From the NCBI GenBank assembly GCA_947475165.1, contig CANJLD010000006.1, forward strand, positions 77,824 to 141,823: a stretch of 64,000 nucleotides of DNA. Reading direction: 5' to 3'. The translations under genes were made by a program, and so were the position numbers. Source of the DNA: Bacteroidota bacterium. GTDB lineage: Bacteria > Bacteroidota > Bacteroidia > Chitinophagales > LD1. Each line of letters begins with the position of its first letter. Within the stretch, counting starts at the first letter, position 1. Positions 1-64,000 of the stretch are shown in pieces. The notes beneath the pieces were generated by a model. That model ran no database searches and had not been told where the DNA came from. It saw only the letters and a program-made list of their open reading frames with translations.

Positions 1-1
1 C

Positions 2-721
2 CGCGGACTGGTAAAGACCATCCGCTTTAAAAACCCCACTTACATAGGCGACCCTATTAACGCGGTGAAGATTTTTAATGAGAAGGAAGTAGACGAGCTC
101 ATCTTCCTCGACATTAGTGCCAGCAAAGAAAACCGCAAGCCCGACCTCAAGATGATTGCCGAAATTGCCAACGAGGCTTTTATGCCTTTCTGTTACGGTG
201 GCGGGGTTGATAATATTGACACGATAAAAGATTTGTTCCGTCTTGGTGTAGAGAAGGTGAGCTTAAACACACAAGCTGTTCTTCAACCAGATTTAGTAAA
301 ACAAGCCGCAGATATTTTCGGCAGTCAGAGTGTGGTGGTTTCTATTGATGTTAGAAAAACCCTCTTCGGCAAAAAGACGGTGCATATTCTTGGCGGAAGA
401 AAAAACACAGGACTTGAACCGGTGGCCTTTGCACAGCAAATAGAAAAAGCCGGTGCCGGTGAGCTGATGGTTACTTCGGTAGATAACGATGGTGCCATGC
501 ACGGTTATGATATTGAATTGCTGAAGTCCATTACCGGTGCGGTAAATATTCCTGTTATTGCCGGTGGCGGTGCCGGTGTGTTGGATGATTTTAAAAAAGC
601 AACTACCGAAGGCGGTGCCTCAGCAGCTGCAGCCGGAAGTATGTTTGTATATTACGGCAGGCAAAAAGGAATACTGATTAATTATCCGGAGCGAAAAAAA
701 TTGGAGGGATTAAATTTATAG
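2..721 (+). CDS. wbuZ: HisF-like imidazole-glycerol-phosphate synthase cyclase subunit homologue (WbuZ type), 5' partial
   Basis: The frame is open from base 2, so the gene starts before the window; 239 codons remain and perhaps 15-20 N-terminal residues are missing. The visible start LVKTIRFKNPTYIGDPINAV and the later DNDGAMHGYD and VIAGGGAG segments are those of a (beta/alpha)8 HisF-type barrel. The KNPTYIGDP version is typical of WbuZ-like proteins of O-antigen loci rather than of histidine operons. In that role it is thought to work with a HisH-like glutaminase that supplies ammonia to a sugar amidotransferase. The next gene downstream is exactly such an amidotransferase, which supports this reading. 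The HisH partner would lie upstream, outside the window. A true histidine-pathway HisF is the alternative, but no his genes are visible. Confidence 0.85.
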   Translation, partial: RGLVKTIRFKNPTYIGDPINAVKIFNEKEVDELIFLDISASKENRKPDLKMIAEIANEAFMPFCYGGGVDNIDTIKDLFRLGVEKVSLNTQAVLQPDLVKQAADIFGSQSVVVSIDVRKTLFGKKTVHILGGRKNTGLEPVAFAQQIEKAGAGELMVTSVDNDGAMHGYDIELLKSITGAVNIPVIAGGGAGVLDDFKKATTEGGASAAAAGSMFVYYGRQKGILINYPERKKLEGLNL

Positions 722-736
722 GTCAAATTAAATACA

Positions 737-853
737 GCCACGAATTACACGAATGAATACCAACAAACTGAAAAAAATAAATGCAATCACGAATTATATG
801 AATGAATACAAACTGTTTTGAATTAACGCATAATAATTCGTGAAATTAGTGGC
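737..853. repeat. Imperfect inverted repeat in the gap between the two amidation genes
   Basis: The left arm at 737-754 reads GCCACGAATTACACGAAT. The right arm at 836-853 is its reverse complement with two mismatches. A partial direct copy lies at 788-809. The arrangement fills nearly the whole 147-bp gap between wbuZ and wbuX and could form a long hairpin in the mRNA. Its role is unknown; it resembles a dispersed intergenic repeat more than a simple terminator because no T-run follows. Confidence 0.6.
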
Positions 854-868
854 CTGTCTTTTTTATAA

Positions 869-2023
869 ATGAAAACTGAAAAACAAATCTGCTCGCGCTG
901 TGTGCTTGATAGCACTGTTCCCGAAATAAGTTTCGATGCGCAGGGCGTTTGCAATTACTGCAAGGTACACGACCAACTTGCTGCTGATTATCCGCGCGGT
1001 GAAAAGGGGCAAAAAGATTTTGATGCACTCGTACTTGAAATGAAACGCAAGGGCAAGGGCAAACAATACGATTGTGTGGTGGGCTTAAGCGGTGGCACTG
1101 ATAGCACTTACATGCTTTGGCTCTGCAAACAATACGGCTTGCGCCCGCTGGCGGTAAACGTAGATAACGGCTGGCACACCGAAATAGCGGTGAACAACAT
1201 TAAGAAAGCGCTCGATGCGCTCGATTACGATTTGGTGACTTACGTGATTAACTGGGAGGAAATGAAAGCCATTCACCTCGCCTTTATGAAGGCTTCTCTC
1301 CCGTGGCCCGATGGCACTACCGATATTGCTATCCGCCAGGGCTTGTATAAAATGGCGAGCAAGTTTGGTATTAAATACATTTTGAACGGTCACGATTTTC
1401 GCACCGAGGGCAAGCAGCCCGAAGAATGGACCTGGGTAGATGGCAAGCAGATTAACTACATCACCAAGCAAAATGGCATTAAGCTTAAGTCGTACCCTAA
1501 CCAGACTATGCTTGATTTGATTTACTACGGGTTTATGAGCGGCATAAAAGATGTGCGCCCGTTCTGGTATTTAAAATACAGCAAGATTGAGGCGCGCAAG
1601 GTTATTGAGAAAGAACTGAACTGGGAATACTACGGTGGCCACCACCACGAAAATATTTTTACGCGCTACATTATTGGCGTGTGGCTGCCGCAAAAGTTTG
1701 GCTTTGATAAGCGCAAGGTTACCCTCAGCGCACACGTGCGCTCCGGTGAATACACGCAGGCGCAGGCATTGGAAATGCTCAGCCATCTGCCCTACAGCCA
1801 AAAGCAAATGGATGACGACCGCGAATACGTTTGCAAAAAGCTGGGCGTTACCGAAGAAGAGTTCAAACGCATTTGGGAGCAGCCCAACAAAAAGTTTACC
1901 GACTACCCTTCGTATTTCCCGTTTTTTATGCGCACTAAAAGCTTAGTAAAATTTGTTTTTACCTACATCCTCCCCTACCGGCCTATGATGACTTATGAGT
2001 TGAAGCAGGAAGAGAAGAAGTGA
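869..2023 (+). CDS. wbuX: N-acetyl sugar amidotransferase (WbuX/WbpG/PseA family)
   Basis: 384 aa, the usual length of the family. An N-terminal zinc-ribbon-like set of cysteines (C8, C11, C28, C31) precedes a PP-loop SGGTDS at residues 74-79, which binds ATP and adenylates the substrate. Family members such as P. aeruginosa WbpG and Campylobacter PseA convert an N-acetyl group on a nucleotide sugar to an acetamidino group, using ammonia from a HisH/HisF-like pair. The HisF-like gene ends 147 bp upstream on the same strand, so the two probably act together on a surface polysaccharide or glycan sugar. The start is an ATG after an AT-rich stretch with no Shine-Dalgarno, as expected in Bacteroidota. 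The gene ends 11 bp before a convergent gene. The exact sugar cannot be read from sequence. Confidence 0.88.
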   Translation: MKTEKQICSRCVLDSTVPEISFDAQGVCNYCKVHDQLAADYPRGEKGQKDFDALVLEMKRKGKGKQYDCVVGLSGGTDSTYMLWLCKQYGLRPLAVNVDNGWHTEIAVNNIKKALDALDYDLVTYVINWEEMKAIHLAFMKASLPWPDGTTDIAIRQGLYKMASKFGIKYILNGHDFRTEGKQPEEWTWVDGKQINYITKQNGIKLKSYPNQTMLDLIYYGFMSGIKDVRPFWYLKYSKIEARKVIEKELNWEYYGGHHHENIFTRYIIGVWLPQKFGFDKRKVTLSAHVRSGEYTQAQALEMLSHLPYSQKQMDDDREYVCKKLGVTEEEFKRIWEQPNKKFTDYPSYFPFFMRTKSLVKFVFTYILPYRPMMTYELKQEEKK

Positions 2024-2034
2024 TTTGAGTATAG

Positions 2035-3054
2035 TTACTTGAGATACACAAGGGTGCTGTACTGAAACTTTTTAGGTCTACGTGGGATTGTTCTGGTGAC
2101 AAAAGTCTGCTGCATTATCCATTTTTCTATTTCATCGCCCAGTTGATGGTCATATTCATGTTCAAAATAATTTCTAATTCCGGAACGTTTACTTGGATTA
2201 GCATCAACATCCTCGCACTTACCTTGCTTGTTGATGAGAAAGGACCGAAAGTAAATTTGTAAGCTTGCGCTATCCTGATTGCCTTCTGACGGCTTAAGAT
2301 GTAACAACTCGGCAAGTCCATGTTCAACAGTTTTCCCACCCTTCAATTTAGGGAGTCCTTCGGGGTATCGTACCTTGTAAATTTTTCTTGTTAGCTTAAT
2401 CAGTGGATAATCAGGGTGAAGTATTAATGTTTCATAAGCCGGTTGTCTTGAAATAATTTTACCGGTTGGAATTTTTATGCTGATTAATTGGTTATCGGCT
2501 GCAATTAGGAACAGCGTATCGCCCTCAAGGTAAGCAGGACTGTACTCCATTTTTCGTTGCAAATAGGTGGTGTCTTTTGCGCTGTATGACCAGTCAAACC
2601 AACGATAACCGGTACGGTTAAATTTAAGAGCAGAGGTATCAATGTGCAATTCGTGAAAGGAGAATGTCTTAAAATGGATGCCATCTTTATAAATTGTTAC
2701 AGCATCACCGTCATATTTAACTGTGTCTTGAGTATAACCACCTTTGCCATCTGAATACAGTATCGACCCTTCTCGGTAACCTAATTGATAATCAATCTCA
2801 ATCAAATATTGTCCGTTGCTACTTGTAAAGAATGGGTTAGTAAAATATTTTTCTACCGTATAAAGATATTTGTTCTTGTAGTAAACAAATGTCTGGCCTG
2901 GCCAATAGGGGCCATCGTCAGGACCATACGGAACTGCACAGCACTTAACTTTACCTCCTTCGGTCTTTAACGTATACGGATAGACCGGCCCCCAACTCGT
3001 TGCCCAACCGGAAACTGTTATAATGGTCAATAGGATGGTGAAAAGCTTTTTCAT
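2035..3054 (-). CDS. Secreted protein of unknown function
   Basis: 339 aa, not recognised. The N-terminus MKKLFTILLTIITVSGWAT looks like a Sec signal peptide cleaved by signal peptidase I, with no lipobox cysteine. The mature part is rich in Tyr, Lys and Gly, contains a KVKCCAVPYGPDDGP segment and has no obvious repeats or transmembrane segments. It ends 11 bp from the convergent wbuX gene and starts 19 bp from the neighbouring small minus-strand frame. A periplasmic or surface location is likely from the signal peptide; no function can be inferred. Confidence 0.7.
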   Translation of the reverse strand: MKKLFTILLTIITVSGWATSWGPVYPYTLKTEGGKVKCCAVPYGPDDGPYWPGQTFVYYKNKYLYTVEKYFTNPFFTSSNGQYLIEIDYQLGYREGSILYSDGKGGYTQDTVKYDGDAVTIYKDGIHFKTFSFHELHIDTSALKFNRTGYRWFDWSYSAKDTTYLQRKMEYSPAYLEGDTLFLIAADNQLISIKIPTGKIISRQPAYETLILHPDYPLIKLTRKIYKVRYPEGLPKLKGGKTVEHGLAELLHLKPSEGNQDSASLQIYFRSFLINKQGKCEDVDANPSKRSGIRNYFEHEYDHQLGDEIEKWIMQQTFVTRTIPRRPKKFQYSTLVYLK

Positions 3055-3073
3055 TTCTTATACCACTAAAGTA

Positions 3074-3304
3074 TTATTTCTTCTTCACCTTCTTCTTCTT
3101 TCCCTTCCTCATAATCTTATTCAACCGGTTCCAATCCGCATCGCTTAAATTTTCTACCCACCGGTTAAGCTGTTTGGGCAATTTACTGTGCTTGTTTTTT
3201 GTTTGCTGCTCCTCTTCATACTGCTGCACAAACAGGTTCCAGTAAACGCTAACCCCACGCAAACATCCAACAGCACCAGCCAATGGTTTTACAACACGCG
3301 CCAA
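3074..3304 (-). CDS. Possible small Lys-rich protein (doubtful)
   Basis: This 76-codon frame needs a TTG start at 3304, directly after an in-frame stop. Its first 17 or so codons lie inside the 21-bp repeat array described below, so that part may be repeat rather than coding sequence. The C-terminal half has protein-like composition (NLSDADWNRLNKIMRKG) and ends in a lysine-rich tail. It could be a short basic protein whose true start lies inside the frame, or a chance frame. No family is recognised. Confidence 0.3.
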   Translation of the reverse strand: MARVVKPLAGAVGCLRGVSVYWNLFVQQYEEEQQTKNKHSKLPKQLNRWVENLSDADWNRLNKIMRKGKKKKVKKK

Positions 3305-3529
3305 TCATTCTGCAACGCCAACGGATGGTTTTACAGCGTTCCTCAATGGTTCAGTAACGTTCTGTAATTGTTAAGGAACGTTCCGTATATATTCAGTAAC
3401 GTTCCTTAATTATTCAGTAACGTTCCGTAATTACTCAGGAATGTTCCGCAGTTATTAAATAACGTTCTTTAATTATTGAAAAACGTTCTGTAATAGCTCA
3501 GTAACGTTCCGCAATCATTTAGGAACGTC
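3227..3529. repeat. Degenerate 21-bp tandem repeat array encoding decayed heptapeptides
   Basis: An AACGTT-like core recurs every 21 bp, for example at 3356, 3377, 3398, 3419, 3440, 3461, 3482, 3503 and 3524. More diverged units extend left to about 3230. Read on the plus strand in the frame of the downstream gene, each unit is seven codons with consensus S/R-N-V-P-Q-L-F. In five units the fifth codon is TAA instead of CAA or CAG, and one unit carries a further TAG. The palindrome GGAACGTTCC occurs at 3375-3384. There are no spacers, so it is not a CRISPR array. It is probably a decayed N-terminal repeat region or a minisatellite. Confidence 0.85.
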
Positions 3530-3595
3530 AAAAACAGGCTGAAAAATTTGCAAACTCCGGAAAATCTGCTTCTTTTTGTAAAAAACCACCCTATT

Positions 3596-4318
3596 ATGGC
3601 TCGTAAAAAGTTCTTCCTGCCCAAAGGCGACATTGAGCTTATCAGCTGGCTCAATGCTTTTTCTTCAAAAATAAGTGCGTATGCTGCCAAATACAACCTT
3701 ACACCGCAAGAGGTGATGAAGGTGCAGAAGGGCGCTGCTTTTCTGGTTTACTGGATTACTACGGCCAGCCAAATGAAGGCCACCGCGCAAAAAATTACCG
3801 CTTACAAAAACGAAGTGCGCGATGGGCATAAAAATAATGCGGTGAGCGTGGCACCCACCGATATTACCTTTAGTCCGCCCGAAGATGCCGGCCCGGGTGT
3901 TGTTCCGTTTGTTTTAAAAATAGCGGGGCGCATTAAAAAACATCAGGCGTATTCGATAGCCGATGGAAAAAATCTGGGGCTGGAAGGCACCGAGCAATTG
4001 CCCGACCTGGTGGCGGCAGTGCCTGCATTTAAAATTAAACTGCATAACGGGCATCCGAAATTGATATGGAAGAAGGGGATTTTTGATGGGGTGAAAATTA
4101 AAGTGAACCGGCAGTATAATCTGCAGGCTTCGCCAAGCGGCAATAGCGGTTTTGAATTGCTGGCAATAGATATGCAGCCCGATTTTATTGACGTGCACCC
4201 GTTGCCGGTCTTCGGGCAGTCGGCAGTGTGGGCGTATGTTATGATATATATAAAAGGTGATAAGGAAGTTGGCAACTGGAGTGGTGAGCAAATGATAACC
4301 GTTACCGGAATGCAGTAA
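3596..4318 (+). CDS. Protein of unknown function preceded by in-frame heptad repeats
   Basis: 240 aa from the ATG at 3596, which starts MARKKFFLP. The frame is open further upstream through a TTG at 3548 and back to a TAG at 3494-3496 inside the repeat array, so an older, longer protein is possible. There is no signal peptide or membrane segment. A helical N-terminal part (about residues 1-75) is followed by a Pro/Gly-containing, probably beta-rich part ending WSGEQMITVTGMQ. I think similar uncharacterised proteins of 200-250 aa occur in Bacteroidota, but I cannot name a family. Transcription would have to begin within or upstream of the repeat array. Confidence 0.65.
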   Translation: MARKKFFLPKGDIELISWLNAFSSKISAYAAKYNLTPQEVMKVQKGAAFLVYWITTASQMKATAQKITAYKNEVRDGHKNNAVSVAPTDITFSPPEDAGPGVVPFVLKIAGRIKKHQAYSIADGKNLGLEGTEQLPDLVAAVPAFKIKLHNGHPKLIWKKGIFDGVKIKVNRQYNLQASPSGNSGFELLAIDMQPDFIDVHPLPVFGQSAVWAYVMIYIKGDKEVGNWSGEQMITVTGMQ

Positions 4319-4348
4319 AAAGGCAGGACGGGTGTTTTTCCTGCAAAA

Positions 4349-4356
4349 TATTTTCG
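4349..4356 (+). promoter_or_regulatory. Candidate -7 element upstream of bamD (TATTTTCG)
   Basis: TATTTTCG differs by one base from the Bacteroidota -7 consensus TAnnTTTG and is followed by CC, as at several other candidate promoters in this window. It lies 41 bases before the ATG at 4398. No clear TTTG -33 box is visible at the usual distance, so the call is weak. Confidence 0.35.
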
Positions 4357-4397
4357 CCTTTCCGCGTTTAATCTCCCGTATAGCGGTATTAGGCTAA

Positions 4398-5624
4398 ATG
4401 AATCTAAAATCTATCTTCGCGCCCTCAATGAAACAACAACCCCTAAATCCCCTAAAGGGGACTTTGAAAGGTCTTACTGTATTTAAGTCCCCTTTAGGGG
4501 ATTTAGGGGTGGCTGTTGCCTTTTGCCTTTTACTAATTATTTCTTCCTGCGAAACTCCCGAAAAAGTCCTCAAGTCAACCGACTTAGATTACAAGAAGGC
4601 TAAAGCCATTTCGTGGTATAACAAAAAGGAATATTTCAAGTGCATACCCGTGCTGGAAGAATTGATTGGCTTAATGAAAGGCCGCGAAAGCACCGAAGAG
4701 CTTTACTACATGTATTGCATGGCCAACTACAAGCAGGGCGATTACATGATTTCGTCTTACCACTTCAAGAATTTTTACGACCTGTATCCAAATGGCGTGC
4801 ACAGCGAAGAATCGCTGTATATGTATGCCAAAAGCAACCAGATGCAGAGCCCCAAAGCCGATTTAGATCAGACCTTTACCTACAAAGCACTGGAAGCCTA
4901 CTCGCTTTTTCTGAATACTTATTCTGACGGCAAATACATAGTAGAATGTAACGATGCGGTAAAAACGCTTCGAAAAAAGTTAGAGAAGAAAGCCCTGAAC
5001 GCAGCAGAGCTTTATTATCACACCGAAAACTATAAGGCAGCCGCCACTTCGTTTGAGCTGATACTGAAAGACTTTCCGGATATTGCCGAAAGCGAACGCG
5101 TAAGTTTTATGATTGTAAAGTCGAACTTCAAGTTTGCCGATAACTCTATTCCTTCAAAAAAACGCGAGCGTTTTAATAACGTAATAAAGGCTTATCAGGA
5201 TTTTAAATACAAATTCAGCGGCAGCAAATATCTTGACGAAGCCAAGAAATATGAGGTGCAATCGCACCGCTTAGCCGCATTGGGTGCTTACGAATGGGCA
5301 GAAGGGGCTCCTTTGTATGAGCGCGAAAAACAGTTCCGTATTTTCTTTAACGAAGTAAAGGTGCAGCTGCCCTATCTGGCTGAAAAGAAGCAGATTGACG
5401 AGCTAAACCGCCTGAACGAAAGGGGCTATTTTCTGATTATTAAGAACAGTTTTGCTATAAGCGAAGAGAAGAAAAATGCAAGCAGAGTGCCTTACCTTGA
5501 GCAAACTGTGAAAACTTATTATAACTTTGTCGACCAATTTCCAAAAAGCCGCTACTCAAAAGAGGCGGAAAGAATTTTTAATAACACAACAGAACTCATC
5601 AAAAAATTAAAAGCAAATGGATAA
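4398..5624 (+). CDS. bamD: Outer membrane protein assembly lipoprotein BamD
   Basis: 408 aa from the first ATG, or 398 aa from the ATG at 4428. The hydrophobic stretch LGVAVAFCLLLIISSC ends in a lipobox-like cysteine, so the mature protein is probably lipidated and anchored to the outer membrane. The mature part is made of TPR-type helical repeats (AKAISWYNKKEYFKCIPVLE, AELYYHTENYKAAATSFELI) typical of the BamD/YfiO family. BamD is a subunit of the BAM complex that inserts beta-barrel proteins. Unusually, the signal-peptide n-region is encoded by a 25-bp perfect inverted repeat at 4439-4510, which adds Pro/Gly/Lys-rich residues such as PLNPLKGTLKG. The gene overlaps the next by 8 bp and heads an operon with omega, coaC, coaB and porD, an order I know from other Bacteroidota. 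Confidence 0.88.
   Translation: MNLKSIFAPSMKQQPLNPLKGTLKGLTVFKSPLGDLGVAVAFCLLLIISSCETPEKVLKSTDLDYKKAKAISWYNKKEYFKCIPVLEELIGLMKGRESTEELYYMYCMANYKQGDYMISSYHFKNFYDLYPNGVHSEESLYMYAKSNQMQSPKADLDQTFTYKALEAYSLFLNTYSDGKYIVECNDAVKTLRKKLEKKALNAAELYYHTENYKAAATSFELILKDFPDIAESERVSFMIVKSNFKFADNSIPSKKRERFNNVIKAYQDFKYKFSGSKYLDEAKKYEVQSHRLAALGAYEWAEGAPLYEREKQFRIFFNEVKVQLPYLAEKKQIDELNRLNERGYFLIIKNSFAISEEKKNASRVPYLEQTVKTYYNFVDQFPKSRYSKEAERIFNNTTELIKKLKANG
4439..4510. repeat. Palindromic repeat element inside the bamD signal-peptide region
   Basis: The left arm at 4439-4463 is an exact 25-base reverse complement of the right arm at 4486-4510, separated by 22 bases. The core of each arm is CCCCTAAAGGGGACT or its complement. 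Both arms are open in the bamD frame. The same 25-mer occurs at 17416-17440, with a truncated partner at 17550-17569, and a 14-base fragment lies at 61590-61603. It therefore behaves as a dispersed palindromic element, here inserted in a coding sequence without breaking the frame. Confidence 0.9.
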
Positions 5625-5970
5625 AGTAAGAAAAATGAAGATGACACAAATCAGCCCGCTCATCGAAACACAGAACCTGGAAGAAATGGCTTCTGAGTCA
5701 GGTAACGTTTATGAGGCTATCTACGCTATTGCGCGCAGAGCTAACCAGATTTCGAGAGAAATTAAGGAAGAGCTTCATTCTAAACTGGAAGATTTTGCAT
5801 CGCATACCGATAGCTTAGAAGAAATTCACGAAAACCGCGAGCAAATAGAAATTTCGAAGTTTTACGAAAAACTTCCTCATGCAACAATCCTTGCCACTAC
5901 CGAATTCAAGAATAAGGAGCTGAACATTCGCACCGAAGAAGAAGCGGCACCAGCACCAGCACTCAACTAA
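5617..5970 (+). CDS. rpoZ: DNA-directed RNA polymerase omega subunit, Bacteroidota type
   Basis: 117 aa. The segment SGNVYEAIYAIARRANQISREIKEELHS matches the NxYEAixiiaRRAnqI core of omega/Rpb6-like subunits, which bind the beta-prime C-terminus and stabilise RNA polymerase. The C-terminal acidic and Ala/Pro tail is variable in the family. It starts by an 8-bp overlap with bamD and is followed after 12 bp by coaC. The ATG at 5617 is chosen; ATGs at 5635 and 5641 are alternatives that would remove the overlap. Many genomes carry this gene under a hypothetical-protein label. Confidence 0.82.
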   Translation: MDKVRKMKMTQISPLIETQNLEEMASESGNVYEAIYAIARRANQISREIKEELHSKLEDFASHTDSLEEIHENREQIEISKFYEKLPHATILATTEFKNKELNIRTEEEAAPAPALN

Positions 5971-5982
5971 AATAATTGCTCC

Positions 5983-6528
5983 ATGAGCAACCTAAACGGA
6001 AAGAAAATTGTTCTCGGAGTTTGCGGCTCAATAGCCGCTTACAAATCAGCAATACTTACCCGTAACTTAATAAAAGCCGGAGCAGAAGTGAAAGTAATTC
6101 TCACTGCTTCGGCTTCTCAATTTATTACACCCGTCACCCTTTCCACGCTCAGCAAAAACCCGGTAGTAACCGACCTTACCGATGGCGGAACCAACTGGAA
6201 CAATCACGTTGAACTTGGCCTTTGGGCCGATGCTATGGTGATTGCACCAACATCAGCTAATACCATTGCAAAAATGACAAACGGCAATTGCGATAATATG
6301 CTCCTGGCAGTTTATCTCTCCGCCAAATGCCCTGTATTTTTTGCACCGGCAATGGATTTAGATATGTGGAAACACAAAGCCGTAAAAAGAAATATTGACC
6401 TGCTGCACTCCTACGGCAACATTCTTATACCGGTTGAACATGGCGAACTTGCCAGCGGTTTAGTGGGCGATGGAAGAATGGCAGAACCGGAACATATCAT
6501 GGAGCATCTGGAAGAATATTTTTCTTAA
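5983..6528 (+). CDS. coaC: Phosphopantothenoylcysteine decarboxylase (CoaC half of CoaBC)
   Basis: 181 aa, corresponding to the N-terminal flavoprotein half of the usually fused CoaBC/Dfp. It decarboxylates 4'-phosphopantothenoylcysteine to phosphopantetheine using FMN, in CoA synthesis. Visible are the GVCGSIAAYKS nucleotide-binding start, NNHVELG with His75 at the E. coli catalytic position, and the APTSANTIAKMTNG segment. Two E. coli catalytic residues differ: position 125 in PAMD is Asp instead of Asn, and position 158 in GELASG is Ser instead of Cys. I recall this version from other Bacteroidota but cannot confirm it here. A TAA ends the gene in the same frame as coaB, only six bases before the coaB ATG, so this is a natural split or a broken fusion. 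Confidence 0.85.
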   Translation: MSNLNGKKIVLGVCGSIAAYKSAILTRNLIKAGAEVKVILTASASQFITPVTLSTLSKNPVVTDLTDGGTNWNNHVELGLWADAMVIAPTSANTIAKMTNGNCDNMLLAVYLSAKCPVFFAPAMDLDMWKHKAVKRNIDLLHSYGNILIPVEHGELASGLVGDGRMAEPEHIMEHLEEYFS

Positions 6529-6534
6529 ACAGCA

Positions 6535-7179
6535 ATGAAAGTCCTAGTCACCGCAGGCCCCACGCACGAGCCGATTGACCCCGTTCGCTTTATCGGCAAT
6601 CACTCATCGGGCAAAATGGGAATTGCCATTGCTGAAGAATTTGCAAAGCAAGGCAATGAGGTAACTTTAATAAAAGGGGCTACCAATCTTAATCCGACAA
6701 ACCCTTCCATCAAACAAATAAAACTGCAGACCGCTGCAGAAATGTTTGATGCCTGCGCGCAATATTTTCAGGCAGCAGATGTTATAGTGTTCGCTGCAGC
6801 AGTGGCAGATTATACACCTAAGTTTCCGAGTGCCACAAAAATTAAAAAGAAAGAAGAAGAGTTTTCAATTGAGTTGGTAAAAACAAAAGACATAGCGGCA
6901 GAGTTAGGAAAACAGAAAAGAGAAAATCAGATTATAGTAGGCTTTGCGTTGGAAACGAATAATGAAGAAGCCCACGCCAAAGAAAAGTTAGAGAAAAAGA
7001 ATTTCGATTTTATAGTGCTGAACAGTATGCGCGATGAAGGCGCGGGCTTTCAAACCGACACCAACAAAATAACTATCATTGACCGAGAAGGAAATGTGAC
7101 TAAATTTGAATTGAAAGAAAAAACAGAAGTAGCGAAGGATATAGTTGGCTATGTTTCAAAAATTGTAAAGAGCAAATGA
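6535..7179 (+). CDS. coaB: Phosphopantothenate-cysteine ligase (CoaB half of CoaBC)
   Basis: 214 aa. It begins MKVLVTAGPTHEPIDPVRFI and NHSSGKMG, the nucleotide-binding start of the CoaB ligase, followed by FAAAVADY and, near the end, a conserved VLNSMRDEGAGF segment. The ligase condenses CTP-activated 4'-phosphopantothenate with cysteine, supplying the substrate of CoaC. It lies in the same frame as coaC with TAA-ACA-GCA-ATG between them, so the pair could be translated by reinitiation. Its TGA overlaps the ATG of porD (ATGA), indicating one transcript. Confidence 0.88.
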   Translation: MKVLVTAGPTHEPIDPVRFIGNHSSGKMGIAIAEEFAKQGNEVTLIKGATNLNPTNPSIKQIKLQTAAEMFDACAQYFQAADVIVFAAAVADYTPKFPSATKIKKKEEEFSIELVKTKDIAAELGKQKRENQIIVGFALETNNEEAHAKEKLEKKNFDFIVLNSMRDEGAGFQTDTNKITIIDREGNVTKFELKEKTEVAKDIVGYVSKIVKSK

Positions 7180-8108
7180 GTTCTAATTCCAAATTCCAAA
7201 TTCCAAATTCCAAATTTTTTCTTGGAGTAATTTTCTTATTCAGTTCTTTCATAACATCTGCACAAGAACTCAAATGTCAGCTCACGGTAAACGCACAAAA
7301 GATAACCGGTGTTGACCCGAGTGTTTTTCAAACCATGCAAACCGCCCTCAGCGAGTTTATGAATAACAAAAGCTGGACGACCGACCAGTTTGCCCCGGAG
7401 GAAAGAATTGAATGCACCATGTTCGTCAATATAGATGCTTCTTCTGCGCAGGATGTTTACAATGCCAGTATTACAGTTCAGTTATCGCGACCGGTGTTCA
7501 ATAGTTCTTACAGTTCGCCCATGTTTAACTTTATTGATAAGGATTGCATCATCACCTACGCGCAAAATCAGCCGCTCGATTTTAATGTAAACCAGTATCA
7601 ATCTAACCTTACATCCATTCTCGGCTTTTACGCCTACACGTTGATTGGCTTAGATTACGAAACCATGACCAAAGGAGGAGGAACAAAATATTTTACGCAG
7701 GCAGAACAAATCATGAACAACGTTCCAACCAACGCGCCAGATTCAAAAGGATGGAAACCTTTCGATAGTCAGCGCAACCGGTACTGGTTAATCAACAATC
7801 TGCTGGCAAGCAAATACGATTTGTTCCGTCAGGCATTGTATGAATACCATTTTGGCGGCATGGATAATTTTTATGAAAAGCCTGCCCTTGCCCGTCAAAA
7901 CATTATGAATGCAATTGATAAACTGGGAAAAATTGCCACCGATAATCCGAATTGCATTTTACTTGCTGTTTTCTTTCAGGCCAAGAGCGATGAAGTAGTA
8001 AATGTTTTTTCCGGTGCCGATATGGGCGAAAAGGCAAAAGCACTGGTAGCCCTGCGCAAAGCAGACCCTTCAAATTCTACAAAGTACGATAAGCTGGTGA
8101 AGAATTAA
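7176..8108 (+). CDS. porD: DUF4835 family protein (type IX secretion-associated PorD)
   Basis: 310 aa. A hydrophobic segment FFLGVIFLFSSFITSAQ looks like a signal peptide cleaved before QELKC, so the protein is periplasmic or outer-membrane associated. The mature sequence, with ITGVDPSVFQTMQTALSEFMN and an alpha-helical C-terminal half, matches DUF4835, which is annotated as PorD and linked to T9SS. The position after bamD-rpoZ-coaBC is the usual one. The n-region is unusual: it is encoded by a 7-bp tandem repeat that reads SNSKFQIPNSKF. The only ATG overlaps the coaB stop. The window contains several T9SS cargo proteins, consistent with a role in that system. The molecular function is not established by sequence. 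Confidence 0.8.
   Translation: MSSNSKFQIPNSKFFLGVIFLFSSFITSAQELKCQLTVNAQKITGVDPSVFQTMQTALSEFMNNKSWTTDQFAPEERIECTMFVNIDASSAQDVYNASITVQLSRPVFNSSYSSPMFNFIDKDCIITYAQNQPLDFNVNQYQSNLTSILGFYAYTLIGLDYETMTKGGGTKYFTQAEQIMNNVPTNAPDSKGWKPFDSQRNRYWLINNLLASKYDLFRQALYEYHFGGMDNFYEKPALARQNIMNAIDKLGKIATDNPNCILLAVFFQAKSDEVVNVFSGADMGEKAKALVALRKADPSNSTKYDKLVKN
7185..7216 (+). repeat. 7-bp tandem repeat (AATTCCA, about 4.6 copies) at the start of porD
   Basis: AATTCCA is repeated head to tail at 7185, 7192, 7199 and 7206, with AATT following at 7213. It starts ten bases into the porD reading frame. Because 7 is not a multiple of 3, gain or loss of one copy would shift the frame before the hydrophobic core of the signal peptide. 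It could mediate on/off switching or simply be a slippage relic. Confidence 0.85.
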
Positions 8109-8118
8109 ATCAACCAGC

Positions 8119-8766
8119 TTAGCTGATTTGCACTTCTAAATTTTTAAGCACTTCCTTTTTCGCAGCACTCAATCGCTTGCGTAACCACTCATCAATTTTT
8201 GTGGCAGCATTTAATTCAATAACTGTTTTATTTCCCTTCAGTCGGATAGCCGCGTTGCGGATTTGTTTTGCTTCGAGTAAATAAATTTCTTTTTGCAGCA
8301 TATACTCGTAACCCAAGCCGTATTCAATTTTTTTAGTGCGGCTGAAACCGAGCGATGAATTGTAATTGTGCGCTGCTTTGTTGTTGCCTTTTACTTTGGC
8401 ATAAACACTTTGAATATCAAAAAGCAAAAAGAAAACATCCAACATTGCCAGCGATGCCATTACCGGTGTATCGGTAGCAAGAAATTTATCATCATAAATA
8501 TACAAGCCGGTGTAAGCCGTTTTATTTTCCCAATCAATAGAAGATATATTGATAAGCCCTACCGGTGTATTTTTTAAATGAATGAGAAAGAAAAAATTTT
8601 GTTCGTTGTCTATTGAATCAAACCACTCCTGCTGCATTTCTTTGGTGATATCGCCTTTGTAAAACATAAAGCGCGAAATTTTCTGGTCGTTGCGCCACTG
8701 GCGAACCAATTCTGTATGCTCTTGCTGCAAACGCTCCAGCGTAACTCCATATCGGGTAATCTTCAT
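8119..8766 (-). CDS. GNAT-family N-acetyltransferase
   Basis: 215 aa. The pattern TELVRQWRNDQKISRFMF near the N-terminus, PVGLINISSID around residue 70 and a later AAHNYNSSLGF segment are those of RimJ/RimL-like GNAT acetyltransferases that use acyl-CoA. Some members acetylate amino sugars for surface glycans. It overlaps the upstream glycosyltransferase by four bases (ATGA), so it is the last gene of a minus-strand operon with ACP, ketoacyl synthase III and GT2. A role in acylating an amino sugar or glycolipid fits this setting but is inference; a protein substrate is not excluded. Confidence 0.8.
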   Translation of the reverse strand: MKITRYGVTLERLQQEHTELVRQWRNDQKISRFMFYKGDITKEMQQEWFDSIDNEQNFFFLIHLKNTPVGLINISSIDWENKTAYTGLYIYDDKFLATDTPVMASLAMLDVFFLLFDIQSVYAKVKGNNKAAHNYNSSLGFSRTKKIEYGLGYEYMLQKEIYLLEAKQIRNAAIRLKGNKTVIELNAATKIDEWLRKRLSAAKKEVLKNLEVQIS

Positions 8767-9692
8767 TTTAAAATTTCCTGAATTAAGTAAGGTGGCTTTT
8801 TATGCTGCAAAGCAAACAACCGGTTTAAATACTCACCAATAATTCCCAATGAGAAAAGAATAAGTCCGGTTGACATGAATATAGAAACAATAAGTGCTGT
8901 AAAGCCGAGCGAAGCTCCCCACGCAATTTTCATGTACATAAAATAGAGAACAAAGAACAGGCAAATCCAAAACGAGGTAAGCCCGAACCAAGTCATAAAG
9001 CGCAACGGAATGGTAGTGTACGCAAAAATTAAATTGAAAGAAAGGAAAATCAATTTGGTTAGACTATAACCGGATGCTCCTTCTCTGCGTGCTGCATGGC
9101 GCACTTCCTGCCATTCTATTTTTGTAGTATGCCACGAAAGGATTTCATCTACAAAAGTAAAAGAGTGGTTGTAGTCTTTAATTTTATCAATAACGCTGTG
9201 GTGAATGATTTTAAAACTGGAACCCTGCCCGACTGTGTTACCAAACTTCTCAAAAATGAATCCTATAAAATTACTTCCCCATTTACGCACCGGTGAATGT
9301 TGCCGTTCACTTTGGTAGGTTCCGTAAACCAAATCGGCAGAAGTTGAATGTGCTTTTGAAATAAGTAACTCAATATCTTCGGGTAAGAATTGTAAATCAT
9401 CATCAATGGTGATAATGTATTCACCTTTTGCAAACTGAAACCCGCAAAGCAAGGCTTTATGTTGTCCGAAGTTTCCTCTCAGATGAATAGCGGTAATCTG
9501 TTCTCCAAATTTTTGTTTCAACTGACGAATTGTATTCCAGCTTCCATCGCGACTGCAATCGTTCACCAGAATAATTTCGAAAGATTGATTTATTTTTTTG
9601 AAGGTAGTTTCAATACGCATGCACAATTCATCCAGCGTTTTCTCGCTGTTGAAAACCGGAACCACTACAGAATATTCGGGTGTAAAATCCAT
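8763..9692 (-). CDS. Membrane-anchored family 2 glycosyltransferase
   Basis: 309 aa. The GT-A fold is evident from YSVVVPVFNSEKTLDEL at the start, LVNDCSRDGSW and the metal-binding TIDDDLQFLPEDI segment. Two transmembrane segments follow at about residues 230-250 and 262-290, the layout of polyprenyl-phosphate glycosyltransferases such as GtrB/ArnC/DPM1. Such enzymes transfer a sugar to a polyprenyl phosphate carrier at the cytoplasmic face. It abuts the ketoacyl synthase gene with no gap and overlaps the acetyltransferase gene. The TPR membrane protein 1.3 kb upstream in the same operon has a GT-C-like fold and could use such a lipid-linked sugar; this is inference. Confidence 0.85.
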   Translation of the reverse strand: MDFTPEYSVVVPVFNSEKTLDELCMRIETTFKKINQSFEIILVNDCSRDGSWNTIRQLKQKFGEQITAIHLRGNFGQHKALLCGFQFAKGEYIITIDDDLQFLPEDIELLISKAHSTSADLVYGTYQSERQHSPVRKWGSNFIGFIFEKFGNTVGQGSSFKIIHHSVIDKIKDYNHSFTFVDEILSWHTTKIEWQEVRHAARREGASGYSLTKLIFLSFNLIFAYTTIPLRFMTWFGLTSFWICLFFVLYFMYMKIAWGASLGFTALIVSIFMSTGLILFSLGIIGEYLNRLFALQHKKPPYLIQEILK

Positions 9693-10745
9693 CTATATCT
9701 CAATCAATTCAGAACAAACAATATTTTCAGTTTCAATATAAGCACTTCCCCACGATAAGCCAACTCCAAAGCCCGATAAAAGCAAATTCAGTTTTTGTGA
9801 AATTAATTTTTCGCGCAATTTTACCAGCATAGTCAACGGAACGGTTGCCGAACTGGTATTGCCGTAATCGTATAAACTATAAGGAACTTTCTCTGCTTCT
9901 ATCTGTAACTTCTTTCGCACACTTTCAAGCATCAGCAAATTTGCCTGATGAAAAACAAAATAATCAACTGATGATTTTTCAATTTTCTTTTCACTCAACA
10001 ATGTATTGATGTTAGGCGCAATTTCGCGTAAGGCAAAATTGAAAATTTTCAATCCGTCTAATTTCATAGCAAGGTCATTCCGCAAAATTCCACCTTCGTA
10101 TTCTTTTACTTCAAACGATTTTTCTGAGACCCGGTTCCGGTAGCCACCATCGGGAATAATAATATCATCAAATTCTTTTCCGTCAGTTTGCAGATTAAAA
10201 TGAATATCATGGTTCAATGCGAACTCCAATGCAGTTGCTGTTCCTGCATCTGAAAAGAGCGGAGCAGTGCTTTTATCCTGCATCGAAATTGTTTTGGTGG
10301 AAATATCTCCCACCAGTAACAATGCTTTACCTCCAACCATATTTTGCAGTAAGCCACTTACAATCGAAAGGCCATACACATAACCCGAGCATCCAAGATT
10401 CACATCAAAAGCCAAACAGTTTTTGGATAGTTTCAGTTTCTCCTGAAGAATAGAAGATGTATTCGGAATCAAGTAATCAGGAGTTTGAGTGATGAAAACA
10501 AGAATTTTTATTTCCTCACGGTTCCAGTTTAAATCTGTCAACAATTTTTCAGCAGCGGCAAAACATAAATCAGAAGCGGTTATTCCTTCTTCTGCAACTC
10601 TTCTGTAACGAATACCCACCGTTTTAATGAAAAGTTCGCGCTCATTTTCAGAAAGCAGCGAGAAATTTTTGTTGTCTTCTGTTTGCTTAGGAACACAAGC
10701 AGCTATACCGATCAACTTAATATTAGGAACTGTGAATACAGCCAT
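9693..10745 (-). CDS. 3-oxoacyl-ACP synthase III (FabH-like)
   Basis: 350 aa. The Cys-His-Asn triad of the thiolase-fold KAS III family is intact: Cys119 in VNLGCSGY, His266 in FHQANL and Asn296 in YGNTSS. Such enzymes condense an acyl-CoA starter with malonyl-ACP. An acyl carrier protein gene lies two bases upstream, and a glycosyltransferase and an acetyltransferase follow, so this is likely a dedicated copy making an acyl group for a glycan or lipid rather than the general FabH. A general fatty-acid role cannot be excluded. Confidence 0.87.
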   Translation of the reverse strand: MAVFTVPNIKLIGIAACVPKQTEDNKNFSLLSENERELFIKTVGIRYRRVAEEGITASDLCFAAAEKLLTDLNWNREEIKILVFITQTPDYLIPNTSSILQEKLKLSKNCLAFDVNLGCSGYVYGLSIVSGLLQNMVGGKALLLVGDISTKTISMQDKSTAPLFSDAGTATALEFALNHDIHFNLQTDGKEFDDIIIPDGGYRNRVSEKSFEVKEYEGGILRNDLAMKLDGLKIFNFALREIAPNINTLLSEKKIEKSSVDYFVFHQANLLMLESVRKKLQIEAEKVPYSLYDYGNTSSATVPLTMLVKLREKLISQKLNLLLSGFGVGLSWGSAYIETENIVCSELIEI

Positions 10746-10747
10746 AA

Positions 10748-10975
10748 TTATTTCTTTTTCACCACTTCAAAAAGTTCGGCAACGGTGTTTGTGCTTTTTA
10801 AATCTTCGGCTGTAATGGTTTTGTCAAAATCGCCATCAATCATGGCAATTACAATCAATGCCAGCATGCTTCCCCATTCTTCTAATTCGCGAAATTTTGT
10901 TTCTGCCTGAATAGAAGCCGGTTCGGTTTGGTGAAAACAAGCGGCAAATTTTTGAATAAAATCTTCTGATTGCAT
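10748..10975 (-). CDS. Acyl carrier protein
   Basis: 75 aa, the usual ACP size. The phosphopantetheine attachment serine is Ser36 in EEWGSMLAL, with Gly in place of the common Asp before it. The helical pattern and the acidic segment AMIDGDFDKTITAEDL fit the family. It sits 18 bp after the TPR membrane protein and 2 bp before the KAS III gene. It is probably dedicated to that synthase rather than the housekeeping AcpP, which would normally carry DSL. Confidence 0.85.
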   Translation of the reverse strand: MQSEDFIQKFAACFHQTEPASIQAETKFRELEEWGSMLALIVIAMIDGDFDKTITAEDLKSTNTVAELFEVVKKK

Positions 10976-10993
10976 ATTGGCAAATTAAATTCT

Positions 10994-12973
10994 TTATCGC
11001 GAAACGCGCGGCACAAAATTGCGGATGCGCACAGCATTAGCCGTATCACGTTGATTCAAATAATAATTGAACAGAAACAAATACGGAAATTTTTCTTTCT
11101 CACCACGCTTTACATCTTCTTCAAAATATCTCACAGCATTGGCGGTGTCGCGCTCCAGCATATAGTAAATGGCATAATTGTAATACGGCAAATACGAATC
11201 AGGATTGAGTTTCATCAGCGTATCATTACAAGCTAATGCTTTTTCTTTTTCACCATTTAGGTAATAAAGCTTGCCAAGTTCAACAAGAACTTTCGGGTTA
11301 TCTTTTTTGGCGTGCAAAGATTTTTCGTACCAGCTAATTGCTTCTGCTGTGTCTTTCGACATTTGAAATACCATACCTAAATTATTTGCCGAACGCCACA
11401 AAGTTGAATCAAGAGCAAATGCTTTTTGAAAAAGCGGAATTGCCATCGAATTATTTTTTTGCTCAATAGCGTAAACCATTCCAAGTTCTTCTATTGCTGC
11501 TGCATATTGCGGATAAGCATCGATTGCTTGATTGTAATAATGAATAGCGCGTGATGATTCAATCCGTAATTTTTCAGCGGTCAAATCCTTATCGGTTCTA
11601 TATAGCCTGCGAATTTCTTTCGCCATCATATAATTTGCTTTGGCAGAATTTCCCAAATGCGGCATGTCGGCTTCAAACAAGGTGATAGTATCTTTCCAAT
11701 TACTGTTACGGGCAATTGTTTCGTAGCTGTAAAACAAAAGAAGAGCAACAACTAGACTTAATTGCAAATAATTAGCGCGGAATGAAAGATTGTTTGATTC
11801 AGTTTTTTTCTTCTGTTGATTTACAACAGAAATTATTTTGCTGAACACAAATGCAATCAGCATACAAAGCGAAAGAGAGGCAGTAAACAAAACCCGCTCA
11901 CCAACAATTCCCGGCAACGGCTGAACAATATTTGACCCCAACGAAATTTGAATGAGATAAAAGAAAATGAAGAATGAAACGAGAATGTTTTTCTTGAAAA
12001 AATAAACACCGGTTCCTAACAATGTAAGGTGAAACAATAAAGAAACCATTGGCACAAGCGACAACAATGGTTTGAGTTCAATAAAATTTATACCGTAATA
12101 AAAACTGAATTGAACAGGTGCCACAAGTAATTTGAAATAATAAAACAGAGAATATAATGCTGTCCCTAACTTAACTGACCAATCGCTTATATATGGCAAC
12201 GGAGTTTCTACATATTCATAAGGTCGCGCGAAACCGGGCAGCGATTTAATTAAGATGATGTAATAAACTATGGTGAGCAACGCAAGCGAAGCAAAAACGA
12301 CAAGTGATGGTTTTATTTCTTTCCTCTTTATATAAAGCATCAGCGGAATTAATACGATAAAAGGAATGCCGGTGATTTTGGAAAGCAGCGAGAGAAGAAA
12401 AAACAAAATTCCTGCAGCAAAATATTTTTCGTTTTTGGTTTCTGAATATTTCAAAAAACAAAACGCAGAAAGAAAAACAAATATCAGCATCAAAATTTCA
12501 TCGCGGCTTTTTAAACTGGCAACCACTTCCGCATGCATAGGGTGCGCGGCATACAATAGAACCCCAAGGAAGGAAACTGAAAAATACTCCCTGCCGAAAA
12601 GTTCTATCAGCACTTTTAAAATTAGGCAGCAGGCAAATGCATACAATAACAAATTGAAAAAATGACTCACATGCGGATTCCAACCAAACAGTGAATATTC
12701 AATAGCATAACTCGCCTTTACAAGCGGACGGTAGTCGAGATAAATTCCATTTTCGGAAATATAATTGGTGGTAAATATTTCATACAAACCGCTTATGCCT
12801 TTTTCAATCACAGGATTGTGATTAGTTACCAGGTGGTCGTCCATTCCATAATCGTTTGGAATAGCGTTGGCATAAATCAAAAAGCAAAACGCAGCATTAA
12901 TGCAATAGAAAAAGCGCGGACTTCTTTCTGTAAAAAATTCAGTTGCAAAAAAATTATTCTGTGCGCCTTTCAA
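10994..12973 (-). CDS. GT-C-like polytopic membrane protein with C-terminal TPRs (TMTC-like)
   Basis: 659 aa. About ten hydrophobic segments fill the first 420 residues, followed by TPR helices (YNQAIDAYPQYAAAIEELG, AISWYEKSLHAKKDNPKVLVEL). The first periplasmic loop has NDYGMDDHLVTN, with an acidic pair where GT-C glycosyltransferases place their catalytic acid, then YRPLVKASYAIEY and HPMHAEVVASLKSRDEI, a pattern shared with TMTC/DUF1736 proteins. Eukaryotic TMTCs are O-mannosyltransferases; a sugar transfer from a lipid carrier is the likely bacterial role but is inferred. A 990-aa relative lies at 18627-21599. The gene starts a five-gene minus-strand operon and is divergent from the TonB-dependent receptor. 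Confidence 0.75.
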   Translation of the reverse strand: MKGAQNNFFATEFFTERSPRFFYCINAAFCFLIYANAIPNDYGMDDHLVTNHNPVIEKGISGLYEIFTTNYISENGIYLDYRPLVKASYAIEYSLFGWNPHVSHFFNLLLYAFACCLILKVLIELFGREYFSVSFLGVLLYAAHPMHAEVVASLKSRDEILMLIFVFLSAFCFLKYSETKNEKYFAAGILFFLLSLLSKITGIPFIVLIPLMLYIKRKEIKPSLVVFASLALLTIVYYIILIKSLPGFARPYEYVETPLPYISDWSVKLGTALYSLFYYFKLLVAPVQFSFYYGINFIELKPLLSLVPMVSLLFHLTLLGTGVYFFKKNILVSFFIFFYLIQISLGSNIVQPLPGIVGERVLFTASLSLCMLIAFVFSKIISVVNQQKKKTESNNLSFRANYLQLSLVVALLLFYSYETIARNSNWKDTITLFEADMPHLGNSAKANYMMAKEIRRLYRTDKDLTAEKLRIESSRAIHYYNQAIDAYPQYAAAIEELGMVYAIEQKNNSMAIPLFQKAFALDSTLWRSANNLGMVFQMSKDTAEAISWYEKSLHAKKDNPKVLVELGKLYYLNGEKEKALACNDTLMKLNPDSYLPYYNYAIYYMLERDTANAVRYFEEDVKRGEKEKFPYLFLFNYYLNQRDTANAVRIRNFVPRVSR

Positions 12974-13010
12974 AACACCGGTGATTTAATCAACATACAA
13001 TGTGCATTCA

Positions 13011-13018
13011 CAAATCTA
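13011..13018 (-). promoter_or_regulatory. Candidate -7 element for the minus-strand acyl/glycosyl operon (TAGATTTG)
   Basis: On the minus strand the sequence reads TAGATTTG, an exact match to the Bacteroidota -7 consensus TAnnTTTG, 37 bases before the ATG at 12973. No good TTTG is seen at the -33 spacing, so the call rests on the -7 box and position. Confidence 0.4.
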
Positions 13019-13081
13019 TTATTTAAGAGGCATAATGATAATTTTCTAATTTGCCTGCGATTAGAGAAGTAAACTGAATTT

Positions 13082-15460
13082 ATGCGCAAGCTTTTAATCA
13101 CTATCTCATTAACTGTTTTATGCTTCCATATATCTTTTTCCCAAACTGCCACCATTCATGGAGTGGTAAAAGACGGTGCTACCGGTGAGCTTTTAGAAGG
13201 CTCAATTGTGGTTCAACCACCGGCTAACGGAATTACTACTGATGTGAAAGGCAATTATGAATTAAAGGTAGATGCCGGTGATGTTATGCTGATAGTAAGT
13301 TATATCGGCATGAATCCGGACACGCTTCGTTTTAAAGTGAAAGATGGTGAAGTTAAGACCCTTGATATTTCGATGGGTGGTGCACCAGTGGAGTTACAGC
13401 AAGTGGTAATTGGAGAAAGCAAGATTGCGGTGAAACTTCAGAAAGTAACCCAATCGGTAGATGTGATAAAGCCGCGCATGTTGGAAAGCAACAACGTTAC
13501 CAATATGCAGCAAGCGGTAATGAAGCTGCCGGGTGTAACGGTGCTTGACGGACAAATGAGTGTGCGTGGAGGAAGCGGCTATGCATACGGCACTGGTAGC
13601 CGCGTAATGCTGGTTGTGGATGAAATGCCTTTAATGACAGCTGACCGTGGAGAAATTAAATGGGCATTCATTCCTACCGAGAATACAGAACAGATGGAGT
13701 TGATTAAAGGTGCTTCTACTGTTCAATATGGTTCTTCCGCATTAAATGGGGTATTGAATGTAACAACAGCTTACGCGCGCGATACACCAAGCACCAAATT
13801 CACTTTCTTTTATGAAGGTATAGGCAAGCCACCGGTGGATTCATTTGCATGGTGGAAGAAGAACAAGAATTTTTTCGAGCGGCCGAATACGCTTGGTATG
13901 ACTTTTTTGCACAAACAAAAATTTGGCGATGTAGATTTTGTGTTTGGCGGAATGATGCAGGGGCAGCAAAGTCACTTAGATAACGAGAAAGATTATTTCA
14001 CACGTTTCAATAATAAAATTCGTTGGCAACCAAAAAATTTAAAACGGTTGACGATTGAACTTTCTACCAATATTCTTTACCGCAAAAGCGGCTTTCAGTT
14101 TTACTGGCAAGATGGCGGACATCCTTATCAGGCAAACAGCGGTGTTATTTTAAATGAAAGATATTTCTATGCTTATATTGACCCAAAGTTTCGATATCTA
14201 GATAAGAAAAATAATCAGCACAAACTTTACACAAGAATTTATCGCCAGCGAAATTTAGATGGGCTTACTAATTTTTGGCTTTTCAGAGTGGACTATCAGT
14301 TCCGTCACGATTTTGGAAAATTAGTAACCATGATTGTTGGTGTGAACAACGAGCACGGAATGGTGAAGGACGGAACGCTCGGCACACACCAAACTGATTT
14401 TGGTGGAGGGTTTATCGCAGCTGAGTTGAATTGGAAATGGTTGAAAGTAAATGCCGGTGTGCGCGAAGAATACGTGCGATTAGATAGTGCTATTACGCCC
14501 ACTATTCCGGTGTGCCGTGTAGGAGTAAATTTCGAAATCAGAAAATTCAATTACATCCGCGCTTCATTCGGGCAATCGTTTCGTGTGGCGAGTGTGGCAG
14601 AACGTTTTGTTACTTATAACCTTGCGGGTATTCGCATTTTGCCTAACTACGGCATTAAGCCCGAGAGAGGTTTTACTGCTGAACTCGGTTACAAGAGAAG
14701 TTTCAAAATCAAAAACTGGTTAGGCTATTTTGATGCGGTGGCATTTTGGACAGAATTTAAAGACATGATTGAGTTTAAGTTTGGAACAAACTTCGATGCC
14801 AGTGGTTTCTATCCTTTCTTTCAATCGCAAAACGTGAGCAAGGCGAGGCTATTTGGTTTAGAAACTTCAATAGTTGGAGAAGGAAAAATGGGGCCTGTGG
14901 ATATGAGTGTGATGTTGGGCTACACGTATTTTTATGGAGTTGATTTGAACGATACCACATGGGGTGCTAACAAGAGAAACAAGAACGTTGGGAAATTTTT
15001 AGGCGATGCGTTTACCCATTTTGTATTGCCTACTGCTAAAGACGATTATACGTGGGATTCGCTTACAGCCGGCATGTTGAAGTATCGCAATCCGCACACG
15101 TTTAAAGCAGATTTTGATTTTATTATTTACGATAAATATCATGTAGGCACATCTATTCAGTATTATGGTTTTATGACGCAGATTGACAAAATTTTCGGAG
15201 TATTTATTCCCGGCATTAACGAGCAACGGCAGGATAAAAGAAACAAAGGTGATGTGATTTGGGATTTACGAGCAGGCTACGAAATAAACAAGAATGTTTC
15301 TTTCAATTTTATAGTAAAGAATTTGCTGAATACCGATTATGCTATCCGCATTGCACGACCGGATAAACCGCGCTCTTTTACAGTGCAGATGGTGGTGAGT
15401 TTTGGCGGCAAGCAAGCCCGTCCAGCTAATAGTGCCTCCGTTGGTGTTGGCGGGTATTAA
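13082..15460 (+). CDS. TonB-dependent outer membrane receptor with N-terminal carboxypeptidase-regulatory domain
   Basis: 792 aa. A signal peptide (MRKLLITISLTVLCFHISFS) is followed by a CarboxypepD_reg-like beta-sandwich (TIHGVVKDGATGELLEGS, residues about 23-110), a plug domain (MQQAVMKLPGVTVLDGQMSVRGG) and a long beta-barrel ending near SFTVQMVVSFGGK. This is the general form of Bacteroidota TonB-dependent transporters. No SusD partner follows, so it is more likely a siderophore, vitamin or metal receptor than a SusC glycan importer; the substrate cannot be told. The gene is monocistronic by spacing, with a 157-bp gap before fadD. Confidence 0.88.
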   Translation: MRKLLITISLTVLCFHISFSQTATIHGVVKDGATGELLEGSIVVQPPANGITTDVKGNYELKVDAGDVMLIVSYIGMNPDTLRFKVKDGEVKTLDISMGGAPVELQQVVIGESKIAVKLQKVTQSVDVIKPRMLESNNVTNMQQAVMKLPGVTVLDGQMSVRGGSGYAYGTGSRVMLVVDEMPLMTADRGEIKWAFIPTENTEQMELIKGASTVQYGSSALNGVLNVTTAYARDTPSTKFTFFYEGIGKPPVDSFAWWKKNKNFFERPNTLGMTFLHKQKFGDVDFVFGGMMQGQQSHLDNEKDYFTRFNNKIRWQPKNLKRLTIELSTNILYRKSGFQFYWQDGGHPYQANSGVILNERYFYAYIDPKFRYLDKKNNQHKLYTRIYRQRNLDGLTNFWLFRVDYQFRHDFGKLVTMIVGVNNEHGMVKDGTLGTHQTDFGGGFIAAELNWKWLKVNAGVREEYVRLDSAITPTIPVCRVGVNFEIRKFNYIRASFGQSFRVASVAERFVTYNLAGIRILPNYGIKPERGFTAELGYKRSFKIKNWLGYFDAVAFWTEFKDMIEFKFGTNFDASGFYPFFQSQNVSKARLFGLETSIVGEGKMGPVDMSVMLGYTYFYGVDLNDTTWGANKRNKNVGKFLGDAFTHFVLPTAKDDYTWDSLTAGMLKYRNPHTFKADFDFIIYDKYHVGTSIQYYGFMTQIDKIFGVFIPGINEQRQDKRNKGDVIWDLRAGYEINKNVSFNFIVKNLLNTDYAIRIARPDKPRSFTVQMVVSFGGKQARPANSASVGVGGY

Positions 15461-15484
15461 AAAAGAGAATAATTAATTAGTAGA

Positions 15485-15575
15485 TTGGTGAATTAGTGAT
15501 TGGTTGGACAAAGTTTGTATTTACTAATCACCGATTAACCAATCAACTAATCACCAGTTCACCAACTAATCACTT
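15485..15575. repeat. Imperfect inverted repeat between the receptor and fadD
   Basis: TTGGTGAATTAGTGATTGG near 15485-15503 reappears as an imperfect reverse complement in 15537-15565, and short direct copies of ACTAATCAC also occur. The element fills most of the 157-bp gap and could act as a transcript-end hairpin for the receptor gene. Its AT-rich, repeated character resembles a dispersed intergenic repeat. Confidence 0.5.
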
Positions 15576-15579
15576 TTTC

Positions 15580-15587
15580 TATATTTA
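15580..15587 (+). promoter_or_regulatory. Candidate -7 element upstream of fadD (TATATTTA)
   Basis: TATATTTA followed by CC differs by one base from TAnnTTTG and lies 30 bases before the fadD ATG. The region just upstream is repeat sequence and no -33 box is evident. Weak candidate. Confidence 0.25.
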
Positions 15588-15617
15588 CCTCTCGTCACAC
15601 ACTAAAAAATTAAGGAC

Positions 15618-17411
15618 ATGAAGGACTACACCAGATTATTCGACATTATCTATTTCCAAAATGCCAACTATCCGCAACCGGATGCCTTTGGTTACAAAGC
15701 AAATGGCGAATGGAAAAAAGTTTCTACGAAGGAAATTATTGACACCGGTAACAAAGTGAGTTTATCGCTTTTAAAGTTGGGTGTAAAACCTGATGATAAA
15801 ATTGCCTTGGTATCTAACAATCGTCCCGAGTGGAATATGGTTGATTTGGGAATTCTGCAAACCGGTGCGGTGAACGTTCCGGTGTATCCTACCATCACCG
15901 AACATGAATACAAATTCATTTTCAACGATGCCGAGATTCAATATGTTTTTGTTTCCGATAAAAATTTGGCAACGAAGATTGCAAACATTAAAAGCGAAGT
16001 TCCTTCGCTGAAAGAAATTTTCACTTTCGAAAAAGTAGACGGCTTTAAACACTTCAGCGAGTTTCTTGAAATAGGAAGCGGAACAGATTTGAATGAAGTA
16101 GAAAAAATAAAAGCAGCGGTGAAACCGGAATCACTTGCTACTATCATTTATACTTCCGGCACTACCGGTAACCCGAAAGGCGTAATGCTTTCACACAATA
16201 ATATTGTAAGCAATATTAAGGCAGTTCTTCCGGTGCTTCCGCTGAACGAGAGTATGCGAGTGCTTAGTTTCCTTCCGCTCTGTCATATTTTTGAACGTGT
16301 AGTAACTTATGTTTACATGGTAAAGGGAGTTTCGATTTATTATGCTGAAAGCATGGAAACTATTGCTGAGAATTTGAAAGAAGTGAAACCGAATTTCTTT
16401 ACCAGCGTTCCACGCTTGTTAGAGAAAGTTTACATCAAGTTACAAGGTGCGGCAGCAAACCTTGATGGCTGGAAGAAAAATCTTTACAATAACGCTTTGG
16501 CATTTGCGCAAACTTACGATGTAGAAAAGCAATACGGCTTAGTCGATAATTTGAAACGCGCGGTTTACAACAAACTCATTTACTCAAAATGGCGCGAAGC
16601 CTTAGGCGGGAATTGTCAAGGAATATGCACCGGTGCTGCTGCATTGAATCCTTTGTTGGCCCGTGTGTTTACTTGTGCCGGTATTCCTATTATGGAAGGC
16701 TACGGACAAACAGAATCATCACCGGTTATATCAATTAACCCGTTTGAGTTAGACAGAATAAAATTCGGAACGGTGGGTGTTCCTATTCAGGGCTGCGAGG
16801 TAAAACTTGACCACCGCGAAGGAATGGCGGAAGGCGAAGGTGAAATTTGGGCAAAAGGACCAAACGTAATGATGGGCTATTACAAACGCCCTGATATTAC
16901 AGCTGAAACAGTTACTGCTGATGGCTGGTTGAAGACCGGTGATGTTGGTCGCTTTATAGATTACAAAGGCGCGAAATACATCAAGATAACTGACCGCGTA
17001 AAAGAACTTTTCAAAACATCGGGTGGAAAATATATTGCGCCACAGCAGATTGAAAACAAAATGAAGGAGATTCCTTACATAGAGCAAATTATGGCCGTTG
17101 GGGAAAATCGCAATTTCGTTTCTGCGCTTATTGTTCCAAACTTTTTGAATTTAAGTGAATGGGCAACTAAACATGGTATTGCCGGAAAGAGCCCGTCTGA
17201 CTTGGTTAAGAACGCAGAAGTACAAAAACTTTTCCGCGATGCTATTGATGATAAGAACAAAAATTTCGGTCAATGGGAAACCGTTAAGAAGTTTGAACTG
17301 ATGGAAAAGGAATGGAGCATTGGCGGAGGAGAACTCACACCCACCATGAAAGTAAAACGCAAAGTGGTGCTGGAGAAATATAAAGATGTGGTAGAGAAAA
17401 TATATTCATAA
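15618..17411 (+). CDS. fadD: Long-chain fatty acid-CoA ligase
   Basis: 597 aa. The AMP-binding P-loop-like motif TIIYTSGTTGNPKGVMLSH (about residues 176-194), GYGQTESSP and LKTGDVGRF identify an ANL-superfamily long-chain acyl-CoA synthetase of the AMP-dependent type. It activates fatty acids to acyl-AMP and then acyl-CoA, at the membrane or in the cytosol. No signal peptide is present. It is convergent with pheS and shares a bidirectional terminator with it. No other fatty-acid oxidation genes are adjacent. Confidence 0.9.
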   Translation: MKDYTRLFDIIYFQNANYPQPDAFGYKANGEWKKVSTKEIIDTGNKVSLSLLKLGVKPDDKIALVSNNRPEWNMVDLGILQTGAVNVPVYPTITEHEYKFIFNDAEIQYVFVSDKNLATKIANIKSEVPSLKEIFTFEKVDGFKHFSEFLEIGSGTDLNEVEKIKAAVKPESLATIIYTSGTTGNPKGVMLSHNNIVSNIKAVLPVLPLNESMRVLSFLPLCHIFERVVTYVYMVKGVSIYYAESMETIAENLKEVKPNFFTSVPRLLEKVYIKLQGAAANLDGWKKNLYNNALAFAQTYDVEKQYGLVDNLKRAVYNKLIYSKWREALGGNCQGICTGAAALNPLLARVFTCAGIPIMEGYGQTESSPVISINPFELDRIKFGTVGVPIQGCEVKLDHREGMAEGEGEIWAKGPNVMMGYYKRPDITAETVTADGWLKTGDVGRFIDYKGAKYIKITDRVKELFKTSGGKYIAPQQIENKMKEIPYIEQIMAVGENRNFVSALIVPNFLNLSEWATKHGIAGKSPSDLVKNAEVQKLFRDAIDDKNKNFGQWETVKKFELMEKEWSIGGGELTPTMKVKRKVVLEKYKDVVEKIYS

Positions 17412-17415
17412 CAAT

Positions 17416-17569
17416 ACCCCTAAATCCCCTAAAGGGGACTTAATACAGAAATACAAAAGGCACAATTCAATTTGAATTGCGCCTTTTGTATTTAATCTGT
17501 TTCAATCCGCCTAATCCGCGTCATCCGCGTGCCAATGTATTAGCTGTTAAGTCCCCTTTAGGGGATTTA
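17416..17569. repeat. Second copy of the palindromic CCCCTAAAGGGG element, bracketing the fadD/pheS terminator
   Basis: The left arm 17416-17440 is identical over 25 bases to the left arm in bamD. The right arm 17550-17569 keeps 20 of the 25 complementary bases. Here the arms are 109 bases apart and bracket the terminator hairpin and a GC-richer stretch of AATCCGC-type repeats (17504-17532). The right arm ends in TTA, which on the minus strand is the TAA stop codon of pheS. Confidence 0.85.
17452..17490. terminator. Bidirectional rho-independent terminator between fadD and pheS
   Basis: TACAAAAGGCACAATTCAA pairs with TTGAATTGCGCCTTTTGTA across an almost absent loop, with one mismatch. A-rich and T-rich flanks allow function on both strands. 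It lies between the convergent ends of fadD and pheS. Confidence 0.85.
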
Positions 17570-18598
17570 AATAGCTGAAGTAAACTGCTTCAAAAACCGG
17601 ATATCGTTTTCAAAGAAAAGGCGGAGGTCGTTAATCTGATACTTAAGCATGGTAATGCGCTCAATGCCCATACCAAAGGCAAAGCCCGAATATTTTTTAG
17701 GGTCAAGTTTGCAGTTTTCAAGTACCGCAGGGTCAACCATTCCGCAACCGCCAATTTCTACCCAACCGCTTTGTTTGCAAACGGCACAACCCTTTTGGTT
17801 GCAGATAAAACACGAAATATCCATTTCGGCACTGGGCTCAGTAAACGGAAAAAACGAAGGGCGGAAACGTATTTCGGTATTGCGCCCGAACATTTCCTGC
17901 GCAAAATAAAGCATGGTTTGTTTCAGGTCGGCAAACGAAACATTCTCATCAATATACAATCCTTCTACCTGATGAAACGTGCAGTGCGCGCGGGCAGAAA
18001 TAGTTTCGTTGCGGAACACACGCCCCGGAAAAATATACCGCAAAGGCGGTTTCTCGGTTTCCATCTTGCGTATCTGAACCGAAGAAGTATGCGTGCGCAG
18101 CATGTAGTTTTTGTCTTCGGTTAAAAAGAAAGTATCCTGCATATCACGCGCGGGATGGTCTTCGGGCGTGTTGAGTGCCGTAAAGTTGTGCCAGTCATCT
18201 TCTATCTCCGGTCCTTCTGCCACCACAAAACCAATGCGCGAAAAAATTTCATCTATTTTATTCTTCACCAAGCTTAATGGATGGCGGCTGCCAAGCGGAA
18301 TATCATAACCCGGTGCGGTTAAATCAGGAGTTTCTTTAGCAGATGATTTCGAAGTTTCAAAACCGGCTTTCAATTCTTCAAACTTAGTTTCGGCAGCAGC
18401 TTTCAGGGTATTCATCAACTGCCCGTATTCTTTTTTTCTTTCAACCGGAAGTTGCGCCATAGCACCAAACAAATCTTTCAGCACACTTTTAGTTCCCAAA
18501 AACTGAATGCGGAATTGCTCCAACGCCTCGGCATTAACCGGAGCCGAAGATTTTATTTCTTCCAAAACAGCATTCGCTTTATCAAAAATCTCTTGCAT
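17567..18598 (-). CDS. pheS: Phenylalanine-tRNA ligase alpha subunit
   Basis: 343 aa. An N-terminal coiled coil (residues 1-85) is followed by the class II synthetase core: [19 protein letters not shown], the motif 2 region [20 protein letters not shown] and motif 3 [32 protein letters not shown] zinc-knuckle-like insert lies near residue 265. PheS and PheT form an alpha2beta2 enzyme charging tRNA-Phe; pheT is not in this window. The C-terminus and stop codon run into a dispersed palindromic repeat. It follows the TPR membrane gene by 28 bp. Confidence 0.93.
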
Positions 18599-18626
18599 GG
18601 CGTGAAAATAAAAAATGCGCGGGCTT

Positions 18627-21599
18627 TTACTTCGGCTTATTCTTTAAACCGGCAATAGCCACATCCAAATCGGCAAAATTGGGGCGAATGACTTTTGCCT
18701 TTTCAAAATAAATCAGAGCGCTATCGGTTACGCCCATTTGCCGGTAAGTTTTGGCAATATTTATAACCGGGTCAAATGCCGTGGGCATTGCCGCTAATGC
18801 ACGGTGATTCACTTCAATAGATTTATCGAATTGCTTCAACTTAAAATAATCGAAACCCAGGTTAGCATACGCTTCCAGTTGTTGCGGATGGTTGCTCAAA
18901 AATCTTTCGTAACACACCGCTGCCGCCTGCGGGTTTTTCTGGTAATCGTAAATAACTCCCATACTAAAATAAGGCGCGCTAAACACGGTATCAATAGTAG
19001 TGGCTAACCGGTAAGCTGCCAGGGCTTCATCGTAACGCTGCATGGCATCTAACAACCGCGCGCGGTCAAAGGCAGCATTCAAAAACTTCGGATAAATAGC
19101 AATCGCCTTTTCAAAATGCGGCAAGGCTTCCTGGCGTATGGCTTTGCGCTTAACCGGGTCAGTTTCTTTGTTAGATGCAATAAACAAATGCACGCCCAGC
19201 AGGTTTTGCGCCTGTGCCGAATTCTCTACTGTATTTATATCGTGGCTGAAAAGCGTAAGGTGGTCTTTCCAATTGAAATTTCTGTAGACCGTCAGAATGG
19301 CGAAACCATATATCAAAGAATACAATAGTTGGTTTCGAAAATAAGTTAGCCTATTCTTCTTTAAAGATTTTTCGTTAGATGTGAAAACGATTATAGGATA
19401 AAGTAAAAAGGTAGTAGTAGTCACAACAAAAGCAATTGTTGCAGGGTGGTGTCCAATCAATAAAGAAGCAAAGAATAACACGAAGTTTCCTATTACTCCG
19501 ACAAACCACCAAGTGGGAGTATTTATAGTAGATATCCCATGAATAGAACTTTGCAAATTAGGTGCACATATTAGTACAATAGCAACGCAATACCCAATGC
19601 TCGGAATCAACAGCAACCGGTCCCCCATCATACCCGGTATAGGAATTACAAGATTCGAAAAAGCAGCAATAGCTATCAGGTAGAATAAAATACCAAACGC
19701 CAGTAACGGTTGCCTGCGAAAAAAGAAAAGTGCAATGCCCAGCAAAACAAGATGAACCACCAACGAAATGAGCGGAACAGCTTCCGTAATGCTCACCGGA
19801 CTGATATACGAGTAGCCGTAATAATAACTCAACGGATAAGGAACAAAAATCAGTTTCAGATATTTGCTCAGCACCAGCATGGCAGTTCCTGCTTTAATGT
19901 TAAGCGGAGCGTCTCTGTCAAGCGGCATTTCTATAAACACCAGCGGACGCACTGCCTTAACCGGAGTAAAATCGGTAGCTTCTATTTTGCTAAACTTGAA
20001 ATAATTGTGTTTCCACACATACAGCGCATCTGTTTTGCTGGAATTAGAAGTAGTAAAATACAAACCGGTAATAACCGGCAGCATCAGCACAGAAACAAGC
20101 AACAACCATTTTGTTTTTTGTCGCCATACAAACAACACACCCAAATAAATAACCGGTAAACTAAGCTGCGATATCACAAACGGTTTGCTCCCTGCAAAAA
20201 CCGGAAACAATCCTTTTACATAAAACACTACCGATACCAATAGCGCAACTAAAGTGAACAGGTATGTGCGCTTGTATTGCAACAGCGCAAAAATGAAAAT
20301 GGTTAAAAAGAAAAACGAAGGTTTGAAAATAATTACGGCCGCGGCATAAATTATATAGTTCACTACACCCACTATTCTGAATGGTTTGCTACCCTGCAAA
20401 ATAACAGCCGCTAAGAAAACCACAATTGCCGCCTCTACCGTTAGCGTATACGAATGAAACTTAAGGAACGCCAAAACCAACACCAGCGCAATAGGTGTTA
20501 TCATCAGCAGTTTTAGTTCTGTGCGCACAAACAGGAAAATTAATGCGAGAAAGAATAGCGGAACACAAGCCATCCACCAATAGCAATAATAAAACCCAAG
20601 GCCCGAAACAACCGCAAGCACCGCTACAGCCAAAACAAAAAATGCTACGGATAACTTGTTCTTTAAAAATCCAAAATCAAGTGAAACATCTATCGATATA
20701 GAATCAGTTTGTTCCGTATCAGCCGGATGAAGAAAACTGAAAATGAAATTCTTTACAGAAATAAAAACCGTACCTGTGTGTTTTAAAAAGTAAAGTGAAA
20801 CAGAAGCGGCAAATAATAAAAACGTTAAACCAATTTGCTGCGAAAGCGAATTTGCGCGGGCAAAAAATACAGCCGGTAATACCAATACGGTAGTTACTGC
20901 CATTAAATAACCAAATGAAATTTCGCTAAGCAGCACCAACGCCAACGGAATGAGCATTACAAAAGTAATGGTGGTGGTTTTGGAAAGTATCCCCAGCAAA
21001 AAGAATAAGCCCATTGCCAGCAAATGCAAAACATTTTTGCGCTCGGTAAAGCGAATTGCAAAATCCAGACTCAGCAAACCAAACAGCAACGAAAGAATTT
21101 CATCGCGGTTTTTAATACTATCGACCACTTCAGTATGCACCGGATGCGCTACAAAAACCAAAGCAATAAGAAAAGGAAAAAGCAAACTGTATTGCTTCAA
21201 CAGTTTTTTCAGCACATAGAACAGAAGCAAACACATGAGCGCATATAACAGTACATTTATAAGATGGCTTACCCACACGCGTTCTCCAAAAAAAGAATTC
21301 TCAATAGCAAAACTCACCAACACAACGGGACGGTACTCATATTGATAACCGGCTTTATCCTGATAGTAAGGCGAAGTAAAAATTTCAGGAATGGCACTGA
21401 TGCCTTTTGAAGTTAAGCGATGGTTCTGGGTAACCAGTTCATCGTCCATGTTATAATCATTAAAAACGGAATTGAAATATAACAGAAAACTGAAAGCAAA
21501 AACAATAAGCGGATAATACCTTTCGCCTGTTAGCGAAAAGCCTTTCTCCTTTTTAATTTCAGATTTAACTTTTGGTGGAGTGGTTTTCTGTTTTGCCAT
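18627..21599 (-). CDS. Large GT-C-like polytopic membrane protein with TPRs (TMTC-like)
   Basis: 990 aa, a longer relative of the protein at 10994-12973. It shares the loop [26 protein letters not shown] and [17 protein letters not shown]. It has roughly 18 hydrophobic segments over residues 25-760, then TPR helices ([40 protein letters not shown]). Compared with its relative it has about 300 extra residues of mostly transmembrane sequence in the middle. GT-C transfer of a sugar from a polyprenyl carrier is the likely type of reaction, by analogy with TMTC proteins. It lies one base after a putative glycosyltransferase gene in a long minus-strand operon. Confidence 0.72.
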
Positions 21600-21600
21600 A

Positions 21601-22512
21601 TCAATTTCCTCGTTCAGTCATAAATTTCCAAACGTAATATTTCAATTTATCCAATAACGGTTCTGCCTGTTCCAATTCTTCCATTTTCAAATCGGGCTTA
21701 TATTTTTTTAATGTTTCTGCGTAAACATTATAAAGCGGAAGAAGCAAAGCATCTCTGCCCTCTGCCACCTCACGAATAGTAAACGGATTAAAATGAATAA
21801 ACACCACCGGATATTTATCATTGATTTTTAATTCCCCGTCAATTGTTTTGCGTTTGCAATAATCCGTATTCCAACTTGCCACATTACATCCTTTATGGCG
21901 CACAATATGTGCACCCTCATCAATTACCGGAATAAGGTCAAGATATTTCTGGTCGTCAAACAAACCGCGCCACGAATTCTTTTCGCATCGGTACTCACAG
22001 CAATCTGCCCACCACTGCAAAGTGTTTACAGCATTCCTATTTACTCCCACAAAACCGGCATTATATAAACCCACTCTGAAATTTGCTTCCAGCCAGTTCT
22101 GTTCCTTCTTCGGATTGTGCTTATAATAATGTGGCGTAAGCAACAACGAATGTTCATTCAGTAAATCGAAAAGAAACTGATAATCGGTATAGAAGAACAC
22201 ATCGTTGTCAACGCAAATTACTTGCGCTGCTTCTGTACTAAGCAAAAATTTGAGAAACACCGGTTTCAAACTCCAACGTAGTTTATCAGTGTGGCTTTTG
22301 TATTTGTTTATGATATTTTGAGCAGAAGATTCATTCTTAAAATCATTCAACTTCCAAAACCGGCAATTTGCAAAAGCAAAATTCTCATCGGAATCTGAAA
22401 CCAGTACATGCAATAAAAAATCATGTTTCTGATTCGCCAGTGATTCAGCAAGCGCATATACTTTATACAAATGGCTTACAGTAGAAATAGTGCAGAAGTG
22501 ATTCACACGCAC
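21601..22512 (-). CDS. Putative nucleotide-sugar glycosyltransferase (GT-A-like)
   Basis: 303 aa from a GTG at 22512. A GTG at 22506 would give a four-base GTGA overlap with the upstream gene and the start MNHFCTISTVSHLYK, which may be the true one. VSDSDENF and VICVDNDVFFYTD (DxD-like metal site near residue 105), FRVGLYNAGFVGVNR and the final HFNPF segment resemble GT8-like glycosyltransferases that bind a nucleotide sugar. There is no membrane segment. It is embedded between a SGNH hydrolase and a GT-C-like protein, consistent with glycan assembly. Donor and acceptor are unknown. Confidence 0.65.
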   Translation of the reverse strand: MRVNHFCTISTVSHLYKVYALAESLANQKHDFLLHVLVSDSDENFAFANCRFWKLNDFKNESSAQNIINKYKSHTDKLRWSLKPVFLKFLLSTEAAQVICVDNDVFFYTDYQFLFDLLNEHSLLLTPHYYKHNPKKEQNWLEANFRVGLYNAGFVGVNRNAVNTLQWWADCCEYRCEKNSWRGLFDDQKYLDLIPVIDEGAHIVRHKGCNVASWNTDYCKRKTIDGELKINDKYPVVFIHFNPFTIREVAEGRDALLLPLYNVYAETLKKYKPDLKMEELEQAEPLLDKLKYYVWKFMTERGN

Positions 22513-23588
22513 AAAGTAAAATTTATTTTTTTGGCGAAATAATTATCAAGAACCGATTTTAGATAATCGGCATAATGCCGGTGACCCGCATTATTCAAAT
22601 GCCCATCGGGATAATCGTTGAAATATGCTTCTGAGTTTTGAAGAACCAGCCAATCGTTTTTCAGAATACTATCGCCTAACAAGTCATTATACTTTTGTCT
22701 GTATTTTTCAATTGACAAATCGGCTTCCTTTATTTCAGGTATCAATACAAATCGTACAGGTACATGATTTTGTTGAGCAATTGCGTTTATCTGCTTGAGA
22801 TATTTTTTGCTGATGCGTGAGTCTTTTATCACTTGTTCCTTCTCCAGTTTTTCGCTTATTCTGAACCGAACAGAATATAATCGGGACAGCAAAGAACTTG
22901 TGGAAATAATTTTTTCAAAAATATTTTTTGGCTGGTGTAGATAATACCGTTCGTTCACAAAATAATTGTATGCCGCTTGTGCAGTTTTAAAATGCAAGCC
23001 ATCTACATCTGCCATAATTGCACCGGCATTGGTGTAATAATAAAATGGCTCGTCAAGAATTATCTTTCTATCCTCTTTCATCAAATCATTGCCCGTAAAA
23101 AACATAACGAGAACATAATCAGGTTTCAGTTGAGAAATATATTTTTTCGCGAGCGCAGCATATTGCACCGGGTCAGCAACAGGAATTCCGAGATTGATTA
23201 TTTCGTAGTTGGTTTCGTGGCGGAGTAAATCTGCAAAGCAGGAATCAACCAATGGGTTTGCGCTCATCCCCCAAGTAAAACTATCGCCAATAAAAAGTAT
23301 GCTCTTTTTGGTTGAATCAATTTTCGCAAAATCGGGGGAACGAAAACCATCTTCATTGATATGAATGTTTTTCTTCGCCCACCGGTTGCTGTCAGCAATA
23401 AGTATTCCTTCAGCATTAATATAAAAATCAGGAATCTCGTAAAGCGAATCAACCGGATGGAAGTTAAGCCAGTTTGGCTTTATATCTCCTGGCTTATACC
23501 CGTTATATCGAAGAATAATTTCAATAAACAGTAACGAAACAGCTACGAAAGAAAACTGAAAGAGAATTCGTTTTCCTTTTCCGCTCAT
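22503..23588 (-). CDS. SGNH/GDSL-type hydrolase, membrane-anchored
   Basis: 361 aa. One N-terminal transmembrane helix (residues about 6-26) is followed by a SGNH fold. Block I is ILFIGDSFTWGM with the catalytic Ser, a block III-like asparagine is in FTGNDLM, and the Asp-His pair is in YPDGHLNNAGH. Members in polysaccharide loci (AlgX/AlgJ-like) add or remove O-acetyl groups outside the cytoplasm; a similar role is likely here. It overlaps both neighbours by 4-10 bp, so it is translated with two putative glycosyltransferases. Confidence 0.75.
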   Translation of the reverse strand: MSGKGKRILFQFSFVAVSLLFIEIILRYNGYKPGDIKPNWLNFHPVDSLYEIPDFYINAEGILIADSNRWAKKNIHINEDGFRSPDFAKIDSTKKSILFIGDSFTWGMSANPLVDSCFADLLRHETNYEIINLGIPVADPVQYAALAKKYISQLKPDYVLVMFFTGNDLMKEDRKIILDEPFYYYTNAGAIMADVDGLHFKTAQAAYNYFVNERYYLHQPKNIFEKIISTSSLLSRLYSVRFRISEKLEKEQVIKDSRISKKYLKQINAIAQQNHVPVRFVLIPEIKEADLSIEKYRQKYNDLLGDSILKNDWLVLQNSEAYFNDYPDGHLNNAGHRHYADYLKSVLDNYFAKKINFTLCV

Positions 23589-24784
23589 ACTTCAACAGGG
23601 AGTTGGTTGCCGAGTTGTTCCACATAATCCCAAATATCCCACCCCTTCATTCCAAAATTGTGATAGATGTGAATAAGCGCGGGGCGCAGTTTTGTTTTAA
23701 ATGCATCATCCGAAAAATTTCCATTCTCATCCATCATTACGCGTTGGCTCGTGTAGTCAGCAATAAAGTTGAATTTTTGCGGCAGCAATGAATTATTCTG
23801 CAAACCAAATTCCCAGGCAGTGGCAATCAAGGTTCCCTGGTCGCGCGTCATCCACTCGGGGTAAGTAAAAATCTGCATGGTCTTGTTGAACCACGCATCC
23901 ATAAATTCCTGACTCGAATCATCAAATAAAAAAACGCCACCATTCCAGTGCTGAAAGTTTTTGTCTTTTACTTCAATACCAAACCGGTTATAAATATATT
24001 CTGCCAAATGCGGACATTTTAAATTATAAACGTCTTTGCCATCCGGGCCATACCATCTTCTGGTTAATTGGTTCCACCGCCAGTGTGAATTCTTTTCAAT
24101 GTCTTTAAACATATTTTCAGCAGGCGTTATTATCACTCTGCCTTCTGCATCTACCCAAACTTTGCGCTTGCGGTCGTAAAAAGTATCGTCATCTAATTTG
24201 AATTTCTTCCAGGCAGTAACAAAACGAATTACCAGCAATAGATAATCGAATTTATTTTGCTTGATGATTTCAAATTTCTTAATCAGTTCTCTCTTCTTCT
24301 TTTCCATCACAGGGTCTTTCAACTTACGCGCAGGGTCATACTTTCCCATCAGCGTTTCCAACTCTGCCATGTCCTTTCTGTTTTTTACAGCGCAATCGCA
24401 CTTTACAGCGTTTGGGCTAAACGCAGGCAAACGACAATGGTCAGCGGCAAAAGTTACTGCCCCTTTTTTATAATTGAATACATCATCACATTCTTTACTC
24501 AACGCAACTACATCGGTATCGAGATAGCAATACAAAAATCCTTTTGGTAGAAATTTATGCAAGCCCGTTTTCAAATAAATACTTGCCTGATGATTGGTAA
24601 AATTTTCAGGAGCTTTTACATCCGCTACATTTTCATACATCACCGGCACTTCGTTGCGCGATGAATCGGTAACTACAATTATTTCGTTTGCGGAGAAATG
24701 CTGCAGATAGCGCAACGAAAAATTAAGCGTGTCTACATGTTCTTTCGCTCCACATACTACAAATACAAATTTATTACTGCTCAT
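23585..24784 (-). CDS. Putative glycosyltransferase with a DxD motif
   Basis: 399 aa, only loosely recognised. FVFVVCGAKEHVDTLNFSLRYL at the N-terminus and FLYCYLDTDVVAL (DxD-like, about residue 88), with GGVFLFDDSSQEFMDAWF later, suggest a GT-A nucleotide-diphospho-sugar transferase fold. A Cys/Lys-rich insert with CDCAVKNRKDMAELE follows residue 130 and is unusual. No signal peptide or membrane helix. The downstream SGNH gene overlaps by four bases (ATGA) and a radical SAM gene ends 13 bp upstream, so it belongs to the same operon. The function could differ from sugar transfer. Confidence 0.55.
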   Translation of the reverse strand: MSSNKFVFVVCGAKEHVDTLNFSLRYLQHFSANEIIVVTDSSRNEVPVMYENVADVKAPENFTNHQASIYLKTGLHKFLPKGFLYCYLDTDVVALSKECDDVFNYKKGAVTFAADHCRLPAFSPNAVKCDCAVKNRKDMAELETLMGKYDPARKLKDPVMEKKKRELIKKFEIIKQNKFDYLLLVIRFVTAWKKFKLDDDTFYDRKRKVWVDAEGRVIITPAENMFKDIEKNSHWRWNQLTRRWYGPDGKDVYNLKCPHLAEYIYNRFGIEVKDKNFQHWNGGVFLFDDSSQEFMDAWFNKTMQIFTYPEWMTRDQGTLIATAWEFGLQNNSLLPQKFNFIADYTSQRVMMDENGNFSDDAFKTKLRPALIHIYHNFGMKGWDIWDYVEQLGNQLPVEV

Positions 24785-24797
24785 GCTTCGAATTTCT

Positions 24798-26201
24798 CTA
24801 TTTAAAATTTGTTTTTGCCATTAACAACAGTGCTTTGACCGGAAGCGTTTCAAGATAAAAAGCAACATTATCAAAAAGAAACGGGTCGGTAACGATAAGA
24901 CCATTCGCTATTTTTTGAAAACTTTCCGTATCTACTTGCTCATCCAGTTCTATAATTTTTGCTTTAATCCTTTTAATCCGACCCGCCTTCTCTTTTTCGC
25001 TTTGCGAAGCATCATTTTTAATATGCTGTTCTAACAAAACTCCCAATTCGGCAAACGATTTAATTTTTTCATTTTTCAATTGTTCGCGAGAAACTGAACT
25101 TGAATCCCATGCGCCAATCTGGTTTCGTATTCCTTCAAAATGCGTTAGATTTTTTTTCTGAACGGGTGTATCAACCGGAAAATTAAACTGGGTAAGATAA
25201 TTATGCACTTCTTTTATTTCTTCTGCCTTCATATCGCGAATAGAACAATGTAGCGGAAATAAAACTGTATGAAAATACACCGGAAAGTCTAAGTCGTTGC
25301 AGAAGTTAATGAAGTCCGGAAGTTCACGCCAGTTTTGGCGCATGACACAAACCGATACACCAAAAAAAGTATTTCTGTTACGTGCATATTCTCTAAACCA
25401 TTTCAGGTTTTTAAAAGTGCGTTCGAAATCGGCATTGATGCGAATGCTTTCATACGTTTCTGTTTGCAACGAATCTAACGAAACATTGATATGAAAATTT
25501 GTGTTTTCTAAAATTCGTTTTACCCTATTATTTAAAACAGTAGCGTTGGTCTGAACCGAAATTCTCACGTTAGGATTGAGCTCTATTATCTTCTCCCAAA
25601 TCTCATAGTATATCTCAATCAGAAAAGGTTCGCCTCCGTAAAATTTTACTTCATCAAGGTAGGGAATAAATTCTTCCAATTGCTTCACGAAATCTGCATC
25701 ATAAACACTTCCCAACGGTGGAAGCTTTTCGCGCTTGGCGCGAATGAGTGAAGAAAAATCGCCACTGCACATTTCACATTCCAGGTTGCAAACGTTGCTC
25801 AATTCAAACTCCATTACACTCGGATACTTGTTAGCATTTGATGTGCGTTCATCGTACTGATTTGCTTTCACCGCATCAAAATTTCCTCCAACTAATTGTT
25901 GTTTGCAACCTAGACAGCCCAATGAAAAATCATCGTTCTTAATGAACTCGCGCAATCTATTTGCCTCTTCACCAAACCAGATTTCTTTGATGGATTGTTT
26001 TGGATATTCACCAATAATGTGAGACCGGTTATAGCAGCAAACATTTACTCTGCCGTGATGCCCGAAATACACACTCTTAAAAGGCGCGTAACAGGAATAT
26101 TTTTGCGGTCCGAGCGGACGGTGCTTATTATATTTCTTCAACAGAGAAGCAGAAAGCGGGCTGTAATTGGTTTTCTTTTTAAAAAACCTTTCTAGAAACA
26201 T
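24798..26201 (-). CDS. Radical SAM protein with N-terminal SPASM/twitch-like cysteine domain (paralogue 1)
   Basis: 467 aa. The radical SAM cluster CNLECEMC gives Cys138, Cys142 and Cys145 (Cx3Cx2C), followed by KFYGGEPFL and a partial TIM barrel. In front of it, residues 37-99 carry Cys37, Cys55, Cys56, Cys96 and Cys99 in a pattern (C-P, G.VN.CC, GEYPKQSIKEIW, CLGC) like a SPASM/twitch auxiliary-cluster domain placed N-terminally. Such proteins occur in glycan and natural-product loci, where their substrates are mostly unknown. The helical C-terminus (about residues 360-467) has one copy of a module that the neighbouring paralogue carries twice. No signal peptide. Confidence 0.8.
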   Translation of the reverse strand: MFLERFFKKKTNYSPLSASLLKKYNKHRPLGPQKYSCYAPFKSVYFGHHGRVNVCCYNRSHIIGEYPKQSIKEIWFGEEANRLREFIKNDDFSLGCLGCKQQLVGGNFDAVKANQYDERTSNANKYPSVMEFELSNVCNLECEMCSGDFSSLIRAKREKLPPLGSVYDADFVKQLEEFIPYLDEVKFYGGEPFLIEIYYEIWEKIIELNPNVRISVQTNATVLNNRVKRILENTNFHINVSLDSLQTETYESIRINADFERTFKNLKWFREYARNRNTFFGVSVCVMRQNWRELPDFINFCNDLDFPVYFHTVLFPLHCSIRDMKAEEIKEVHNYLTQFNFPVDTPVQKKNLTHFEGIRNQIGAWDSSSVSREQLKNEKIKSFAELGVLLEQHIKNDASQSEKEKAGRIKRIKAKIIELDEQVDTESFQKIANGLIVTDPFLFDNVAFYLETLPVKALLLMAKTNFK

Positions 26202-26249
26202 GAGGGCTAAGTTAAAATTAACTGCTCATTCTTCTCCCAAAGTAAGAGG

Positions 26250-27905
26250 CTATTTAATTTTTGCTTTTGCCATTACTATCATATCCGAAGCCGGTAAATT
26301 TTCTAGGGCAAAAATCATTTTATCTAAAGTAGAAAGGTCGCTGGTGTCAATGTTTTTCAGGTTGTCTTTTATAAAGTCATCTGATAATTCCAATTTCAGA
26401 ATTTGCACTTTTCCATCAACCTCTTTCAACTTAGTTTGTTTTTCGGTCTCACTCAGTAATTCATTTTTCCGAATGCGTTCGATTACTAAGTTTCCAAGGT
26501 CTGTAAAAGTTTCCAAGTGAGTAACAATTTTCAATTTATCAATGTGCAAATGCCACTCATTTACTTTCGCAATTATATTTTCGAAAATCAAATTGTCTTT
26601 AGTATCAATATACTTCATATTGTTCTTCACAAAATCATCCGATAATTTTTGCCGGAGTTCAGTTATTTTTTTTCGAAGTTCATTTGCCATTGTTTGCTTT
26701 TGTTCACAGTCTATCGAAGCATCTTTCATAATATGATTCGATACAAGATTCTCAATATCCGCAAACTTTTCTGCCTGAATAGTAAAATCAAGTTTGTGCG
26801 CGTGTTCATACCATTCGCTTAGTTGTCCTAAATAATCTTTGTAGTGTTTTTTATTTTTTTTCTGAACCGAATTTGCTTCCGGAAAATTAAATTGTGAAAG
26901 ATGTTCAATCACTGCTTTTATCTCGACCGGTTTCATTTCGCGAATAGAGCAGTGCGAAGGTTGAGAAACAGTGTGGAAATAAACCGGAACATCTAAGTCA
27001 TTGCAAAAAGTTATAAAATCGGGAAGTTCTTTCCAGTTTTGCTGCATGGCACAAACCGATATGCCAAAAAATATATTCCTCTCACGAGCGTATTCTCTAA
27101 ACCATTTCAAATTTTCTAATGTGCGTTCAAACTCTGCGTTTTTACGAATACTTTCGTAAGTCTCTTTTTGTAGCGAATCAAACGAAACATTGATATGAAA
27201 ATTTGTATCCTCTAAAATTCGCTTTACGCGATTGTTTAATACGGTAGCATTTGTCTGAATTGAAATTCTCACTTTCGGATTCAGCTCCATTATCTTCTCC
27301 CAAATATCATAGTAGATATCAATCAAAAATGGTTCACCGCCATAAAATTTTACTTCATCCAAATAGGGAATAAACTCTTCCAGTTGTTTCACGAACGCAG
27401 CATCGTAAGCAATTTCAAGAGGTGGAAGTTTTTCGCGCTTGGCACGAATGAGAGAAGAAAAATCGCCACTGCACATTTCACATTCCAGATTGCAAACATT
27501 GCTCAATTCAAATTCCATTACGCTCGGATATTTGTTGGCGTTTAATGGTTGCTCATCATATTGCTTCGCTTTTACCGCATCAAAATTTTGTGCGACTAAT
27601 TGTTGCTTACAACCAAGACAGCCGAGGGAGAAATCATCATTATGAATATACTCACGCAGTTTGTTCGCTTCTTCACCAAACCAGATTTCTTTAATAGACT
27701 GCTTTGGATATTCGCCTATAACATGCGCACGGTTGTAGCAGCAAACATTCGCTCTACCGTGATGACCAAAATAAATACTCTTGAAAGGCGCATAGCAGGA
27801 ATATTTCTGCGGACCTAACGGGCGGTGCTTATTATATTCCTTCAACAGCGAAGCAGAAAGAGGATTGTAATTGGTTTTCTTTTTAAAAAACCTTTCGAGA
27901 AACAT
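26250..27905 (-). CDS. Radical SAM protein with N-terminal SPASM/twitch-like domain (paralogue 2, extended)
   Basis: 551 aa. Its first 340 or so residues are nearly the same as those of the adjacent paralogue, with the same CNLECEMC cluster and the same N-terminal cysteines. The C-terminus differs: a helical, charged unit of about 90 residues ending SDDFVKNNMKYIDT is repeated as SDDFIKDNLKNIDT, so the module is duplicated. Short footprints around AAAATTAACTGCTCA recur just downstream of both genes, consistent with tandem gene duplication. The pair may act on two related positions of one substrate or form a heterodimer; both are speculation. Confidence 0.8.
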   Translation of the reverse strand: MFLERFFKKKTNYNPLSASLLKEYNKHRPLGPQKYSCYAPFKSIYFGHHGRANVCCYNRAHVIGEYPKQSIKEIWFGEEANKLREYIHNDDFSLGCLGCKQQLVAQNFDAVKAKQYDEQPLNANKYPSVMEFELSNVCNLECEMCSGDFSSLIRAKREKLPPLEIAYDAAFVKQLEEFIPYLDEVKFYGGEPFLIDIYYDIWEKIMELNPKVRISIQTNATVLNNRVKRILEDTNFHINVSFDSLQKETYESIRKNAEFERTLENLKWFREYARERNIFFGISVCAMQQNWKELPDFITFCNDLDVPVYFHTVSQPSHCSIREMKPVEIKAVIEHLSQFNFPEANSVQKKNKKHYKDYLGQLSEWYEHAHKLDFTIQAEKFADIENLVSNHIMKDASIDCEQKQTMANELRKKITELRQKLSDDFVKNNMKYIDTKDNLIFENIIAKVNEWHLHIDKLKIVTHLETFTDLGNLVIERIRKNELLSETEKQTKLKEVDGKVQILKLELSDDFIKDNLKNIDTSDLSTLDKMIFALENLPASDMIVMAKAKIK

Positions 27906-27932
27906 GCAAGTAGTTGTGAAGTGAAATAAAAA

Positions 27933-28949
27933 TTAACTGCTCACTCTTTGCGTAAACGCTTTATACCATTTCACCATCTCGTTCACGCCTTCCAGAACAG
28001 ATGTTTGAGGCTTATAGCCGATATAATGAAAAAGTTTTTCGCACGAAGCATTGGTAGCAAGCATATCACCGGCTTGTACCGGTTTAAAATTCACACTTGC
28101 TTTTTTACCCATTGCATCTTCAATCGTTTTCAAAAAATCAATCGTAAAAATAGGATGGTGATTTCCGATATTGAAAATTTCATGTCCAGAAGCCGTTTCA
28201 TTTTTCATTTTATCTATCAGCAACGTTATTGATTTTACTACATCGCCTACGTAAGTGAAATCGCGAATCATTTTTCCTTCCTTAAAAAGTTCAATTGGAT
28301 TATTATCCTGAACGGCTTTCATAAAAATATAAGCCGCCATATCCGGTCGCGTCCATGGACCATAAACGGTAAAAAACCGAAGCCCAATCAAATTCATTCC
28401 ATACAAATGCGCGTATGTGTGCGCAATTAGTTCGTCCACTTTTTTGCTTGCTGCATAAACTGAAATAGGTGAATCTGTTTTCTGATTTTCGGCATAAGGC
28501 GTTTCATGGTTCAAGCCATAGACCGAAGAACTGGAAGCATAAATGATATTTTTTACGCCAAATTTTTTCGCGCACTCCAACAGATTCACAAAACCTTTTA
28601 CGTTCGAATCAATATACGCCTGCGGATTTACCAACGATTGACGAACACCGGTAAGTGCTGCGAGATGAACAATACAATCAAATTGATTGGACGAAAAACT
28701 TTTTTCAAGTTCTGCCATGTTGCACAAATCGGCATAATGAAAAGTTGCAGAAGCTGACTGAAAAATTCTTTTCGTTTTGAAAGAATCAAAATCTGTAATG
28801 CCGAGTTCTGCGACACGTGCCTTTTTAATTTCGTAATTGCTCAACTCCGAAAAATTATCAAATGCCGTAATTTGGAATTTCTCTTTCATCGACTCCACCA
28901 AACTATAACCAATAAAACCGCCAAAGCCGGTAATTAAAATCTTCTGCAT
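27933..28949 (-). CDS. NAD-dependent sugar epimerase (UDP-glucuronate 4-epimerase-like)
   Basis: 338 aa. The extended SDR fold shows GFGGFIG at the N-terminus, ASSSSVYG, and the catalytic YAASK. The segment LRFFTVYGPWTRPDMA is characteristic of UDP-glucuronate 4-epimerases of the CapI/LspL type, which make UDP-galacturonate, but UDP-GlcNAc/Glc 4-epimerases are close relatives. It is placed 27 bp after the radical SAM pair in reverse order of coordinates, within the same minus-strand operon. It would supply a nucleotide sugar for the glycan. Confidence 0.82.
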   Translation of the reverse strand: MQKILITGFGGFIGYSLVESMKEKFQITAFDNFSELSNYEIKKARVAELGITDFDSFKTKRIFQSASATFHYADLCNMAELEKSFSSNQFDCIVHLAALTGVRQSLVNPQAYIDSNVKGFVNLLECAKKFGVKNIIYASSSSVYGLNHETPYAENQKTDSPISVYAASKKVDELIAHTYAHLYGMNLIGLRFFTVYGPWTRPDMAAYIFMKAVQDNNPIELFKEGKMIRDFTYVGDVVKSITLLIDKMKNETASGHEIFNIGNHHPIFTIDFLKTIEDAMGKKASVNFKPVQAGDMLATNASCEKLFHYIGYKPQTSVLEGVNEMVKWYKAFTQRVSS

Positions 28950-28978
28950 CGGTTAAAAATAATTGAATTGCTGAAACA

Positions 28979-30751
28979 CTAAACCCATCGCCTATACCAA
29001 GTCTCCATTACAGCTACTTTCCATAGGCGCCAGTGGTCTTCATTTGCGAGAAGTTGCTGAATGTACCTGGCGTTTACAATTTTGTCTTTCACTAACTTAC
29101 TATCATTCAACCGCGTTTCGTACCACGCCATGTTCATGTAATATTTATCGGGACCAACAAAGCCTTGTTTTTTGCGCTCCAGAATTTCTTTCGAAAAATG
29201 ATTCTTTATATTCTGATACAACAAATGTTTCGTTTCATCCTTCTTGTAATAAACATTTGAACTCAATCCGAAAACGAATTCGCAAATTTCATGGTCAAGA
29301 AACGGCACGCGAACTTCGAGTGAGTTTGCCATGCTTGCACGGTCAACTTTGCACAATACCTGCTCGCCCATAAAACAACTTACATCCATTTGCTGAATGC
29401 TTTTTAAATCCGGCAAATCGTCCCTGAAGTTTTCTTTGTAAAACCAGTCAACATTTTTGTTTATCGCCTGCTGAACTTCGGGATGTAACAATTTTTCAAG
29501 TTCAGCTTTATCAAATCTGCCCATGGCCATAGAGTTTGCATAATACTGAACGATATGCGGATTTGAATTAGTTTGAAAGAGTGATTTCATTTTTTCAAAC
29601 AACGAAGATTGTTGTGGCTGAAATTCTTTTTGCCATTGATAGCCCACCAGCATTTCATCAGCACCTTCGCCACTCATAACTGCTTTTACATTTTTACTTG
29701 CTTCTTTACTTACAAGAAAAGTTGGGATAATAGAAATGTCCCCGTTCGGTTCATCATACACCCACGAAAGATGGTCGAGCAAATCAAGCGACTGCGATTC
29801 AAGAATGAGCGAATGATGATTAGTGCCGTATTGCTTTGCTACCATTTCAGCAAACAGATGCTCGCTTACATTCCAGTTTTCAAAACCGATAGAAAAAGTT
29901 GAAGGCGCATAACCGAACCGACTCATGTAATAGACTAAAGCTGAACTATCGTAACCGCCACTCAAAAAAGAGCCAACCGGAACATCGCTGCGCGCATGTG
30001 TGCGGACAGATGTGAGAAGCAAATCATCAAATTTTTCTATCGCTTCTTTATCTGAAATTGCTTTTTCAGCGAACGGGATACTCCAGTATTTTTTTGTTTG
30101 AACAGAGCCATCCGCTTTAAGTAAAAGAAAATGTGCAGATGGAAGTTTTTTCACTTCATTCCAAATTGTTTTCGGGCTTGGCACGTACCGGTAAACAAAA
30201 TAATCGGCAAACGAAGTGTAATCGAGCGTAGCAGTGACTTTTTCATTTGCTTTTATCGCTTTTATTTCTGAAGCAAAAACAAAATTTTCATTCTGATGAT
30301 AGTAGTAAAGCGGCTTTATGCCAAATCTGTCGCGGGCTAAAAAAAGTTCCTGCTTTTTTTCATTCCAAATTCCAAAAGCAAACATGCCTTTAAGTTTTTG
30401 CAAAACCTCTGTTCCCCATTCTTCGTAACCGTGTAAAATAACTTCAGTATCAGTATGCGAACGAAATTGATGACCGCACTTTTCTAATTCTTCGCGCAGT
30501 TCTATGTAGTTATAAATTTCTCCGTTGTAAGTAATCCATAGTGAACAGTCTTCATTCGTCATAGGCTGTTTACCGGCTTCACTCAAATCTAAAAAGGATA
30601 ATCTCCGGTGACCGAGTCCAACAGTTTTCGATTTATTCAAATAAACTCCATCACCATCCGGTCCGCGATGACGAATGGCTTCTGTCATGGCGATGATATT
30701 TTTTTCATCTACCTGTTTGCTAAAATTTATTTGACCTGCTATTCCGCACAT
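28979..30751 (-). CDS. asnB: Asparagine synthase (glutamine-hydrolysing)
   Basis: 590 aa. MCGIAGQINF places the nucleophile Cys2 of the class II glutaminase domain; RHRGPDGDGVY and LSFLDLSEAG follow. The ATP-pyrophosphatase domain has SFLSGGYDSSALVYYMS and the synthetase pattern MSGEGADEMLVGY. AsnB-like proteins in polysaccharide loci may amidate a sugar acid or peptide rather than make free asparagine. It overlaps the UbiA gene by one base (TGATG), so the two are translationally coupled. Which substrate is amidated is not visible. Confidence 0.85.
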   Translation of the reverse strand: MCGIAGQINFSKQVDEKNIIAMTEAIRHRGPDGDGVYLNKSKTVGLGHRRLSFLDLSEAGKQPMTNEDCSLWITYNGEIYNYIELREELEKCGHQFRSHTDTEVILHGYEEWGTEVLQKLKGMFAFGIWNEKKQELFLARDRFGIKPLYYYHQNENFVFASEIKAIKANEKVTATLDYTSFADYFVYRYVPSPKTIWNEVKKLPSAHFLLLKADGSVQTKKYWSIPFAEKAISDKEAIEKFDDLLLTSVRTHARSDVPVGSFLSGGYDSSALVYYMSRFGYAPSTFSIGFENWNVSEHLFAEMVAKQYGTNHHSLILESQSLDLLDHLSWVYDEPNGDISIIPTFLVSKEASKNVKAVMSGEGADEMLVGYQWQKEFQPQQSSLFEKMKSLFQTNSNPHIVQYYANSMAMGRFDKAELEKLLHPEVQQAINKNVDWFYKENFRDDLPDLKSIQQMDVSCFMGEQVLCKVDRASMANSLEVRVPFLDHEICEFVFGLSSNVYYKKDETKHLLYQNIKNHFSKEILERKKQGFVGPDKYYMNMAWYETRLNDSKLVKDKIVNARYIQQLLANEDHWRLWKVAVMETWYRRWV

Positions 30752-31773
30752 CAGTATTCGTCTTCTGTTTTAAAATTTTGCTTAATAGTTTTTATCGCGT
30801 TTGAAAGCTTATTCCAAAATGCAGGAAAAAATACAAGGTGCAAGAGTAACAAGATTAAAAAGACAGGACTACGAGTGCTGAGAAGAATCAGAAAAAAAAC
30901 GGGAATCCAGCCTTCGTAATAATCGTTAAGAAAATAGAGGAACTTGAATCTAAGTTGCCGTTTAGGCAAGTAAGAAAGTTTCCACCCGCTGAATTTTAAA
31001 TAAGTGAGAAGAACAAAAAATAAAAACGAAAGAAAAAATGGTGGAGAAAAAATGCTTATAGGTACTACAAGAGCAAAAGTGAAAAATAGCTCGAACGGAA
31101 TAAGGTTGTTGATGAAATTCAAAGTAAACAACGCTCCGTTTTTTACCACAAATGTTTGAATACCCGCTTTGCGGTCTTTCTTTCTATCGTCTAACTGATG
31201 CAAAAGAATATTGCGAATACCTTTTAAAGAAACCGCCATAGTAAGCGCAACCAAAAACAAAATTGCGTTGACACTAAAATTGTTGTCAAAAAAATTGAAT
31301 GCGAAAAGTGTTATAAAAACCGGATTGATATGCCCGTAAAACGCATCCGATAGGACTCCCAGCAGACCTCTGTTTTTTAACCGAAATGGTGGTGCGCTAT
31401 AAATTATCAAGGAGATTATTTGCAAAGCAAAAAGTACTGTTGCAATTTTTGAAGTAGGCAGCCAGAAAAAACAACCAATTAATAACGGGATTATTACAAT
31501 TACAAATTGCCATGCAGGGTTTAGTGTTGAAAGCAAATTTTTCTTTCCTGCAACTAAATCAGATTTGGCATCACACCAATCGTTGAACAAATAGCCAAAC
31601 GCAGAAATACTGATTAGGGAAATAAAAAACGCGCCTATTCCAAAAATAAAAAAGGAAGGATAGATATCTTGAAAAATATTTATTCCATTACAAAGCCAGC
31701 AGAAATAAATCCACCCCAGCACCTGCGGCACTACAACATTCCACCAAATATTTGTTCTGAAAATTTTAAGCAT
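30751..31773 (-). CDS. UbiA-family prenyltransferase 1
   Basis: 340 aa with about nine transmembrane helices. The first Asp-rich motif is FNDWCDAKSDLVAGKKN (NDxxDxxxD) and the second HQLDDRKKDRKAG (DxxxD), both expected to bind Mg-diphosphate of a prenyl donor. UbiA enzymes transfer prenyl chains to aromatic or polar acceptors, or to a sugar phosphate as in decaprenylphosphoryl-ribose synthesis. Its coupling to asnB and position in a glycan locus do not match menaquinone or heme O synthesis. Upstream lies a perfect-palindrome terminator. Confidence 0.8.
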   Translation of the reverse strand: MLKIFRTNIWWNVVVPQVLGWIYFCWLCNGINIFQDIYPSFFIFGIGAFFISLISISAFGYLFNDWCDAKSDLVAGKKNLLSTLNPAWQFVIVIIPLLIGCFFWLPTSKIATVLFALQIISLIIYSAPPFRLKNRGLLGVLSDAFYGHINPVFITLFAFNFFDNNFSVNAILFLVALTMAVSLKGIRNILLHQLDDRKKDRKAGIQTFVVKNGALFTLNFINNLIPFELFFTFALVVPISIFSPPFFLSFLFFVLLTYLKFSGWKLSYLPKRQLRFKFLYFLNDYYEGWIPVFFLILLSTRSPVFLILLLLHLVFFPAFWNKLSNAIKTIKQNFKTEDEY

Positions 31774-31854
31774 TCAAGGGGCTACTATGATAATGCTCAA
31801 AAATAACTTACCTGCTTAATAAAAATAGATGCCCGACATTTCTTCACGACATAA

Positions 31855-31900
31855 AACGCAGAAACCTTTTCCGATAGCTATCGGAAAAGGTTTCTGCGTT
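31855..31900. terminator. Perfect 46-bp palindromic terminator
   Basis: AACGCAGAAACCTTTTCCGATAG at 31855-31877 pairs exactly with its complement at 31878-31900, leaving no loop bases beyond the centre. Plus-strand T6 and minus-strand TTTTAT flanks allow termination both ways; the expected user is the minus-strand lipoprotein gene that ends at 31925. Confidence 0.85.
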
Positions 31901-31924
31901 TTTTACTTTAAATTTTAGTGGTTC

Positions 31925-32788
31925 TTAATAATCCTGAAGATCGATTCTTACAGTAACTCCGCCTTGAGTTGCATCAGCTTTGGTATCGCAAGTGCTGGTT
32001 CCGTAATCAATGGTAAGGTCTGGGTTATTGTCAATTTGCGCAACAGTAACACCAGAGATAAATTCTCTAACGCAATTCTGGTCGCGACTCATAAGAAGAG
32101 GAGATGTAATGCTCTCGGTATAATTGTCTCCGTTTGAAGTTACTCCACTAGCTGTTCCGGAAAAGCTGAAGAAATCATCATCTTTAACAGGAGTTCCGTT
32201 GGCTTGCCATTCTACTAACCAACTTACATCCTGTTTAACTATTCTTCCATCGCTTCCGAAAATTAAATTCCCTCCTGATATAGTTACATCAAACTCAAGA
32301 TTGCTGTTAGCATTATTTCCTTTATTGTGTAATGTAAAATTCCCAATTAGGTGATTGCTGTTTATGTAAAAACTATCCATGTCTAAAACTGCAGTGCTGC
32401 CTACAACTCCTAAGTTACCGTGAGTGTATGTAGCATGTATTACGCCCGAAACAGGAGTTCCGTCATTAAGTGTGCACCCGTTGTTAAAATCGATAGTTGC
32501 TCTGTAAGGGTACACAGAAGTATCTGTCGTAATTACTGCGCAACTAGCAAGCAGATTATCAGAATTTTCAGTTTTAAATGCATTTATATCTCCAACACTT
32601 GCACCGAAAGTGATTAAAACTGTTTTATAAACTAACGTGTTCATATAAGTTTTATCCTCTGCAATTGCCTGCACGCTTTCGCTTGTAGGTGTGTTCTTCG
32701 TATTTGGCTGAATGGTCTCTTTCTTGCAAGACGAAAATATCTGCAACAGAGATAAAGCAGAAATAATTATGAGATGGTTCGTTTTCAT
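31925..32788 (-). CDS. Lipoprotein of unknown function
   Basis: 287 aa. MKTNHLIIISALSLLQIFSSCKK has a lipobox cysteine at residue 21 followed by Lys-Lys, so it is a lipoprotein. The mature part is beta-rich with repeated Thr/Asn/Gly segments (ATIDFNNGCTLNDGTPVSG, LEFDVTISGGNLIFG), and three or four cysteines near CTLND, NCVREF and STCDTK. Not recognised. It has its own terminator and lies between the UbiA/AsnB part and the PhyH part of the locus. A separate promoter is likely but none is obvious. Confidence 0.7.
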   Translation of the reverse strand: MKTNHLIIISALSLLQIFSSCKKETIQPNTKNTPTSESVQAIAEDKTYMNTLVYKTVLITFGASVGDINAFKTENSDNLLASCAVITTDTSVYPYRATIDFNNGCTLNDGTPVSGVIHATYTHGNLGVVGSTAVLDMDSFYINSNHLIGNFTLHNKGNNANSNLEFDVTISGGNLIFGSDGRIVKQDVSWLVEWQANGTPVKDDDFFSFSGTASGVTSNGDNYTESITSPLLMSRDQNCVREFISGVTVAQIDNNPDLTIDYGTSTCDTKADATQGGVTVRIDLQDY

Positions 32789-32894
32789 TTTTTTTGTTTA
32801 AGGTTATGATTACTTGTGTAAACGCATTCAGCCTGAAAAAGTTGCAGAAACCTGGCAATCTGTATTACAATAAACTACTTGTTGAAGGAGAGAT

Positions 32895-34760
32895 TTATTT
32901 ACCGGTATTCCGGATAGTATTGTCAAGTAACTCAGCATACCAACTAAGTGTTAGCGATACAGTGCCGGCATTGTAAACTCCATTCTTACTATTGAAATAA
33001 GGATATGGATAATTGCAACCTGCTGCTGCTTCGTCTAAAATTTTTCGCAAAAATTTCATGTTACTACCTGCCTGATTGAAATTGCATGCACTATTATATA
33101 GGACAAAACCTAACGGCAAATCCTTCTTCAAATCCAGCGATTGAATTTTCTGCTGAAAAAAATCGGCAAAGCAATCTGACAACTCTTTGAATTCAGGAAT
33201 TGAATGTTTGCAAGCTCTTGATATATGATACCAAACAAAAACATCGTTGGCGTAAAAATGTTTGGGATAGTCGCTTCTCTTTTTAATTGTTTCTATTATG
33301 AATTTAATTGCGGGAAGGGTAATTTGATTTTCGCCTAAATAAAGCAACACGTTTGCCATTACAGCAATTTCAATATCGTCTTTATGCAGAAAGCCTTTTG
33401 CAATTGTTGATTTTGCAATGCTGCTATTCTTAATTAGTGAAAATAGTTTTGAAGGAGTTTGCAAAAAAGAAACCCTTGGCAAAAACCAGGTATAAAAAAG
33501 TCCATTTGCATTGCGATTGGCTGCAAATAAATCCTTGTTATTAGTAGTTAAACCTTTGACTTGCTGAATTACAAAAGAACACAAAGAAGTATCATCTGCA
33601 TCTGCAGGCACATCATTTTCAGAGGTTCCGTTTTTCCAGAATTTCCACAACCGGTCTTCTTCCACACTTTGAATAAATGCTGCCCCTTTATCCAATATCT
33701 CTTTCGCAATCGAATGTTCTATCTCTAATAATGACAACAAAACGGTTGAAGTGATAAACGGAGAAGATGGTCCTTCAATCCATTTGTCTGGTTCAATTGT
33801 CGGATAATGCTCATAGGTTTGAAACTCTCCTGAACTCAATTGCTGCGCCTTAATGGTTTGCAATGTTTCGTTCAGTTCCCGTTCAAGATAGCTTTTGAAA
33901 TTGCAACGGGTATTTGATTGAACAGATTTTTTCAAGAATGAGTAAGGAAGAATTTCGCTTTTGTAATCTATAAAGCTTAAAGATTTTCCGTGCTCTGGTC
34001 TGCCGGTTTTACCAGGAGTAATTTGCAGCAAAGAATAAAAAGGCGGAGTGGCATCGAATACTTCGACATTTTTTTCTGCCTTATCTAAATGCCTGTAATA
34101 AAATCTTGCAGGTGCTTCTTTCGGCTTAACAACCAATTGAATTGCTTCGCGTGGCTGGTCGGTTTTATTGGGACCGGTATAATGAAGCAAACTGTCATCA
34201 AAGCAAACTGCTTCTCCGGCTTTCATATCAAGCGGCACTAAATCGCTTGCAACTATTTTATCGCTTATTTCTAAAAACGGATTTCCAAAATTGATTCCTC
34301 TGACCGAATCAAATTTTTGGTGACTATTGGGAACTACTTCTATGGTTCCGTTCAGACTATTTACATCTTGCAACGGAATCCATACTGTAATAGTAAATGC
34401 ATCAGGCTCTTCAGTATGCGACCAGTTTTGATGAATTTCTACCGCGCCTTCACCCTTCATTTTATTCCAGTAATTCACCATAATTACTTCGAAATCATTC
34501 AGGTGTTTTTGCAGTGCAGGTTGCATTGCCTTCGATACCTCATCAAACAATTTTATTCTCTTATCGTTATCTGTTTCAAAAAGCGAACTGTTGTAATTGC
34601 AACGGTTTCGGTCTGCATTATTATCGTAAGTAAAAAGCAGCGTTGACAGCAACGATTTTAATTCTCTTACCTCTATAGCATTCAGCAACGGAATAATTGC
34701 ATACCCCTGCTCCCGGAAATGCGCTGCACTGTTTTGTTGTGAAAAAAAATTTCTGCTCAT
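32895..34760 (-). CDS. PhyH-type dioxygenase domain fused to an alpha/alpha-barrel domain with a DxDDT motif
   Basis: 621 aa. Residues about 10-215 form a phytanoyl-CoA-dioxygenase-like cupin: EIHQNWSH (His110, Asn112), VVPNSH and the distal FDDSLLHYTGP (His193, Arg204). The canonical Fe ligand Asp is replaced by Asn112. Residues about 285-615 are helical; SSGEFQTYE, SSPFITSTVLLSLLE and VPADADDTS (DxDD at 387-390) resemble the prenyltransferase/squalene-cyclase alpha/alpha toroid, where DxDD is the acid of class II terpene cyclases. No signal peptide. It is divergent from another PhyH gene, 159 bp away. A terpene-modifying role is inferred; the helical domain could instead bind glycan. Confidence 0.65.
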   Translation of the reverse strand: MSRNFFSQQNSAAHFREQGYAIIPLLNAIEVRELKSLLSTLLFTYDNNADRNRCNYNSSLFETDNDKRIKLFDEVSKAMQPALQKHLNDFEVIMVNYWNKMKGEGAVEIHQNWSHTEEPDAFTITVWIPLQDVNSLNGTIEVVPNSHQKFDSVRGINFGNPFLEISDKIVASDLVPLDMKAGEAVCFDDSLLHYTGPNKTDQPREAIQLVVKPKEAPARFYYRHLDKAEKNVEVFDATPPFYSLLQITPGKTGRPEHGKSLSFIDYKSEILPYSFLKKSVQSNTRCNFKSYLERELNETLQTIKAQQLSSGEFQTYEHYPTIEPDKWIEGPSSPFITSTVLLSLLEIEHSIAKEILDKGAAFIQSVEEDRLWKFWKNGTSENDVPADADDTSLCSFVIQQVKGLTTNNKDLFAANRNANGLFYTWFLPRVSFLQTPSKLFSLIKNSSIAKSTIAKGFLHKDDIEIAVMANVLLYLGENQITLPAIKFIIETIKKRSDYPKHFYANDVFVWYHISRACKHSIPEFKELSDCFADFFQQKIQSLDLKKDLPLGFVLYNSACNFNQAGSNMKFLRKILDEAAAGCNYPYPYFNSKNGVYNAGTVSLTLSWYAELLDNTIRNTGK

Positions 34761-34918
34761 GGAGAATAAAACGACTGTGGTGCTAACGGCATAAGTAAAA
34801 ATAAAACCTGTTTGAAAGCGATTTTATTAAATCTCTCGAATTGAAACAGTTGATTCCTCTCATTCTTTACTTACTGTTTTCGGCTTATAATTGCTTGCCA
34901 CATTAAATTAAATGACAG

Positions 34919-35800
34919 ATGAGAAAGCTTTTCATTAACGACCAGGACGAAAGGTTCTTTCGCGAGTACGGGTATGTGCTCAAAGATTTAATTCCGCTTG
35001 ATACTATTGAGTATATTAAAAAAGAATTTGCGTTACTAAAACCTGATGATGGTTTTGCTCCCGAGCAAAGCGTTCATAATGCTTCGAGTTATCACTGCAC
35101 TTTTCTGGATACTAATTCAGATTACAAACGCAAAGTGCGTCAGCTTTTTTCAGAATATTTAATGCCTCATATTGAAACAGTCTTGAACGATTACAGAATG
35201 TTGAATGGTAGTTTTTATGTAAAACCTTTAGGAAAAGGTCGCTTAGAAATTCATGAAAACTGGTGTCACTTGCAAGACCTTTCACTTACTTCCGTTACCG
35301 CATGGATACCTCTTACTTCGGTTACCCGAAAAAACGGAACTCTTGAAATTATCAGCGGCAGTCATAAACTGGTTCCTTCCATTTCAACTTTTGGTGGCAC
35401 ACATTACTTCCACGATTTTGAACAAGAACTTGAGGATGAATTTTTCGAACCGGTGGATATGATGCCCGGTCAGTGCATTATTTTTGATGACACTCTTCTT
35501 CATTACTCGCGCGATAACTCAGCAACAGAGCCGCGCGCAGCTATTCAAATCGAAATTATTCCCCGCGAAGTGCAGCCCGTTTTATACCATGTAGATGAAC
35601 AAAACCATCCAGGAGAATTAGAAATGCTTCAAGTGAATGCAGATTTTTTCCTAAGCGAAAGCAAGGTTTCGTTTGCCGATTTAAAACGCAAATTGAAAAG
35701 TGTAGGGATGGCAAAAAATGTAAATCGAAAAATTACCATAGAGGAATTCAGAAATTTATTGACAGCAAAAAGAAAAGCTGCAAAAACAGTTACCGGTTAA
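34919..35800 (+). CDS. PhyH-type Fe(II)/2-oxoglutarate dioxygenase homologue
   Basis: 293 aa. It shows the PhyH pattern LEIHENWCHLQDL, TAWIPLTSVTRKNGTLEIISGSHK and IFDDTLLHYSRDN. The distal His195 and the 2-oxoglutarate-binding Arg206 are present, but the first ligand motif is His112-x-Asn114 instead of HxD. The first 230 residues align in motif order with the N-terminal domain of the 621-aa neighbour, which has the same HxN variant. A short helical tail follows. It is the only plus-strand gene in this part of the locus and overlaps the convergent PhyH gene by 11 bp at the 3' ends. Confidence 0.72.
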   Translation: MRKLFINDQDERFFREYGYVLKDLIPLDTIEYIKKEFALLKPDDGFAPEQSVHNASSYHCTFLDTNSDYKRKVRQLFSEYLMPHIETVLNDYRMLNGSFYVKPLGKGRLEIHENWCHLQDLSLTSVTAWIPLTSVTRKNGTLEIISGSHKLVPSISTFGGTHYFHDFEQELEDEFFEPVDMMPGQCIIFDDTLLHYSRDNSATEPRAAIQIEIIPREVQPVLYHVDEQNHPGELEMLQVNADFFLSESKVSFADLKRKLKSVGMAKNVNRKITIEEFRNLLTAKRKAAKTVTG

Positions 35801-36596
35801 GCAAAGAAAAATCAGCAGTTTCTGCAGCTGAAACTTTCTCTCTGAAACGGTCTTCTGTAACATTCCCGTTTCGCAAGTCGCTAATTTGTTTCTTGATAAA
35901 ATATTCCTTGTCTATTGAGTAAACGGCAAATTCATTTGCCGCAGTTTTCCAGAAAAAATTGTACGGAGTTTGATGCGGCATTGCACCTAAAACCGCCACC
36001 GGACGAATAGCATCCGATAAATTAGCAGCCGAACCGTGAATTAAAGCGTGATCAAAAACTAAGGCTTTTCCGGCCTTCATCCGAATTGATTTCAATCTGT
36101 CTTTATCCAACGTGTTTAAATCAAAATCTTTTGACGGATTATTGTAGCACCGGATATGTTTGCGAAGACAATGCGAACCTTCCAGCACATAAAACAAGCC
36201 GGTTGTTTCGTCAATATCTACGAGCGGAATCCATAAAGCGTAAGTGGCATATTGCGTTTCATCAGTGCAGGATGGGTCTTGATGCAAGTAACATTGTGTA
36301 TCAGGATTAACTCCTTTTGCAATAAACACTCCGCCATTTAAATCGGCAGCACAAAATTTTTCTTTAAACGCGCGTCCACAAATTCGTTCCATTTCCAACG
36401 AAATCTTCCAATTCGTTTCGCTGTCTAATGCATACAGATTTGAATAAAGTCCTTTGTGATTGTTTTCAATATTGGCGTAATGAAAAAAAAGATTTTTCAG
36501 CTCTTCTATTTCTTCAGCAGAAAGAAAAGGCACGACAGCATATCCCTTACTTAAAAGTTGCTGATTAAGTGTTTCATCTTTTATAATCTGCTTCAT
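35790..36596 (-). CDS. PhyH-family Fe(II)/2-oxoglutarate dioxygenase
   Basis: 268 aa. CYLHQDPSCTDE supplies the canonical HxD (His105, Asp107); LWIPLVDIDETTGLFYVLEGSH, distal His187 in FDHALIHGS and Arg198 complete the site. The family hydroxylates small molecules and lipids, and occurs in glycan and natural-product loci. It overlaps the upstream 7-TM gene by four bases (ATGA) and is the last gene of the operon that starts with the sulfotransferase. Its substrate is unknown; the operon partners suggest a prenylated or glycan-linked compound. Confidence 0.8.
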   Translation of the reverse strand: MKQIIKDETLNQQLLSKGYAVVPFLSAEEIEELKNLFFHYANIENNHKGLYSNLYALDSETNWKISLEMERICGRAFKEKFCAADLNGGVFIAKGVNPDTQCYLHQDPSCTDETQYATYALWIPLVDIDETTGLFYVLEGSHCLRKHIRCYNNPSKDFDLNTLDKDRLKSIRMKAGKALVFDHALIHGSAANLSDAIRPVAVLGAMPHQTPYNFFWKTAANEFAVYSIDKEYFIKKQISDLRNGNVTEDRFREKVSAAETADFSLLNR

Positions 36597-37339
36597 GGAA
36601 ATTTGATGCCGTAAGCAATTTTCACAAATCCGAAAATGGAAATTAAAACAAAGATGAAGGTCTTAAATACAAAATATTTTGTCCATGCTTTTTTCTGTTC
36701 CTCAAAATATTGCGTGAAATAAAACAGACCAAACAACGCTACAATTATGGAGAGAATACCATAAATACCAATGAAACATTCGAAGTTGAATTTATGCCAA
36801 AGCATGTAACCAAACCGTAACAGGTATTGATAAAATAGCACATACAAACTAAAATTGGCGGTTGAAATCGCAATTAAGGTTTTGAAAAACGAAAAATTAA
36901 AGATAGACATAATGCCGCGCACATAGTGGTAGAAAATAATAGGAATAACAAACACCATTCCTGCGGGAAAATAATTGTCCTCCGTCATAAACGTTGGAAT
37001 GTATTTCATCCATTCATAATGGGCGCGGTAAGGAGTTTTAAAAATGTAAGATACAATCGGAACTGCAGGATAAATAATCAGCCAAATCCAAACGCTGCTG
37101 CTATACAATTGCCGCACTTGTTCAAGCTTCTCTCCTTTCCTTACACCTAAAAAAAACAGCGCAAAAGCGGGTATACACAAGTACAGAATAAACATGTACA
37201 TGTACATGTGCAATTGCGACATCATATTATTATACGGGTTACCAAATCCGTAAATGATAGTTTGGTCTAACACGCAACGTATTAGCGAAATGACGGACAA
37301 AATGCCGAACATTTTTTCAGGAGCAACTGTGCTTTTCAT
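36593..37339 (-). CDS. Seven-TM membrane protein of unknown function
   Basis: 248 aa from the ATG at 37339, which overlaps the UbiA stop by four bases; an ATG at 37351 would add four residues. About seven hydrophobic helices are seen, among them MYMYMFILYLCIPAFALFFL, SSVWIWLIIYPAVPIVSY and YFVFKTFIFVLISIFGF. No family is recognised. Small size, seven helices and a place between a UbiA prenyltransferase and a PhyH oxygenase recall the membrane terpene cyclases of fungal meroterpenoid pathways, but I see no sequence motif that proves it. It could equally be an exporter accessory or integral acyltransferase fragment. Confidence 0.7.
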   Translation of the reverse strand: MKSTVAPEKMFGILSVISLIRCVLDQTIIYGFGNPYNNMMSQLHMYMYMFILYLCIPAFALFFLGVRKGEKLEQVRQLYSSSVWIWLIIYPAVPIVSYIFKTPYRAHYEWMKYIPTFMTEDNYFPAGMVFVIPIIFYHYVRGIMSIFNFSFFKTLIAISTANFSLYVLFYQYLLRFGYMLWHKFNFECFIGIYGILSIIVALFGLFYFTQYFEEQKKAWTKYFVFKTFIFVLISIFGFVKIAYGIKFP

Positions 37340-38181
37340 ATCTGGATGCAATTATAAAAGAACAACCCGATTGCTCCTTGCAGAATATTGAAAATAATGA
37401 GTGACCGGTACAATTTTTTCAGCTTGTTTCTGAAAATAAGAGAGAACAGAGCGATGAAAATAAAATTGTCGATGGTGAACAAAAGCAAAGCCAGCCCAAC
37501 TTTCGATTCGCCTACAAAAAAATGAACGGCAAAAGCAAGAAGTGCTAACAGACTTAATGAAACCGGAATTAATTTTCTGTTTCCTAAACGTGCTGACCAG
37601 TTATCAGATTGATGTGCTAAATCGCCTGTTACATCTTCAATATCTTTTAGCGGAATTACAGCGAGACAATAACAAAACAAATATACAACGAGATAAATAT
37701 TTTGTTCTAAAACCCCTGCAATGGATAAACCAGCCGCAGCCGGTGCCACCATAATGTATGATGTAATTAATACAGCCGTAATCATATTTTTTTTACACGG
37801 CACTACCGGATTGGAATAGAGAATTCCCGCTACCGGAATAAAAAGAATAATGATTATGGCCAATGAATTTATTTCAATTAAAAACGGATAGATGAACGAC
37901 AACGCAATGAGCAACAGCGCATAATGAAGCGCGTTTTGCGATGAAATAATTCCTGCCGGAATGGGACGGTGAGGTTTGTTGATACTGTCAATATCTCTGT
38001 CGAACCACGAATTGAGTGTGTAAACCGAATTGACAGAGATGCCACATACCAATAAGCCGATTAAAATATTTGAAGTGAGAAACTGGCCGGATACAATACC
38101 GGCAGGCACTATAAAAGATAGAAGCGTAATTAGAAAAGCATCAAGGCGGTAAAGCCGTAAGTAAGCCAATACAATTTTCAT
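37336..38181 (-). CDS. UbiA-family prenyltransferase 2
   Basis: 281 aa from the ATG at 38181 (MKIVLAYLRLYRLDAFL); an ATG at 38220 would overlap the ABC ATPase gene by 29 bp and is less likely. First Asp-rich motif: LNSWFDRDIDSINKPHRPIP, with NxxxDxxxD followed by the KPHRPIP signature. Second: KDIEDVTGDLAHQSDNW. Seven to nine membrane helices. The KPHRPIPAG pattern is common in (geranylgeranyl)glyceryl-phosphate and bacteriochlorophyll-type members and others. It is coupled to the 7-TM gene by ATGA. It is not closely similar to the UbiA protein at 30751-31773, so two different prenylations are possible. Confidence 0.82.
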   Translation of the reverse strand: MKIVLAYLRLYRLDAFLITLLSFIVPAGIVSGQFLTSNILIGLLVCGISVNSVYTLNSWFDRDIDSINKPHRPIPAGIISSQNALHYALLLIALSFIYPFLIEINSLAIIIILFIPVAGILYSNPVVPCKKNMITAVLITSYIMVAPAAAGLSIAGVLEQNIYLVVYLFCYCLAVIPLKDIEDVTGDLAHQSDNWSARLGNRKLIPVSLSLLALLAFAVHFFVGESKVGLALLLFTIDNFIFIALFSLIFRNKLKKLYRSLIIFNILQGAIGLFFYNCIQI

Positions 38182-38191
38182 TCGTAATTCA

Positions 38192-39442
38192 TCAATTGTG
38201 TTTCCAATCAAAATCTGCATAGAGCAAGCCTACGCGTTGCATCCCCATTAAATTATTGGCTGAGCGGTTTAATCTTTCAATCGTAATTTTCTTTACGTTT
38301 TTGTAGCGCACTACCAATTCATTCATGTCCATAATTACAATTAGCGTAAGCAGCAGCGTTCCTGAATTGAAATAATTTTTAGGAATAACATAGCGCATGG
38401 TATTACTGCCGGTGCGCTGAACAAAATCTATTTTTCTCGGGTCGATAGTAGAGGCACTTAAAATAATATCCGCCTTTTCATCTGTAAACATCAGGCTAAA
38501 ATCGTAACGCACATCGGTGTTATGCAATTCATATTCTACTTCAATTACCGTTTCATTATCGGAATAAATAGTTACGGCTTCGCTGGGAATTGAATTGATG
38601 GCAATTCCTTTAATGCTGATGTTTTCCCATTTCATAACATCATCAACCTGATAAACACTCGGCACCGGTTTCGCCTGAGTTTGCTGAATAATATCTAACC
38701 GGTCACTTAAATAATCGCTCAGTTTTTCACGCTCTGTTTTCAGGTTAAAAGTGTTTTCAATTTTGCCTTCATTCAGCAAAATAATTCTGTCACACACTTT
38801 CATTAAAAAATCATAATCGTGATTGGCGAGAATGATTGTTTTACCATTTCCGCAAAGTTCTGTAATGCTTCGCTTCGATTTAAAACGAAATTCATCATCA
38901 CCAAAATACAGCACTTCATCAAACATTAATATATCTGCATCTAAAGCAATCACTACAGAAAAAGCCAAGCGCAAGTACATTCCCGAACTATAGGCTTTCA
39001 CCGGTTCATCTATAAAAGCACGCACGCCACTAAAATCAACAATGCTTTCGAACTTTGCTTCTATTTCCTTTTTGGATAAGCCATAAAGTGTTGCGCTGAG
39101 ATAAACATTTTCGCGTCCGGTAAGTTCAGGATGAAACCCTGCACCAACATCTAATACAGAAACTGATTTGCCATAAAAATTTATTTCTCCTTCATCAGGA
39201 AAAGTAACTCCACTCAGAATTTTCAGAAGAGTAGACTTGCCTGCACCGTTTTTTCCGATAATACCTAACACTTCTCCTTGCTCAAGAGAGAATGAAATAT
39301 CTGTAAGCGCATGAAACAGTTCTGGTGAAGATGCACCGGCTGAAAAAACAGAAGAAAGAGTTTCTTTCAAGCTATCTTTTTTGTTTTCGTGCAATCGAAA
39401 ACTCTTTGAAACATTTTTTACGTCCAGAATTATTTCACTCAT
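38192..39442 (-). CDS. wzt: ABC exporter ATP-binding protein (Wzt/TagH type)
   Basis: 416 aa. Walker A GIIGKNGAGKSTLLK, the atypical signature YSSGMYLRLAFS and Walker B ADILMFDEVL are typical of Wzt/TagH/KpsT-like polysaccharide ATPases. After the nucleotide-binding domain, residues about 270-416 form a beta-rich C-terminal domain like Wzt-C, which in O-antigen exporters binds the finished glycan's end. The membrane partner lies 5 bp upstream. The presence of this domain suggests export of a capped or terminally modified chain. Confidence 0.88.
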   Translation of the reverse strand: MSEIILDVKNVSKSFRLHENKKDSLKETLSSVFSAGASSPELFHALTDISFSLEQGEVLGIIGKNGAGKSTLLKILSGVTFPDEGEINFYGKSVSVLDVGAGFHPELTGRENVYLSATLYGLSKKEIEAKFESIVDFSGVRAFIDEPVKAYSSGMYLRLAFSVVIALDADILMFDEVLYFGDDEFRFKSKRSITELCGNGKTIILANHDYDFLMKVCDRIILLNEGKIENTFNLKTEREKLSDYLSDRLDIIQQTQAKPVPSVYQVDDVMKWENISIKGIAINSIPSEAVTIYSDNETVIEVEYELHNTDVRYDFSLMFTDEKADIILSASTIDPRKIDFVQRTGSNTMRYVIPKNYFNSGTLLLTLIVIMDMNELVVRYKNVKKITIERLNRSANNLMGMQRVGLLYADFDWKHN

Positions 39443-39447
39443 GTCTT

Positions 39448-40269
39448 CTATAAATAATCAGCAATAAATTTTTCGTTTCTGATAAAATAAATCAACCCTG
39501 TAATCAGCATAAAAACAGAAATAGAAAATGAAGTAGCTACCTGAATAAAATCTATCTGCCAGCCAATAAAAATCCACCGGTAAAGTGCAATGATGTTGGC
39601 TATAGGGTGGAAATAATAAATAACACTAAAATTATCAGGCACCATTGTAGCAGGATAGAAAACCGGTGTAATCCAAATTCCGAATCCAATCAAAAATGGA
39701 ATGAGGTGATGCATATCGCGAAAGCGGATGGTTAGTGCGCTTAGCCAAATTCCAACTGATAAGCCTACAACAACATTAGCAACAACAACTAAAGGCAAAT
39801 AGAAAATCTTAGCGGAGAAAGGGCATCCGGTTATGAGCATTAGCACAACAAGCAGAATCAGCATTACAGAAAATTCCACCAAACCGTTTATCGCTTTTGC
39901 AAGTGGAAGCACGAGTCGCGGGAATTGAATTTTTTTTATCAATTGCTGATTGTGCATTAGTGCAGTGCCTGATTGCCCTATAAGTTGCGTAAAGAAAAAC
40001 CAACCCATCATTCCGGTGCAAGCAAATACCGAATAGGGAACATGCAGATTAATATGGATAACGCGCTGAAAAAAGAAATGAAAAATAAGAAGTGCCGTGA
40101 GCGGCTGAATGAAACTCCAGAAAACTCCCAGATAAGTTTGCGCGTATTGAATTTTTAAATCGCGCTGCGCAAAAGTAACGATGAGCGCGTGTGACTTCCA
40201 AACCTCGCCAAGGTATGTAAGAAGGCTTTCGTTCTTTTTAGTAATAGATTTATAAAGCGGCAGCGACAT
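39448..40269 (-). CDS. wzm: ABC exporter permease (Wzm/TagG type)
   Basis: 273 aa with six transmembrane helices. HALIVTFAQRDLKIQYAQTYLGVFWSFIQPL is the amphipathic start of ABC-2 polysaccharide permeases. With the Wzt-like ATPase it would move an undecaprenyl-linked or other lipid-linked glycan across the inner membrane. It follows the sulfotransferase gene by three bases, so the three are co-transcribed. Confidence 0.88.
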   Translation of the reverse strand: MSLPLYKSITKKNESLLTYLGEVWKSHALIVTFAQRDLKIQYAQTYLGVFWSFIQPLTALLIFHFFFQRVIHINLHVPYSVFACTGMMGWFFFTQLIGQSGTALMHNQQLIKKIQFPRLVLPLAKAINGLVEFSVMLILLVVLMLITGCPFSAKIFYLPLVVVANVVVGLSVGIWLSALTIRFRDMHHLIPFLIGFGIWITPVFYPATMVPDNFSVIYYFHPIANIIALYRWIFIGWQIDFIQVATSFSISVFMLITGLIYFIRNEKFIADYL

Positions 40270-40272
40270 GGC

Positions 40273-41148
40273 TCAAAATAAATATTCTTTTGCGTAGGGT
40301 TCGAATAGATTTTCGTTTCGAAGTATTTCTGCCTTGCCTTTAAAAAGAGAAATTGTTTTGTCGGACACTTCTAATAATTCCCTACTTGAAGAAAATAATT
40401 TCGTGAACGCATGAAGTTTGCGTGAATACAAAAAGTAAACATACAAGCCATAGATATTTTTCTGAATTGAATAAGGCAGCCAGCTAATTGACCGGCAAAT
40501 GATACTTGAAAGCTTTCTGTAAGATTCCATTTCTTCCTTCTCCAGCGAAGCGTTTTGCGTTTCTGTATCAAAGTTGAACGCAGGCAAATCAGCTTGTGTA
40601 TTTATAAGGCGAAGAAATTCTGATGGGTTTTGTTTCAGCATTTCAAAAGGAAGTATTAAAACATCATTGCTGCCGAAAATTTCACGATAGATTTCAATCA
40701 GAAAATTGTAGTTGTAGAAATCTGAAAATATTTTGCTGTTCGCCTTTTCGAAATCGGGGAAGGATAAAAAACCGCCTATGCTCACATATTGAGAATACAT
40801 GGACTGCCATGCCGAAACGAAACCGCGTGTGATAAGCAAAATTTTTGCATCGGGAAATTCAGCGTGGAGTTGTAATGCTGTTTTCTTCTGTTGTGCTTGG
40901 ATGTCGTAGTCTTTGAACTTCACTCCCACTATATCTAGATTGCCTTGCCAAACACTTAGTTGCTCTTCGCTAATTACAAAGTGCGTTTGCTCTTTTCTAA
41001 ACTCTGCTTTCTGAATTTCAACTTCGCCCGAAAATTTATAGCTACCTAAAATACTACCGGTGTAAAAAATATTTGGATGCGCACTAAAGTAGTGCTGCAA
41101 AAAAGTAGAAGCCGCTTTGGGGTAACCAATATGAATTAAGACTTTCAT
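40273..41148 (-). CDS. PAPS-dependent sulfotransferase
   Basis: 291 aa. IHIGYPKAASTFLQ at residues 5-18 is the 5'-phosphosulfate loop and LLITRGFVSAWQSMYSQY carries the 3'-phosphate-binding Arg and Ser. This fits the P-loop sulfotransferase family, which moves sulfate from PAPS to hydroxyls of glycans, lipids or small molecules. No signal peptide, so it acts in the cytosol before export. It is the first gene of the operon with wzm, wzt, UbiA, the 7-TM protein and PhyH. Starting 25 bp after uvrB ends, it may also be read through from uvrB. Confidence 0.8.
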   Translation of the reverse strand: MKVLIHIGYPKAASTFLQHYFSAHPNIFYTGSILGSYKFSGEVEIQKAEFRKEQTHFVISEEQLSVWQGNLDIVGVKFKDYDIQAQQKKTALQLHAEFPDAKILLITRGFVSAWQSMYSQYVSIGGFLSFPDFEKANSKIFSDFYNYNFLIEIYREIFGSNDVLILPFEMLKQNPSEFLRLINTQADLPAFNFDTETQNASLEKEEMESYRKLSSIICRSISWLPYSIQKNIYGLYVYFLYSRKLHAFTKLFSSSRELLEVSDKTISLFKGKAEILRNENLFEPYAKEYLF

Positions 41149-41172
41149 TACGCTTTTCGATAAATGATGAAG

Positions 41173-43197
41173 CTATCTATCTCCAAATTTCTCCTTCAAC
41201 ATTTTCTGCATCGTAAGCATTTCATCGCGCAGTTTAGCTGCAGTGAGGTAATCAGTTTCTTTAGAAGCTTCCAACATTTTTTTGCGTGTTGCTTCAATGG
41301 CTTTATGCAATTGAACAGCATTCATGTATTGAACCACCGGTTCGGCAACCATGCTTACTTCTTCTTCCATTTCGGCATAAGGAGAAACGCGAATACTGAG
41401 AATAGATGTTTGCTGCATAATATCTTCTTTGCTCTTGAAAATAGTGAGCGGAGTGATATTGTGCTCTGTGTTATACTTAATCTGCTTTTCTCTTCTGCGG
41501 TTGGTTTCATCAATGGTCAATTGCATGCTGTTGGTTATTTTATCGGCATACATAATAACCTTGCCATTCACATTTCGCGCAGCGCGACCTGCTACCTGAA
41601 TCAAACTTCTGCGGTTGCGGAGGAATCCTTCTTTATCTGCATCAAGAATGGCAACGAGAGAAACTTCCGGTAAGTCGAGACCTTCACGCAATAAGTTCAC
41701 GCCAATCAGCACATCAAATTTTCCGAGACGCAAATCGCGGATAATTTCTATCCGGTCAAGTGTATGTACTTCGCTGTGAATGTAGCGGCACTTGATGCTA
41801 ACGCGCGCCAAATATTTATTCAACTCCTCTGCCATCCGTTTGGTGAGCGTGGTAATTAAAACGCGTTCGTTCTTCTTCACGCATTCATCAATTTCTTCCA
41901 GCAAATCATCAATCTGATTTAAGCTTGGGCGCACTTCAATTGGCGGGTCGAGCAGACCTGTTGGGCGAACCACTTGCTCCACAAAACTTCCTTCGGTTTG
42001 TGCCATCTCATAATCACCTGGTGTGGCACTTACATAAATTGCCTGCTTCATCAAGGTTTCAAACTCAGGAAAATTAAGCGGACGATTATCCATTGCAGAA
42101 GGCAAACGGAAACCATATTCCACCAAATTCATTTTACGCGACCGGTCACCGCCACTCATACCGCCAATTTGCGGAATAGTTTGATGGCTTTCATCTACTA
42201 CCAATAAAAAATCATCAGGAAAATAATCGAGCAGGCAATACGGACGAGTGCCCTTTGCTCTTCTATCTAAAAAACGTGAATAGTTTTCGATGCCGGAACA
42301 ATAACCGAGTTCGCGCATCATTTCCATGTCAAACTCAACGCGCTCTTTCAATCGCGCTGCTTCTACATATTTTCCAACCGATTTAAAATATTCGAATTGA
42401 GTGTTCAACTCCAATTGAATTTCATCAATAATTCTTACCAGCGAATCTTTAGAAGTAACGTAGAGATTAGCAGGGAAAATAGAGGTCATCGTCAATTTGC
42501 CGAGCGTTCTGCCGGTTGAAGTTTCAAAGCTTTCTATTTCTTCAATCTCATCACCAAAAAATGTAACGCGGAAAGCGTAATCAAGATATGGCAGGGCAAT
42601 TTCAATTACATCGCCTTTTACACGGAAAGTTCCGCGCTGCAATTCCTCTGCACGCGAATAAAGCGAGTTAACCAATTTGTGCAGAAAAGCATTCCGTGCC
42701 AACACCTGACCGGTGTGAATACGGATAATTCCGTTTTCAATTTCCACCGGATTTCCCAAACCGTAAATACAACTCACCGATGCTACCACAATAATATCTC
42801 TGCGCCCCGAAAGAAGAGAAGCAGTTGCACTCAATCGCAGCTTGTCAATTTCTTCATTAACCGCTAAATCTTTTTCAATGTAGGTGCCGCTCGAAACAAT
42901 GTATGCTTCCGGTTGATAGTAATCGTAGTACGAAACAAAATACTCTACCGCATTATCGGGGAAAAATTGTTTGAACTCTCCGTAAAGTTGCGACACCAGC
43001 GTTTTGTTATGTGTCAATACCAAAGTAGGTTTCTGCACTTGCTGAATAACATTTGCCACTGTAAATGTTTTACCGGAACCGGTGACACCCAGCAACACCT
43101 GATGTTTTTCATTCTGCTGAACGCCCTGCACCAATTGCTTAATTGCTTCGGGCTGGTCGCCTGCGGGTTGGTATTTTGTAGTAAGGTTAAAATTCAT
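41173..43197 (-). CDS. uvrB: UvrABC excision repair helicase subunit B
   Basis: 674 aa, normal length. GVTGSGKTFTVANV is the Walker A motif, YYDYYQPEAY the beta-hairpin region, and the C-terminal UVR domain is at LHKAIEATRKKMLEASKETDY. UvrB verifies DNA damage delivered by UvrA and loads UvrC in nucleotide excision repair. It is divergent from the DUF5606 gene. Not functionally tied to the glycan locus downstream, though only 24 bp separate them. Confidence 0.95.
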   Translation of the reverse strand: MNFNLTTKYQPAGDQPEAIKQLVQGVQQNEKHQVLLGVTGSGKTFTVANVIQQVQKPTLVLTHNKTLVSQLYGEFKQFFPDNAVEYFVSYYDYYQPEAYIVSSGTYIEKDLAVNEEIDKLRLSATASLLSGRRDIIVVASVSCIYGLGNPVEIENGIIRIHTGQVLARNAFLHKLVNSLYSRAEELQRGTFRVKGDVIEIALPYLDYAFRVTFFGDEIEEIESFETSTGRTLGKLTMTSIFPANLYVTSKDSLVRIIDEIQLELNTQFEYFKSVGKYVEAARLKERVEFDMEMMRELGYCSGIENYSRFLDRRAKGTRPYCLLDYFPDDFLLVVDESHQTIPQIGGMSGGDRSRKMNLVEYGFRLPSAMDNRPLNFPEFETLMKQAIYVSATPGDYEMAQTEGSFVEQVVRPTGLLDPPIEVRPSLNQIDDLLEEIDECVKKNERVLITTLTKRMAEELNKYLARVSIKCRYIHSEVHTLDRIEIIRDLRLGKFDVLIGVNLLREGLDLPEVSLVAILDADKEGFLRNRRSLIQVAGRAARNVNGKVIMYADKITNSMQLTIDETNRRREKQIKYNTEHNITPLTIFKSKEDIMQQTSILSIRVSPYAEMEEEVSMVAEPVVQYMNAVQLHKAIEATRKKMLEASKETDYLTAAKLRDEMLTMQKMLKEKFGDR

Positions 43198-43314
43198 CGA
43201 ACTGCAACATTACAGTTTATACTTGATTGTTTTATTGTTTTTGAATCTCCGAACCGTGTCACGGGTATTCTTCTTGGCAGATATTTCTATTTTAGCACCC
43301 CTAAAAAATAAAAT

Positions 43315-43854
43315 ATGGACTTATCAGAAATTGTAGCTATTCCGGGAATGCCGGGTTTATTCAAAATTACTGCGCGCAGAAACGATGGTTTGATTGTTAC
43401 TTCGTTGCTAGACGACAAAACACAATTCGTTTCGGGCAGAAACAATCTTTTCAGCACGCTCGATAACATTACTATTTACACTACCGAAGACCCGATTGTT
43501 TTGAAAGAGGTTTTGGCTTCTATAAAGAAAGACGGAACGGCTGTGCCTGATGCAAAAGATGAGAAAGTGCTGAAAGCATGGATGGAGAAAGTTCTTCCAA
43601 CTTACGACAAAGAGAAAGTGCATGTAAGCGATATGAAGAAACTGGCCAAGTGGTACAGTATTCTTGATTCAAAAAGTTTGATTGAAGAACTGATTGCTGA
43701 AAAAACAGAAGAAGAAAGTGCAGAAACAGAAGCGAAAAAAGATTTGCCGAAAAAGGAAAGCAAGCACATTGTCACAAAATCTGACCAAGGTTCTAAAGCT
43801 ACCAGCAAACCCGCACCAGTTCGCAAAATAACTACACCAAGAAAAGCTACCTAA
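43315..43854 (+). CDS. DUF5606 domain protein
   Basis: 179 aa. MDLSEIVAIPGMPGLFKITAR and the small alpha/beta N-terminal domain to about residue 135 are typical of DUF5606, a Bacteroidota family of unknown role. A charged, low-complexity Lys/Glu/Thr tail follows (EEESAETEAKKDLPKKESK). Cytosolic. A TATTTTAG sequence at 43288-43295 is a weak -7 promoter candidate, one base off TAnnTTTG. It is followed by the M3 peptidase on the same strand after 48 bp. Confidence 0.82.
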   Translation: MDLSEIVAIPGMPGLFKITARRNDGLIVTSLLDDKTQFVSGRNNLFSTLDNITIYTTEDPIVLKEVLASIKKDGTAVPDAKDEKVLKAWMEKVLPTYDKEKVHVSDMKKLAKWYSILDSKSLIEELIAEKTEEESAETEAKKDLPKKESKHIVTKSDQGSKATSKPAPVRKITTPRKAT

Positions 43855-43902
43855 GAAAGGGACGAGCGCGAGGGGCAAAGGACGAGTGAAATACAAGAAA
43901 CT

Positions 43903-45636
43903 ATGACATCAGAAACATATCAGGGTATCGAAATTCCTGAGCGTAAGAAGCGAACTTTTGTAGCTGAAAATTTCGACCCCTCCACCTGGGAAGCCATTGA
44001 ACCGTATTACAAAAATCTTTTGGACAGAAACATTAATTCGTTAGATGAATTAAAAAACTGGCTGAAGGACTGGAGCGAACTGGATGCCGTACTTGGTGAA
44101 ATAGGACGCTGGATTTACGTGCGCACCACCATTGATACTTCAGACGAGAAAGCCAAGGCGGCTTTGATGAATCAGTATGTAAATATTTATCCGAAGTTGA
44201 GCGTTCAGGTAAATTTGCTCGACAAAAAATTTGTTTCCTCTCCCTTTATTGACGAGTTAGACCAGGATGTGTTTTTCACGACCATTCGTAAAACAAAAAA
44301 ATCACTCGAGCTTTTCCGTGAAGAAAATATTCCGCTACAAAGCGAGTTGAATATGAAGCAAAGCACCTTCGACCAAATTGCCGGTGCGCAGAGCATTCAT
44401 TACAACGGCACTGAACTAACGGTGCAGCAGGCGCAGGTTTATTTAAAAAGCAACAACCGCGAACAGCGCGAAGAAATTTTCCGTTTGATAAATGAAAGAA
44501 GATTGCAGGATGCGGAGAAACTGGATTCACTTCTTACCGAACTGATTCAACTTCGCACACAAATTGCAAAGAATGCCGGTTTCGAAAATTTTATGGAGTA
44601 TCGTTTCAACGAGCTTGCGCGTTTCGACTACACACCGGCTGACTGTCTTAAGTTTCATGCCTCCATTGAAGAAGTATTGATGCCGCTCGTGAATCAATTG
44701 TTTGAGGAGCGCAAAAAAGAACTTGGTTTAGATACGCTCAAACCTTGGGACAGAGAAGTTGACCCGAGCGGCAAAGCTCCGCTTAAGCCGTTTAATTCTA
44801 CCGAGGAACTGATTGACAAAACCATTCAGTGCTTTAATCGGTTAGATACTTATTTCGGTGAGCGCATTGAGATTATGAAGCGTATGAATTACCTCGACCT
44901 TGATTCGCGTATGAAGAAAGGACCGGGCGGATATAATATGACCATGCCCGAAATTGGCGTGCCGTTTATTTTTATGAATTCAGCGAATTCAGAAAGCGAT
45001 TTAGTTACGATGGTGCACGAAGGCGGACATGCCATTCATACTTTCCTTTCGCACGATTTGGAGTTGAATGCTTTTAAAGATACTACCAGCGAAGTGGCAG
45101 AAGTAGCTTCCATGGGTATGGAGTTGATGAGCATGGAGCATTGGGATATTTTTTATTCGAACCCCGAAGATTTAAAACGCGCCAAGAAAAATCACCTTCA
45201 GTATATTCTTACCATACTTACTAAAACATGTTTGGGTGATAGCTTCCAGTTCTGGCTTTATCAAAATCCAAATCATACGGTTGAAGAAAGAAGAGCAAAA
45301 TGGGCTGAACTGAATAAGCGTTTTACTTCATCTACGGTTGACTGGACAGGCAACGAAACATTTTTAGCAACCGGTTACCAAAGCATTCTGCATTTTTATA
45401 TAGTGCCGTTCTATTACATTGAGTATGCATTTGCAGAACTTGGTTCATTGGCACTCTGGAGAAATTTCAAGCAAAATCCTTCTAAAGCAATTAACGATTA
45501 CAAAAATGCTTTGCGTTTGGGATACACAAAACCTATTCCTGTTTTTTACGAAACAGCCGGAGCCAAATTCGATTTCAGCAAACCGTATATATCTACTTTG
45601 GTAGATTTCTTAAAAGAAGAACTGGCGAAGTTGTAA
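43903..45636 (+). CDS. M3 family oligoendopeptidase
   Basis: 577 aa. The zinc site is MVHEGGHAIHTF, with HEGGH beginning at about residue 372 and the third ligand region TSEVAEVASMGME following. It matches the oligoendopeptidase F/PepF-like M3 peptidases, which cut short peptides in the cytosol. No signal peptide. The N-terminal region from residue 15 is the usual helical lobe. It may be co-transcribed with the DUF5606 gene. Intact by length. Confidence 0.9.
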   Translation: MTSETYQGIEIPERKKRTFVAENFDPSTWEAIEPYYKNLLDRNINSLDELKNWLKDWSELDAVLGEIGRWIYVRTTIDTSDEKAKAALMNQYVNIYPKLSVQVNLLDKKFVSSPFIDELDQDVFFTTIRKTKKSLELFREENIPLQSELNMKQSTFDQIAGAQSIHYNGTELTVQQAQVYLKSNNREQREEIFRLINERRLQDAEKLDSLLTELIQLRTQIAKNAGFENFMEYRFNELARFDYTPADCLKFHASIEEVLMPLVNQLFEERKKELGLDTLKPWDREVDPSGKAPLKPFNSTEELIDKTIQCFNRLDTYFGERIEIMKRMNYLDLDSRMKKGPGGYNMTMPEIGVPFIFMNSANSESDLVTMVHEGGHAIHTFLSHDLELNAFKDTTSEVAEVASMGMELMSMEHWDIFYSNPEDLKRAKKNHLQYILTILTKTCLGDSFQFWLYQNPNHTVEERRAKWAELNKRFTSSTVDWTGNETFLATGYQSILHFYIVPFYYIEYAFAELGSLALWRNFKQNPSKAINDYKNALRLGYTKPIPVFYETAGAKFDFSKPYISTLVDFLKEELAKL

Positions 45637-45715
45637 GTGGTGAATGGCGAGTAGCGAGTAGTAAAGAGGGACGTCCTCACAATTACGATTTAACTTATTA
45701 AACAATATAGTTTTT

Positions 45716-46471
45716 ATGAAAAAAATTCAACTCCTCTTTTTGTTTCTTGTTATGGCTACCGGGGCATTTAGCCAAGCATGTGTAATAGACACCAACAGCT
45801 TCGAACTGTTTGCCCCGTCATCTGACGTTTTGCCTTGTGTGGTGCGCAATGCTCCATACGATATTACGCTGCAAATTTTTTGTCCGCCAACGCTTGGGGG
45901 CATTAGTATAGATTCTATCAAGGTAACCAGCTTCCCGGGTTTACCGGTGGGGCTTACTAAAACAACTTATCCAGCTAATGGTATTGTTTATCCTTTGGGC
46001 AGAATGTGCATTAACATTGCCGGCACTACTACCGATACCGTGGGCTATTACCAAATTCTTTACAACGGCACCGCTTACACGCAGGCTGGCAATGCGCCCT
46101 TTTCTTATTTGCGCGCCAACGTTCCCGGAGCTTTGCCCGATTACGCGCTTACCGTTATTGATTCAGGTGCGTTTTGCGCCCATACCGATACTGTAGCCAC
46201 CGGTATTAAGAACATAAGCAACGCAGCTATGTTTTCGGTTTACCCTAACCCGAGCACCGGTGTGTTTACTTTTACTTTGCCAGAGGCACAAAAGCTGAGC
46301 GGAGAAATAAACGTAAGCGATATAACCGGACGCGTGGTGTTTACCCAAAAAACCGAAGCCGCACCTTTCTTTCAAACCACTATCGATATCAGCCGGTTTG
46401 CCAAAGGCATTTACTTCGTGCAATACCGCACGGCTGAAGGTGTAGCTTCTAAGAAAATTACCAAGGAATAA
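45716..46471 (+). CDS. Secreted protein with T9SS type A sorting domain
   Basis: 251 aa. Signal peptide MKKIQLLFLFLVMATGAFSQ, then a unique domain of about 140 residues with cysteines (CVIDTNS, LPCVVRN, FCPPTLGG), then a C-terminal sorting domain from about residue 170: MFSVYPNPSTGVFTF, DITGRVVF and AKGIYFVQY. The Por secretion tail directs export across the outer membrane by T9SS and attachment to the surface. The N-terminal domain is not recognised. Convergent with the SprB-repeat gene. Confidence 0.83.
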   Translation: MKKIQLLFLFLVMATGAFSQACVIDTNSFELFAPSSDVLPCVVRNAPYDITLQIFCPPTLGGISIDSIKVTSFPGLPVGLTKTTYPANGIVYPLGRMCINIAGTTTDTVGYYQILYNGTAYTQAGNAPFSYLRANVPGALPDYALTVIDSGAFCAHTDTVATGIKNISNAAMFSVYPNPSTGVFTFTLPEAQKLSGEINVSDITGRVVFTQKTEAAPFFQTTIDISRFAKGIYFVQYRTAEGVASKKITKE

Positions 46472-46494
46472 TTTTTGCAAGTAAGATTTGTAGA

Positions 46495-46527
46495 ATAAAA
46501 AAGGGGCAGGAAACCACGCCCGCCCCT
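46495..46527 (-). terminator. Terminator for the SprB-repeat gene
   Basis: On the minus strand AGGGGC pairs with GCCCCT around a 14-base loop, followed by TTTTTT. It lies just past the stop of the giant gene at 46550. Confidence 0.6.
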
Positions 46528-46549
46528 AAGAATGAAAAATGAAAATTGT

Positions 46550-49500
46550 TTATCGCAGTATTGTAATGCTGCCTTTAAAAACCTTTTCGTTGTGCCCGTC
46601 TAAAAAAACGGCTCTCATTACATACACACAAACGGTAGGTTCCAGCAATTCACCTTTGTAAATTCCATTCCAAGTAAAGGTTGGTTCGTTGGCTTCAAAA
46701 ACTTTTTCGCCCCAACGGTCAAAAATCATAATGTTGAATTTTTTAATGCCCGCTAAATTTCCATACAGTTGCAGCACATCGTTGTTGCCGTCACCATTTG
46801 GAGAGAACGCATTAGGCGTATAAACCGTATGGTCTTCAATCACCGTTACCGAAACCGTGTCTATGGCTTCGCAGCCATTCGTATCAATTCCAATTACGGT
46901 ATACAAAGTAGAATGACCGGGCTGAACCGTTACATCGGTGCAGGTGCTGCAATCCATACCAAAAGTTGGAGTCCAGTTAAAAACTGTTTGAGCCGAACCG
47001 GTAGTGGTCACATGCAAATCAGCCGTCTGCCCCAGCGTAATAGTTCCGCCACCGGTGGCGTTTATGCTAAAGGTGCCAAGATTAGTTACCGTAAAAGCAG
47101 TATCAAACGGGCAGTTATTTGCATCGCGCACCACCACCGTATAAGTTCCGGGATGAATATTGCTGAGGTCTTCGGTAGTGGCACCGGTGCTCCACAAATA
47201 AGTATAAGGAGCCGTGCCGCTGTTCACCGTCAAATTAATTCCGCCTTTGGAGTTTGTGCAGGCAAGCTGGTCAACCGCTGCGCTTACATTCAATTGAGGC
47301 AAAGTATTGATAGAAGCTATAGCGATTCCAGTGCATCCGTTTACATCGGTTACCGTCATACTATAAGTTCCTGCACTTACATTCGTCAAATCTTCATTGG
47401 CAGAATTATTATTCCAATAGTATTGATAAGGAGAACTGCCACCGGTCATAGTAACGTTTACGTTTCCGGTAGAAACACCTGCACAGGCAATATCAGTAGA
47501 CGCAATTCCGATTGCGAGCAGCGATGGCTCTATAACAGTTATGGCATTTATGTTTGCTACACAACCGTTACTGTCAGTTACAGCTACTGAATATGAACCA
47601 TCGCCCACACCCATCAAATTGCGCGAAGAAGCACCGGTGTTCCAGTTAAAATGGTATGGAGGAAGCCCTCCGCTTACCTGCGTAAAGATGTTCGCATTAG
47701 TAAGCGAATAACAAGTCACGTTCGTATGATGCTCTGTAAGTGTAAGCGGATTGGTAACAGCGAGAACTGCCGCACCGGTGGTGGTGCAACCGTTGTTATC
47801 GGTTACTACTACTGAATATGTTCCGGCAGTTAAACCTTGCGGGTCTTCGACTGTTCCACCGGTATTCCATAAATAATCCATAGGAGGAACGCCACCGGTC
47901 ACTGTAGTATTTATACTTCCGTTACTTCCACCCATACAAAGCGGGTCGGCTTTTGCAACAGCTACCTGCATAGCTACCGGTTGAGTAATAGTAGCTGTAG
48001 TTGTGGCAGAACATGAATTAGCATCGGCAACAGTTACGTTATAAGTTCCGGCTGAAAGTCCTGTTCTATTTACCGTAGTAATCCCACCGCCCCAATTGTA
48101 ACTATAAGCAGTAGTGCCACCGGTGGCAGAAGTATTGATAGCTCCGTTGTTTCCGCCAAAGCAGGTAACGTTAGTGGCAGAAGTAACTGCTATAACTAAT
48201 GCCGATGCCGGTTGATTTATAACGGCAGAAGCAGTAGCTGAGCAGGAATTGGCATCAGTTACAGTAAGGTTATAAGTTCCGGCACTTAATCCTGTTCTGT
48301 TTGGTGTAGTAATACCTCCGTCCCAGTTGTAAACATAACCGGTAGTTCCACCGCTTACGGTGGTAGTAATAGCTCCGTTATTTCCACCAAAGCATAAAAC
48401 ATTAGTAGCAGAAGAAACAGCAGCCGTTAACGCAGATGCCGGTTGCGTAATAGTAGCTGACAATGAAGTTGAGCAAGCGTTCGCATCGGTAACAGTTACG
48501 CTATAAGTTCCGGCAGTTAATCCGGTTCTATTTGGAGTAATAATGCCCCCTCCCCAATTATAAGTGTAAGATGGGGTTCCGCCTGTTGCCATAGTATTGA
48601 TAGTACCGGCATTGCCTCCAAAACATAAAATGTTTGTCGTTGAAGAAACAATGACATTTAAGGCTGAAGTGGGTTGTGTAATTGTTGCAGAAGCGGAAGC
48701 TGAACAGCCATTGGCATCTGTAATAAGTACCAAATAATTTCCGTTAGTAAGTCCGGTTCTGTTTGGCGTATTGTTACCACCGCCCCAGTTGTATAGATAA
48801 GGGATAGTGCCACCGGTAGCTGAAGTGTTTATAGTTCCATTGTTTCCTCCATAGCAGGTAACGTTTGTAGCAGAAGCTACAGCAATGCTTAAAGCATAAG
48901 CCGGTTGTGTAATAATTGCCGAAGTAGTTGCTGAACATAAACCAGCATCGATAACCGTTACGGTATAAGTTCCGGCACTTAATCCGATTCTATTTGGTGT
49001 TGTGATGCCACCACCCCAGTTATAAGTGTAAGCAGCAGTTCCACCGGTAACATTTGTTGTGATGGTTCCGTTGTTTCCGCCAAAGCATAAAACATTAGTA
49101 GCAGAAGAAACTATCACACTTAAAATATTCGGCTGAGCAACAATGGCAGTTTTCGAAACGGTGCAATTGTTTGAATCGGTCACTACCACGGTGTAAGTTC
49201 CGGTAGCAAGATTAGTTCTGTCTTCAGTTGTAATACCTCCACCCCAATTAAAAGTGTAAGGAGTAACTCCACCCAAAACCGATAAATCCATGGCACCGGT
49301 GTTCCCTCCCGAGCAATTCGGATTATTTACAATAGTAGTTGCACTCAAAGCAGAAGTGGGTTGCGTAATTACCGCGTTTGAAGAAGCGGTGCATCCTTTG
49401 TTATCGGTAACTGTAACCGGATAAGTTCCTGCAACCAGATTAATTCTGTTTGGAGTGGCAATACCACCGCCCCAGTTATAGATGTAAGGTGAAGTTCCTC

Positions 49501-52500
49501 CGCTTACGATTGTGTTTACCGAACCGGTGTTCGCTCCATAGCAAAGAATATTAGTTGTCACCAATGTATCAATACTTAATACTTGTGCCGGTTGATTAAT
49601 TGTTGCAGTGGCGGCAGCCTGACATCCGTTCGCATCGCTTACAGATACATGGTAGCTTCCGCCCTGCATATTCGTTCTGTTTTGCAAAGTGCTGCCATCG
49701 CTCCAAGCGTAAGTGTAAGCAGGCACTCCGCCAGTTGGTGTAATATTTATTGCTCCGGTGCTGTCGCTATTGCAGTTAATGTTTGAAATATTATTTACCG
49801 CAATACTTACTGAAGTAGCAGGTTGTGTAACAGCTATAGATGCAGTAGTTGAACAGTTGTTTAAATCCAAAACAGTAACCGAGTAAGTTGCCGCATTAAG
49901 CGTGTAACGGTTTTCATTTACATCACCGTCATTCCAGGTATAACTGAAAGGAGAAGTTCCTCCTGTAGTAGTTGTGCTGATGTTTCCGTTATTGCCACCG
50001 GTACAGGAAACATTTGCTGCTGTAAGAGTAGTGACAAGAAGGCTTGGCTGCGTAATTACAGAAGAAGCAGTTCCGATGCAGCTGTTTGCATCTGTTACAG
50101 TTACGCTATAAGTTCCGGCACTTAGCAAAGTTCTGTTTTGTGCAGTAATACCACCACCCCAGTTATAGCTATAAGCTCCGGTTCCTCCGGTTACACTTAA
50201 ATTAATTCCTCCGGTTGCCTGACCATTGCAGTTCGGATTGGTCACTGAAGTAGTAATACTGATAGCATTCGGCTGATAAACCGTAATACTGTTTACGCTG
50301 CTGCATGAGTTAGCATCGGTAACTGTTACTGTATATGTTCCTCCGGTAAGTCCGGTTCTGTTTGGTGTCGTAATTCCTCCGCCCCAGTTGTAAGTGTACG
50401 CAGCGGTTCCTCCGGTTACCGTTAAATTAATTGCACCCGTGTTTCCTCCGTTGCAGGTAAGGTTGGTATTTGTATTAGTAACGGTAAGAACAGCAGGTTG
50501 AGTAATAGTTGCACTAAAACTCGCAGAGCAGCGAGTAGCATCGTTTACGGTCACTGTATAAGTGCCGGTAGTGAGTCCGGTTCTGTTTTGAGTAGTAATT
50601 CCACCGCCCCAGTTGTAAGTATATGCACCGGTTCCTCCGCTTACATTGTTTGTAATGGAACCCGTATTAGTACCGTTGCATAATATGTTAGCAGCAGTTA
50701 GAACAGCAGTAACTGGTGTTGCCGGTTGTGCAACCAAAGAAGTAGCGGTCACGGTGCAGCTATGAGCATCAGTAACAGTTACATTATATGTGCCTGCTAT
50801 TACATTGTTCAAATTCTGAATAAAAATTCCGTTACTCCAATTGTAAGTATAAGGCGTTGTGCCGCCCGATGCAGTAAGACTAACCGCACCGTTGTTTCCT
50901 CCAAAACAAGATACAGGAGTATTACCTACCAACGCGCTCAAAACAGCAGCTGGCTGAGTAATAGTGGTTGATAGCGTAGCAGAACAAAGGTTCGCATCAT
51001 ACACAGTAACCGTGTATGTGCCTGCAGCAATACCGGTTCTATTTTGCGAAGTAATTCCACCGCCCCAAGTGTAAGTGTAAGGGTTTACTCCACCCGAGAC
51101 AGTTAAAGTAATACTGCCGGTGCTTGAACCATTACACAAAACATTTACAGAAACTTTTGTAACGGTAATAGTTGTTGGCTCAGTAACATTGCTGCTCGAA
51201 ATAGCTGAACAACCCGAGCCATCGGTAACGGTTACGCTGTAATTGCCAGCAGATAAACCAATTCTATCCTGAGTTGTAATTCCTCCGATCCAATTATAAT
51301 TTATTGGTAGTGTTCCTCCTGCAACGGTAATATCAATAGCACCGTTGCTGCCTGCGTTGCACGAAACATTTGTTACTGCAGCAGTAAGCGCAATACCGGT
51401 GCCGATTTGTGATACAGCAATTGGTAAAGATGCGGTGCAACCTGATACATCAGTTACAGTAACTGTATAAGTTCCTGCAATTAAACTGTTACGATTTTGC
51501 GCAATAATTCCTCCGACCCAGTTGTAAGTATAGCTTCCTGCTCCACCGGTCACCGCAATGGTAATACTGCCGTCATTTCCTGCTGCGCATGAGGCATTGG
51601 TAACGGTTGGTGTAATAGTTATTGCAGAAGGTTGTGTAATATTTCTTGACCCGTTTACGGTGCATCCTTTGTTGTCGGTAACTGTTATGATATAAGTTCC
51701 TGCGCTGAGTAAAGTTCGGTTTTGTAAAATGTTGCCATCATTCCAGATATAAGTATAGGGTGACGTGCCACCGGTGATGGTTGAATTTATGGAACCGGTA
51801 GTTGCTCCGTTACAATTTGGGTTTACAGAAGTAAATGAAACAACAAGTGCTGCCGGTTGAATAATGTTTACTGTTCTTGAAGTAGTGCAACCATTTAAAT
51901 CAGTAATGGTTACGCTGTATGAATTTGCAACCAAGTTATTGATATCTTCTGTCGTGTCCGCGTTGCTCCACGTAAATGTGTAAGGAGTAACTCCACCGTT
52001 AGGCGTAAGGTTGATACTTCCGTTATTTCCTCCGTTACAGGTTACCTGCACATTGGTTGCGGTAGATGTAAGATTAGATATTGGCTGAGTAATAGTAAAA
52101 CTTGCAGTAACCGAACATCCGATTGTATTATTTGCAGTTACAGTATAAGTTCCGGCAAGCAGATTATTTCTGTCCTGCGAAACAATTCCTCCGGCCCAGT
52201 TGTAGGTGTATGGCGCGTTTGCTCCGGTTACTGTAATATCAATAGCCCCGTTGGTTCCGCCTATGCAAGAAACATTAGTTGCAGTTCCGGTAATGGTAAG
52301 ATTTGAAATAGTGATACTGGTAGTTGCGGAAGCCGAACATCCGTAAGCATCGGTTGCCGTAACATTATAAGTTCCACCGGTTACAGCTGTAATGTTTGGA
52401 GTGGTTCCTCCGTTGCCCCATAAATAACTGTAAGGCGAAACTCCGTTCGATGGAACTGAAGTTAACTGCACTGTTCCTCCGTTGCAAATTGTTCCTGAGG

Positions 52501-53896
52501 GGCTTGCCGTAATCGCGTTTGCGGGATTGCTTACATAAACAGTTTGCGAAACAGTTTTGATGCAAGCACCGAAAGTCATATTACAGATATATGTAGTGGT
52601 GGCAGTTGGAGTAGCAACAGGGTTTTTAATATTCGGATTGCTTAAACCGGTAACCGGTGTCCAGCTATAAGTAATACCACCGTTAGCAGTTAGCTGAGTA
52701 GATTGACCTAAACATAAAGTAGAGTCAACTACAGAAATGGAAGGAGCAATATCATCGCGAATATTGATGTTTGCGCTTGAAGAAACTCCACCGGTGCATG
52801 GGTTTACAGTAGCAATAGTTACCGATTCCATACTTTCTGTAAGTCCATCAGCAATCGGATTTAAATCAATACTCACCGAGCTTTGCCCTGCGGGAATCAT
52901 CACTACAGTTGGTATTTGCGTGTAGTCGGTTCCGTTAGTGGCTGTTCCGCTTACTACAACGTTTACATACATATCTACCGCTTGCACTTGTGATAAAGTG
53001 AGAGTGAAAGTTCCGCCCACACAACCTTCATAAGCCGAAGAGAAACCCGCATAATCCAAATTACCTACTGCCGAAACACTCACCGGATTTGAATTGAAAG
53101 AATAAGCCGAAAGAAAAACTCCTGAATCATAAATTCTATCCGCCACATCGGCAATTGCAATCTTTAAATGATAAGTCTGGCAAGGCGTAACCGCAGCAGT
53201 TGCAGTAAGTAAATGCGTCATTCCATCATAAACAATACTTGTATTAAGCGGAGTTTGATTGTTGGTGTATATGGAGGAATAACTTAAAGTCTGATTTGTT
53301 CCGTTACAAGTTCCGCCTTGAGAGTTTGCACCTGGGTTGCCCGGATTTACAGTATTGATAGCAACCGGCAAGTTAGTCCCGGTAATAAGTGCCATGTTTT
53401 TGTTTGTGTAATTACCTCCGCCCGGATTAGGCCCGGTGATAAAAAATCCAAACACATCGTTAAACTGCGAACAAACCCACTCGGGGTATTCTTCCGATGC
53501 AAAAACATAATCAAACTTCAACAGCGGTCCTTGCGGAACAATATCGAACTGTAAAATGCAGGGGTCATAAATAGTGCCGTTAGTAAGGGTAGAGAGTTGT
53601 GCATCACCGGTGGCTGTAAATTGTGTAGATGCAAAAACATTGGCACCATTCGGAACACTCGATACTTTACCCGATGCCAGCATCACACCACCCGGCATAC
53701 CTAAATTTGTATTTGTGTTTGTAAAAGTGCCTGAACCGTTTGAGGCGCAACTCATAGAATAATTGCTGATGGTAACTCCGCTACCTGCCAGCAATTGCGA
53801 CAAAGTTTGCGAGTTAGAACTTTGTGTAACGGCAATTTGCCCGAACGATGCAAAAGCACATGCGACAAGTAAGAGGGTTATATAATTACGTTTCAT
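46550..53896 (-). CDS. Giant SprB-repeat surface protein with T9SS type B (gliding-type) C-terminal domain
   Basis: 2448 aa from the ATG at 53896, which gives the signal peptide MKRNYITLLLVACAFASFGQ; a start 28 codons upstream is open but spoils it. Order: choice-of-anchor-L-like domain (about residues 25-250, with FDYVFASEEYPEW), a Calx-beta-like stretch to about 370, then a short Ig/PKD-like piece, 24 repeats of about 75 aa of SprB type, and a C-terminal gliding-motility-type CTD (YTPNAFSPNGDGNNDVLQLYG, FDRWGEKVFEANE). SprB of Flavobacterium is a mobile adhesin used in gliding. Presence of this protein suggests adhesion or gliding but does not prove motility. A signal for type B sorting means it is probably not attached through A-LPS. 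Confidence 0.85.
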   Translation of the reverse strand: MKRNYITLLLVACAFASFGQIAVTQSSNSQTLSQLLAGSGVTISNYSMSCASNGSGTFTNTNTNLGMPGGVMLASGKVSSVPNGANVFASTQFTATGDAQLSTLTNGTIYDPCILQFDIVPQGPLLKFDYVFASEEYPEWVCSQFNDVFGFFITGPNPGGGNYTNKNMALITGTNLPVAINTVNPGNPGANSQGGTCNGTNQTLSYSSIYTNNQTPLNTSIVYDGMTHLLTATAAVTPCQTYHLKIAIADVADRIYDSGVFLSAYSFNSNPVSVSAVGNLDYAGFSSAYEGCVGGTFTLTLSQVQAVDMYVNVVVSGTATNGTDYTQIPTVVMIPAGQSSVSIDLNPIADGLTESMESVTIATVNPCTGGVSSSANINIRDDIAPSISVVDSTLCLGQSTQLTANGGITYSWTPVTGLSNPNIKNPVATPTATTTYICNMTFGACIKTVSQTVYVSNPANAITASPSGTICNGGTVQLTSVPSNGVSPYSYLWGNGGTTPNITAVTGGTYNVTATDAYGCSASATTSITISNLTITGTATNVSCIGGTNGAIDITVTGANAPYTYNWAGGIVSQDRNNLLAGTYTVTANNTIGCSVTASFTITQPISNLTSTATNVQVTCNGGNNGSINLTPNGGVTPYTFTWSNADTTEDINNLVANSYSVTITDLNGCTTSRTVNIIQPAALVVSFTSVNPNCNGATTGSINSTITGGTSPYTYIWNDGNILQNRTLLSAGTYIITVTDNKGCTVNGSRNITQPSAITITPTVTNASCAAGNDGSITIAVTGGAGSYTYNWVGGIIAQNRNSLIAGTYTVTVTDVSGCTASLPIAVSQIGTGIALTAAVTNVSCNAGSNGAIDITVAGGTLPINYNWIGGITTQDRIGLSAGNYSVTVTDGSGCSAISSSNVTEPTTITVTKVSVNVLCNGSSTGSITLTVSGGVNPYTYTWGGGITSQNRTGIAAGTYTVTVYDANLCSATLSTTITQPAAVLSALVGNTPVSCFGGNNGAVSLTASGGTTPYTYNWSNGIFIQNLNNVIAGTYNVTVTDAHSCTVTATSLVAQPATPVTAVLTAANILCNGTNTGSITNNVSGGTGAYTYNWGGGITTQNRTGLTTGTYTVTVNDATRCSASFSATITQPAVLTVTNTNTNLTCNGGNTGAINLTVTGGTAAYTYNWGGGITTPNRTGLTGGTYTVTVTDANSCSSVNSITVYQPNAISITTSVTNPNCNGQATGGINLSVTGGTGAYSYNWGGGITAQNRTLLSAGTYSVTVTDANSCIGTASSVITQPSLLVTTLTAANVSCTGGNNGNISTTTTGGTSPFSYTWNDGDVNENRYTLNAATYSVTVLDLNNCSTTASIAVTQPATSVSIAVNNISNINCNSDSTGAINITPTGGVPAYTYAWSDGSTLQNRTNMQGGSYHVSVSDANGCQAAATATINQPAQVLSIDTLVTTNILCYGANTGSVNTIVSGGTSPYIYNWGGGIATPNRINLVAGTYPVTVTDNKGCTASSNAVITQPTSALSATTIVNNPNCSGGNTGAMDLSVLGGVTPYTFNWGGGITTEDRTNLATGTYTVVVTDSNNCTVSKTAIVAQPNILSVIVSSATNVLCFGGNNGTITTNVTGGTAAYTYNWGGGITTPNRIGLSAGTYTVTVIDAGLCSATTSAIITQPAYALSIAVASATNVTCYGGNNGTINTSATGGTIPYLYNWGGGNNTPNRTGLTNGNYLVLITDANGCSASASATITQPTSALNVIVSSTTNILCFGGNAGTINTMATGGTPSYTYNWGGGIITPNRTGLTAGTYSVTVTDANACSTSLSATITQPASALTAAVSSATNVLCFGGNNGAITTTVSGGTTGYVYNWDGGITTPNRTGLSAGTYNLTVTDANSCSATASAVINQPASALVIAVTSATNVTCFGGNNGAINTSATGGTTAYSYNWGGGITTVNRTGLSAGTYNVTVADANSCSATTTATITQPVAMQVAVAKADPLCMGGSNGSINTTVTGGVPPMDYLWNTGGTVEDPQGLTAGTYSVVVTDNNGCTTTGAAVLAVTNPLTLTEHHTNVTCYSLTNANIFTQVSGGLPPYHFNWNTGASSRNLMGVGDGSYSVAVTDSNGCVANINAITVIEPSLLAIGIASTDIACAGVSTGNVNVTMTGGSSPYQYYWNNNSANEDLTNVSAGTYSMTVTDVNGCTGIAIASINTLPQLNVSAAVDQLACTNSKGGINLTVNSGTAPYTYLWSTGATTEDLSNIHPGTYTVVVRDANNCPFDTAFTVTNLGTFSINATGGGTITLGQTADLHVTTTGSAQTVFNWTPTFGMDCSTCTDVTVQPGHSTLYTVIGIDTNGCEAIDTVSVTVIEDHTVYTPNAFSPNGDGNNDVLQLYGNLAGIKKFNIMIFDRWGEKVFEANEPTFTWNGIYKGELLEPTVCVYVMRAVFLDGHNEKVFKGSITILR
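47079..52520 (-). repeat. 24-unit SprB repeat array
   Basis: Consensus unit about 75 aa (near 227 bp): V(S/T)CxGGNNGxIxxxVxGGTxxYTYNWGGGITTxNRTGLxAGTYxVTVTDANxC, here abbreviated with x. Central units, about 47950-49120, are most alike (shared ATNVLCFGGNNG), suggesting recent duplication or gene conversion, while the outermost units diverge. Each unit carries two conserved cysteines, about 50 residues apart. Confidence 0.85.
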
Positions 53897-54158
53897 ACGC
53901 CACGGTTTTGTAACGGGGTTACTAAAAATCTGCACCAATAGTGCCTTTGCCGTAGGGTCTTTACAGGGTAAGTTCTCCATTTCAATCCCGGTTTTTGTTT
54001 CCTTCCATTTAGTCCTTCACTAATACATTACGTAAGAAACAAGGGAAATGTTGTATTACTAAGCTTGTAAATTGACCCGCGAGGGAGAAAGAAAAATTCT
54101 CAAAATTTCTGGAACGTTAAAAATGAGCCTGAATTAGAGGTTTTTTTTACTTGAAACC

Positions 54159-55261
54159 ATGAACCCTTTCCTGATACAAGTAGTTACACAAACAGTTCTT
54201 CCCGACCGGCAAAGAAAAAAGAGTTCAAAGCAGGACTACTCTAACTTCGAGCTTGCCAAAGGTTTTCGTGAACTGCGCATTACAGTTATTCGTCTGCTGA
54301 AAGATGTTATTCTCATTTCGCTCGGCATTGGCTCGGCTGCTTTTGGCTGGAAAGCTTTTTGGTGCCTACTAAATTTATTGACGGTGGTGTAACGGGCATT
54401 TCATTGCTTACTACCGAGCTTACCAGTATTCCGCTTTATGCCTTGTTGCTGGTTATTAATATTCCTTTTGTTTTTCTGGGTTACATCGTTATCAGCAAAC
54501 AGTTTGCCATTAAAACAGCTATTGCCATCAGCGGTTTGGCGTTGGTGGTGGCTACGGTTCACTTTCCGGATGTTACTCACGATAAACTTTTGGTGGCAGT
54601 GTTTGGCGGATTTTTTCTTGGAGCGGGAATCGGGTTGAACGTAAGAGGGGGCGCGGTGATTGACGGCACGCAGGTGCTGGCCATTTTCCTTAGCCGGAAG
54701 CTTTCTGCTACTATGGGCGATATTATTATCGTGATTAACATTCTTATTTTTTCGGCCGCGGCTTATTTTCTTTCGATAGAAGCTGCGCTGTATTCGATGA
54801 TAACTTATCTGGCGGCTTCTAAAACGCTCGATTTTGTAGTGGAAGGTATTGATGAATACACCGGTGTTACTATTATTTCCACCCACAACGAGGAAATACG
54901 GCAGATGATTATTAACGTAATGGGCAGGGGTGGGTAACTGTTTACAACGGCAAGCGCGGTTTTGGCAAATCGGGCGAGAAGGATATTGATATTGTTTTTT
55001 ACGGTTACTACCCGCTTAGAACTGAATAAGCTGAATACCGAAATTGAAAAGATTGACCCGAACGCGTTTATTGTAATGAACAGCGTAAAGGATACGAAAG
55101 GGGGAATGGTTAAGAAGAGGTCGCTAAAACATAAAAGGAAGCGAACAAGTTTCTCCCGCAAAAAAAACGAAACAAATTTTGAGGCTGGCATGGCATTATT
55201 TTCATTCGGTTTTAGCTCCTTTTTTTCTTTCAACATTTGGCAATTTTTGGGGATAAAATAA
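54159..55261 (+). pseudogene. yitT: YitT family membrane protein with three frame lesions
   Basis: The product reads through YitT_membrane (DUF161) and DUF2179 segments: FELAKGFRELRI...ILISLGIGSAAFGWKAF in one frame, then LVPTKFIDGGVTGISLL to TIISTHNEEIRQMI in a second, VTVYNGKRGFGKSGEKDIDIV in a third, and TVVTRLELNKLN... back in the second. The breaks are a T-run (54356-54360, one T short), a G-rich stretch (54927-54934, one G short or two extra) and T6 (54995-55000, one T extra). All are at homopolymers, so sequencing error is possible. The tail beyond KKRSLKH looks like read-through, perhaps from a fourth lesion. YitT proteins are multi-pass inner-membrane proteins of unclear function. 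Confidence 0.8.
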
Positions 55262-55276
55262 GCCCGTTGAACCTCG

Positions 55277-55303
55277 TTTGGCAGTTCCATTTTGCTACAT
55301 TCG
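55277..55303 (+). promoter_or_regulatory. Candidate gyrB promoter (TTTG ... TACATTCG)
   Basis: TTTG at 55277-55280 precedes TACATTCG at 55296-55303 by 15 bases. The -7 box differs by one base from TAnnTTTG and is followed by CC, but the spacing is shorter than the usual 17-23. It lies 25 bases before the gyrB ATG. Confidence 0.35.
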
Positions 55304-55319
55304 CCACAGCATTTTTTAA

Positions 55320-57308
<1,989 letters not shown>

Positions 57309-57344
57309 TTCGACAAAGCGCAGATAGCAAAAGGCAAAAAATAC

Positions 57345-57375
57345 AAAGCCCTTCGAATTTTTCGGAGGGCTTTTT
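57345..57375 (+). terminator. gyrB terminator
   Basis: AAAGCCCTTCG and CGGAGGGCTTT form a stem with one mismatch around AATTTTT, followed by TTTT. It lies 37 bases after the gyrB stop. Confidence 0.85.
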
Positions 57376-57421
57376 GTTTGTCATGGTTTTGCCATTCTTT
57401 TAACGAGAAGGAGGTAACTAT

Positions 57422-57571
57422 ATGCGTGTTAGACCAAGCGCCTATTCTAAAATCTGCCGGAAACTAAACGGTTTTTTGAGATGTGTTAGGGGGAGAAATA
57501 AAAAGCCTCCCGAAAAATCGGAAGGCTTTTTAAATTTTAGGGAACAAAGTTTAATACACTTTAAACCCTGA
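57422..57571 (+). CDS. Possible 49-aa basic peptide with a strong Shine-Dalgarno (doubtful)
   Basis: AAGGAGGT at 57408-57415 lies six bases before an ATG, the only good Shine-Dalgarno I noticed in this window. The frame encodes [20 protein letters not shown]... with many Arg and Lys, runs across the 57500 terminator and ends over the tail of the opposite-strand collagen-like gene. No family recognised. It may be a leader peptide, a small RNA region or chance. Confidence 0.2.
57500..57531. terminator. Bidirectional terminator of the collagen-like gene
   Basis: AAAAAGCCTCCCGA pairs with TCGGAAGGCTTTTT with one mismatch around AAAA. It lies 20 bases past the stop codon of the minus-strand gene at 57551, and plus-strand T5 also allows termination of a transcript from the left. 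Confidence 0.8.
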
Positions 57572-58558
57572 GAAGAAGTTGTATTGCGAACCCGATGAAA
57601 CCGTTAAGCTTTCATTAGAACCACTACTGTTATAGCTTTCGGTAGTAATTACATCACCGGCATCCAGATACATAGTTACGTTTATACCCACACTGGTATA
57701 ATCTGAAAAAGCAGCAGCATAGTTACGCGCATAATAGCTGCCGTTCAGTTTAAGAAACATACCAATACGTGTACTATTACCCGACAATGGAAAATAAGTG
57801 CACTGTGCTTCAAAATGGTAAACCCCTGCATCGGGTGCAGTAAAAGCGCTGGTAGCATAACCTCCACCGTCATTAAATTCCTCTACCGAGTAGGTTAACG
57901 GAGTAGCTGCTCCTCCTAACATGGTTACCGTACCAGGGTAACTTGCTCTAAACCCAATACCTGTGCCTCCGCTGCCCGCAGGGCCTGTTGCCCCTGTAGC
58001 TCCGGTAGGTCCCGTTGCGCCTGCACCCGGACCGGTTGCTCCTGTGACACCCGTTGCTCCTGTAGCACCGGTAGCTCCTGTTAAGCCTGCACCCGTTGCA
58101 CCTGTGGCACCGTTCTGACCGGTGGCTCCTGTTGCTCCTGTAGCCCCTGTAGTGCCTCCGTTAGCCGCATACAAAGCGTAAGGTACACTTACTAACTGCG
58201 AACTGCCCATATCTACATACGCCACGCCACCTGCCGGGTCAACTTCTACCTGCAAATATTTTGCACCGCTGCCCCAGTTAATACCGGCTACCGTTCCGCT
58301 TACTACGGTTCCGCTGCCTACCTGATGCATTACCAAGCCAAACTGATTAGTGGTTTTAGTAGTGGTTTCGCGATATACAATAGTACCGGTTGAGGTTAAA
58401 TCGCGCACCGTAAAGCGTAAAGCTACGTTTGTACTGGTTACCGGATTTCCGTTTGCCGCACGAACCACCGCCTGGTAATTCATAAGCCCAGGAGCTTGTG
58501 CCATTGCACCCAGTACAACTGTGGTGATAATGGTTAAAGAGAGTATTAACTTTTTCAT
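57551..58558 (-). CDS. Secreted collagen-like protein with C1q/TNF-like C-terminal domain
   Basis: 335 aa. Signal peptide [20 protein letters not shown], then an N-terminal beta-rich domain of about 110 residues ([16 protein letters not shown]) known from Bacteroidota surface proteins, then about 65 residues of G-A-T, G-P-T type triplets (roughly residues 133-198, [16 protein letters not shown]), and a C-terminal C1q-like domain ([35 protein letters not shown]). Collagen-like repeats can form triple helices, and C1q-type domains often trimerise. No T9SS tail is seen. Ninety-bp-scale DNA repeats in the triplet region may vary in length. Confidence 0.82.
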
Positions 58559-58597
58559 GTTTGGGAGTTTAATTGTGTTTAAATATTTATATACTGT

Positions 58598-59119
58598 TTA
58601 ATTGATTACGTGAAATTTTTGAGTGGCAGTATGTACCTTGCCATCGGTATCCGATACAAAATTCATAGTGAGCATATACATACCCGCAGCGTAAGAGGTA
58701 ACGTTCAACTGCTCCACCACTTTTCCATTGCTATAATTGGTGCTGAATACATCCGAAATTTTTTGCCCCAGCGCATTGTAAAGTGTAAACTGAACTTTTC
58801 CTGCTTCAGGCAATTGAAAACCAAACCACATATTATCTACTGCCGGATTAGGATATACGACAAACGAACCGAACTGGCCTTGGGTAAGGTCTATTAAACC
58901 GGTAAGCACCTCGTTAGGCTGCTGAAAACCCTGAGTAAGAATATTGCCATTGGCACTAAAGGTTTGCACCATAGTCATCTCACCAACGGTGTAAGATAAA
59001 CTGCCGTTGGCGTTAGAAGAAAACCCACCGGTGCTGGCAATTACCGTTGGCGTAAGCATTTGCGCACTGGCAATAAAGGGTGCGGCTACAATTGTAAGAA
59101 GGAGTAAAATGTTTCTCAT
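58598..59119 (-). CDS. Small secreted protein with T9SS type A sorting domain
   Basis: 173 aa. Signal peptide MRNILLLLTIVAAPFIASAQ; a short region with GGFSSNANGSLSYTVGEM, then the sorting domain from about residue 85: VVYPNPAVDNMWFGFQLPEAG, LYNALGQKISDV and YAAGMYMLTM. It is little more than the export domain plus a linker. It is 39 bp from the collagen-like gene in the same orientation and could be its partner at the cell surface. Confidence 0.82.
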   Translation of the reverse strand: MRNILLLLTIVAAPFIASAQMLTPTVIASTGGFSSNANGSLSYTVGEMTMVQTFSANGNILTQGFQQPNEVLTGLIDLTQGQFGSFVVYPNPAVDNMWFGFQLPEAGKVQFTLYNALGQKISDVFSTNYSNGKVVEQLNVTSYAAGMYMLTMNFVSDTDGKVHTATQKFHVIN

Positions 59120-59306
59120 AAAATAAAGTGTTCGTTAAATGCATTTCGAAAATAGGGCAAATGCCTGGTGCATCGAATTGTTTACACCTAATTTCATCAA
59201 CAGGATGGAGATTGTTGTATGCTTAATTAAGCAGGCAGAGTTTGCTTTGCATGGAAAGGACTGCAGAAAACCGTAAAAAAAACTTGTTGTTAAAAATGAA
59301 AACAGC

Positions 59307-59337
59307 TTTGCCAAAAAGAACGTTTTCTTTATTTTTG
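59307..59337 (+). promoter_or_regulatory. Strong Bacteroidota-type promoter upstream of a probable small RNA
   Basis: TTTG at 59307-59310 and TATTTTTG at 59330-59337, spaced 19 bases apart, match the -33 and -7 consensus exactly. There is no plus-strand coding gene downstream before 59511, and a terminator lies 41 bases after the -7 box. Confidence 0.75.
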
Positions 59338-59342
59338 TCTTA

Positions 59343-59413
59343 CTCTATTTTCATGGGTTGAGAAAGGGTGATTAATCGGGAGTGCGGAACGTGGGTGCCG
59401 CACTCCTTTTTTT
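59343..59413 (+). ncRNA. Candidate small RNA of about 70 nt
   Basis: A promoter ending at 59337 and a terminator ending at 59413 bound a transcript of about 70 nt. The 5' part, up to about 59378, includes GTTGAGAAAGGGTGATT and looks mostly unstructured; the 3' part is the terminator hairpin. No coding frame of useful length is present. It lies in a gap of 391 bp (59120-59510) otherwise without features. The family is not recognised. The transcription start is inferred from the promoter. Confidence 0.6.
59379..59413 (+). terminator. Rho-independent terminator of the small RNA
   Basis: GGAGTGCGG pairs perfectly with CCGCACTCC around a 10-base loop, followed by T7. No plus-strand protein gene ends nearby. 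Confidence 0.85.
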
Positions 59414-59510
59414 ATGGCATACCGTAGCCGGTTCCAGTTAAAATCTAACAATAAATGGTATTAGGAAATAAAAGTTACTCTTGAAAAGAGCAGAGTGGTT
59501 TAAAAAAAGC

Positions 59511-60182
59511 CTACTTAAAATTGTAAGTCAAACTTACCGCATAATGCCTTTGCGGGCTCCAAAGGTTAAAGAAATACCCCGACAGATAAAACTTGTGGTA
59601 CTCAACACCTACCATTGGGCCAAAATCTAATTGCTGTGGTGCTTGTGCTAACTCGCTGTTACTGCGCACTACCGGGCATTGCTTTAAATACTGAAACGCT
59701 GCACCTACTTTTACATGCTTCTGCACAGTGTATAAAGCTTCGCTCCAGGTAAAAAAGAAACTCTCGTTCAACCTGTTTGCACAAAACGAATATTGGTTAG
59801 AAGAATAAATCTCCAAATGACCAACTTCCGCACTCATCTGCAAAGCCGGGCTAAAGCCAATAAAATTACCTACCGAAACCCCGATAGTAGGAACCGCCTG
59901 AAACGAAAATTTCTTGTGCTCCTTAGATAAAGGTTTGCCCCACAAAAACGAAAGCGTATTCACGTCCTCATAATTATACCGCACCTGCCAAAAGTTTTTA
60001 TTGTTATACAAAGAAGCATAACCAAGTCCGCTAAACTGTTTTGGCGGAGCAAAGCCAACATAGGTAGTAGCCTCACCGTGCAGTTCGTTTTTCTGAGCCA
60101 TCGTCTGAAACGAAACAAGCAACAATGCTGAAGCACTCAGCAAACGCAACAATCCCTTTATATCAAAACAAATAGCAGGCAT
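59511..60182 (-). CDS. Secreted protein resembling an outer-membrane beta-barrel, unknown function
   Basis: 223 aa. A hydrophobic segment LLRLLSASALLLVSFQTMAQ acts as a signal peptide. The mature part alternates aromatic and polar residues (GYASLYNNKNFWQVRYNYED, VGVEYHKFYLSGYFF) and ends in HYAVSLTYNFK, an aromatic residue near the end as in outer-membrane barrels. About 200 residues would fit an 8- to 10-strand barrel. Not recognised as a known family. Monocistronic by its long upstream gap (60183-60429), which otherwise holds only the tRNA promoter. Confidence 0.65.
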   Translation of the reverse strand: MPAICFDIKGLLRLLSASALLLVSFQTMAQKNELHGEATTYVGFAPPKQFSGLGYASLYNNKNFWQVRYNYEDVNTLSFLWGKPLSKEHKKFSFQAVPTIGVSVGNFIGFSPALQMSAEVGHLEIYSSNQYSFCANRLNESFFFTWSEALYTVQKHVKVGAAFQYLKQCPVVRSNSELAQAPQQLDFGPMVGVEYHKFYLSGYFFNLWSPQRHYAVSLTYNFK

Positions 60183-60349
60183 GTAGATAGTAGTTTCAAA
60201 TCATTACTGTTTCTTACGACATTGTATAATGTTAGTTTGGTTTTGTAAGCCCGTAATTACAATGCCCGAATTGTAAATACGTTATACCATTATTCGCTGT
60301 CTTTTGTCAAAGCTCCTTTCGTTTTTCAATTGATTTTTACTTCGATAAG

Positions 60350-60379
60350 TTGGTGGGTTTGTTGGAATTTATATTTTTG
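60350..60379 (+). promoter_or_regulatory. Candidate promoter of the tRNA pair (TTGG ... TATTTTTG)
   Basis: TTGG at 60350-60353 and TATTTTTG at 60372-60379 are 18 bases apart, close to the -33/-7 consensus. The tRNA-Ser starts 50 bases after the -7 box. Confidence 0.6.
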
Positions 60380-60429
60380 CCGTCCTTTTAAAAGAAAGGA
60401 AGCGTTCTTAGAGTTTTTTACCTGCAAAA

Positions 60430-60521
60430 GGTGAGGTGGATGAGCGGCTGAAATCAGCAGTTTGCTAAACTGCCGTACTGGTTAAACGGTACCGAGGGTT
60501 CGAATCCCTCCCTCACCGCCA
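60430..60521 (+). tRNA. tRNA-Ser (GCT anticodon)
   Basis: Acceptor GGTGAGG pairs with CCTCACC, followed by G and an encoded CCA (60519-60521). The anticodon loop TTGCTAA gives anticodon GCT. The long variable arm (GTAC...GGTAC) is that of class II serine tRNA. TTCGAAT in the T loop. Confidence 0.93.
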
Positions 60522-60556
60522 CAGAAAAAACGGAGTTTGCATTTTATTTAATAGTT

Positions 60557-60630
<74 letters not shown>

Positions 60631-60634
60631 CTTT

Positions 60635-60672
60635 AAAAGGTTTGACAGTGAAATATCTGTTGAACCTTTTTT
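60635..60672 (+). terminator. Terminator after the tRNA pair
   Basis: AAAAGGTTTGACAG pairs with CTGTTGAACCTTTT with two mismatches around TGAAATAT, followed by TT. It begins five bases after tRNA-Pro. Confidence 0.75.
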
Positions 60673-60818
60673 CATTTAAGCCCTTGCCAGTATTAGGTTT
60701 CAAGCATTTCTAATTGCTTGTAGTAGTTCAGCTCACAAACTGGACAAAAAGCAAAATTCGACACCAAAAAGTCACCAAAACTGCTACCAGTATTTGAGCT
60801 GTCTAAATCCTAACTGGA

Positions 60819-61601
60819 ATGACAGCAATCAAAAGAATTAAAGTCCAGTTCATTCTCAGAGAAGATAGAACTGATGAAAAAGGCGATGCACCAATTTACT
60901 TGCGTCTTACCTCAAACAAAAAAAGAGTTTTACTAAGTGCAGAGAAAAAGATTTCTATCAAACGATGGAACAACAAAGAACAAAAGGTAATAGGTAAAGA
61001 CAAATTTGCAGAAAGCATAAATCAATATCTGGAGCAGATTAAAGTGAAAGTGCAAGAAGCCATCAATCAACTCTACATTGAAAAAAAATCCATCTCTCTC
61101 CTCGCAGTAAAAAATTTACTCTCTTTAGATACAACTGCTGAAGTAACAACTGTATTAACTGCTACTCAAATGCACAATGAAGAAATGTATTCATTGATTG
61201 GAAGAAAATTTACTTATGGCAACTACAAAAATTACAAAACCACTTACAAGCATTTAGTAACGTTCATTAAAGATGAATTTCGTTGCAATGATTTACCGCT
61301 TACAGAAGTTACTTTATCCTTCGCTCATAAATTTGAAAAATGGTTGCTATTAAAAACAAAGAGCAACAACAATGGAGCAATGAAGCATTTACAGCGGTTA
61401 AAGAAAATTTTAAACCGGTCAATACAATTGGGCTTTATAGAAAAGCACCAGCTGCATGGCTTTCACATCAGTTTTGAAAAACATGAACGAGGTTATTTAT
61501 CTCCGTATGAGATAGAATTAATTGAACGCTCATCATTCTCACTCAAATCGCTTAATTTGGTTAGAGACGTTTTTTTATTTCAGAGCTCAAGTCCCCTTTA
61601 G
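60819..61601 (+). pseudogene. Truncated tyrosine recombinase (integrase) lacking the catalytic domain
   Basis: 260 codons. The N-terminal arm-type domain (VQFILREDRTDEKGDAPIYLRL, KISIKRWNNKEQKVIG) and the SAM-like core-binding domain (YKTTYKHLVTFIKDEF, HKFEKWLLLKTKSNNNGAMKHL) are intact. The catalytic domain, with its R-HxxR-Y residues, is absent: the frame enters a fragment of the CCCCTTTAGGG repeat at 61590 and stops (SSSPL). It starts 188 bp after tRNA-Pro, the usual place of an integrase next to its attachment tRNA, so it is probably the relic of an integrated element that was deleted. Confidence 0.8.
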
Positions 61602-61603
61602 GG
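61590..61603 (+). repeat. 14-base fragment of the dispersed palindromic element at the integrase break
   Basis: AGTCCCCTTTAGGG matches the right arm of the copies in bamD and next to pheS. Its first base coincides with the point where the integrase frame loses similarity, so the repeat is at the break junction. Confidence 0.7.
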
Positions 61604-61677
61604 CTTTGAGAGTTTTGCCGCGTAATTTTCGCTAGTAAAATTCTCTATTCCCCTCTTTACTTTTCCGTTTATACGTC

Positions 61678-61685
61678 TACTTTCG
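61678..61685 (+). promoter_or_regulatory. Candidate -7 element of the sulfatase-like gene (TACTTTCG)
   Basis: TACTTTCG followed by CC differs by one base from TAnnTTTG and lies 10 bases before the ATG, implying a near-leaderless transcript. No clear -33 box. Confidence 0.3.
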
Positions 61686-61695
61686 CCACCCCTAT

Positions 61696-63057
61696 ATGGC
61701 AAAACCACGCAACGTAATTATAATAGTAGCCGATAGTCTGCGTTACGATGCTGTTTATCGCGATGGCGGCCCGGGAATTTCGTATCTCGAAAACAACGGC
61801 ACCCAATTTACCAATGCGCGTTCGGCTGCTTGCTGGACTTTGCCCGCTACCACCAGTCTGTTTACCGGTATGATGCCGCACGAGCATGGCACCACTTCGC
61901 AAACCCGCTGGTTTAAAGATGATGTGCCTTCGCTTGCCGCCAAACTGAAAACTGCTAACTACAAACCCATTATGGTTACGGCCAATAGCGTAACCACCGA
62001 TATTTTTAATGTAAGTAAGGACTTTGACGAGGTACACAAAACATGGCAGTTTACACCCACCAAACACAAATGGCTTTTGCAAACCGTGCTGGCGCTTAAC
62101 CGTCCACGCGTGCGCAAAATGATTTTGAAACCGAAGGACCAGTTCTTTGATAAAGCCAGTGAAGATTTGCGCCAGGGCATTATCTATGCCCAGAAAACCT
62201 CGCACGATTCATTTTTTAAAGCTAAACATTTGCTCGAAGAAAACAATGCGAAAGGGCAGGGTGTGTTTATGTTCATCAACCTGATGGAAACCCATTATCC
62301 GTATCATATTGCCGACACATTTACGCTCATGAACAAAACCCTGCTCGGCAAAATTCACGAGTGGAAGATTCTCTTTCATTTTTTGTCGCAAAGTTTTTTG
62401 AAGAACGATAAAGGAGTAGTGAAGCAAGCCGATTTAGATTTGTTGCGCAGAAAACAACAATTGGCATGGAATCTTATTCGCGATGACATCAATAATTTTT
62501 GCCGCGAAATGCACGAAGGTAAAGATAACCTCATCGTGTTCTGCAGCGACCATGGCGACAACTTTGGCGACCAGGGCTGGCAATATCATTTCAGCAACGT
62601 AACCGATGGCGGAAATAAAGTCCCCCTATTCTGGCTTGACCACGAAAACAAAAAGCCGGAAACGAAAACCTACAACGTTAGCTCGCGCTTTATGCACCAC
62701 GAAATTTTGAATAGCTGCGGATTGGATAACGAAGGCGGAACGCTGTTGCGCGAAAGCGAAAACAATCTACCGGTGCTGCAAAGCTTTTGGTATAATAACG
62801 AAGAGCAGACAATGCAGAAGTATAAATACAATCAGGTAGCATTTATTGAAGGCGATAAACGCTTTGTGCAGCGCGCAGGCAACTGGATGTATGCACCGGT
62901 TACACAAAACGGAGGCGAACCTACCTTTGAGTTTATAGACAAGAACTTTAATCCGCTGGAGGAGTTGAATTTACAGGCCGACAGAAAGAAGTATCTCGAA
63001 AAATCGTTAAAAGATTTTTCCTCTTTTTCCGACAAAATTATGAGCAAGGGAAAATGA
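61696..63057 (+). CDS. Alkaline-phosphatase/sulfatase-fold hydrolase with Thr at the nucleophile position
   Basis: 453 aa. NVIIIVADSLRYDAVY (metal Asp13), SAACWTLPATTSLFTG and FCSDHGDNFGDQGW (metal Asp/His) show the fold. The formylglycine motif C-x-P-x-R is absent; the aligned position is Thr48 in T-L-P-A, as in phosphoglycerol or phosphoethanolamine transferases and phosphodiesterases. Cys46 two residues before it is not in the modified position. There is no signal peptide or membrane segment, so it acts in the cytosol, unlike most such transferases. Its stop overlaps the ATG of the next gene (ATGA). Confidence 0.78.
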   Translation: MAKPRNVIIIVADSLRYDAVYRDGGPGISYLENNGTQFTNARSAACWTLPATTSLFTGMMPHEHGTTSQTRWFKDDVPSLAAKLKTANYKPIMVTANSVTTDIFNVSKDFDEVHKTWQFTPTKHKWLLQTVLALNRPRVRKMILKPKDQFFDKASEDLRQGIIYAQKTSHDSFFKAKHLLEENNAKGQGVFMFINLMETHYPYHIADTFTLMNKTLLGKIHEWKILFHFLSQSFLKNDKGVVKQADLDLLRRKQQLAWNLIRDDINNFCREMHEGKDNLIVFCSDHGDNFGDQGWQYHFSNVTDGGNKVPLFWLDHENKKPETKTYNVSSRFMHHEILNSCGLDNEGGTLLRESENNLPVLQSFWYNNEEQTMQKYKYNQVAFIEGDKRFVQRAGNWMYAPVTQNGGEPTFEFIDKNFNPLEELNLQADRKKYLEKSLKDFSSFSDKIMSKGK

Positions 63058-63415
63058 ACATTGAAGAAGTAAGGGACTATTGCCTTGCTAAAAAACGAGT
63101 AACCGAAGGGTTTCCGTTCGGTGAAGAAGTGCTGGTGTTCAAGGTAATGAGCAAAATGTTTCTGCTCACCAGTTTGACAGAAACGCCTTTCCGGTTAACT
63201 TAAAGATGAACATAGAGTTGGTGGAAGAATATCGCGAAAAATACAGCGATATAATTCCCGGCTACCACATGAACAAAAAGATGTGGAATAGTGTTTACTT
63301 CACCACCAGAAATATTCCCCGCAAAGAATTGCTTTGGATGATTGACCACAGTTATGATGAAGTAGTGCGAGGATTGTCAAAGAAAATTCAACAAGAACTA
63401 AAAACTGATTTATGA
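63054..63415 (+). pseudogene. MmcQ/YjbR-family protein with one frameshift
   Basis: The frame starting at 63054 reads MNIEEVRDYCLAKKRVTEGF...MFLLTSLTETPF and then stops. The next frame continues VNLKMNIELVEEYREKYSDIIPGYHMNKKMW to the TGA at 63415. Together they give the full length (about 120 aa) of an MmcQ/YjbR (DUF419) protein with the conserved GYHMNKKHW-like segment. The shift is at 63188-63194, where one C is missing after CCTTTCC. This single homopolymer-type lesion may be a sequencing error. The family has a cyt-like alpha/beta fold and poorly known function. Confidence 0.78.
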
Positions 63416-63765
63416 TAGATATTATATTAGTCGCTATTTTTTGCTACCAATTATACCGCATGACTCGTGAGCGCGGTATTTCGCCACTGCCATATATTTT
63501 GAATTACCTCGCAGCATTTTTCCTGATGATATTTGCCTTAGGGTTCGCTCTCTTTTCTTTTTATGGGCCTGATATACTGAAAAGTGAAGAAGGTGTAAAA
63601 AGTGCTATAATGTTTGAGCCGTTCGCCATTATGTTCGAGGTTTTCCTTTTCATTTATTTCAGAAAGAGAATTCAGAAATCCCCGGTTTCTTCGAATTACG
63701 ATAACGATTTTAATCCGCCATCTCCACCAACTAAGGAGAAAAAGGATTTATCGTATTTCAGATAA
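63412..63765 (+). CDS. Small membrane protein of unknown function
   Basis: 117 aa. Three hydrophobic segments (DIILVAIFCYQLY, ILNYLAAFFLMIFALGFALFSF, FAIMFEVFLFIYF) with a charged, Pro-rich C-terminal tail. It starts by a four-base overlap with the mmcQ/yjbR frame. No family recognised. Confidence 0.65.
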   Translation: MIDIILVAIFCYQLYRMTRERGISPLPYILNYLAAFFLMIFALGFALFSFYGPDILKSEEGVKSAIMFEPFAIMFEVFLFIYFRKRIQKSPVSSNYDNDFNPPSPPTKEKKDLSYFR

Positions 63766-63825
63766 AACTTACGATTGTATTTCTCCGCGCCTCTGCACCT
63801 CCGCGTGAAATAATAATTTAGCCGA

Positions 63826-64000
63826 ATGCTGGATTACATTATAGTAGGACAAGGCATTGCCGGTTCCATGCTTTCGTGGTTTCTGATGAAAGCCAACGAG
63901 AAAGTTTTGGTGATTGATAAATTTAATCCTTCATCGGCAAGTAATATTGCTTCGGGCATTACCAACCCTATTACCGGAAGAAAATTTGTAAAGACCTGGC
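63826..64000 (+). CDS. FAD-dependent oxidoreductase, 3' partial
   Basis: 58 codons to the window end. MLDYIIVGQGIAGSMLSWFL carries the GxGxxG dinucleotide-binding motif (GQGIAG) of DAO-type flavin oxidoreductases, followed by VLVIDKF with the acidic end of beta-2. The remainder lies beyond the window, so specificity cannot be told. It starts 60 bp after the previous gene, across a CTCCGCGCCTCTGC-type low-complexity intergenic repeat. Confidence 0.78.
   Translation, partial: MLDYIIVGQGIAGSMLSWFLMKANEKVLVIDKFNPSSASNIASGITNPITGRKFVKTW

Follow-up and report, generated by a model that had tools for sequence, protein, structure and literature searches.

A putative class II terpene cyclase-oxygenase fusion encoded with UbiA prenyltransferases and Wzm/Wzt export genes in a Bacteroidota bacterium

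The gene for the class II cyclase MstE partners a UbiA gene, and we know of no glycan export context for it. Like the cyclase domain described here, MstE is a single-domain class II cyclase, and its crystal ligands are prenylated dihydroxybenzoates according to the entry titles (PDB 6sbb-6sbg); identity between the two is about 10% and the solved MstE chain has no oxygenase fusion. Drimenol synthases of the AsDMS type (HAD-TCβ; PDB 9m7d-f, 9mhs and 9mlo; PMC9128629, PMC12365925) likewise hold, in the accessible portions of these reports, a C-terminal TCβ domain within a two-domain protein. AsDMS has its catalytic Asp pair and Tyr in common with our cyclase and is its best fold and profile match. 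The partner domain in AsDMS is a HAD phosphatase, whereas the cyclase here is joined to PhyH and in relatives to P450; also unlike AsDMS, the mapped diphosphate contacts are mostly replaced and the cyclase is linked to a UbiA gene, UbiA-1. A terpene cyclase-reductase fusion (PMC11574762) is, judging from the accessible part of that report, a different case.

Zigralone-type meroterpenoid clusters, as presented in the available part of PMC13307353, also bring together a UbiA enzyme, a terpene cyclase and oxygenases, with compact membrane cyclases as one option. The zigralone cyclase is Pyr4-like there, whereas the class II domain of the present locus is soluble and is accompanied by asnB, a sulfotransferase and Wzm/Wzt; an aromatic pathway was not recognised. 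ABC-transporter-dependent O-antigen loci (PMC11127046, in its available part) likewise contain a UbiA-family protein, ABC export and a GT-C gene within a surface glycan locus; unlike them, our locus has a UbiA-1 that does not appear DPPR-like by family models, together with terpene cyclase and oxygenase fusions. To find natural-product chemistry combined with glycan export in one locus is unusual. In a literature search covering few subscription papers and no preprints, no title or abstract opening among the matches listed describes the gene set, and a search of the same scope on the HxN motifs discussed below likewise listed no paper whose title or abstract opening describes it.

The locus lies in the window, by which we mean the whole analysed stretch of 64,000 nucleotides, and every open reading frame named in the initial annotation was recovered at or near where it had been placed, with the Pfam domains assigned to it. 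A minus-strand run starts with a sulfotransferase (40273-41148, 291 aa; PF13469, Sulfotransfer_3, 33 bits), the ABC-2 permease Wzm (39448-40269, 273 aa; PF01061, ABC2_membrane, 52 bits) and Wzt, an ABC ATPase with a C-terminal extension (38192-39442, 416 aa; PF00005, 80 bits) in which Wzt_C matches weakly (E 0.039, 14.4 bits against a cut-off of 30.4), and continues through UbiA-2 and a 7-TM protein to PhyH-3. Its gaps of 3-10 bp and two ATGA overlaps, as first described, hold under particular start choices. Sulfotransferase and wzm are 3 bp apart and wzm and wzt 5 bp; the distance from wzt to UbiA-2 is 10 bp if UbiA-2 begins at its second ATG, whereas its longest ORF would extend 29 bp into wzt. 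The ATGA overlaps are those of UbiA-2 with the 7-TM gene, counted from the ATG of the latter and not from the TTG of its longest ORF, and of the 7-TM gene with PhyH-3.

The coupling of UbiA-1 (30751-31773, minus strand, 340 aa) to asnB, which encodes an asparagine-synthase-like amidotransferase (28979-30751, minus strand, 590 aa; PF00733, 244 bits, and GATase_7), is likewise seen, as a TGATG overlap at the junction. Absent from the initial annotation were a lipoprotein-like gene (31925-32788, minus strand, 287 aa; no Pfam match, lipobox read by eye) and, between it and UbiA-1, a perfect 21-bp palindrome (31857-31898), also read by eye, which is probably a terminator. A homologue of the lipoprotein-like protein adjoins UbiA-1 in loci L034 (239 bits) and L111 (358 bits).

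The 621-aa fusion (32895-34760, minus strand) joins a PhyH domain, PhyH-1 (PF05721, 72 bits), to a C-terminal half (approximately residues 286-621) that is, as judged by sequence and predicted structure, a class II terpene cyclase beta domain. The assignment made earlier from its DxDD motif (DADD, residues 387-390, D387-A-D389-D390) is borne out by the agreement of fold, profile and catalytic residues. Searched against the PDB, a 16-row cyclase profile matched drimenol synthase at E 2e-13 and, more weakly, AstC, squalene-hopene cyclase and copalyl diphosphate synthase; Pfam matches of the same rows were few and mixed (squalene-hopene cyclase in one, complement TED in two, pectic lyase in one). 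The domain was predicted with a pLDDT of 89.7, and comparison of the model, an α/α-barrel, by fold gave Z 29.3 for AsDMS, 24.3 for MstE and 23-24 for squalene-hopene cyclases. Matches to carbohydrate-active toroids reach Z 18.4, and one could regard the DxDD domain as a non-catalytic or carbohydrate-binding toroid that has retained the fold, the more so as two of the 16 rows (L070 and L072) read DxDS; terpene cyclases, however, stand clearly above the carbohydrate toroids. D104 and D106 are present in all 16 rows, 14 keep the full DxDD and the aromatic lining is conserved. The catalytic residues of AsDMS are D331, D333 and Y427 (PMC12365925), and their equivalents, mapped by eye via the DLDTT motif, are Asp in 16/16, Asp in 16/16 and Tyr in 15/16 rows. 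With such conservation also against it, we give the toroid reading scarcely any credence.

The same mapping bears on the order of events. If the DxDD domain, like drimenol synthase, cyclised a prenyl diphosphate, UbiA-1 would then transfer an already cyclic terpenyl group, and the nearest solved relative is indeed a drimenol synthase, which in the accessible part of PMC9128629 acts on FPP. The AsDMS diphosphate contacts, however, are mostly changed (Y373 is Trp in 15/16 rows, R425 is kept in 0/16, R513 in 0/14 with two gaps, and Y426 is Tyr in 6/16), which is a hint only, R378 not being mappable and the R425A and R513A substitutions having done no harm in AsDMS (PMC12365925). We consider cyclisation ahead of transfer improbable.

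UbiA-1 (PF01040, 49 bits against a cut-off of 34.2) keeps its NDxxDxxxD-type and DxxxD motifs across 16 rows, N64, D68, D72, D196 and D200 being invariant and D65 present in at least 90%. Among the separate families neighbouring the cyclase it is the most frequent, lying no more than 8 kb away in 15 of 20 loci, a count that omits L079 (a near-copy of L068) and in which oxygenases are not ranked, since the cyclase, PhyH and P450 families are merged through fusions. At 10 kb, UbiA-1 accompanies the cyclase in 16 of the 21 strong loci among 25, the weak ones (G182, G573, G481 and G488, 25-53 bits) being left out, as were from all locus counts the further weak matches in G106, G117, G116, G126, G401, G438 and G442. 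Of the five strong loci without it, G074 and G599 lack it outright, while the G002 locus lies at the edge of its contig, the contig of L082 measures 5.9 kb and G017 carries UbiA-1 on another short contig. The weak locus L109 (G481) is squalene-hopene cyclase-like.

Homologues of asnB and Wzt occur in 10/21 and 9/21 strong loci, respectively (asnB within 10 kb), a member of the Wzm family is at most 8 kb from the cyclase in 7/20, and the sulfotransferase family is found in 5/20; sugar genes (GT-like, epimerase) recur as neighbours, and an oxygenase is often present as well. The initial annotation had held that its proposal would fall if relatives did not conserve the gene set; this objection fails because large parts of the set, including UbiA-1 beside the cyclase, recur in other genomes. 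In 14 of 18 carrier genomes the best UbiA-1 match is found no farther than 10 kb from the cyclase, a partly circular figure as 12 of the 16 UbiA-1 profile rows come from cyclase loci; G550, G525 and G497 are outside that profile, and so is L079, but as a near-copy of L068. Cyclase-linked rows cluster in the UbiA-1 tree, which carries long-branch warnings, with three label changes against a shuffled mean of 7.5 (0/500 shuffles as low). UbiA-1-like genes are also found in PhyH/Wzm loci without a cyclase.

We find it somewhat probable that the product of the locus is a cyclised and oxidised group of the meroterpenoid type, exported probably in a glycosylated or glycan-linked state. UbiA-1, as a member of its family, would move a prenyl chain onto an acceptor; the DxDD domain, given its fold and catalytic residues, would protonate the chain via D389 and close the rings; and the fused and free oxygenases (PhyH here, P450 in relatives) would act on the same substrate, as the fusions suggest. 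By family, AsnB could convert a carboxylate to its amide and the sulfotransferase may introduce sulfate, and Wzm/Wzt, by family and operon, would export the product alongside a glycan or attached to one. Neither a gene for making the acceptor nor one for a prenyl-diphosphate synthase was recognised in the locus proteins scanned; the acceptor may be supplied from outside the locus. The product had been pictured earlier as prenylated and oxidised: the cyclase domain and the Asp motifs and linkage of UbiA-1 partly support this, and the lack of the iron-binding Asp in two PhyH proteins calls for caution over the oxidised part. Oxygenase-cyclase fusions are of two unrelated kinds, with PhyH in the window and with a P450 bearing ExxR and heme-Cys motifs in L069 and L076, and would serve as natural markers of shared substrates.

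Alternatively, the meroterpenoid, perhaps glycosylated, might leave the cell as a small molecule, the cassette merely lying inside a glycan locus, the remaining genes of which belong to a different pathway. Several other cyclase loci have, in place of Wzm/Wzt, an ABC protein of about 600 aa together with GT4 and GT2 genes, the tailoring genes show the variability of secondary metabolism, and the window cyclase is distant from those of its genus mates G009, G006 and G008, yet its UbiA-1 is close to theirs. Against a free product stand the single tight run of oxygenase, UbiA-2 and 7-TM genes with wzm/wzt, the proximity of Wzm in the 7/20 loci above and the recurring sugar genes, and we hold it to be rather unlikely. 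Under the favoured reading of an exported, glycan-associated group, this rare but recurring combination of genes links the cyclisation of terpenes with prenyl transfer by UbiA and, at some of the loci, with export of the glycan type; the fusion, UbiA-1 and PhyH-2 (32895-34760, 30751-31773 and 34919-35800) offer handles on whether bacterial surface glycans carry terpenoids.

The second prenyltransferase, UbiA-2 (37336-38220, minus strand, 294 aa, start possibly at 38181; PF01040, 86 bits), keeps its Asp motifs in three rows, and together with the 7-TM protein looks like a separate optional module. The 7-TM protein (36593-37351, minus strand, 252 aa, ATG start probably at 37339) has the topology first ascribed to it: a simple hydropathy count gives seven hydrophobic stretches in about 250 aa, matching the Pyr4-like helix number. 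It has no Pfam or NCBIfam match, a two-row profile searched to E 10 matched no PDB sequence, and the structure model from two sequences (pLDDT 41.9) was too poor for fold comparison. Its homologues occur in 3 of 298 genomes, its own included, and each adjoins UbiA-2.

Both UbiA proteins might instead synthesise polyprenyl phosphoribose within a glycan side-chain system of three components (a UbiA-like synthase, a flippase and a GT-C enzyme), with the cyclase unrelated. There are O-antigen loci in which one UbiA-like synthase occurs alongside a GT-C enzyme and a flippase of the MATE type (PMC11127046, available part), and the window does contain a PMT-type GT-C gene at 18627-21599. However, DPPR synthase is absent from the 14 NCBIfam families that at least one of the 16 UbiA-1 rows matched at E 0.001, and in the PDB UbiA-1 matched DGGGP synthase at 5.6e-7 against 0.053 for DPPR synthase, results that count against a DPPR-type UbiA-1; for UbiA-2, DPPR models give a weak match (36 bits) and GGGP-type models a far better one (80-96 bits). 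No MATE match was found among the scanned locus proteins, and the linkage to the cyclase would be left unexplained; we consider this alternative very improbable.

The reading of the PhyH proteins as Fe/2-oxoglutarate oxygenases stands for PhyH-3 (35790-36596, minus strand, 268 aa; PF05721, 52 bits), whose HxD...H motif is intact, and is weakened for PhyH-1 and PhyH-2 (34919-35800, plus strand, 293 aa; PF05721, 62 bits), in which HxN...H (H110-x-N112 and H193 in PhyH-1) replaces HxD...H and the iron-binding Asp is missing. It was unexpected to find HxN in two of the three window PhyH domains, the fused one included. Overall, 22 of 122 compared PhyH domains carry HxN, which flags a conserved subfamily without the usual iron-binding Asp; R206, which we take to be the 2-oxoglutarate-binding Arg, is invariant in 12/12 HxN rows. 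A tentative and unlikely extension of the favoured pathway is terpenoid decoration of a glycan, in which UbiA-1 would prenylate a glycan-terminal residue or precursor, the oxygenase-fused cyclase would fold the chain, the terpenoid end would act as an export or anchoring signal for Wzt, and the HxN PhyH proteins would form a 2-His-1-Asn oxygenase/halogenase family.

Tailoring genes differ among cyclase loci and include P450, PhyH, a WelO5-family protein, an AMP-ligase and an acyltransferase-P450 fusion. WelO5 carries HxG; the WelO5-family protein in L068 was rejected as a halogenase, having no HxG, HxA or HxD anywhere and HQE at the presumed iron motif. Orthologues of PhyH-2 adjoin the cyclase in L066, L068, L079 and L076.

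The DxDD domain of the 621-aa fusion protein, which joins an oxygenase domain (PhyH-1) to a putative class II terpene cyclase (window 32895-34760, minus strand), gave no match in a Pfam scan and was therefore identified through its relatives and its fold. Homologues were aligned in 5 and later in 16 rows; drimenol synthase was the top PDB match of the 16-row profile (E 2e-13), followed more weakly by AstC, squalene-hopene cyclase and copalyl diphosphate synthase. Foldseek with a predicted model of the domain (pLDDT 89.7) placed ten drimenol synthase chains on top, then squalene-hopene cyclase and the monodomain class II cyclase MstE. In a second structure comparison, AsDMS (a drimenol synthase with a HAD-TCbeta fusion) scored Z 29.3, MstE 24.3 and squalene-hopene cyclases 23-24; no carbohydrate-active toroid exceeded 18.4. 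Residues mutated in AsDMS, as given in PMC12365925, were mapped onto the 16 cyclase rows through the profile alignment: Asp occupies the D331 and D333 positions in all 16, Tyr that of Y427 in 15, Phe that of F281 in 13, and Phe or Tyr that of F318 in all. Profile, fold and retained catalytic residues thus support the core of the initial annotation's cyclase reading.

The diphosphate contacts of AsDMS, compared for mapped residues only (R378 falls outside the alignment), are for the most part altered: Y373 is replaced by Trp in 15/16 rows, Arg is found at R425 in 0/16 and at R513 in 0/14 (two gaps), and Tyr at Y426 in 6/16. These changes would fit a cyclase gripping another head group than diphosphate, only a hint since R425A and R513A are harmless in AsDMS according to PMC12365925.

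The fusion query matches 59 of 149 relatives, the cyclase half being covered, among the matches listed, only in G074, G009, G006 and G008 besides the window. The cyclase profile matched 17/396 genomes at order level (14 with at least 86 bits) and 13/395 at phylum level (5 strongly); the labels of the named carriers are Flavobacteriales, Chitinophagales, Saprospiraceae, Bacteroidetes and, in a single case, Clostridia. Counting genes up to 10 kb from the cyclase, 16 of the 21 strong loci hold a homologue of UbiA-1 (30751-31773), 10 one of asnB, 9 a Wzt (at least 170 bits) and 12 a PhyH or P450. All-against-all clustering of genes within 8 kb of the cyclase in 20 loci, unseeded by window genes, placed the UbiA-1 family in 15 of them; the counts for other families were 13 for ABC ATPases (of various kinds), 9 for asnB, 7 for Wzm and 5 for sulfotransferase. 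In 14/18 carrier genomes, no more than 10 kb separates the best UbiA-1 match from the cyclase; because 12 of the 16 UbiA-1 profile rows come from cyclase loci, the distant loci G550, G525 and G497, outside the profile, weigh most. In the genus mate G017 this match is on a separate 4.3-kb contig carrying lipoprotein, UbiA-1, asnB and epimerase genes in the window's order. In the UbiA-1 tree, which bears long-branch warnings, cyclase-linked rows group (3 label changes versus 7.5 when shuffled, 0/500 as low) and seven unlinked rows, all from cyclase-free loci, form a supported group.

PhyH is joined to the cyclase in one protein in the window, and L069 and L076 encode P450-cyclase fusions (722 and 716 aa, respectively) that carry the ExxR and heme-cysteine motifs. 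The cyclase gene is overlapped by a P450 gene in L072 and L074, and a P450 gene sits between the 7-TM gene and wzm in L034. In L036 a single TAG separates the cyclase from an in-frame PhyH gene that ends 6 bp upstream of it. That two unrelated oxygenase types are joined to one cyclase family suggests that they share a substrate. In the trees, the cyclases of the genus mates G009, G006 and G008 form a group with full support; that of the window is distant from them and clusters, with weak support, with L076 and G017. The window's UbiA-1, in turn, clusters firmly with G008, G017, G009 and G006. The cyclase may have been exchanged. Elsewhere, L068 encodes a WelO5-family protein (1256-2101, minus strand; PF22814, E 2.6e-49) that adjoins the cyclase and reads HQE, and L106 a 748-aa acyltransferase-P450 fusion (11593-13839, plus strand) close to the cyclase.

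PhyH-1 (about 33906-34760) and the free PhyH-2 (34919-35800, plus strand) carry HxN at the family's iron-binding HxD position. Among 122 PhyH domains (the window's three plus 30 searched loci), 100 have HxD and 22 HxN, with the distal His in all. An alignment of 12 HxN rows shows no variation at the His, the Asn, the distal His or the Arg in the 2-oxoglutarate position. Asp fills the column of this Asn in 5/5 solved relatives among the matches listed (23 matched). PhyH-2 orthologues adjoining the cyclase in L066, L068, L076 and L079 are HxN, and the HxN rows do not include the cyclase-adjacent PhyH genes of L035 and L036. AspH and SyrB2-type halogenases are precedents for an iron site without the carboxylate. 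The HxN proteins may still work as oxygenases, with Asn as ligand or with an open ligand site, or they may have lost oxygenase chemistry. PhyH arrays also occur elsewhere in the same genome (L031 12068-17801; L112 64-9921, contig C11), and similar ones in many relatives. One own-genome array holds a 634-aa PhyH-matching ORF, whose L038 relative contains two PhyH stretches, and one a second UbiA-1-like gene beside glycosyltransferase-like and radical SAM genes.

The ORFs, domains and junctions initially annotated for the glycan-export locus held on re-checking; gene families, catalytic residues, fusions and linkage are established. In the best-supported reading, UbiA-1 would transfer a prenyl chain, the DxDD domain would close rings, partner oxygenases would oxidise the product and the ABC transporter would export it; we infer the acceptor, step order, amidation, sulfation and glycan attachment, and the proposed glycan cap is unproven. 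The 7-TM family was found in 3/298 genomes, own included, and adjoins UbiA-2 every time, so that the pair looks like a module. The third such locus (L086, G143 contig 148) encodes two further UbiA proteins, a protein that matches PMT weakly and others that fall in no family, with no cyclase match on its 10.6 kb. A Pyr4-like role of the 7-TM protein, by analogy with PMC13307353, is a lead only.

The locus is flanked by pheS (17567-18598) and uvrB (41173-43197). In G017 (L073), the genes after uvrB are a sulfotransferase, a member of this cyclase family, a pair of radical SAM genes, wzm and wzt, so the locus looks like a fixed site with exchangeable content. A perfect 21-bp palindrome (31857-31898), seen by eye between a lipoprotein-like gene and UbiA-1 and bordered by A and T runs, is probably a two-way terminator. 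Two tandem twitch-domain radical SAM/SPASM proteins (24798-27905, minus strand) score 167.6 and 165.7 against an NCBIfam cut-off of 170, and their relatives turn up repeatedly in PhyH loci. A protein of 2476 aa encoded at 46550-53980 (minus strand) contains SprB repeats and carries a CHU_C type IX secretion signal.
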